A stretch of DNA of 36,445 bases from Myxococcales bacterium (GTDB lineage: Bacteria > Myxococcota_A > Polyangia > Haliangiales > Haliangiaceae), in NCBI GenBank assembly GCA_005779305.1, contig SXJR01000032.1:1-36445 (forward strand). Reading direction: 5' to 3'. Numbering within the stretch: the first letter of the stretch is position 1; the number at the start of each line of letters is the position of its first letter. The notes under the pieces are model-generated. The model saw only the letters and a list, made by a program, of their open reading frames with translations. It was not told the DNA's origin and made no database searches. Both the position numbers and the translations under genes were made by a program. Of the stretch, positions 1-36,445 are shown in pieces.

Positions 1-1
1 C

Positions 2-628
2 TGGGCGCGCAACGTCGACACCGGCGCAGTCGAGCTCAAGCCCGTGCTCGAGACCTTCGTCCGCGAAGGGCGTCCCACGATCGACGTCACCGTCGTCGAC
101 GCTGATGGCAATCGAGAGACTTTGAGGACCACCGACGACCACCCGTTCTGGACGCAGCACGGCTGGGTCGCGGTGGCGAACCTGACGATCGGTGACGCGG
201 TCCTGCTGGGTGGGCGAGGGGCGGGGACGGTCGACGGCATCGTTTCGACCGGCCTGATGCAGACCGTCTACAACTTCGAGGTTCTTGATTTCGGCTCCTA
301 CCACGTTGGCAGCTTCTGGACGCTGGTCCACAATTGTCCCGCCAAAGGACTGCACCGTCCGTATCTGCGGAAGACCACTCGGCAGGGAATGGATGGCGCC
401 GCTCCCAGAACCGCCGACGGGAAGCCGATCGACCCCAATACAGGCAAGCCTATCGAAGGGACTCCGGACAGAGGGCACAAGCCTGGCCATGAGTTCCGCC
501 GCGAGAAAGCCAAGGCGGAGGCAGAGGGACTGACGCAGCAGGAGTTCAATGACCGAATGAATGATCCCACCCTTTACCAGCTTGAGGATAAGTCCGCCAA
601 TCGCAGCCACAAGTTCGAGAAGCCATGA
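2..628 (+). CDS. polymorphic toxin C-terminus: Hint domain + GH-E family nuclease (5' end outside window)
   Basis: The reading frame is open from base 2, so the N-terminal part of the protein lies outside the window. The first ~110 residues look like the second half of a pretoxin Hint domain: DDHPFWT, GWV, a GD turn, VYNFEV, YHVG and a terminal VHNC. In polymorphic toxins this domain self-cleaves to release the toxin tip. The remaining ~95 residues resemble the GH-E family of the HNH/endonuclease VII fold: a GH pair in DRGHKPGHEF, then NDPTLYQLED and the terminal NRSHKFE. By family this is a DNase toxin aimed at competing cells. The stop codon overlaps the start of the ankyrin gene (ATGA), which fits a toxin-immunity pair. 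The N-terminal Hint blocks and the secretion module cannot be seen, so the export route is unknown. Confidence 0.8.
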   Translation, partial: WARNVDTGAVELKPVLETFVREGRPTIDVTVVDADGNRETLRTTDDHPFWTQHGWVAVANLTIGDAVLLGGRGAGTVDGIVSTGLMQTVYNFEVLDFGSYHVGSFWTLVHNCPAKGLHRPYLRKTTRQGMDGAAPRTADGKPIDPNTGKPIEGTPDRGHKPGHEFRREKAKAEAEGLTQQEFNDRMNDPTLYQLEDKSANRSHKFEKP

Positions 629-1107
629 AGAAGGCGACGTCTGTGCCACCAATTACCAGCGCAGTGCTGTGTCGCGATTCGGCGGCAGTTGTTGCAGCCA
701 TTGCCGCCGGCGCGCGCATTGATGAGGTCGACGGGGAAGGCCGCACTGCGCTTCACCACGCTGTCATAGAGAAGGACGAGGGGCTGGTTCGCCTGTTGTT
801 CGCCGCCCAGGCGGACGTGAACGCTCGGGACAGTCACTCATGGACTCCGCTTCATTTCGCGGCGAGTGAGCACGCCGTTGAGATGGTCAACGCTCTCTTG
901 GGATTGGGAGCTCTGGTCGATCTTGAGGACGATCAGGGCAATACGCCTCTGTGGCGCGCGGTGTTCCAGTCGCGTGGACGAGGCCAGGTCATACAGGCGT
1001 TGCGCTCAGGTGGTGCGAACCCTGAGCATAGGAATAAGCATGGCATCTCTCCCAGGCAGCTTGCGGAGACCATAGCGAATCATGATGTTATGCAGTGGAT
1101 GAGATAG
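625..1107 (+). CDS. ankyrin-repeat protein, probable immunity protein of the GH-E toxin
   Basis: The 160-residue protein has no signal peptide and holds about four ankyrin repeats from residue ~10 to the end. Consensus pieces are GRTALHHAVIEKDEGLVRLL, ADVNARDSHSWTPLHFAA, GNTPLWRAV and HGISPRQLAE. Ankyrin proteins are a recognised class of cytosolic immunity proteins in polymorphic toxin systems, where they bind the cognate toxin domain. The ATG lies inside the toxin stop codon (4-bp overlap), so the two are translationally coupled, as expected for a toxin and its antidote. The immunity role is inferred from position and fold. A generic ankyrin scaffold is the alternative. Confidence 0.8.
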   Translation: MKKATSVPPITSAVLCRDSAAVVAAIAAGARIDEVDGEGRTALHHAVIEKDEGLVRLLFAAQADVNARDSHSWTPLHFAASEHAVEMVNALLGLGALVDLEDDQGNTPLWRAVFQSRGRGQVIQALRSGGANPEHRNKHGISPRQLAETIANHDVMQWMR

Positions 1108-1128
1108 ACAGCCCGCGCATCGCTGATG

Positions 1129-1155
1129 GGTGCGGCGGGTGCGGCGGGTGCGGCG
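1129..1155 (+). repeat. 9-bp tandem repeat, three exact copies
   Basis: GGTGCGGCG is repeated three times without error just after the ankyrin gene. It lies in non-coding sequence and may mark a recombination or slippage point at the edge of the toxin cassette. Confidence 0.7.
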
Positions 1156-1185
1156 TGTGCGACACCTTCCACGCTTGGGGTTACG

Positions 1186-1373
1186 ACTGAGCCCGCCAGC
1201 GATGCCCTCATTCTGCGAGGTGAGACTCACATAGACGGCGTGTTCTAGATCCGCTCTTCGCGCATCCGGGTGACGCTCGTCGAGATCCGCGGAACGAGAA
1301 CCTGCGCATCGCTCGACAACTCGCCGAAACGATCGAACTCATCCTCCAACGTGGTTGCACTCCCGATGATTGA
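1186..1373 (+). pseudogene. decayed C-terminus of an unrecognised gene, upstream of a small intact gene
   Basis: One frame reads ASDALILRGETHIDGVF, meets TAG at 1246-1248, and continues as IRSSRIRVTLVEIRG. Near 1290 the protein-like signal moves to another frame and reads ENLRIARQLAETIELILQRG to a TGA at 1371-1373. A single-base change (GAG to TAG) and one indel would restore a continuous C-terminus. The restored stop would overlap the ATG of the next gene by 8 bp, a toxin-immunity-like arrangement. I do not recognise the family, and the joined reading is an inference from codon pattern. Confidence 0.35.
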
Positions 1374-1623
1374 CCCGTCTCGCTCGTCGAACGCGGCACT
1401 CGCCCTTCAGTGGGTCATTATCCGCGCACGGCTCATGGTTCAGCAAGGCAGCGATCGTTCTTCGCTCGAACACGTCCTGGATGTCGCGGAGTACCTCGCG
1501 GGCCTCATTGGGGATTCGGAGGACCGAACGGCTGACTTCCGGCGACAGCTTGAGGGCTTGGCTGGGGCACACGAGCTGATGCAGACGGCGCTCGATCGAT
1601 TCGAGAACGGGATGTCCGACTAG
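1366..1623 (+). CDS. small hypothetical protein, possible orphan immunity protein
   Basis: The ATG at 1366 gives an 85-residue, probably all-helical cytosolic protein beginning MIDPSRSSNAALALQW, with a central heptad-like stretch (LEHVLDVAEYLAGL) and no signal peptide. An upstream ATG in the same frame (1270) would add 32 residues of poor codon quality, so I prefer 1366. The start overlaps the stop of the decayed frame before it. Position behind a toxin-immunity pair and overlap with a decayed partner suggest a leftover immunity gene. I do not recognise the family, so function remains unassigned. Confidence 0.5.
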   Translation: MIDPSRSSNAALALQWVIIRARLMVQQGSDRSSLEHVLDVAEYLAGLIGDSEDRTADFRRQLEGLAGAHELMQTALDRFENGMSD

Positions 1624-1802
1624 GCAATGCAAGCCGGCAGCCTGAAGACGTCGTGAACTGACGGTCGAGCCAGTCGCCCGGCGGGTCGACCCTGCGATCA
1701 TTTCGCCGTAGCCGGGCCCGAGGACGCCGAGGAGAGAAGAGGGTTCGAGTCGGAAGCCAGCACCCTCGCCGTGGACGTCGGCCCTTCAGCTACGGCCCGG
1801 GG

Positions 1803-2027
1803 GCCGGGTGGTGTCCCAGGCCTACGCCGGACACGACGGCGTCGAACGGGACGGTGGCGACGTTCGAGTACGACGCGCGGGCGCTGCCGAAGACGGTGAA
1901 GTGGGTGCGGTCGGGGCAGGCGCCGAAGACGGTGGCGACCCAGAGCACCACCAGCCCGGCCACGTTGCGGGTCTGGGACGACCTCGCGCGCCGGCCCAAC
2001 AAGTGGGTGGAGGCGATGCGCCTGTGA
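1803..2027 (+). pseudogene. coding remnant of unknown origin
   Basis: From about 1836 this frame has almost only G or C in third positions and reads like protein (VATFEYDARALPKTVKWVR, then LRVWDDLARRPNKWVEAMRL) up to TGA at 2025-2027. No start codon with a plausible upstream signal is visible, and the frame degrades before 1803. It looks like the last ~65 residues of a gene whose 5' part is gone. The stretch 1624-1802 before it shows no gene or site that I can support. I do not recognise the family. Confidence 0.35.
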
Positions 2028-2036
2028 ATCGCCGGC

Positions 2037-3095
2037 TCAGATCGGCGACGCTGCGATCTCGCGGCCGCAGATGTACACGGTGTACGCGACCGGGAACGAG
2101 GTCGAGCGGTTCGAGCCGCCGACCCAGAGCCAGTACTGGGTCTGGGGCTCGACGGAGGTGACCACGATCTCCTCACCGATCACGGCGGCGGTCGGGGTGC
2201 CCATGGGATCGGTGGGTTTGTCCGACTCGAAGACCAGGACGTCGAGATCGGCGATGCCGCCGCTCCACGCGACCCGCAGGTCGAGCTGGTTGGTCGTCGA
2301 GCCGGTGTAGAACGAGAAGGTGTCGCGATCGCGGTACTCGTCACCGACGGTGGTCACGTTGGCCGAGCTGCCGGTGACGGCGAAGCGGCTGCCGGCGGTG
2401 ACCGCCTCTTGGGTGGCGTCGGGCGCGTCGCCGGTCGCGTTGGTGGCCATGGCGGCGAGCAGCGGCGGCTGCTGGCGCACCTCGATCACGTCGTTGGCGC
2501 GGTGGCCGCTGGCGCTCTCGTCGGCCTCGGGATGGATGGTGCCGCCGCCCATGGGCGGGCAGCGCAACGCCGGGGTGTCGGCGTTCATCTCGATGCGGTA
2601 GGGGAAACTCGTCACCGCGCCCGCCGAGCGGGCCTCGACGCCGAGCGTGTACTCGCCGACCGGCAGGACCAGCGTGGTGACGGCGTTGCCGGCGCGGACG
2701 CGGGCGATCGCGCGCACGCCGCCGGCGTCACGGACCAGCAGATCGAGGCGCTCGACCTCCTCGGCCAGCGGCGCGCTGAGGCGCACCACCACGGGCGAGC
2801 CGGGCGCCACCGTGACCTGGTAGAGGTCGCGGTCGACGAGGTCGCCGGCGGGATGATCGATGTCGACGTTGCCGCACACGGCGACCCGCTGGCCGCCGAA
2901 GGTCGCCCCGGTCGGCTCCGACGTCGCGTCGTTGCGCGCGTCGTCGGTCTCGGGATGGCAGTCGCCGGGCGCGCCGTCGCCGCCGCCGGCGTCGGGCGCG
3001 GTGGCGCCGTCGACCGGGGAGGTCCCCCCGTCGTCGCCGCAGCCGGCGGTCAGCGCCGGAGCCAGCGCCAGCGCGGTCAGGAACAGTGCTCTCAT
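2037..3095 (-). CDS. lipoprotein with two PPC-like beta-sandwich domains
   Basis: The start at 3095 puts a lipoprotein signal at the N-terminus (MRALFLTALALAPALTAGC; lipobox LTAGC, Cys19). An upstream in-frame start would add 49 residues of low-complexity Arg-rich sequence, so it was rejected. After the Cys comes an Asp/Gly-rich linker (to ~45), then two similar domains of ~100 residues (about 65-165 and 225-345). Each has the RDLYQV.. / RDTFSFYT.. and LDLLVRD / LDVLVFES signatures of pre-peptidase C-terminal (PPC)-like beta sandwiches. Such domains are common in secreted or cell-surface proteins. It is transcribed away from the OmpA-like gene. A TAGCTT box lies 13 nt before the ATG. No enzymatic domain is visible. 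Confidence 0.75.
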   Translation of the reverse strand: MRALFLTALALAPALTAGCGDDGGTSPVDGATAPDAGGGDGAPGDCHPETDDARNDATSEPTGATFGGQRVAVCGNVDIDHPAGDLVDRDLYQVTVAPGSPVVVRLSAPLAEEVERLDLLVRDAGGVRAIARVRAGNAVTTLVLPVGEYTLGVEARSAGAVTSFPYRIEMNADTPALRCPPMGGGTIHPEADESASGHRANDVIEVRQQPPLLAAMATNATGDAPDATQEAVTAGSRFAVTGSSANVTTVGDEYRDRDTFSFYTGSTTNQLDLRVAWSGGIADLDVLVFESDKPTDPMGTPTAAVIGEEIVVTSVEPQTQYWLWVGGSNRSTSFPVAYTVYICGREIAASPI

Positions 3096-3175
3096 CCGTC
3101 GATCGCTCAAGCTACCGGCGCGACCGGCCTCTGTCCAGCAACCTGCTGGCCGCCGCGATCTGGCGCACGCTCCTG

Positions 3176-3181
3176 TATACT
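3176..3181 (+). promoter_or_regulatory. TATACT -10 box, near-leaderless promoter of the OmpA-like gene
   Basis: TATACT ends 9 nt before the ATG at 3191. Transcription from it would begin only a few bases before the start codon. No Shine-Dalgarno sequence is present. There is no good -35 hexamer at 17 bp. Confidence 0.5.
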
Positions 3182-3190
3182 GCTGCCCAC

Positions 3191-4423
3191 ATGCAGCGGG
3201 TCCTCCCCCTCGCCGTCTGTGCCGGTCTCGTCGCGCTGGCACCGAGCCCGGCTCAGGCCGAGCCCATCGAGGTCGGTGGCCTGCTCGGACCGCGCCTGTT
3301 CGCCGACGACTCCATCCTCGGCAAGAACGAGATGTTCGACACGTCGCTCTCCAACAGCGTACTGATCGGCATCCGCGCGGCCCGGCCGATCACACCGTGG
3401 TTGGTGCCCGAGGTCGAGCTCGGCCTCTCGCCGGCAACCACCCGCGAGTACGACATCGACGTCCTGTGGTTCGAGCCGCGGGCCCACCTCCGCTTCCAGG
3501 TCCGGCCCGATCGTCGCCTGCGGCCGTTCGCCGTGCTAGGCGCTGGCATGCCCGTGGTGCTGTCCACCAAGCGCGGCATCTTTCCCAGCGGGCTCACTGC
3601 CGAGGGCTACACCGGTGGCGGCGTCGGCTGGAACCCCGGCCGCGGCGTGGCCCTGCGCTTCGATGCCCGCGCCATGCTTTTCCAGGGCCGGGGCGGCGAG
3701 AAGCCGGTCACGGTCGAGGCCGAGTTCACCGCCGGCGTCTGGTTCACGCTCGGCAAGTCAGGGGCAGAGAAGCAGCGTCGCATCGAGGCGCCGCCGCCGC
3801 CGCCCGACGCCGACGGCGACGGCTACGTCGACGCCGCCGACGGTTGCCCGGAGCGCGCCGAGGACCACGACGGCTTCGATGACAAGGACGGCTGTCCCGA
3901 CATCGACAACGACGGCGATCAGATCCTCGACGTCGCCGACAAGTGTCCGACCGTTCTCGAGACCTACAACGGCTTCGAGGACGACGAGGGTTGCCCCGAC
4001 ACCGTGCACGCCGACGTCGACAGCATCATCGGCACCGTCGAGGGGCTGCTCTACTCGCCAGGCGACATCGCGGTCCGGGCCACCGCCAGTGACGGGCTCG
4101 AGCGCATCGTCAAGGTGCTCCGCGATCACCCGTCGGTGCGCCTCATCCTGGTCGGTCACACCGACGCCAAGGAGGCCCTCCCGGATCCCTCCGCGCCGCC
4201 GCCCGCGGATGGCGCCGTCCCCGATCCCGCCGAGCTTGCCCTCGAGCTGGGCCGGAGCCGCGCCGCCTCGCTGCGCAACGCGCTGGTCGGGCGCGGTCTC
4301 AACAAGGGCCGCTTCATCATCGAATCGCTGGGCCTCGAGCAGCCAGTCTCCGACGAGGACACCAACCGCGGCCGCCTGCGCAATCGCCGAGTCGAGGTCA
4401 AGCTGTTCGTGCCGAAGCGGTAG
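3191..4423 (+). CDS. OmpA-family outer-membrane protein with thrombospondin type 3 repeats
   Basis: The 410-residue protein opens with a signal peptide (MQRVLPLAVCAGLVALAPS, cleavage after AQA). It is followed by a ~175-residue predicted outer-membrane beta-barrel, then Ca-binding TSP3 repeats at about 195-270 (DADGDGYVDAADGCPE, DNDGDQILDVADKCP, GFEDDEGCPD). A C-terminal OmpA/peptidoglycan-binding domain ends in NRRVEVKLF. It should anchor the outer membrane to the cell wall, with the TSP3 segment as a stiff Ca-dependent spacer. The ATG at 3191 was chosen because the signal peptide begins there. Residues GHTDAKE.. lead into a Pro-rich insertion (about 335-350) within the OmpA domain, longer than usual. 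Confidence 0.85.
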   Translation: MQRVLPLAVCAGLVALAPSPAQAEPIEVGGLLGPRLFADDSILGKNEMFDTSLSNSVLIGIRAARPITPWLVPEVELGLSPATTREYDIDVLWFEPRAHLRFQVRPDRRLRPFAVLGAGMPVVLSTKRGIFPSGLTAEGYTGGGVGWNPGRGVALRFDARAMLFQGRGGEKPVTVEAEFTAGVWFTLGKSGAEKQRRIEAPPPPPDADGDGYVDAADGCPERAEDHDGFDDKDGCPDIDNDGDQILDVADKCPTVLETYNGFEDDEGCPDTVHADVDSIIGTVEGLLYSPGDIAVRATASDGLERIVKVLRDHPSVRLILVGHTDAKEALPDPSAPPPADGAVPDPAELALELGRSRAASLRNALVGRGLNKGRFIIESLGLEQPVSDEDTNRGRLRNRRVEVKLFVPKR

Positions 4424-4446
4424 CCCGGGCACTGAACCTTGTCCTT

Positions 4447-4467
4447 GACCTCGACCTTGTCGAGGTC
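4447..4467. terminator. hairpin between convergent genes, possible bidirectional terminator
   Basis: GACCTCGAC (4447-4455), loop CTT and GTCGAGGTC (4459-4467) form a perfect 9-bp stem between the OmpA-like gene and the kinase, which converge. GAGGTC hexamer repeats run on to ~4482, so several alternative stems can form. No T-tract follows on either strand. Confidence 0.5.
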
Positions 4468-4495
4468 GAGGTCGAGGTCGAGATTCAGGGATCGT

Positions 4496-6376
<1,881 letters not shown>

Positions 6377-6388
6377 CGGTTCATCGAG

Positions 6389-6394
6389 TTTATA
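6389..6394 (-). promoter_or_regulatory. TATAAA -10-like box before the kinase gene
   Basis: On the minus strand TATAAACTC lies 10-12 nt before the ATG at 6376, so the 5' leader would be only a few bases. The rest of 6377-6577, between the divergent kinase and GspC-like genes, shows no further clear signal apart from the GspC ribosome binding site. Confidence 0.4.
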
Positions 6395-6566
6395 CCCATG
6401 ACGCACGCGCGAGGGGATGCGGTGGGGTGCCGCGGCGCCGCTGCCAGGATGGCGCGCCGGGCGCAGACGCCGAGGGCGAGATGGCGCTTGGGCGGCGCGG
6501 CGCGCCCGCAAGCGCCCGTTTCGTCGAGGATGACCTGCGCGCGGCGGCCCGGCACGCGATGTGGAT

Positions 6567-6571
6567 AGGAG
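6567..6571 (+). promoter_or_regulatory. Shine-Dalgarno AGGAG for the GspC-like gene
   Basis: AGGAG lies 6 nt before the ATG at 6578 and fixes that start. It is one of the few classical ribosome binding sites in the window. Confidence 0.6.
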
Positions 6572-6577
6572 CACGAC

Positions 6578-7495
6578 ATGCGCATCGTCACGCGACGTCT
6601 CCGGCTGGGCTCGAGCGCGGCCATCGTCGGTGCGGCAGCGCTGGCCTCGGCGTGGTTCACGTCGCGGGCGTGGTCGCATGCCGCCGGGGTCGCTCCGCCG
6701 CTCCCGCCGCCGGTGGTGGCGTCGCCGGCGGCCGCGTCGCCGCTCGCCGTCACCCCGGCGGATCCGCGATCGACGACCGCCGAGCTGCTGGCGCGCAACA
6801 TGTTCTGCTCGACGTGCGCGCCGCCGCGCGACGACGGCCCAGCAGAGCGCGGTGCTTCGCCGGTGGCGCGCGCGCTGCCGCGGGTGATCGCGACCCAGGT
6901 CGGACGCCATGGCTGGGCGACGCTCGAGGCCGGCAACGTCGCCGGTGCCTTCGTGCTCGGTGCCGCGCTGCCTGGCGGCGGCGTGCTCGAGTCGATCGAG
7001 CCCGGCGCCATCGTGGTGCGCTTCGACGCCGAGACCACCGTGCGGGTCGCGCTCGCCAGCGAGGCGAACGCCGGTAGCGGTGGCGACACCGCCGGGAAGC
7101 CGTCGAAGCGCGGTGACGGCGCGGCCACGGCCGATCCGTGGGCCGATCGCATCCGCGCGGTGGGCGACAACCGGTGGGAGGTCGATCGCAAGCTGATCCG
7201 CGAGCTGGTGGCCGCCGGCACCGGCGGCACGGCCGCCGCCCGCGGCGTGCGCCTGCAGCCGGTGAACAAGGACGGTCAGCTCGCCGGCGTTCGCGTCACC
7301 GCCGCTCGTAGCGGCTCGCTGGCGACGGCGCTCGGCCTCTCCGCCGGCGACGTGATCGAGTCGATCGACGGCCGCGCCATCGATTCGCCCCAGGTGCTCA
7401 TGAGCATGTACGACAAGCTCGACGGCCTGCGCCGCGTCGACCTCGGCGTGCGCCGCAAGGGCAGCGCGGTGACGCTGACCTATGATTTGCCGTGA
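6578..7495 (+). CDS. GspC-like type II secretion component with PDZ domain
   Basis: The 305-residue protein has an N-terminal signal anchor (about 12-30), a Pro/Ala-rich periplasmic linker, and a homology-region segment starting at ARNMFCSTC (~72-80). It ends with a C-terminal PDZ domain (~215-302; LATALGLSAGDVIESIDG). GspC links the inner-membrane type II secretion platform to the secretin, and its PDZ domain helps recognise cargo. The paired cysteines in FCSTC are typical of myxobacterial versions. No other gsp gene is nearby: the gene stands alone between a kinase and glyoxalase II, and its stop codon directly abuts that of the convergent glyoxalase gene. It may be a second, specialised GspC copy. 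Confidence 0.75.
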   Translation: MRIVTRRLRLGSSAAIVGAAALASAWFTSRAWSHAAGVAPPLPPPVVASPAAASPLAVTPADPRSTTAELLARNMFCSTCAPPRDDGPAERGASPVARALPRVIATQVGRHGWATLEAGNVAGAFVLGAALPGGGVLESIEPGAIVVRFDAETTVRVALASEANAGSGGDTAGKPSKRGDGAATADPWADRIRAVGDNRWEVDRKLIRELVAAGTGGTAAARGVRLQPVNKDGQLAGVRVTAARSGSLATALGLSAGDVIESIDGRAIDSPQVLMSMYDKLDGLRRVDLGVRRKGSAVTLTYDLP

Positions 7496-8227
7496 CTACT
7501 TGAACGTGTTCTTGGCCGTTCGCCGCTCGCCGAACTCGGCGGCGTCGGCGGCGCGCAGGAATGGATTGGTCGCGCGCTCGATCCCGATCGTCGACGGCGA
7601 GGTGGCTTCTCCCCGTGCGCGCTGCGCGCTGGCCCGTGCGATGGCCTGGGCGATCGCGTCCGATCCCGGCTCGGTGTGAGCGGCAAACTTGAGGTTGGCC
7701 TCGGTGTACTCGTGGCCGAAGTAGACCTGGGTCTCGGGCGGCAGCGCGGCCAGGCGCTGCAGCGCCGCGTGCATCATCGGCGCGTCGCCCTCGAACATGC
7801 GGCCGCAGCCGGCGGCGAAGAGCGTGTCGCCGGTGAAGACCGCGGCCTCGGCCGGCAGCCACCAGCTGATCGCGCCCAGGGTGTGGCCGGGGTTGTGGAT
7901 GATCGTGGCCCGCAGTCCGTCGAGCGTGACCTCGTCGCCGTCGGCGACGGCGCGGGTCAGGCCGTGGATGCGCTCGTGGTCGCGGTCGTGGGTGTGACCG
8001 ATGACCTCGAGGTCGGGCAGGGCGGCCAGGAGATCCTTGTTGCCGCCGACGTGATCGGCGTGGTGGTGGGTGGCCCAGATCGCGGCCAGGGTCACGCCCT
8101 CTCGGGCGACGGCGTCGAGCACGGGCTGGGCCTCGCCGGGGTCGACGATGGCGGCGCGGTGGGTGTGCTCGTCGACGACGAGGTACGCGAAGTTGTCCTT
8201 GAGGCACGGCACGGTCACGACCCGCAT
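7496..8227 (-). CDS. gloB: hydroxyacylglutathione hydrolase (glyoxalase II)
   Basis: The 243-residue metallo-beta-lactamase-fold enzyme hydrolyses S-lactoylglutathione to lactate and glutathione, the second step of methylglyoxal detoxification. It carries the binuclear metal motif THHHADHVGG (residues ~53-62), the next ligands in HNPGHTLGAISWW and FTGDTLFAAGCGR, and the glutathione-binding motif FGHEYTEANLKFA. Its length is close to the family's ~250. The tail (NPFLRAADAAEFGERR) is also typical of GloB. It diverges from the ABC ATPase gene, with only 28 bp between the start codons, and carries TAAGGT 6 nt before its ATG. Confidence 0.92.
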   Translation of the reverse strand: MRVVTVPCLKDNFAYLVVDEHTHRAAIVDPGEAQPVLDAVAREGVTLAAIWATHHHADHVGGNKDLLAALPDLEVIGHTHDRDHERIHGLTRAVADGDEVTLDGLRATIIHNPGHTLGAISWWLPAEAAVFTGDTLFAAGCGRMFEGDAPMMHAALQRLAALPPETQVYFGHEYTEANLKFAAHTEPGSDAIAQAIARASAQRARGEATSPSTIGIERATNPFLRAADAAEFGERRTAKNTFK

Positions 8228-8233
8228 GCCCGG

Positions 8234-8248
8234 ACCTTACGCTATGGT
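8234..8248. promoter_or_regulatory. back-to-back TANNNT boxes serving gloB (-) and the ABC ATPase (+)
   Basis: The minus strand has TAAGGT (8239-8234) 6 nt before the gloB ATG at 8227. The plus strand has TATGGT (8243-8248) 7 nt before the GTG at 8256. The two boxes are 3 bp apart, and any -35 elements would lie inside the neighbouring coding sequence. Confidence 0.5.
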
Positions 8249-8255
8249 CGCGGCC

Positions 8256-9197
<942 letters not shown>

Positions 9198-9198
9198 C

Positions 9199-10290
9199 AT
9201 GCTGCTCGCGACCATCAAGAAGGACCTGCAGCTCCTCCTCCGCGATCGGGGTGCGCTGATCAGTCTGTTCCTGCTCCCGGTGGTGTTCATCGCCGTGTTC
9301 GGCGCCTTCTTCAGCGGCGACAACGACGGCGACCGCCGCGCGATCGCGGTGTGGGCCGCCGACACGCCGCGGACCCGCGCCGTGGTCACCGCGCTCGAAG
9401 GGTCCCAGCTCTTCGAGGTCGAGCGCGTCGCGTCGGCCGAGGCCGCGCGCGCCGCCGTGGCGGCCGATCGGGTCAGCGCCGCGGTCATCCTGCCCGCCGA
9501 CTTCGATCCCGCCGCCGGTCGGCCTGGCGAGCTCGCCATCGACGAGGCCCTGGCCCCGCAGGTCCGCCTGCCGGTGCAGGGCGCGCTCCAGGCCATCGTG
9601 CACTACGCCGTCTTCCCGCCGGCGTTGGGCGCCGATCTCCCGGTGCTGGTGGCGGCGACGCCGCCCGGCATCCAGCGCGCGCTGCGCGACGTCGATGCCT
9701 TCCAGCTCTCGGTGCCGGGCAACGCCGTCCTCTTCGGCTTCTTCCTGGCGCTCACCGTCGGCCTGGCCTTCGCCGAGGAGCGGCGCTGGGGTACGTGGCG
9801 CCGGATCCTGGCCGCGCCGGTGCCGCGTGCGACCGTCTTGCTCGCCAAGCTCGTTCCCTACGGCCTCGTCGGCCTGGCTCAGTTCGCCTTTCTCTTCGGG
9901 CTGGGCGCCGGCGTCTTCGGCATGCGTGTCGGCGGCAGCTTGCTGGCCCTGGTGGTGCTCACCGTCGCGGTGGTGACCTGCGCGGTCGCGCTCGGCCTCG
10001 CCATCGCCGCGCTGGGCGGCAGCGAGAAGCGCATGGGCAGCGTCGGCTCGGTGAGCCTGCTCATCATGGGGCTGCTCGGCGGCGCCATGGTGCCGCGCGC
10101 GATCATGCCGCCGCTGCTCAAGACCGTCGGCCTCGCCGTGCCGCACGGCTGGGCCCTCGACGGCTACTTCACGCTGCTGGTGCGCGACGGCGCGTCGCTG
10201 GCCGACGTCCTGCCCCAGATCGGCGCCATCCTCGGCTTCGCCGCCGTCTTCGCCGCCTTCGGCGTGTGGCGCTTTCGGTTCGAACGCTGA
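9199..10290 (+). CDS. ABC-2 type transporter permease
   Basis: The 363-residue membrane protein has an N-terminal helix (about 18-38), a large periplasmic domain (~40-165) and five more hydrophobic segments from ~175 to the C-terminus. This is the usual ABC-2 exporter permease layout. The cytoplasmic coupling segment is [25 protein letters not shown]. It starts 1 bp after the ATPase stop, so the two form one operon and presumably one exporter. Nothing in the context reveals the substrate. Confidence 0.88.
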
Positions 10291-10300
10291 GCGAGCAGCG

Positions 10301-10834
10301 TCAGTCGCGCAGCGGGTCGTCGCAGTCGTCGTCGGTGATCGCCGGCAGCGCGGTGAACGTCTCGACCAGCACCGAGCCGATGGTGACCACCTGGGCCGAG
10401 GTCGGCTTGGCGCAGAACGAGTAGTCGGCCTCGGCGATGAAGCGGACCGGCACGTTGATGTTGAGATCGGCCGGGGCCGGCGGCGGGCTGGCGGCGATGG
10501 CGCCGGCCGGCACGGCCAGGTTGAGCGTGAACTCGGCCTCGTCGAGGTCGTCGGCAAAGGCGATGTCGGAGATCGAGGTCTCGGTGATCGGCGCGCCGGT
10601 GGTCGAGAGGATGTTGAGCGAGAGGTCGAGCAGGCGGTTGTCGACGTCGAGCGTGGCCGTGCCCTGCATGCGGATCACGTCGCGCGTGGTGTTGTCGGCG
10701 CGCGTGCGCTCGAGCCCCACCAGGTAGTTGCCGTCGAGGCGCGGCAGGTGCTGGTTGGCATCCTCGATCCCGATGAAGGTCTGGCAGCCGGCTCCGGCGA
10801 GGAGCGCGACGAGCGCGACGGCAGAGGCCCGCAT
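10301..10834 (-). CDS. hypothetical lipoprotein
   Basis: The 177-residue protein begins with a lipoprotein signal (MRASAVALVALLAGAGCQTF; lipobox GAGC). The body is beta-rich: DGNYLVGLERTRAD, TATLDVDNRLLDLSLNIL and VPVRFIAEADYSFCAKP suggest a single beta-sandwich of lipocalin or jelly-roll type. Two cysteines near the C-terminus (SFCAKP and DDDCDDP) may pair. I do not recognise a named family. It diverges from metX, and a TACGAT box lies 7 nt before its ATG. Confidence 0.7.
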   Translation of the reverse strand: MRASAVALVALLAGAGCQTFIGIEDANQHLPRLDGNYLVGLERTRADNTTRDVIRMQGTATLDVDNRLLDLSLNILSTTGAPITETSISDIAFADDLDEAEFTLNLAVPAGAIAASPPPAPADLNINVPVRFIAEADYSFCAKPTSAQVVTIGSVLVETFTALPAITDDDCDDPLRD

Positions 10835-10841
10835 GGCGTGT

Positions 10842-10847
10842 ATCGTA
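10842..10847 (-). promoter_or_regulatory. TACGAT -10 box of the hypothetical lipoprotein gene
   Basis: On the minus strand TACGAT is followed by 7 nt and the ATG at 10834, the same leaderless geometry as elsewhere in the window. Confidence 0.5.
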
Positions 10848-10903
10848 CTGCAACTCTTGCGAAAAAGAGAAGCCGCTATAGCGTTGACTTGTCTGTTATC
10901 ACG

Positions 10904-10909
10904 GATAAT
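10904..10909 (+). promoter_or_regulatory. GATAAT -10 box of metX
   Basis: GATAAT lies 15 nt before the metX ATG. TTGACT (10884-10889) is a good -35 match, but the spacer of 14 bp is short. The resulting leader of about 8-10 nt leaves no room for a riboswitch. Confidence 0.45.
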
Positions 10910-10924
10910 GCTCCGGACCTCCGC

Positions 10925-12337
10925 ATGAGCGATCCTGGGAACGTGCTGCGACTGATCGGCGAGCCGACCCTGTTCGATCTCGTGCTCGCCCCGATCACAC
11001 TCGAGGGCGGCGCGACGCTCACGCACCACGTCGTGCGCGGCTGGCACTGGGGACCGAAGGAGGACGCGCCGGTGCTGCGCGATCGCGGCATCCCGGCCGG
11101 TGAGACCGATCAGCGCCTGGTCGTCCGCAGCGCCGGCGAGCTGGCGGCGATGGTGCGGCGGGCGCCCCGGGTCAGCGATCCGCTGTCGCCCGACATCCCG
11201 ACCGTGGTCCTCGTTCATGCTCTCACCGGCGACGCCCGTGCCGGCAGCCCCGGCGGCTGGTGGGAGCCGCTCATCGGCCCCGGCCGCACGTTCGATCCGT
11301 CGCGAGTCCGGGTGCTGTGCTTCAACCTGCTCGGCGGCTGTTATGGAACCAGCGGTCCCGCCGACGGCAGCTTCCCCCGCCTCACCGACGACAACTACCC
11401 GGCCGAGCTGTCGCCGTCGCGAGGCGGCTTCGCCATCCCCGCCGTCGATCTGCCGGCCACCGTCACCACGTGGGATCAGGCGCGTTCGATCTTGCTCGCC
11501 CTCGACGCGCTCGGCGTGTCGCGGGTCGAGCTGCTCACCGGCGGCTCGCTCGGCGGCATGGTGGCGCTGGCGCTGGCCGCGCTCGATCCCGAGCGCTTCG
11601 AGCGGCTGGTGCCGATCGCCGCCTGCGCCGCGGCCTCGAGCTGGATCCTGGCCTGGAACCACGTCGGCCGGCAGGCCATCCTCGCCGACCCCGGCTTTCC
11701 CGACGACGTCGGCCGCGGCCTCGAGCTGGCCCGCCAGGTCGCCACGATCACGTACCGCGCCGAGCCCGGCCTCGATCGCGCCCAGGGTCGGCGCCAGGGC
11801 AGCGACGAGTCGGGCGACTGGTCGTCGCGTGCCCGTTACCACGTGCAGACCTACCTCGAGCACCAGGGCCAGAAGTTGCGGGCCCGCTTCGACGCTCGCA
11901 GCTACCTCACGCTGATCGGCGCCATGGACCACCATGATCTGTCGCGGCGCCCGCCTCGACCCGAGGGTGTCGAGAGCTGGCCGGCCCACGTCGATCCGGC
12001 GCCGGCAGCGTTCGGCGGTCCGGCGCTCGAGCCGGCGCAGCCGCGGCCGGCGTCGTGGGGCCTCGATCGCATCCGCGCCGCCACACTCGCCATCGGCATC
12101 GATACCGATGCGCTCTACCTGCCCGCCCACACCGACGACCTTGTGCGCGCGCTGGCCGCCCGCGGCGCGGCCGCGCGGATGGCCACGCTCTCGTCGCAGC
12201 ACGGCCACGACGCCTTCCTCACCGAGTGGGATCAGCTCCACCACCACCTGACCGCGGCCCTGGCACTGGCGCCGGCACGCGCCGCGTTGATAGGCTCGAC
12301 ACGGTGGCAGAGACCCGGGACCCCGTCGTCAACGTGA
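10925..12337 (+). CDS. metX: homoserine O-acetyltransferase-like alpha/beta hydrolase
   Basis: The enzyme would transfer an acetyl group from acetyl-CoA to L-homoserine, the entry step to methionine by direct sulfhydrylation. The alpha/beta-hydrolase core shows the oxyanion segment TVVLVHALTGDA, the family motif FNLLGGCYGTSGP, and nucleophile Ser208 in GGSLGGM. The late triad members are Asp in GIDTDALYLP and His (~427) in SQHGHDAF. At 470 residues it is longer than the usual ~370, mainly through extra sequence at ~40-90 and ~280-370. The last ~15 residues overlap the next gene and contain rare ATA and ACA codons, as if constrained by a promoter. O-succinyl specificity cannot be excluded from sequence alone. 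Confidence 0.85.
   Translation: MSDPGNVLRLIGEPTLFDLVLAPITLEGGATLTHHVVRGWHWGPKEDAPVLRDRGIPAGETDQRLVVRSAGELAAMVRRAPRVSDPLSPDIPTVVLVHALTGDARAGSPGGWWEPLIGPGRTFDPSRVRVLCFNLLGGCYGTSGPADGSFPRLTDDNYPAELSPSRGGFAIPAVDLPATVTTWDQARSILLALDALGVSRVELLTGGSLGGMVALALAALDPERFERLVPIAACAAASSWILAWNHVGRQAILADPGFPDDVGRGLELARQVATITYRAEPGLDRAQGRRQGSDESGDWSSRARYHVQTYLEHQGQKLRARFDARSYLTLIGAMDHHDLSRRPPRPEGVESWPAHVDPAPAAFGGPALEPAQPRPASWGLDRIRAATLAIGIDTDALYLPAHTDDLVRALAARGAAARMATLSSQHGHDAFLTEWDQLHHHLTAALALAPARAALIGSTRWQRPGTPSST
12291..12296 (+). promoter_or_regulatory. TAGGCT -10 box inside the end of metX, for the CBS-like gene
   Basis: TAGGCT is followed by 7 nt and the GTG at 12304. The same hexamer serves the sigma-factor gene at 17520-17525. 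It would give the CBS-like gene its own leaderless transcript besides read-through from metX. Confidence 0.45.
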
Positions 12338-13587
12338 CGCGCACCGCGACGAGCGCGCTCTCGCTCATCGGTGACACGCCGCTGGTGCGGGTCACGCGCA
12401 TGGACACAGGTCCGTGCGAGCTCTGGCTCAAGCTCGAGAGCCAGAACCCGGGCGGATCGATCGAGGACCGCGTCGCGCGGGCGATGATCGATGCCGCCGA
12501 AGCCAGCGGCGAGCTGAAGCCGAACGGGCACATCGTCGAGGCCGCCGCCGGCAACCTCGCGCTCGGCCTGGCGCTGGTCGCGGCGGTCCGCGGCCACAAG
12601 CTGACCCTGGTCGTCTCCGACAAGGTGAACCAGGAGACGATCCTGCAGCTCAAGGCGCTGGGGGCGCGCTGCGTGATCACCCGCGGCGACGTGGAGCCTG
12701 GCCATCCCCAGCACGCGCAGGAGCTGGCCCGGCGCATCGCCCGCGACGAGGCCGGCTGGCTGGTCGATCACCGCGAGAATCCGGCCGCCTCGCGCGCGCA
12801 CGAGGCGACGACTGGCCCCGAGATCTGGGCGCAGACCGACGGCCGCCTCGACGCGGTCGTGTGCGGGCTCGACGCCGGCGACTCGCAGGCCGGCCTGTCG
12901 CGCTACTTCGCGCAGGTCGATCCCGGTGTCCAGGTGATCGGCGCCGACGCGGCCGCGATCCCCGACGGCGAGGCCTTCGCGGTGGTGCGCGAGCTCCGCC
13001 GGGCCGAGGGCGTCCTGGCCGGCACGTCGTCAGGCGCGCTGATCGCTGCGGCCCTGCGCTGGTGCCGCGCCCAGCAGGAGCCCCGGCGCGTGGTCGCGCT
13101 GATCCTCGACAGCGGCGGCCGCCATCTGTCGCCCGCCTATAACGATCAGTGGATAGACGAGCAGGGGCTGTCGGTGCGGCCGGCGACCGGCGACCTGCGC
13201 GATCTGGTCGCGCGCCGCGCCCGCGAGGGCGACGTGATCTACGTCGGCCCTGATGACACGCTGTCGGTCGCCTACGCCCGCATGCGCTCGAGCGACGTCT
13301 CGCAGCTGCCGGTGCTCGACGGCAAACGCCTGGTCGGCATCGTCGACGAGTCCGACATGCTCCTGGCCGCGCTCGGCGACGCCACCCGCGGCGCCGCGTC
13401 GTTCGCCCGCCCGGTGCGCGAGGTGATGTCGCCCGCGGTGCAGACCCTGGCGCCCACCGCCGGCGTGCACCAGCTCCTCCCGCTCTTCGATCGCGGCATG
13501 GTCGGCATCGTCGTCGACGGTGACGAGCTGCTCGGCCTGGTCACTCGCGTCGACCTGCTCAACTACCTGCGCCGCCGCGCCGGCTGA
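12304..13587 (+). CDS. cystathionine beta-synthase-like pseudoenzyme with two C-terminal CBS domains
   Basis: The protein (427 residues) has the layout of cystathionine beta-synthase: a fold-type II PLP-enzyme domain (~15-320) and a CBS (Bateman) pair (~325-427). The active site is gone. The Schiff-base Lys of the NPGGSxKDR motif is Glu54 (NPGGSIEDR). The substrate loop TSGNTG is replaced by AAAGNLA, and the glycine-rich PLP-phosphate loop is absent (CGLDAGDSQAG). The fold is otherwise well kept (GDTPLVRVTRMD, DSGGRHLSPAYNDQW). It probably acts as a regulator, perhaps sensing an adenosyl ligand through the CBS pair, rather than as an enzyme. It overlaps metX by 34 bp. The GTG at 12334, which overlaps the metX stop as GTGA, is an alternative start. 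Confidence 0.82.
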   Translation: MAETRDPVVNVTRTATSALSLIGDTPLVRVTRMDTGPCELWLKLESQNPGGSIEDRVARAMIDAAEASGELKPNGHIVEAAAGNLALGLALVAAVRGHKLTLVVSDKVNQETILQLKALGARCVITRGDVEPGHPQHAQELARRIARDEAGWLVDHRENPAASRAHEATTGPEIWAQTDGRLDAVVCGLDAGDSQAGLSRYFAQVDPGVQVIGADAAAIPDGEAFAVVRELRRAEGVLAGTSSGALIAAALRWCRAQQEPRRVVALILDSGGRHLSPAYNDQWIDEQGLSVRPATGDLRDLVARRAREGDVIYVGPDDTLSVAYARMRSSDVSQLPVLDGKRLVGIVDESDMLLAALGDATRGAASFARPVREVMSPAVQTLAPTAGVHQLLPLFDRGMVGIVVDGDELLGLVTRVDLLNYLRRRAG

Positions 13588-13602
13588 TCTGCAGGCCGCA
13601 GG

Positions 13603-16910
<3,308 letters not shown>

Positions 16911-16914
<4 letters not shown>

Positions 16915-17510
16915 TCGATGATCCCCTGGGCGCGGGCCAGCTCGCGGAGGCGGTGCTTGAGCCGCTCGAAGCGTTTGCGAAGGGTCGCGGCCTCGCGCTT
17001 GATGTCGGCGTCGGGCGCGCTGAGGACGCGCGCGATGTCGACCCACTCGAGGCCCCGGTCGACCCGCAGGCCGAGCAGGATGCGCTCGTCGGGCTCGAGG
17101 CTCTCGCGCAGCCGCGTGAAGGCGTCCTTGACCTCGGTGCGGCGGTACGCCGCGGTGGTGGTGCGGACCTGGGCGATCGCCGCCTCGACGCTGGCGTCCT
17201 CGAGCGCGCCGCGACGCTTGACGCTGCCGGGGCCGCGGCGAGCGTGAAAGAACTCGTTGCGCGCCACCACGTACGCCCAGACCCTGAACGAGCTTTCCCA
17301 GCGGAAGGCGGGCAAGGCACGCCACAGCTTCTCGCACAGGGCGCCGAAGATCTCGTCGGCCTCCGACGGGTTGCCGGTGAGGCCGACGAGGAAGCCCATC
17401 AGCTCGTCGCCGTAGCCGCGCACCGCCGCGGTCATGGCGCCTGACAGATCATGGGCTTGGATGCGACGCCGCAGCTCGGCCTCGAGGTCAGCTCGCGCGG
17501 TCGCGTCCAC
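16911..17510 (-). CDS. ECF-like RNA polymerase sigma factor (kinase-linked)
   Basis: The 199-residue protein has sigma-70 region 2 at ~25-90 (YGDELMGFLVGLTGN, AFRWESSFRVWAYVVARNEF) and region 4 at ~130-195 (LEPDERILLGLRVDRGLEW, KREAATLRKRFERLKHRLRE). There is no anti-sigma gene. Instead the next gene, overlapping by 4 bp, is a Ser/Thr kinase, as in the ECF groups regulated by phosphorylation. Start is GTG; a TAGGCT box lies 9 nt upstream. It diverges from the giant annexin-repeat gene, with 88 bp between starts, so that gene is a natural candidate target. This last point is inference. Confidence 0.85.
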
Positions 17511-17519
17511 AAGGGGACT

Positions 17520-17525
17520 AGCCTA
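17520..17525 (-). promoter_or_regulatory. TAGGCT -10 box of the sigma-factor gene
   Basis: On the minus strand TAGGCT is followed by 9 nt and the GTG at 17510. The same 88-bp divergent region holds a GGTCAC direct repeat (17565-17570 and 17574-17579), a possible operator. Confidence 0.45.
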
Positions 17526-17581
17526 CCCCAGGACGCACCGCAGAAAACAATCTGCCGGGGCGGCGGTCACACGGGTCACCG

Positions 17582-17587
17582 AGGGGG
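17582..17587 (+). promoter_or_regulatory. purine-rich ribosome binding site of the giant gene
   Basis: AGGGGG lies 11 nt before the ATG at 17599, which supports that start over GTG or ATG codons further upstream that would run into the sigma-factor gene. Confidence 0.45.
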
Positions 17588-17598
17588 TCAGCATCCGT

Positions 17599-20500
17599 AT
17601 GACTCACCCGTTCCTGCGCAAGCTCGCTGCCCTGGCCGAGGAAGATGGCCTCGAGGACATCAGCCAGCTCCTGGGAACGCCGGGCCGCCGTACGCTGACC
17701 TCGAAGCTGCCGCCGCGCGCCGTCGAGGCGGCGCCGATCGTGATCAACGTCGCCGACGCCGAGAGCGCCCGGGCCCTCGGCGACACGATCCTGGTCGCCG
17801 CGCGAGCCAAGTTTCAGCGCGCGGCGAGCGGGCCGAGCGACCAGGCTGGCGAAGCGATCGTCGATCCGATCGTCGATCCGATCGTCGATCCGGCGAAAGC
17901 CTTCGTCGCCAGCGCTTCGTCGCCGCCGGCGTCCGCACGTCACCAGGTCAAGCCCGCCACCCGGAGACCCCTCGACAAGGCGCGCCGCCAGGCGGAGCAC
18001 AAGGCGGCCCTCGGAGACGCGGTCCCCATGGGCCGGCGACTTGATGGCAAGGTCAGACTCGAACGCACGGACGAAGCGCGCACGGACGATGCGCCGCGGT
18101 TCACGGCGAGCCCCGGCGACGATCGGCGCGCGTTCAGGGCCGCCGCCGTCGAGCCGACGAAACCTGGTGAACCCGTCGAGCCGACGAAGCTTCGTGAACC
18201 GGTCGAGGACCCCTTCGCCATGCACCTGTTGCCGGCGCGCAAGCCTGACGGCGCAGGGTCCAGCGCCGCGGGCTCAGCTCCCGCGACGCCAGCCAGCCCG
18301 GCTTCGTTGCCCGGCTTCGAGCGGGCCGCGGCTTTCGGTCCTGCGATGCCTCAGGCGACCGAGGAGCTTGCCGGTACCGACCGCGCGCCCGGCCTCGAAG
18401 GCCTGCCGTTCGACGACATCTTCGAGCGCACGCGTGTCGCCGGTGCCAGCGAACCACTGACGGCCACGACCGAAGCAACGGAATCCAAGGAAGTCGAGCA
18501 CGCGGATGCGCCCGACCATGCGTTCCAGGCCGCCGCGGCGGAGCCAGCCTCGCCGCGGAAACCCTCGTTGACACCTCGCACCGCCCACGCGGAGGCGAAA
18601 CGCCATCTCGACAGACCCGACGACGCGCGCGGCTTCCGCGCCGCAAAGCCCGACGACGCGCGCGGCTTCCGCGCCGCAAAGCCCGACGACGCTCCCGCCT
18701 TTCGCGCCGCAAAGCCCGACGACGCTCCCGCCTTTCGCGCCGCAAAGCCCGACAACGCGCGCGTTGTTCGCGCCGCGAAGCCCGACGACGCTCCCGCTTT
18801 TAGCGCCGCGAAGCCCGACGACGCGCGCGTTGTTCGCGCCGCGAAACCCGACGACGCTCCCGCCTTTCGCGCCGCCAAGGCCGAAAAGCCCGACGAGCTC
18901 GATGGAGCGCCCGACTTTCGTGCCGCCAGGCCTGACGCCGCCGCTCCTGGCGCCGCCAAGCCCGATGACGCGTCCGCGTTTCGTGCCGCCAAGACCAAGG
19001 ACGCGCCCGACTCCCGTGCGGCCAGCGTCGGCGACGCACCCGCCCGCCGGTTGCGGACCAACGACGAGCCCAGGCCCGGCGTAGACGCCGATTCCCGAGG
19101 CAAGGAAGCTCGCGCCACGGACGGACGCGGCACGTACGCGAAGGCCAACCGCGCGCCGGGAGGGAATCTCGCACCGAGCGACGACACCAGCTCACCGCTG
19201 GATCCGTACTTCGATCGCGACACCCCATTCTCGGGCCCCTCGGCTGGCCCGGCACCGTCGGGCCCCGCGCCGGCTCCCGGTCGCGCACCCGCACCTGGCG
19301 GCCCTGCGCCGGCCAAGCCCGCGCCCGCCGGTCCCGCGCCGGGCGGCGGTGGTAGCGGCGCCGCCGATCTGGAAGCTCAGAAGCAGGCCGTGAAGCAGCA
19401 GGCGGAGCGCAAGCGCGCCGAGGTCACGGAGCTGCATCAGCACACCGCGGCCACGGCCAGCGCGCAGGCGCAGACCGAGCGGCAGACCAAGTTCGACGCG
19501 GCCAGGGCCGAGGCGCAGGCCGAGAAGGCGCGCCTCGACGGCGAGCGCGACGCGGCCAAGGCCGAGGCTGCCGCCGAGCGCGAATCCAAGGAGGTCACCC
19601 GGGCCGGCCTCGAAGAAGAGATCGCGACCGCCGAGACCCAGGAGGTCGCCGAGCTGACCAGCGGCAAGGACAGCGCGGTCCAGGAGCTCCAGGCCACACT
19701 CGACAACCAGAAGGCGAGACTGACCACCGAGCACGAGGCGCTCATGGCCAAGGTCGATGCCGAGCTGGCGACCTCCGAGCAGGAGTCAGCTACCAAGCTG
19801 GGCGAGAAGACCGAGGCGCTGCGCACCAACCTGGAGGCCGAGCTCCTGCAGCTCGAGACCAGCAACGAGACGCGCAAGGCCAAGAACCTCGCGACGGCCG
19901 AGAGCGAGCGCGACGCCTTCCTCGAGGAGGGACGCCGTCAGGAGAAGGACGCCCGCGAGCGCGGCGAGACCGATGCCGCCGCCGTGAAGGACGCCGCCGA
20001 GGTCGACGCCACCGCCGCCATCGAGGAGGCCAAGACCCGCGGCCTGGCGGCACAGAACGCGGCCCTCGCCGCCGCCGAGCAGCTCACCGACCCGGCAGAG
20101 AAGGAGAAGAAGAAGGGCACCGCCGTCCTCGCGTTCAACGAGGCGCTCCTGGCCGGCACCAACAAGGCCATCCAGCTCCGCACCCAGGCGGCGGTGTCCT
20201 CCGACACCATCCGCACCAAGGCGATGGAGCTCGCCGATGGCATGCGGACCAAGGCGGAGGAGAAGGCCAAGTCACTGGTGAGCGACGCCAAGCAGCTCAA
20301 CACCACGCTCGACACCCAGCTCGCGCTCGAGAAACGCAACGCCGACGCCAAGCTGGTCAGCGCACTCGGGGCCCTCGAGAGCGAGCAACAGACCTTGCTG
20401 GCGCAGCTCCGCACCAACGCCGCGACCCAGCGCACCACCGCCGCGACCAAGCTGGCCGCCGACACCGCGACGATCGACGCCGACCGCGGCTCGGCCGTCC

Positions 20501-23500
20501 AGGACCTCGAGGCGAAGCTGGCGACCGACCTCGCCACGGCCAAGGACAAGGCCGCCAAGGCCCGCACCGACCTTGCCAGCCGCAGCGAGAGCGACCTCGC
20601 CGCGGCCGCCGACGAGGTTCGCAAGGCCACCGCCGCGATCGATCAGGCGTCGGAGGACGCCGAGACGCGCAACGGCGAGACCGTCGCCAAGGTGGAGGCC
20701 ACGGTGACCGCCCGCACCACCGCCGGGATCGCCGACATGCAGCGCGTCGCCGCCGAGACTCTCATCTCGATCGACGTCGAGGCCGACGCGATGGTCCGCA
20801 GCCTCGACGAGCGCGGCAAGCTGATGCTGGCGCAGCAGGACGCCGCCGCCAAGGCGACCGAGGAAGGGCTGGCCAACCGCCAGGCCGCCATCGAGAAGGA
20901 CCTCGCCGAGCAGGCTCAGATCCGCAAGGACGAGATCGGCAAGGAGGCCATCGCCGAGCAGGAGAAGCTGCGCGAGGAGAAGCTCGACGGGCTCGACAAG
21001 ACCTACAACGAGCTCGACAGCGAGCTCGATCACGCCCTCGACCCCAGCCGCAATCGCGCGGCCGAGGACGCGGCGGCCGAGGCCCAGAAGGCCGAAGCCG
21101 ACAAGCTGGCCGCCCAGATGGCCGACGAGCTCGACGATACGTTCGTCGACGAGGACGCCGTGCTCGACATGATGTCGGGCAAGACGCCGGCGCAGGTCGC
21201 GGCGATGAAGGCGGCCTACAAGGACAAGACCGGCAAGGACCTCGACACCGACCTCGGCGGCGCCATGGACGACGACGAGATGAAGCTGGCCAAGGCCCAG
21301 ATGACCGGCGACAAGCTGACCCAGCGCCTGGCCCGGCTCGAGTACGAGTCGGACGAGTGGCTTACCGACGAGACCAAGATGGCCGCGGCCATGGACGGCC
21401 TGACCGCCGAGGAGAAGACCGAGCTGGCCAAGCGCTTCGAGCAGCGCACCGGTGACGACCTCGCCACCACCCTCGACGACGAGCTGGATGCCGAGCAGCG
21501 GGCCGAGGTCGGCGAGGTCAAGGACGGCCAGGAGTCGTACGGCAAGGGCGGCGAGATGTCGGAGGTGCAGCTGGAGGCGGCGGCGGCCCTCGGCAAGGCG
21601 AAGCTGGCCGAGATGCGCAAGGGCGACAAGAAACTCACCGACGAGCAGGACAAGGCCGCCGCCAAGGCCGCCGCCGACATCCGCGCCGGCATGACCCAGC
21701 TCATCGGCACCGACGAGGACGCCATCCTCGACGCGCTCAAGGGCAAGTCACCCGAGGAGATCGCCGCGATCAAGGCGCACTTCGCGGCCCAGGGCTGGGG
21801 CGACATGGAGAGCTCGATGGAAGAGTCGATGGGCGGCCTCCTCGATTCCGCCGACGACATGAAGCTGGCCAAGGCGCGGCTGTCGGGCGATCCGGTGGTG
21901 GCCGCAGCCGCCCAGCTCGAGGTCGCGATGGACGGCGCCGGCACCGACACCGACGCCGTGCACGAAGCGCTGGAGGGCATCACCGACCCCGAGCAGCGCC
22001 GCAAGGTCGAGCAGGAATACGAGTCGCGCACCGGCTGCAAGCTGGACGAGGACGTGAAAGGCGAGCTCAGCGGCTACGACGCCCGCCTGGCCGAGGCCAT
22101 GATGATCGACGATCCGGTGAAGCGGGTCTCGGCGATCGCCGCCAACCGGCTCGACGAGGCCGCCAACGGCAACTTCATCAGCGAGGCCACCGGCGTCCGC
22201 GTGCCCAGCATCCTGATCGGCGGCATCACCGCCCACTCCGCGTTCACCGACGAGAAGAAGATGTACGCCGAGCTGGAGAAGATCAAGGACCCGGCGGTGC
22301 GCGCGCAGCTGGAGAAGGACTACGCGGAGCTCACCGGCAAGTCGCTGCGCTCGGACCTGGCCGACAGCCTCGGCGGCAGCGAGGACAACGCCCGCTACGA
22401 CGCCGTCGAAGCGTACCTCGACGGCGACCTGGATGCGGCGCGCGCCGCCCGCATCCGCGCCGGCGCCGACTCGCCGTGGGGCACCGACGAGCAGGAGATC
22501 TACAAGCAGCTCGAAGGCCTGAGCCCGGACGAGCGCAAGCGTCTGCAGGCCAAGCTCGTCGATCAGACCAAGTCGGGCGACAACCCCGACGGCCTGACGC
22601 TGGACAACATCCTCGAAGACGAGCTGTCGGACGAGCAGCTCGACAAGGGCAAGGAGCTGGCCAGGGACGGCAAGGTCAGCGACGCCACCGCGATCCGCAA
22701 CGCCCTCCAGGGGCTCGGCACCGACGACGAGGGGCTGCGCAAGGCGCTCGCCGGCAAGTCCAAGGACGAGATCGACGCGATGGCCAAGGACTACAACGCC
22801 CGCTACGGCAAGGACGGCGACGACTTCTTCGCCGACATCCGCGGCGAGAACCTCGGCGGCCGCGAAGCCAAGCTGCTCGAGCTCCAGCTCACCAAGGGCG
22901 AGCCGCAGACCGATGCGGAGAAGATCCAGCGTATCAAGGACCTGCACGAGATCGAGCGCGGCGACGGCAACTTGATCACCGACTGGGCCCGCGGGGACGC
23001 GGGCGAGGACATGGACCGCCAGCTCGAGGCGGCCAAGGAGCTCGAGAAGAAGCTCAAGGACGGCACCCTGAGCGAGGACGACAAGCAGGCGCTCACCGAC
23101 GTCACGAACTACCACGCCAATTCGGTCGGCAACTACCGCAAGGCGCAGGAGGACGTGGTGTCGGTGATGAGCACCGCCAGCGATGCGCTCTACGGGACCA
23201 ATCCCATCCTCGCGGCCATGCAGCGCATCAGCAACAAGCGCATGGTGCTGGAGGACAACTACGGCGCCGGCGAGATCATCAAGGACGTCGGTGTCGAGGT
23301 GGCCAAGATGGGAGTCCAGGCGCTCACGGCCATCGTCGGCGGTGGGGCGCTCATGGAGGGCATCGGAGGGCTTGGCAAGGAAGTCTTGATGGGCGCCTTC
23401 AAGGGCATGCTCGAGGGCGTCGTGGAAGGCGCCTTCGACGAGGCCGCGATCCGCGACCTCGGCGACTACGTGAAGGGCCTGCTCAGCAAGGGCGCCACCG

Positions 23501-24411
23501 GCGCCGCCAAGGGCGCCGCGGAGGCGCTGACCGAGGCCGCCATCGACGGGGCGGTCGGCAAGCTGATGGCGCAGTTCTCAGCCGACACCGAGGGCAAGGC
23601 GCGGCTCCTGGGTGCACTCGAGGAGCTGCTCAAGGGTGCGGGCGGGGTCGCCGCCGACGCTGACACGTATGAAAAGCGCTGGGAGGACACCGCGAAGAGC
23701 GCGGTGACCGGCATCATCGGGGACATGGTGGCCGGCCAGCAGAAGGGGGCCGACGCCTACAACAAGAGCCTCACCAAGGAGTTCGGCGACGCCGCCCGCA
23801 ACCGGCCGTACAAGACGGAGGAAGAACGGGAGCAGGCCGTCCAGGACGCGATCGCCGAGGGCGAGCGGGTCGACGCGCTGGTCGCCGAGGAGGGCGCCCA
23901 GGCCGAAGCCAGTGCCAGGGCGCGGGCCCGCGCCGAGGGCAAGTCAGACGCGGAGGTGGACCGTGACGGCGCCAGGGCCCGCCGTGCCGCCGAGGAAGCG
24001 CACAAAGCGGCTCACCGCAGGAACGAGCGCGAGCGGAGCCAGACCAGCGGGCAATCCGAGGACGTGTCGCCGGAGCAGCCAGCCCCGCCGGCTCCCGAGC
24101 CGGCCGCGGCGCCGGCCCCGCCCGATCGTGACCCCCTCGATCCGCCTCCCACCGAGACCGACGAGATGTTCGATCGCGCCCGCAAGGCCCGCGAGCAGGC
24201 GATCGCCGATGGCGCGAGCCCCGAGGACGCCAACCGGATCGAGGTCGAAGAGATGATCAAGCCGCCGAAGACGCCTCCCGGTGAGCCGATCCCCGACGAG
24301 ACCGACGTCAAGTTCAACCGCGCCCGGCGGGCCCATGACGAGGTGCTGGCCGGCGGCGGCAGCCAGGCCGACGCCGACCAGGCCTTCCACGACACGTGGC
24401 TCTACCAGTGA
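17599..24411 (+). CDS. giant repeat protein with long coiled coil and seven annexin-like repeats
   Basis: The protein has 2270 residues and no signal peptide. In order: a short N-terminal region (1-80); IVDP repeated three times (87-98); an 11-residue AKPDDAPAFRA-type repeat tract (~340-486); a Pro/Gly linker (536-588); an Ala/Glu/Lys-rich coiled coil (~588-1165). Seven annexin-like repeats follow (~1182-1768), best seen in GAGTDTDAVHEAL (1445) and DEDVKGELSGYDARL. Next come a helical segment and a Gly-rich hydrophobic stretch (~1895-1994; ALTAIVGGGALMEGIGGLG). A charged Pro-rich tail contains two copies of a TDEMFDRARKAREQ-type unit (~2185 and ~2233). Annexin repeats bind acidic phospholipids with Ca2+ in eukaryotes and are rare in bacteria. 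The order coiled coil, annexin, hydrophobic segment recalls large proteins of contractile-injection loci, but no DUF4157 head or known toxin tip is visible. Confidence 0.85.
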   Translation: MTHPFLRKLAALAEEDGLEDISQLLGTPGRRTLTSKLPPRAVEAAPIVINVADAESARALGDTILVAARAKFQRAASGPSDQAGEAIVDPIVDPIVDPAKAFVASASSPPASARHQVKPATRRPLDKARRQAEHKAALGDAVPMGRRLDGKVRLERTDEARTDDAPRFTASPGDDRRAFRAAAVEPTKPGEPVEPTKLREPVEDPFAMHLLPARKPDGAGSSAAGSAPATPASPASLPGFERAAAFGPAMPQATEELAGTDRAPGLEGLPFDDIFERTRVAGASEPLTATTEATESKEVEHADAPDHAFQAAAAEPASPRKPSLTPRTAHAEAKRHLDRPDDARGFRAAKPDDARGFRAAKPDDAPAFRAAKPDDAPAFRAAKPDNARVVRAAKPDDAPAFSAAKPDDARVVRAAKPDDAPAFRAAKAEKPDELDGAPDFRAARPDAAAPGAAKPDDASAFRAAKTKDAPDSRAASVGDAPARRLRTNDEPRPGVDADSRGKEARATDGRGTYAKANRAPGGNLAPSDDTSSPLDPYFDRDTPFSGPSAGPAPSGPAPAPGRAPAPGGPAPAKPAPAGPAPGGGGSGAADLEAQKQAVKQQAERKRAEVTELHQHTAATASAQAQTERQTKFDAARAEAQAEKARLDGERDAAKAEAAAERESKEVTRAGLEEEIATAETQEVAELTSGKDSAVQELQATLDNQKARLTTEHEALMAKVDAELATSEQESATKLGEKTEALRTNLEAELLQLETSNETRKAKNLATAESERDAFLEEGRRQEKDARERGETDAAAVKDAAEVDATAAIEEAKTRGLAAQNAALAAAEQLTDPAEKEKKKGTAVLAFNEALLAGTNKAIQLRTQAAVSSDTIRTKAMELADGMRTKAEEKAKSLVSDAKQLNTTLDTQLALEKRNADAKLVSALGALESEQQTLLAQLRTNAATQRTTAATKLAADTATIDADRGSAVQDLEAKLATDLATAKDKAAKARTDLASRSESDLAAAADEVRKATAAIDQASEDAETRNGETVAKVEATVTARTTAGIADMQRVAAETLISIDVEADAMVRSLDERGKLMLAQQDAAAKATEEGLANRQAAIEKDLAEQAQIRKDEIGKEAIAEQEKLREEKLDGLDKTYNELDSELDHALDPSRNRAAEDAAAEAQKAEADKLAAQMADELDDTFVDEDAVLDMMSGKTPAQVAAMKAAYKDKTGKDLDTDLGGAMDDDEMKLAKAQMTGDKLTQRLARLEYESDEWLTDETKMAAAMDGLTAEEKTELAKRFEQRTGDDLATTLDDELDAEQRAEVGEVKDGQESYGKGGEMSEVQLEAAAALGKAKLAEMRKGDKKLTDEQDKAAAKAAADIRAGMTQLIGTDEDAILDALKGKSPEEIAAIKAHFAAQGWGDMESSMEESMGGLLDSADDMKLAKARLSGDPVVAAAAQLEVAMDGAGTDTDAVHEALEGITDPEQRRKVEQEYESRTGCKLDEDVKGELSGYDARLAEAMMIDDPVKRVSAIAANRLDEAANGNFISEATGVRVPSILIGGITAHSAFTDEKKMYAELEKIKDPAVRAQLEKDYAELTGKSLRSDLADSLGGSEDNARYDAVEAYLDGDLDAARAARIRAGADSPWGTDEQEIYKQLEGLSPDERKRLQAKLVDQTKSGDNPDGLTLDNILEDELSDEQLDKGKELARDGKVSDATAIRNALQGLGTDDEGLRKALAGKSKDEIDAMAKDYNARYGKDGDDFFADIRGENLGGREAKLLELQLTKGEPQTDAEKIQRIKDLHEIERGDGNLITDWARGDAGEDMDRQLEAAKELEKKLKDGTLSEDDKQALTDVTNYHANSVGNYRKAQEDVVSVMSTASDALYGTNPILAAMQRISNKRMVLEDNYGAGEIIKDVGVEVAKMGVQALTAIVGGGALMEGIGGLGKEVLMGAFKGMLEGVVEGAFDEAAIRDLGDYVKGLLSKGATGAAKGAAEALTEAAIDGAVGKLMAQFSADTEGKARLLGALEELLKGAGGVAADADTYEKRWEDTAKSAVTGIIGDMVAGQQKGADAYNKSLTKEFGDAARNRPYKTEEEREQAVQDAIAEGERVDALVAEEGAQAEASARARARAEGKSDAEVDRDGARARRAAEEAHKAAHRRNERERSQTSGQSEDVSPEQPAPPAPEPAAAPAPPDRDPLDPPPTETDEMFDRARKAREQAIADGASPEDANRIEVEEMIKPPKTPPGEPIPDETDVKFNRARRAHDEVLAGGGSQADADQAFHDTWLYQ
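17857..17892 (+). repeat. 12-bp tandem repeat encoding IVDP, three copies
   Basis: ATCGTCGATCCG is repeated three times in frame, residues 87-98 of the giant protein. The exactness of the DNA repeat suggests recent expansion. Confidence 0.75.
18616..19056 (+). repeat. 33-bp coding tandem repeat (11-residue unit)
   Basis: Units of the type AKPDD-A-(P/R)-x-F-R-A follow each other about eight times with few changes (18616-~18860), then about five degenerate copies. Alternating subtypes (DARGFRA, DAPAFRA, DARVVRA) suggest unequal crossing-over. The tract is predicted to be disordered and positively charged. Confidence 0.8.
21142..22902 (+). other. annexin-like repeat array within the giant protein
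   Basis: Seven units start near residues 1182, 1254, 1369, 1445, 1548, 1626 and 1705. Each has a (G)TDE/D-type loop followed by a helix, a short turn (GKSPEEI, GITDPEQ, GLSPDER), an aromatic helix (AYKDKTGKDL, EYESRTGCKL) and a final acidic turn. Loops of the GxGT kind occur in units 4 (GAGTD) and 7 (GLGTD). In unit 4 the acidic residue ~41 positions on (GELSG, Glu1488) matches the type II Ca site of animal annexins. Extra linkers separate units 2/3 and 4/5. Confidence 0.75.
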
Positions 24412-24490
24412 TCGGCGTCCCGGCGACCGTCCCGGCAAGAAGATCGAGATCCGACCATACCTCGCTCGGGTGGTCTGGCATCACAACGCC

Positions 24491-25297
24491 ATGGAGCTCT
24501 CGTCGACGGTCCCGGTGCCCGGCATCGACTTCGGGGTCGCTGCCGACGACTACGCCCGCCATCGCCAGGGTCCGCCGGACGAGCTCTTCGATCGTCTCGC
24601 GGCCTGGTACGGCATCGGCGTCGCCGGCCAGGACGTGGTCGATGTCGGCACCGGCACCGGCGTCGTCGCTCGCGAGCTGTCGGCGCGCGGCGCGCGAGCC
24701 ACCGGGATCGATCCGTCGCCGGCGCTCCTGGCTCAGGCCGCGCAGCTCGCGGCCGCGAGCCGGCTCGAGGTCGTGTGGCGCCACGCCACCGCCGAGGACA
24801 CCGGGCTCGAGGCCGCAACGGCCGACGTGGTCACCGCGTGCCAGGCCTGGCACTGGTTCGATCGACCGCGCGCCGCCGCCGAGGCCCACCGCATCCTGCG
24901 CCCCGGCGGCGCCATCGCCATCCTGCACTTCGACTGGCTGCCTGTGCCGGGCAGCGCCGTCGAGCTGACCCTGTCGATCGTGGCGCGCCATCGCGCCGGC
25001 GCGCCGCCGCCGATCGACGAGTGGTTCGCCCACAGCGGCGTCTATCCCTACTGGGGCGACGACCTCGCCGTTGCCGGCTTCACCGGCATCGAGCACATGG
25101 GCTTCGACGTCGCGCCGCGCTACAGCCGTGAGGCGTGGCGCGGCCGCATGCGCGCGTCGGCGCTGGTCTCGACCATGGCGCCCGCTGCGCGCGCCGCGTT
25201 CGACGACGACCTCGCCCGCGCCCTGGCCATGGGCTTCGCCGATCCGGTCGACATGCCCCACCGCGTCTTCGCGGTGATCGCCCGAACGCCGCGCTGA
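24491..25297 (+). CDS. class I SAM-dependent methyltransferase
   Basis: The 268-residue protein has the Rossmann motif I VVDVGTGTGVVARELSARG (~54-72), the acidic end of strand 2 in ATGIDPS, a motif around TACQAWHWFDRPRAAAE and post-motif ILRPGGAIAILHFDW. This set, with the AWHWFD stretch, is typical of the methyltransferase 11 domain family with unknown small-molecule acceptors (trans-aconitate methyltransferase-like). The ATG at 24491 gives a normal N-terminus (VAADDYARHRQGPPDEL). It lies 79 bp after the giant gene in the same direction and could be co-transcribed, but nothing shows a functional link. Confidence 0.85.
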   Translation: MELSSTVPVPGIDFGVAADDYARHRQGPPDELFDRLAAWYGIGVAGQDVVDVGTGTGVVARELSARGARATGIDPSPALLAQAAQLAAASRLEVVWRHATAEDTGLEAATADVVTACQAWHWFDRPRAAAEAHRILRPGGAIAILHFDWLPVPGSAVELTLSIVARHRAGAPPPIDEWFAHSGVYPYWGDDLAVAGFTGIEHMGFDVAPRYSREAWRGRMRASALVSTMAPAARAAFDDDLARALAMGFADPVDMPHRVFAVIARTPR

Positions 25298-25307
25298 GCA
25301 GGTCAGA

Positions 25308-25703
25308 TCAGTCGACGAAGGCGATGGTGAAGCGGCCCCCGGTCGGCGGGACCGTGGGACGCACGATACGCGCGATGACCGTCGACGTTGACCTCGCGGA
25401 AGGCGCGCGGCCCCGAGGCGCTGGCCGGGAGTTCGGTGAGGTCGAGCGTGGCGGTACCTGCCGCAGCCCAGGTGCCGGTCACGGCCTGCTGTCCAGCGCT
25501 CATCTCGAAGCACGGTCCGTTGATCCAGTAGGCGTCGGCGCCGGGTTGCGCCGGCATGGTGACCCCACCGTGGCACTGCCGCCGGCGGCCAGGGTGCGGG
25601 TAACGACGCCGCCGGCGTCGGGGCTGGCCGCGGCGGCGATCGCGCCGTCGAGGTTGACGAAGTGGCGGCCGGTCGCCGCGCTTCTGGAAGATTTGCTTGC
25701 CAT
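25308..25703 (-). pseudogene. small hypothetical gene with two compensating frameshifts
   Basis: Starting at ATG 25703 the frame reads MASKSSRSAATGRHFVNLDG.. to about 25580. Protein-like sequence then continues in a second frame (MPAQPGADAYWINGPCFEMS to FREVNVDG, ~25380) and returns to the first frame (VIARIVRPTVPPTGGRFTIA, stop at 25308). One missing G in the GGGG run near 25565 and one extra base near 25383 would explain both. Restored, it would be ~131 residues, beta-rich, without a signal peptide. A TACTTT box 9 nt before the ATG fits the local promoter pattern. I do not recognise the family. Sequencing or assembly error is as likely as true decay. Confidence 0.5.
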
Positions 25704-25712
25704 ACGAGCAAG

Positions 25713-25718
25713 AAAGTA
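25713..25718 (-). promoter_or_regulatory. TACTTT -10 box of the frame-disrupted gene
   Basis: On the minus strand TACTTT is followed by 9 nt and the ATG at 25703. It lies in the 54-bp divergent region before the beta-propeller lipoprotein. Confidence 0.4.
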
Positions 25719-25757
25719 TCGTTTTCCTTCCGATGGGCGGGCCTCCACCATGGCCCC

Positions 25758-26816
25758 ATGACGCGCACCTCGCCGGCCACCCTCGTCTTCCTTTGCCCCT
25801 TTCTCGTCGCCTGCGGAACCTCCGCTGCTGGTGACGACGACGACGACCCCATCCCGGCTCGCGGGCTCGACCGCTGCGCCGTCGACGGCGCCGGGCTCGA
25901 GCTCCTGTGGAACGTCTCCAACCTGCACGGCGAGATCGTCGCGATGACCATCGGCGCCGACGGCACGGCCGTCCTCGGCACCGCCGATGGCGCGGTGAAG
26001 CAGTGGAGCCTCGGGGCCAGCGGCGCGGTCGCCCCGCTCCCCGACGGCCGTCCGAGCTACGGCGACCCGTTCAACGGACTGGGCGCGCCGGCGCGCGCGT
26101 TGGCGATCGGTGCCGGTGGCCACTCGATCCTCGCGGCCGACGACGGCGCCGGGATCCGCGAGTGGTCCCTGGCCGATGCCTCGCCGCAGCGCTCGGTGCA
26201 GCTCGCGGGTTCGCCCTTCACGGCGCTGGTGCCGCGCACCGCGACCGACGTGATCGTCGCCGATGCCGCGATGGGCGGCCAGATGCGCGTCGTCGATCTC
26301 GCCACTGGCCGCTCCGGACCTGCGTTCGAGACCACGCTGTGGGGCGTGGCCGCCTTCGCGAGCGACGGCGAGTCGTTCTACGTCGTCGGCCACAACTACC
26401 TGCGAGCGGCCGTCGAGCGCCGCACCTTCGCCCGACCCGACGTCGTCGCCGATCGCTGGGACCCGCAGACGATCGAGGGCTGGATCCGCTCCGCCGCCGT
26501 TTCGAAGGACGGCGCCTGGCTGGTCACCGGCGGCGACGGCCACGTGCTGGTCTTCGACACCACCGATCTCGCCGCCGGCCCGGTCGCCACCCTCCCGCTC
26601 GACGCGGCCAGCGCACGTTCGGTCGCGTTCACCGCCTCCGGTGACCACGCCGCCGTCGCGCTCGACGGCCGCGTCGTGCTCGTGCCGCGCGATCTCGCCA
26701 CCGAGGTCGCCGCCCTCGACGTCCCGACTCCGGTGGCGGTCGCTACCGACCCGTCCGGCGAGCGCCTGGTCGTCGCCTCGGCCGACGGCCGCCTGCGCGC
26801 CGCCGGCTGTCGCTGA
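25758..26816 (+). CDS. lipoprotein with WD40/PQQ-like beta-propeller
   Basis: The 352-residue protein begins with a lipoprotein signal (MTRTSPATLVFLCPFLVAC; lipobox LVAC) and a DDDDD linker. The rest is a propeller: successive blades show GADGTAVLGTADGAVKQWSL, GAGGHSILAADDGAGIREWS, SKDGAWLVTGGDGHVLVFDT and DPSGERLVVASADGRL, about seven in all. It should sit on the outer or inner membrane as an interaction scaffold. No catalytic residues are apparent. Its start codon has no TANNNT box at leaderless distance; TATCGT lies 35 nt upstream instead. It converges with the AgmX-like gene. Confidence 0.8.
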   Translation: MTRTSPATLVFLCPFLVACGTSAAGDDDDDPIPARGLDRCAVDGAGLELLWNVSNLHGEIVAMTIGADGTAVLGTADGAVKQWSLGASGAVAPLPDGRPSYGDPFNGLGAPARALAIGAGGHSILAADDGAGIREWSLADASPQRSVQLAGSPFTALVPRTATDVIVADAAMGGQMRVVDLATGRSGPAFETTLWGVAAFASDGESFYVVGHNYLRAAVERRTFARPDVVADRWDPQTIEGWIRSAAVSKDGAWLVTGGDGHVLVFDTTDLAAGPVATLPLDAASARSVAFTASGDHAAVALDGRVVLVPRDLATEVAALDVPTPVAVATDPSGERLVVASADGRLRAAGCR

Positions 26817-26828
26817 GCCGCGCGGACG

Positions 26829-28199
26829 CTAGATGGAGAGCTGCAGGGTCACGCCGACGTCGATCTCGACCGGGTCGCCGTCGTCGTCGGTGACGGGGGT
26901 GAAGCTCCACCGCGTCATCAGGCCCTCGGTGCAGGTCTCGAAGGCAGCGTCGACGCCCTTGGCCGAGCCGTCGCTGACGCCGCCCCTCTCGCTGAGGTTG
27001 AAGGTGAGGGCGACCTTGCCGGCCAGCGTCGGCTCGGGGCCAAGCGACTTCTTGTAACAGCGCTGGAGACCGCCCATGTACGTGGTGCGGATCTTGGCGA
27101 TGATGGCCTCGACGTTGCCCGGCTCACCGGGCGGGCGCTTCTGCGGGATGACCACGATGCGGGTCGGCGGTACCTTCTCGATCTTGTCATCGTCGATCTT
27201 GGTGACGTTGCTGGGGTCGCCAAGGTCGGGCTCGTCGATGGTGCCCGTGCGAGGACCGCGATCGCGCAGGCGATCGCCATCCTCGTTGCCGATGGAGACC
27301 TTGGCCTGAGAGTCGCGGACCTCCGTGAGCTGCTTGTCGAGATCGGTACCGGGCCGGCGCGCCGCCATGCGGGCGTCGACGGTGCCGGTGCCGGTGTCGG
27401 CGAAGAGCAGGTCGGCCATGCGGGTGGCGTCGGCGGTGAGGTCGCGCGAGTCGGCGACCACCGGGTTCGCCGGCTGCGGCCGCGGGCGGCTGGGGTGCGG
27501 CACGGTGGTCGGCCGCGGCGGCGTCGGCGCGGTGGCGGGCGTGGTCGGCTTGTCGGGCGTGGTGGTCGGTTCGGTGCGATCGAGATCGAGGATGGGATCG
27601 TCGGCGTCGATGATCGAGACCGTCTCGGGCGTGTACTGGGCCATGGCCCGCTCGGCCATCGACGAGTCGGCAGGCGGATCGTTGAGGCTGGCAGCGGTCA
27701 TGATGCCGACGTGCACAAGCACCGACGCCGCGGCGAAGACCGCCATACGGCGATCGATGCGATCGGCGAGCGTGCCCTTGATCGAGCGCGGCAGCTGCAT
27801 CGCCGGCGCCGGCGCGGGCAGGACCAGCTCCTGGAACAGCACGCGGACCTCGCCCAGATCGATCTTGCCGTGCGAGCCCTGCGGAAGCGTGACCAGCGTC
27901 GCGGCCCGCGTGTGCGCGCCGCGGGCGTCGAGATCGGCGCGGCCCAGCACGTGGCCGTCGACCGATACCCGGGCGCCCATGCCCGGCGCCAGCCGCAGGA
28001 GCACGCCGCGCTCGACCAGCTCGACCAGTTGCCAGCGCCGCGGCAGTCCGGCGACCGGCAGCGGCACGAGGTTGCGGATCGACTGGCCGATGGTGAAGGC
28101 GGTGCCGCTGCGGACGATGTGCTCGGCGACGATCGTATCGGAGAGGACGACGCCGATGCGGAGGGCGCGGGTGGCGTGGGCGGGGCGAGCGGAAGACAT
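26829..28199 (-). CDS. AgmX/PglI-type TonB-like protein with FHA-like N-terminus
   Basis: The 456-residue protein starts with a degenerate FHA-like domain (~12-135; TAFTIGQSIRNLVPLP, GARVSVDGHVLG). A single membrane helix follows (~150-172; MAVFAAASVLVHVGIMTAAS), then a Pro/Thr-rich periplasmic stretch. The C-terminal AgmX/PglI domain (~365-455) includes YMGGLQRCYKKSLG, LAGKVALTFNLSERG and LMTRWSFTPV. It resembles the TonB-like proteins of the myxobacterial gliding and envelope-energising machinery, which couple the proton-driven motor to the outer membrane. No motor gene (exbB or exbD type) lies here. The start at 28199 was chosen for domain completeness. Confidence 0.8.
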   Translation of the reverse strand: MSSARPAHATRALRIGVVLSDTIVAEHIVRSGTAFTIGQSIRNLVPLPVAGLPRRWQLVELVERGVLLRLAPGMGARVSVDGHVLGRADLDARGAHTRAATLVTLPQGSHGKIDLGEVRVLFQELVLPAPAPAMQLPRSIKGTLADRIDRRMAVFAAASVLVHVGIMTAASLNDPPADSSMAERAMAQYTPETVSIIDADDPILDLDRTEPTTTPDKPTTPATAPTPPRPTTVPHPSRPRPQPANPVVADSRDLTADATRMADLLFADTGTGTVDARMAARRPGTDLDKQLTEVRDSQAKVSIGNEDGDRLRDRGPRTGTIDEPDLGDPSNVTKIDDDKIEKVPPTRIVVIPQKRPPGEPGNVEAIIAKIRTTYMGGLQRCYKKSLGPEPTLAGKVALTFNLSERGGVSDGSAKGVDAAFETCTEGLMTRWSFTPVTDDDGDPVEIDVGVTLQLSI

Positions 28200-28219
28200 G
28201 GGTCTTCGAACGCCCGACC

Positions 28220-28245
28220 GGGCGTGGCGGTCTCGCCACCCGCCC
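28220..28245. terminator. GC-rich hairpin between the PCD gene and the AgmX-like gene
   Basis: GGGCG-TGGCG, loop GTCT, CGCCA-CC-CGCCC forms a 10-bp stem with a 2-nt bulge in the 68-bp gap. A second small stem, CGCCCG-AC-CGGGCG, overlaps it. There is no T-tract, so it may attenuate rather than end transcription. Confidence 0.35.
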
Positions 28246-28267
28246 GGCGCCCGGGTATGACCTGTGC

Positions 28268-28600
28268 CTACACGGACTTGTCGAACCGCGCCGCGGTGAT
28301 GAAGTCGTTCTCCGACAGCCCGCCGACGGTGTGAGTCCACAGCTCGATCACGGCCTTGCCCCAGCTCAGGTGCACATCCGGATGGTGATCCTGCTCGTCG
28401 GCGATGGCGCCGACCCGGTTCACGAACGCCAGCGCGGTCGCGAAGCTCGAGAACCGGTACTCCTTGCGCAGCCGGTTGCCGGCGATGGCCCAGCCACCGC
28501 CGAGCTGGGTGAGGAGGGCTCGGCGCTCGTCGTCTCCCAGGGCCGGGGTTCCCTCGGGCAGCGGTCGACACGTGCGGGCGGCGAGCTCGTCGAGCGTCAT
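28268..28600 (-). CDS. phhB: pterin-4-alpha-carbinolamine dehydratase
   Basis: The 110-residue enzyme dehydrates 4a-hydroxytetrahydropterin, recycling the cofactor of aromatic amino-acid hydroxylases. The family signature is intact: EQDHHPDVHLSWGKAVIELW with the catalytic His pair, followed by WTHTVGGLSENDF. Length is normal. No phenylalanine hydroxylase lies nearby, so a role in another pterin or molybdopterin pathway is possible. It diverges from the EamA gene with only 29 bp between start codons; TAGTCT lies 6 nt before its ATG. Confidence 0.92.
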   Translation of the reverse strand: MTLDELAARTCRPLPEGTPALGDDERRALLTQLGGGWAIAGNRLRKEYRFSSFATALAFVNRVGAIADEQDHHPDVHLSWGKAVIELWTHTVGGLSENDFITAARFDKSV

Positions 28601-28606
28601 CGCCCG

Positions 28607-28622
28607 AGACTACTGCTACAAG
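28607..28622. promoter_or_regulatory. back-to-back -10 boxes for phhB (-) and the EamA gene (+)
   Basis: TAGTCT on the minus strand (28612-28607) lies 6 nt before the phhB ATG. TACAAG on the plus strand (28617-28622, last base off consensus) lies 7 nt before the GTG at 28630. Only 4 bp separate them. Confidence 0.4.
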
Positions 28623-28629
28623 GGGCGCC

Positions 28630-29508
28630 GTGCCCGCGATCGTCCTCGCCTACGTGACCTGCGCGCTGGTCTGGGGCACGACCTGGTACGCGATCCGAGC
28701 CTCGACCGGCGCCGCCGGCTTCCCGACGCTCGAATCGGTGGCGCTCCGCTTCACGATCGCGGCCGCGGTGCTGGCGCCGATCGTGCTCGCCCTCCGCCTG
28801 GGGCCGTGGCCGCGCGGGCGGCGCACGTGGCTGTGGATGCTGGCCGCCGGCGTGCTCGACGCCGGCAGCTACACGCTGGTGTACTTCGGCGAGGAGCGCG
28901 TGCCCGGCGGCCTGGCCGCGGTGCTGTTCTCGACCCAGCCGCTGATGCTGGCGCTGCTCCTCACCGTCTTCCGCATGGAACGCGTGCGCCGCTCGGATCT
29001 GCTGGGCGCGCTGATCGCGCTCGGCGGCGTCGGCGTGATCTTCGCCGATCGCTGGCAGGTCTCGACCGCGCAGGCCATCGGCCTGTTCATGGTGCTGGGC
29101 GCGGTCGCCTGCTCGGCGTCGTACTCGCTGGTGCTCAAGCGCCACGGCGAGGGCGTGCACCCGCTGGTCACGACGCTGGTGTTCCTGGCCGTGACCGCGG
29201 TCTGCCTCGATCTCGCCGTGCTCGTCCGCGGCGTCGAGCCGCTGCCGTGGCCGCCGCCGCGCGGCGCGACGATCGCGCTGGTCTACCTGGCGATCTTCGG
29301 CTCGATCGTCGCGTTCTGGTCGTGGCTGTGGCTGCTGCAGCGCCTGTCGCTGATGGTCACCAGCACGCTGGTCTTCGTCCTGCCCGTGGTAGCGCTGATC
29401 GTCGACGCGATCTGGGAGCACGAGCTGCAGATCGGCAACCGCGCCTACGTCGGCATCGCCATCGTCTTCGGCGGCCTCGCCGTCGCCCTCGGCACGCGCC
29501 GGGGCTGA
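28630..29508 (+). CDS. EamA/DMT-family small-molecule exporter
   Basis: The 292-residue integral membrane protein has ten predicted helices arranged as two EamA repeats (~5-135 and ~145-288). The N-terminal motif ALVWGTTWYAIRAS and the repeat-end motifs LFSTQPLMLALLL and STLVFVLPVVALIVDAIWE are typical of drug/metabolite transporters that export amino acids or other metabolites. Start is GTG. The substrate cannot be deduced. It ends 29 bp before the inverted-repeat element. Confidence 0.9.
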   Translation: MPAIVLAYVTCALVWGTTWYAIRASTGAAGFPTLESVALRFTIAAAVLAPIVLALRLGPWPRGRRTWLWMLAAGVLDAGSYTLVYFGEERVPGGLAAVLFSTQPLMLALLLTVFRMERVRRSDLLGALIALGGVGVIFADRWQVSTAQAIGLFMVLGAVACSASYSLVLKRHGEGVHPLVTTLVFLAVTAVCLDLAVLVRGVEPLPWPPPRGATIALVYLAIFGSIVAFWSWLWLLQRLSLMVTSTLVFVLPVVALIVDAIWEHELQIGNRAYVGIAIVFGGLAVALGTRRG

Positions 29509-29537
29509 ATGGTAAGTGACTACTCGGGGTTGCAACC

Positions 29538-29574
29538 GCTGGGCCTCGAACCTCGGGCCTCGGGCCTCGGCCCG
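29538..29574 (+). repeat. left arm of the inverted repeat around the S23 gene
   Basis: The arm is 37 bp and 33 of 37 positions are complementary to the right arm (29878-29914). The inner 24 bp (29551-29574), built on a CCTCGGG unit, match perfectly. A 10-bp palindrome, GGTTGCAACC (29528-29537), abuts its outer end. Confidence 0.9.
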
Positions 29575-29611
29575 ACGCAACCGCGGCGTCCGCCCGTCGA
29601 TATCTGGCGGC

Positions 29612-29920
29612 ATGAGTCGTGACCCATACAAGCTCGAAGCATTCGTTCTCGCCGACGACCTCGTCATCGATGTGTACCGCGCGACCGACCGATTCCCGAT
29701 CGAGGAACGGTTCGGGCTGCAGTCACAGATCCGCAGGAGTGCCGTGTCGGTCGCAGCAAACCTCGTCGAGGGCTTTGCTCGACGGTCCAAGCTGGACTAC
29801 CTGCACTTCGTGGGCATCGCGATCGGCTACGACCGCGTGATCCGAGCGCTCCAGTCACTGGTGACTGCGCTCATGTCCGGGCCGAGGCCCGAGGCCCGAG
29901 GCCCGAGTCCAAGCCGCTGA
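29612..29920 (+). CDS. four-helix-bundle protein, S23/IVP family
   Basis: The 102-residue protein matches the family encoded in 23S rRNA intervening sequences and related to the Avd protein of diversity-generating retroelements. The hallmark is intact: FPIEERFGLQSQIRRSAVSV followed by AANLVEGFARRS and a third helix DYLHFVGIAIGYDRVIRAL. The usual length is ~115-125. Here the fourth helix is cut short, and the last 13 residues (GPRPEARGPSPSR) are encoded by the right inverted-repeat arm. The molecular role of the family is not established. No retroelement reverse transcriptase is in the window. It ends 21 bp from the convergent sigma-54 activator. Confidence 0.85.
   Translation: MSRDPYKLEAFVLADDLVIDVYRATDRFPIEERFGLQSQIRRSAVSVAANLVEGFARRSKLDYLHFVGIAIGYDRVIRALQSLVTALMSGPRPEARGPSPSR
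29878..29914 (-). repeat. right arm of the inverted repeat around the S23 gene
   Basis: This is the reverse complement of 29538-29574. Its inner 24 bp (29878-29901) match exactly, with four mismatches in the outer 13. It encodes most of the C-terminal tail of the S23 protein. Confidence 0.9.
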
Positions 29921-29941
29921 GTCGCTCCCCGATGAGCGAAT

Positions 29942-31390
<1,449 letters not shown>

Positions 31391-31398
31391 CGCCGCGC

Positions 31399-31406
31399 AC
31401 ATTATC
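31399..31406 (-). promoter_or_regulatory. GATAATGT -10 region of the sigma-54 activator gene
   Basis: On the minus strand TAATGT (31404-31399) lies 8 nt before the ATG at 31390, and the overlapping GATAAT lies 10 nt before it. Both imply a leader of only a few bases and favour 31390 over 31402 as start. Confidence 0.45.
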
Positions 31407-31430
31407 ACGGGGGCGGCGCGACACCTGGTG

Positions 31431-31436
31431 TACGGT
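31431..31436 (+). promoter_or_regulatory. TACGGT -10 box of the MBL-fold gene
   Basis: TACGGT is followed by 8 nt and the ATG at 31445. No Shine-Dalgarno sequence is present. Confidence 0.45.
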
Positions 31437-31444
31437 CCGTCGCC

Positions 31445-32575
31445 ATGGCCTACGCACCGATCCCCGGCCACCTGACCCGCCTGACCGAGCTCGACGCCGC
31501 CTGGGCCGTCGCCGGCTCGGGCGCGCGCCTCGCGGCGGTTCGTGCCGCAGCGCGTCGGCTCCACGATCGCCTGACCGCGGGCGGCCCCGCGGTCTCGGTG
31601 CGGACCGCCGACATCGCGACCTTCCCGTACCCCACTCGGTTCGGCCTCGACGGCGCGGCCCGAGCGCTGGCGCCGTTCGTGATGATGCGCAACCGCGTGC
31701 AGCTGGTGCAGGTCCGCGCCGGCGGCGAGCTGGTCAACATCCTGGTCAACCCCACCGATCCCGAGCGCTCGCTGGCGGCTCCGTTCTTCGCCCAGCAGCT
31801 CGAGCGCTACGGAACGTTCGTGTCGAAGCGAGTCATGTCGTCACAGCACGGCACTGCCGCGCAGGCGCTGGCCACCTGGGGCGTCGATCCCGCCGACATC
31901 CACTACGTCGCGTTCGATCATCTGCACGTGCAGGATCTGCGTGGCCTGCTCGGCACCATCGTGCCCGAGCCGGGCAAGAACGAGCCGACCCGGGCGCTCC
32001 TGCCCAACGCCCGCCTCCTGGCCCAGCGCAGCGAGCTGGCCACGCTCGAGGAGCCGCACCCGCTGCAGCGCTACTGGTACGTCGACGGCGGCATCCTCGG
32101 CATCGATCCCCAGAAGATCGTCGCCCTCGATGGTGACTTCGCCATCGGCGCCGGCCTGGCCCTGGTGCGCACGCCCGGCCACACGCTCGGCAACCACTCG
32201 ATCGCCATGGTCACCGATCGCGGCGTGTGGACGGTGAGCGAGAACGGCGTCGCCGTCGACGCCTACGCGCCCGAGGCCAGCGCCATCGCCGGGCTGCGCG
32301 GCCATGCCCGCGCCCGCGGCGTCGAGGTCATCCTCAACGCCAACACCAAGGAGCACACCCTCGACCAGTACACGTCGATGGTGCTGGAGAAGACCCTGGC
32401 CGATCCGTGCCCAGATCGTCCTGAGTTCCCGCAGCACTTCTCGTCGTCGGAGCTGGTCAAGCACCCGCTGGCGCCGGGGCTGGCGCCCACGTACACCCAC
32501 GGCGCCATCACCCACGGCCAGATCGTCACGCGCCGCCACGTCGCGCCTGACCCGCGCCCGGTGGTGCAGGCATGA
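31445..32575 (+). CDS. metallo-beta-lactamase-fold protein with altered metal motif
   Basis: The 376-residue cytosolic protein has the outline of an MBL-fold hydrolase: a strand leading to DIHYVAFDHLHVQDL (~156-172), then GHTLGNHSIAM (~245-255) and a late ILNANTKEH. In the usual HxHxDH motif only the first two His are kept (HLHVQD); the Asp-His pair is displaced. The second-site His of GHTLG and the His of GNHS remain. It may bind one metal or serve a different chemistry. Its stop overlaps the aminopeptidase ATG (ATGA), so the two are co-translated. Function is unknown. Confidence 0.7.
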   Translation: MAYAPIPGHLTRLTELDAAWAVAGSGARLAAVRAAARRLHDRLTAGGPAVSVRTADIATFPYPTRFGLDGAARALAPFVMMRNRVQLVQVRAGGELVNILVNPTDPERSLAAPFFAQQLERYGTFVSKRVMSSQHGTAAQALATWGVDPADIHYVAFDHLHVQDLRGLLGTIVPEPGKNEPTRALLPNARLLAQRSELATLEEPHPLQRYWYVDGGILGIDPQKIVALDGDFAIGAGLALVRTPGHTLGNHSIAMVTDRGVWTVSENGVAVDAYAPEASAIAGLRGHARARGVEVILNANTKEHTLDQYTSMVLEKTLADPCPDRPEFPQHFSSSELVKHPLAPGLAPTYTHGAITHGQIVTRRHVAPDPRPVVQA

Positions 32576-35178
32576 GCCGCGACTTCGTCTTGCCAGGCAC
32601 CCGCGCCCGCTGGGCTCCGGACCGGCCGGCCGACGTCGAGCACTACCACATCGCGATCGCGCTCCACCCCGCCGAACGTCGCGTCGCCGGCACCACCCGG
32701 GTGCGGGCCCGGGTGCTGGCCCGCGAGCTGCGCTGGTTCGAACTCGACGCCGTCGAGCTCGACGTGAGCGCGGTCAGCGAGGGCGGCACGGCGCGCCGCT
32801 TCGAGCACGACGGCCGCTGCCTGCGCATCGATCTGGGCGAGGCCCGCAAGCCGGGCGCCACGATCGAGGTCGCGGTGACCTACGCCGCCAGCCCGCGCCG
32901 CGGCCTCTACTTCGTCGGCCCCGACGCCGGGTACCCCGACAAGCCGTCACAGGTGTGGACCCAGGGCCAGGACGAAGACTCGCGGTACTGGTTCCCGTGC
33001 GTCGACACCCCGCACGAGAAGGCGACCAGCGAGGTCGTGGCCGACGTCCCGGCCGGCTGGTACGCGCTGTCCAACGGAGTCCTGCTCGAGGACAAGCAGG
33101 TCGGTGATCGCCGGGTCATGCACTGGCGCCACGATCAGCCTCACTCCTGCTACCTGGTCACGCTCGCTGCCGGTGATCTCGCCACCGTCGAGGACACGTG
33201 GCGCGACGTGCCCGTCGTCTACCACGTGGCCCGCGGCCGCGAGGACGCGGCCCGGCGCACGCTCGGCCGCACGCCCGAGATGATGGAGCTGTTCTCGACG
33301 CTGTTCGGCGTGCCCTACCCGTACCAGCGCTACGCCCAGGTCTGCGTGTCGGACTTCATCTTCGGCGGCATGGAGAACACCACCGCCACCACGCTCACCG
33401 AGACCGTGCTGCTCGACGAGCGCGCCGCGCTCGACGACGACGAGGACGCGCTGGTCGCGCACGAGCTGGCCCACCAGTGGTTCGGCGACCTGGTCACCTG
33501 CCGCGACTGGGGCGAGGGCTGGCTCAACGAGGGCTTCGCCACGTACGCCGAGTACCTGTGGCGCGAGCACGCCGACGGCCGCGACGAGGCCGACCTCTTG
33601 CTCGACGAGTTCGCGGAGATGTACTTCCACGAAGACGGCGCTCGCTACCGCCGCACGATCTGCACCAAGCACTACGACGAGCCGATCGACGTCTTCGATC
33701 ACCACCTGTACGACAAGGCCGGGCGCGTGCTGCATATGCTGCGCCGGCTGCTCGGCGACGAGCTGTTCTGGAAGAGCCTCGCCCACTACCTGACCAAGCA
33801 TCGCCACGGCGCGGTCGAGACCCGCGATCTGGCCCGCGCCATCGAGGACGCGACCGGTCGGGTCGTCGACGGGTTCTTCAGCCAGTGGATCCTCGACGGC
33901 GCCGGCCACCCCGAGCTCAAGCTGTCGATGAGCTGGGACGCAGAGGCCGGGCTGGCCGAGGTCACCGTCGAGCAGACCCAGAAGGTCGAGGGCAAGACCC
34001 CGGTGTTCCGCTTCCCGGTCACGCTCCGCTTCCGCGTCGGCGACGCCGACGTCGATCGCGAGGTCGAGATCGAGGACAAGCGGCACACCTTCCACGTGCC
34101 GCTGACCGCCGCCCCTTCGCAGATGATCTTCGATCCCGGCCGCAGCATCCTGGCCGCGGTCGAGACCGAGAAGAGCGTGGCGCTGTGGGCGGCCGAGCTG
34201 AAGGACGCGACGCTGGCGATCGATCGCGCGTACGCGGCGCGGGCGCTGGGCAAGCGCGGTGGCCCCAAGGCGATGTCGGCGCTGAGCCAGGCCCTGGTAT
34301 CGGATCGGTTCTGGGCCGTGCGCGGCGCCGCCGCCCAGGCCCTGGGCGCGATCCGCAGCGACGTCGCCCGCGACCGGCTGGTGGCCGCGGTGGCCAGCGA
34401 GAGTCATCCCAAGGCGCGGCGGGCCGTGGTGCGCGCGCTCGGCGAATTCCGCAGCAGCGTGACCGTGGCCGAGGTGCTGGGCGGGATCGTCGAGGGCGGC
34501 GACGACAGCTACTTCGTCGAGGCCGAGGCCTGCCTGGCCCTCGGCAAGGCGCGCGCTCCACAGGCACCGGCGCTCCTGCGCGCCGCCGCCGGACGCGACG
34601 CGTTCCTGGACGTGATCCGCAGCCACGCCTATCGCGGGCTGGCGGAGGCCCGCGACGACAGCGCGGTCGACTTCCTGCTCGCCGCCGCAGACTGGGGCCG
34701 TCCGTCCCACGGTCGGCGCGCGGCGGTCGCGGCGCTGGCGTCGCTGTGCAAGGGCCGGCGCGATCGCGAGGCGGCGCGGGTGCGCGAACGGATCGAGGAG
34801 CTGCTCGAGGATCGCGACTTCCGCGTCCAGAGCGCCGCCCTCGAGGCACTCAACACGCTCGGCGACGCGGCGGCCATCGCCGCGATCGAGCGCATGGGCG
34901 AGCGCGAGCTCGACGGGCGCCTGCGCCGGCGTAGCCGTGAGGTGGTGCGCGACCTCGGCGATCGCAACAGCGCGGCCGAAGAGCTGCAGCGCCTGCGCGA
35001 CGAGCTGGCGGAGCTGCGCACCGCGTCGGTCGGGCTGCGCGAGCGGATGGACAAGCTCGAGGCCCGGCCCACCGGCGATGACGACGACGCCAAAGCAGCG
35101 AAGAAGGCGGCCAAGGCGGCGAAGAAGGCCGCCAAGGCAGCCAAGGCCACCAGCCGCGACGGCAAGAAGCGCGGCTGA
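32572..35178 (+). CDS. M1-family zinc aminopeptidase with C-terminal HEAT repeats
   Basis: The 868-residue protein has the M1 layout: N-terminal beta domain (1-~200), GGMENTTATT substrate motif (~265), and the catalytic HELAHQWFGDL (~297) with the third zinc ligand Glu 18 residues after the second His (LNEGFATYAEYLW). A helical part leads to HEAT-type repeats (~545-800; AAQALGAIRSDVARDRLV, AVVRALGEFRSS). A short coiled coil and a Lys/Ala tail (AKKAAKAAKKAAKAAKATSR) end the protein. It removes N-terminal residues from peptides. HEAT repeats replace the usual ERAP-type C-terminal domain, as in TAF2-like and some bacterial M1 proteins. No signal peptide is visible. Confidence 0.92.
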   Translation: MSRDFVLPGTRARWAPDRPADVEHYHIAIALHPAERRVAGTTRVRARVLARELRWFELDAVELDVSAVSEGGTARRFEHDGRCLRIDLGEARKPGATIEVAVTYAASPRRGLYFVGPDAGYPDKPSQVWTQGQDEDSRYWFPCVDTPHEKATSEVVADVPAGWYALSNGVLLEDKQVGDRRVMHWRHDQPHSCYLVTLAAGDLATVEDTWRDVPVVYHVARGREDAARRTLGRTPEMMELFSTLFGVPYPYQRYAQVCVSDFIFGGMENTTATTLTETVLLDERAALDDDEDALVAHELAHQWFGDLVTCRDWGEGWLNEGFATYAEYLWREHADGRDEADLLLDEFAEMYFHEDGARYRRTICTKHYDEPIDVFDHHLYDKAGRVLHMLRRLLGDELFWKSLAHYLTKHRHGAVETRDLARAIEDATGRVVDGFFSQWILDGAGHPELKLSMSWDAEAGLAEVTVEQTQKVEGKTPVFRFPVTLRFRVGDADVDREVEIEDKRHTFHVPLTAAPSQMIFDPGRSILAAVETEKSVALWAAELKDATLAIDRAYAARALGKRGGPKAMSALSQALVSDRFWAVRGAAAQALGAIRSDVARDRLVAAVASESHPKARRAVVRALGEFRSSVTVAEVLGGIVEGGDDSYFVEAEACLALGKARAPQAPALLRAAAGRDAFLDVIRSHAYRGLAEARDDSAVDFLLAAADWGRPSHGRRAAVAALASLCKGRRDREAARVRERIEELLEDRDFRVQSAALEALNTLGDAAAIAAIERMGERELDGRLRRRSREVVRDLGDRNSAAEELQRLRDELAELRTASVGLRERMDKLEARPTGDDDDAKAAKKAAKAAKKAAKAAKATSRDGKKRG

Positions 35179-35196
35179 ACCCGGACGAGGCCGTGA

Positions 35197-35202
35197 TAGC
35201 GT
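35197..35202 (+). promoter_or_regulatory. TAGCGT -10 box of the Gly-rich lipoprotein gene
   Basis: TAGCGT is followed by 7 nt and the ATG at 35210, matching the leaderless pattern of the window. Confidence 0.5.
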
Positions 35203-35209
35203 CGCGTCC

Positions 35210-36445
35210 ATGCTGGCCGCGTCACGTCGCGCTGGTCCGACCGCGATGGCGCTGGCGATCACGGTGGCGGCCCTGTCGGCGGGCTGCGGCTTCCATCCCC
35301 TCGGCGGTGCGGTTGCCGATGACGTCGTCGATCCCGACGCCGGCGGCGACGGCGGCGGCGATGACGACGGCAACGGCGTCTGCGTCGACCACTGCGAGGC
35401 CGACGCCCTGGTCACCTGCACCGACGGTGTGCCCAATCCGCCGGTGGCGTGCACGGCCGGTTGCCTCGACACCGGCGGTCCCCACTGCGCGGTCCTGATC
35501 CCGTCCAACGGCGCCGGCGCCGGTGATCTGATCGGCGTCACCGGCGACCTGGTGGTGGGCGCCGGTCAGCTCGTGGTCATCGACGGCGACGACGGATCGA
35601 TCGACCTCTACATCGGTGGCAGTCCCCCGACCCCCATCCGCGATCCCGGCATCGGACTCGGCGACATGATTCGCTTCCGGACCCTGGCGCAAGCCACCGG
35701 CGCGCCCCAGCTCGCCATCTTCGGGGTGAAGTCGCTGTCGATCGCCGGCGGCGGGCGGCTGCGCACCACCGGCGATCGAGTGATCGTGATCCTGGCCGCC
35801 GAGACCGCGATGATCGCCGGCACCGTCGACGCCGGCGCCGGCAAGTCGGCGCCCACTGGCGCGCTCGACTGCCAGGAGTGCCCGGGCGCCGGTGGCGGCA
35901 GCGGCTCGACGCGGAACGCCGACTCGACCGGCTGCGCCCCGGGCCTCGACGGCAACTACTACACGCTGATGGACGAGACCGGCGGCGGTGGCGGCGGCCT
36001 CGGCGGCCCCGGCGCGCGTGGCGGCGACAGTAACGCCGGCGCTGCGGTCGGCGGCGACATCACGCCGATCACCGGTTGCCCGGGCGAGACGCTGGTCCCC
36101 ATCGAGGGCGGATCGGGCGGCGGCACCGGCGGCACCACCGTCACCTCGGGCGGCGAGGTCGGCGGTGGCGGGGGTGGCGCGGTGCAGATCACCGCGATGA
36201 CCTCGATCACCGTGACCGCGACCGGCGATCTCTACGCCGGCGGCGCCGGTGGGGCCGGATCGCTCGACAACTACGGCGGCGGCGGCGGCGGCGGGGGCGG
36301 CGCGCTCCTGCTCGAGGCGCCCAGCGTGAGCCTCGCGACCGGCGCCAAGATCACCGCCAACGGCGGCGGTGGCGGCAGTGGCCGCGAGGCCAACCGCGGC
36401 GAGAACGGCGCTCGCGCCGCCCAGCGCGCCAGCGGCGGCGCCGGC
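35210..36445 (+). CDS. Gly-rich surface lipoprotein, 3' end outside window
   Basis: The 412 visible residues begin with a lipoprotein signal (to LSAGC, Cys27) and an Asp/Gly linker. A small Cys-rich module follows (~60-95; six Cys, VCVDHCEADALVTC), then a beta-helix-like region with repeating short strands (KSLSIAGGGRLRTTGDRVIV, ETAMIAGTVDAGAG). From ~215 on, glycine runs dominate (GGGGGGLGGPGARGG), alternating with strands such as AVQITAMTSITVTATGDLYA. Such Gly-rich beta-solenoid proteins are common on myxobacterial surfaces and resemble PE-PGRS architecture. The frame is open to the last base. Function is unknown. Confidence 0.75.
   Translation, partial: MLAASRRAGPTAMALAITVAALSAGCGFHPLGGAVADDVVDPDAGGDGGGDDDGNGVCVDHCEADALVTCTDGVPNPPVACTAGCLDTGGPHCAVLIPSNGAGAGDLIGVTGDLVVGAGQLVVIDGDDGSIDLYIGGSPPTPIRDPGIGLGDMIRFRTLAQATGAPQLAIFGVKSLSIAGGGRLRTTGDRVIVILAAETAMIAGTVDAGAGKSAPTGALDCQECPGAGGGSGSTRNADSTGCAPGLDGNYYTLMDETGGGGGGLGGPGARGGDSNAGAAVGGDITPITGCPGETLVPIEGGSGGGTGGTTVTSGGEVGGGGGGAVQITAMTSITVTATGDLYAGGAGGAGSLDNYGGGGGGGGGALLLEAPSVSLATGAKITANGGGGGSGREANRGENGARAAQRASGGAG

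Follow-up and report, generated by a model that had tools for sequence, protein, structure and literature searches.

Annexins were recognised in 2012 in the toxins of PVC-SS injection systems, which belong to the eCIS, and were proposed to help in breaching target membranes (PMC3482391). Bacterial annexins were surveyed in 2014 (PMC3894181) and their presence in eCIS toxins was noted again in 2021 (PMC8213781). As far as the available parts of these three papers go, bacterial annexins have been less neglected than was claimed in the initial annotation of the locus studied here, which called them little studied.

Two other described systems bear on the same locus. Sle1 of Streptomyces lividans is a CIS effector without DUF4157; its 440-residue N-terminal coiled coil associates in trans with a DUF4157 partner, and behind it come helices that include a predicted membrane hairpin, according to the available text (PMC13277306). 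Tme of Streptomyces davawensis is a very large CIS effector described, again in the available text, as having disordered parts, a coiled coil, hydrophobic helices and, at its C-terminus, an enzyme (PMC11126660). Both papers, as far as available, propose that such large cargos with coiled coils are carried in the tube and, once ejected, act on membranes (PMC13277306, PMC11126660). eCIS effectors may lack DUF4157 (available sections of PMC11297309 and PMC13277306), and in the available sections of PMC11297309 no conserved loading sequence of eCIS cargo was detected.

The protein described here, P0001, is encoded in a window (the whole stretch of DNA that was analysed) of 36,445 nucleotides. We consider it, with moderate confidence, to be a cargo of an eCIS-type contractile injection system which lacks DUF4157 in cis and would be docked on membranes by an array of annexin units.

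Architecture of P0001 and its annexin array

The gene runs on the forward strand from an ATG at 17599 to a stop codon ending at 24411 (included), as first annotated, and encodes 2,270 amino acids. A second in-frame ATG is found upstream at 17434 and the frame is open from there too; the start at 17599 is favoured because the N-terminal tag lies 27 residues downstream of it. Third-codon-position GC is 0.80–0.96 along 17599..24411, the pattern of a maintained gene. The order of parts is a low-complexity N-terminal part, a helical rod, seven annexin units, a helical cap, a Gly/Ala-rich region and a tail. The features are the following, with the basis of each in brackets.

17599..24411, + strand: coding sequence (ORF, codon-position GC)
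17677..17709, + strand: N-terminal tag TPGRRTLTSKL, residues 27–37 (PSSM from 31 DUF4157 frames of the same genome)
18205..18231, + strand: second motif EDPFAMHLL, residues 203–211 (DPF..HL pattern count)
18616..18884, + strand: about 8 tandem 33-bp units, low-complexity linker with repeats such as AKPDDAPAFRA (Tandem Repeats Finder)
19354..21093, + strand: helical rod, residues 586–1165, with a hendecad-like 11-residue rhythm (Pro count, autocorrelation)
21148..21267, + strand: annexin unit 1, residues 1184–1223, calcium loop lost (local profile)
21334..21489, + strand: annexin unit 2, residues 1246–1297, calcium loop lost (local profile)
21670..21837, + strand: annexin unit 3, residues 1358–1413, partial loop LIGTD (local profile)
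21907..22074, + strand: annexin unit 4, residues 1437–1492, GAGT loop and Glu1489 (Pfam, local profile, loop inspection)
22246..22377, + strand: annexin unit 5, residues 1550–1593, calcium loop lost (local profile)
22471..22632, + strand: annexin unit 6, residues 1625–1678, partial loop PWGTD (local profile)
22684..22815, + strand: annexin unit 7, residues 1696–1739, GLGT loop (local profile, loop inspection)
22912..23160, + strand: conserved helical cap, residues about 1772–1854, at the position of an eighth unit, no five-helix pattern (model helices, conservation)
23281..23580, + strand: Gly/Ala-rich segment, residues 1895–1994, without the hydrophobic stretch of the relatives (hydrophobicity comparison)
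23866..24408, + strand: C-terminal tail, residues 2090–2270, no recognised domain (Pfam, PHROGs, NCBIfam scans)

Residues 1–585 are largely of low complexity, and the 33-bp repeat at 18616–18884 reached 8.2 copies, 86% matches and a score of 349 in Tandem Repeats Finder (period 33). A Pfam-A scan of P0001 up to E 1 gave no family besides Annexin (PF00191), searches of PHROGs (up to E 0.1) and NCBIfam gave no match, and no toxin domain was recognised with any of these three collections. In some relatives, the region of the tail carries domains.

The rod had been described in the initial annotation as a coiled coil of nearly 600 residues. A long helical spacer is indeed there, with only 2 prolines in 580 residues, but an ordinary heptad coiled coil was rejected, since the hydrophobic autocorrelation at lags 11 and 22 (0.18 at both; 0.16 at lag 15) exceeds that at lag 7 (0.10), and an 11-residue rhythm takes its place. 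In four relatives the lag-11 autocorrelation of the rod is stronger than in P0001 (0.30–0.42), and in-register 11-mers are visible in the rod of L019. Over the whole rod of P0001, the spectral power at exactly 11/3 was not above that of shuffles (277 of 2,000 reach the same), and therefore the rhythm is taken to drift in phase; when the rod was divided in blocks, three of six were significant near period 3.67.

The seven annexin-like units proposed from the letters were recovered. Pfam-A matched PF00191 to P0001 (E 3.3e-24) at 85.2 bits, the cut-off being 25, with four stretches significant alone, and a local profile, built with 34 PF00191 segments of which one is unit 4 of P0001 itself, gave seven significant units at residues 1184–1739 with independent E values from 1.4e-9 to 2.1e-24. 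An eighth match to the local profile, at 1163–1180, was insignificant (E 2.3). PF00191 was found in none of the 14 control genomes. The best match of P0001 among all PDB sequences was annexin VI (E 3.2e-18). In AlphaFold2 models, a five-helix pattern is predicted repeatedly along the array, so that, as regards annexin homology, both family hits above threshold and the predicted fold agree with the initial annotation. The model of residues 1165–2096 had array blocks mostly of 70–95 pLDDT, with dips at two linkers, and was poor beyond the array; Foldseek with this model placed annexin VI on top (E 1.3e-11), and its best 50 rows were all annexins or annexin fusions. A separate model of residues 1165–1498 (pLDDT 86, pTM 0.53) aligned to annexins mostly at about 22 Å rmsd. 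No compact four-unit discs were apparent in the models, with rmsd of about 7–30 Å over the Foldseek rows listed.

The spacing along the array had suggested two annexin tetrads, as in annexin VI. An eighth full unit after unit 7 was nevertheless rejected, because the helices found there have 16, 5, 21 and 40 residues (608–623, 628–632, 636–656 and 662–701 of the model) and are not five short ones. The region is instead regarded as a helical cap, which is conserved in relatives.

Concerning calcium, GxGT loops are intact in units 4 and 7 only, and five of the seven units lack GxGT. Unit 4 had been credited with both halves of such a site, GAGT and Glu1488. GAGT holds, but the acidic residue is Glu1489, residue 1488 being a glycine, and unit 7 keeps a loop as well (GLGT at 1705–1708, with acidic residues downstream). 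The pattern of a type II calcium site (GxGT plus an acidic residue) is present in units 4 and 7 under an acidic-residue test that was lenient, every loop having passed it. Judging from sequence, the array may bind calcium, and membrane binding would be its likeliest job.

PF00191 was found in 17 of the 56 genomes searched (own genome included), mostly in frames of 2,300–4,250 aa, and a scan of 84,980 species genomes yielded 11 related loci, among them loci of Kofleriaceae, of other myxobacterial or deltaproteobacterial MAGs, of a Coleofasciculus (cyanobacterial) MAG and of Myxococcus dinghuensis. The seven-unit spacing is similar in L018 and L019–L024. The relatives with the array continue into a hydrophobic hairpin and then into variable, sometimes toxin-like domains: the C-terminal part of L020 matches an APH-type kinase (above cut-off), that of L022 a DUF6782 metallopeptidase and RelA/SpoT (both below family cut-off) and that of L028 a zeta toxin (below family cut-off). 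L073 appears calpain-like when its motif is judged by eye. No enzyme family was found in the scanned parts of L018, L021, L026, L067, L074 and L076.

P0001 departs from this layout at the Gly/Ala-rich segment, which had been proposed as a membrane-active part. Its best 19-residue Kyte–Doolittle mean is 1.37, versus 1.67–2.16 in all 11 relatives measured, so the strongly hydrophobic stretch found there in the relatives is absent only from P0001 among the 12 proteins, and the proposal is not supported for P0001. The moderate hydrophobicity also weakens the segment as a candidate pore.

These peculiarities could mean that P0001 is a decaying or truncated effector, a former toxin carrier that has lost hairpin and toxin, is losing its calcium loops and retains little function. 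The missing hydrophobic stretch, the lack of any C-terminal domain found in P0001, and its two GxGT loops versus 4–6 in 10 of 13 relatives agree with such decay. However, 2,270 codons remain open with third-position GC up to 0.96, and the seven units are all still detectable. In addition, among the other three relatives (L076 has two loops), L028 and L031 have no GxGT loop at all and yet keep their arrays in frames of 4,245 and 3,921 aa. Decay is judged quite unlikely, and the preferred reading of P0001 as an injected cargo is followed below.

N-terminal motifs shared with DUF4157 proteins

The genome to which the window belongs contains 42 matches to PF13699 (DUF4157), of which 40 were read; L044 and L052 were left out, giving 38 frames. 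The motif [AP][PA]G[KR]x[TS][RL][TS]xx[LM] was found upstream of DUF4157 in 31 of these 38 readable frames. The seven frames without it are L051, L055, L077, L079, L080, L094 and L096. Of these, L077 and L080 have an open 5' end, and the start of L096 coincides with the end of a contig. On a 12-column PSSM derived from the 31 frames, residues 27–38 of P0001 score 19.0, a value reached by 1 of 20,000 shuffled versions of its first 100 amino acids. The held-out windows scoring at least 19 belonged to the annexin ORFs P0001, L018, L032 and L036 and to the DUF4157 ORF L044, out of 831,880 12-mers taken from six-frame ORFs, with annexin loci over-represented and overlapping loci counted repeatedly. 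A second model of the motif, A3, includes P0001 as its first row, so that the match of P0001 to A3 is not independent, while the test with the 31-frame PSSM is.

With A3, 60 matches were obtained in the own genome at E up to 10; 31 of them share their frame with PF13699, as paired by hand via contigs and frame lengths. Eleven further tag-bearing ORFs were read and Pfam was run on nine: two, which have no PF13699 match, contain Peptidase_M15_4 (E 2e-8 and 1.6e-7), five have no family, another combines SH3 domains, a weak M15 match and, by eye, an HExxH stretch, and the last is a dioxygenase that probably matched by chance. The second motif accompanies the tag often. DPF..HL occurs in 18 of 45 tag-bearing ORFs (P0001 counted, and overlapping copies such as L018/L053 included), versus 2 other ORFs in a background of 696,920 residues; from a reading of the listing, six of the 18 hits lie inside DUF4157 itself, and L094, a DUF4157 frame, accounts for one of the two hits in the background.

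DUF4157 itself is absent from P0001 (Pfam up to E 1; the local DUF4157 profile was silent). L018, the second annexin giant of the genome, has the tag and, on contig C543, is oriented divergently from a DUF4157 frame, and the annexin giant L029 carries DUF4157 (residues 78–148) and annexins in one frame. The N-terminus of P0001 shares a lineage-specific motif with DUF4157 proteins, and this motif may serve for loading.

Contractile sheath genes and the fate of the protein

A sheath gene (PF04984 above the family cut-off) was found in 28 of 55 relatives, including all six other genomes of the same genus. Annexin, counted at E up to 0.001, was present in 15 of the 28 genomes with a sheath gene and 1 of the 27 without (p 3.5e-5) and, by genus, in 4 of 9 versus 0 of 21 (p 0.005), the genomes being related to one another and a sheath-negative one possibly holding a divergent sheath, as the sheath frames L110 and L111 pass PF17482 and not PF04984. 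The sole annexin-bearing sheath-negative genome, G029, is 59% complete. In the 27 genomes tested for all features, DUF4157 was found in 15/15 sheath-positive versus 1/12 sheath-negative genomes, and the tag in 10/15 versus 0/12, with tag thresholds of E up to 1 in G001–G006 (where the best tag E was 0.0009–0.0026 in all six) and 0.05 in the 21 others, and with A3 tag counts that are lower bounds in 13 of the 28 genomes searched, where the initial candidates outnumbered the 150 that were scored.

Physical linkage was looked for as well. Neither PF13699 nor PF04984 matched on the gene's own 36 kb contig (C190), no injection-system family was found in the 10 ORFs of the window scanned, and PF04984 had no match in the own genome, a draft that is 75% complete. 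Two frames of that genome have tandem gp19-like (tube-family) domains; Pvc16_N had no match there, and its controls were silent as well. Beside two annexin relatives, no injection-system family was found among the neighbours scanned, 10 ORFs at L076 and 7 at L074.

These observations bear on the initial proposal of a calcium-dependent membrane scaffold, resident inside the myxobacterium (intracellular or periplasmic) with the rod as spacer. The annexin array and the long helix are real, and the lack of DUF4157 or sheath matches on the contig and of sheath matches in the draft genome would suit it. Against it, however, stand N-terminal motifs common to dozens of DUF4157 proteins, relatives ending in toxin-like domains, co-occurrence with sheath genes, and a distribution that is patchy even within the genus, with annexin in five of the six other genomes. 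We regard it as unlikely. The membrane-binding array and the spacer are retained from that proposal, and the residence is not: the N-terminal motifs, together with the variable C-terminal domains of the relatives, point to an injected cargo instead.

Where the tag does occur, it is scattered, with 25–49 matches per same-genus genome, and no tag match, among the matches listed (of 205 in six same-genus genomes), shares a contig with a sheath match. Five sheath-bearing stretches were examined, from G003, G006 (two), G009 and G011. They contained one 12-mer scoring at least 15, a tag in a 92-aa frame of the relative G011 (score 29.9). This tag precedes by about 1.9 kb a sheath frame (above the PF17482 cut-off), behind which comes a gp19 tube gene (E 2.4e-42). 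In G006, of the same genus, one locus has the look of a full operon, comprising Pvc16_N, a pair of sheath frames and a gp19 tube gene. At the other, a sheath of larger size (786 aa) is accompanied by gp19, a match to the CIS_tube family and a weak match to a hub, and an annexin frame lies about 41 kb away on the same contig. In G003, about 6 kb separate a DUF4157 match, in a 247-aa frame, from such a sheath frame. The tag or DUF4157 can thus be linked to sheath genes, but such linkage is rare in the loci examined, most tagged genes lying elsewhere, like that of P0001. The G011 linkage speaks a little for delivery by injection, and the scattering a little against it.

The same scattering away from sheath genes would fit a different idea, namely that tag and DUF4157 proteins use a secretion or surface-attachment route other than contractile injection, by which the annexin protein would be exported; the published report that no conserved eCIS signal sequence was detected, in the available text of PMC11297309, goes in the same direction. 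Yet DUF4157 and the tag follow the sheath across the 27 genomes, the G011 tag stands beside a sheath–tube pair, and DUF4157 is described as an eCIS core domain in the part of PMC8213781 available. We consider such a route very improbable.

Coming back to P0001 as an injected cargo, it would be singled out for loading by its N-terminal motifs and its helical rod, perhaps aided in trans by one of the many DUF4157 proteins of the genome. Once inside a target cell, the array would fold and attach to acidic membranes; at units 4 and 7, whose loops are intact, this would require calcium. In the relatives, docking would position the hydrophobic hairpin and the variable C-terminal domain. Because both are missing in P0001, the array itself may be the payload, coating or clustering the target membrane, an effect proposed with low confidence. 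Counted against the cargo reading is that the tag was not found in 5 of the 15 sheath-positive genomes; further points of that kind are the lack of toxin domain and hairpin, the five units without GxGT and the size of 2,270 aa for loading.

A broader and more tentative idea, which we hold to be possible but doubtful, is that the lineage uses an N-terminal address of the form [AP]-[PA]-G-[KR]-x-[TS]-[RL]-[TS]-x-x-[LM], often followed by DPFxxHL, to mark several dozen scattered cargos per genome for contractile injection systems, the address replacing operon linkage and even DUF4157. Toxin-less annexin arrays would be among these cargos, with membrane coating itself as payload. With a tag common to 31 of 38 readable DUF4157 frames of one genome and to annexin proteins that lack DUF4157, loading would become testable from the sequence alone, and cargo remote from the injection operon would come to light. 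For their part, the seven-unit arrays are a natural experiment on annexins outside eukaryotic cells, since similar layouts have from none to six calcium loops in each array.

Comparison with known systems

Four tag variants were not found as letter strings in the literature searched, and neither a seven-unit bacterial annexin array with such a rod nor the shared N-terminal tag was found in print, within a scope that left out most subscription papers and all bioRxiv preprints. Annexins in such effectors have already been published; the tag and the seven-unit layout appear new.

The PVC-SS toxins of Haliangium and others are myxobacterial too, and in them annexin is joined to DUF4157 or toxin domains (available parts of PMC3482391 and PMC3894181). 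As far as the available text tells, each has a single annexin domain (PMC3482391, 2012) and bacterial proteins have up to five (PMC3894181, 2014), versus seven units in P0001. Unlike those toxins, P0001 has no DUF4157 in cis and no recognised toxin, and it bears a conserved N-terminal tag.

Annexin A6 (annexin VI; PDB 1avc, 1m9i), the closest solved structure, likewise has more than four repeats per chain. It has eight, whereas P0001 has seven units and a helical cap, has lost most calcium loops and shows no compact four-unit discs in the models.

Concerning the Streptomyces cargos, no annexin array is mentioned for Sle1 or Sle2 in the available text, which places the sle1 gene inside the injection gene cluster (PMC13277306). 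As regards the phage tape measure proteins to which Sle1-like effectors are related, PHROGs gave no match to P0001 up to E 0.1. Tme differs from P0001 by its DUF4157 in cis, its endonuclease and its location in the injection cluster, according to the available part of PMC11126660. By analogy, the tag, rod and annexin array of P0001 would nonetheless fit a cargo of the Sle1 or Tme kind, with the array as its putative docking part.

Abundance of DUF4157 and of the shared N-terminal motif

In the draft genome to which the window belongs, DUF4157 (PF13699, the eCIS core domain) was matched 42 times (loci L038-L057 and L077-L096), and most of these frames carry the N-terminal motif [AP][PA]G[KR]x[TS][RL][TS]xx[LM], the tag that they have in common with several annexin frames. 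The six other genomes of the genus displayed 23-70 DUF4157 matches each, together with 25-49 tag matches per genome, some of these tag counts being possibly lower bounds.

Other open reading frames with the tag are L099, L103 and L098:334-2304, which contain Peptidase_M15_4 or SH3 domains and the second N-terminal motif DPFxxHL; they look like cargo degrading cell walls. Two more, L098:2135-4156 and L101:201-1823, gave no Pfam family, and their C-terminal parts are alike when compared by eye, such that the common part is possibly an undescribed effector domain.

Contractile injection loci and tube genes

Concerning the injection machinery, locus L110 of the relative G011 contains a sheath frame and a gp19 tube gene at 8222-11234, with a strong tag at 6329-6364, within a short frame, about 1.9 kb ahead of the sheath. 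The same-genus genome G006 has two distinct contractile injection loci (L112 and L114), one with Pvc16_N and paired sheaths, the other with a 786-aa sheath. In the window's own draft genome, frames of 331 and 327 aa on contigs C576 and C322 (L107-L109) gave two Phage_T4_gp19 (tube-family) matches each; despite these frames, no PF04984 sheath was found in that draft.

The annexin gene, its neighbours and its relatives

Neighbouring genes in the window
4496-6910, -, kinase with DUF4388
13603-17337, -, TPR-containing Ser/Thr protein kinase, adjoining the annexin gene in divergent orientation
29942-31564, -, FHA sigma-54 activator
32572-35178, +, M1 peptidase with HEAT repeats

Annexin arrays resembling each other, with similar post-array regions behind them, occur in L074, on a Coleofasciculus (cyanobacterial) MAG contig, and in L073, from a deltaproteobacterial MAG, which ends in what we take, by eye, to be a calpain-like stretch. 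The occurrence of such arrays in both MAGs would reflect either transfer between phyla or mis-binning. The annexin arrays of L028 (4,245-aa frame) and L031 (3,921-aa frame) are devoid of any GxGT calcium loop and are probably calcium-independent versions.
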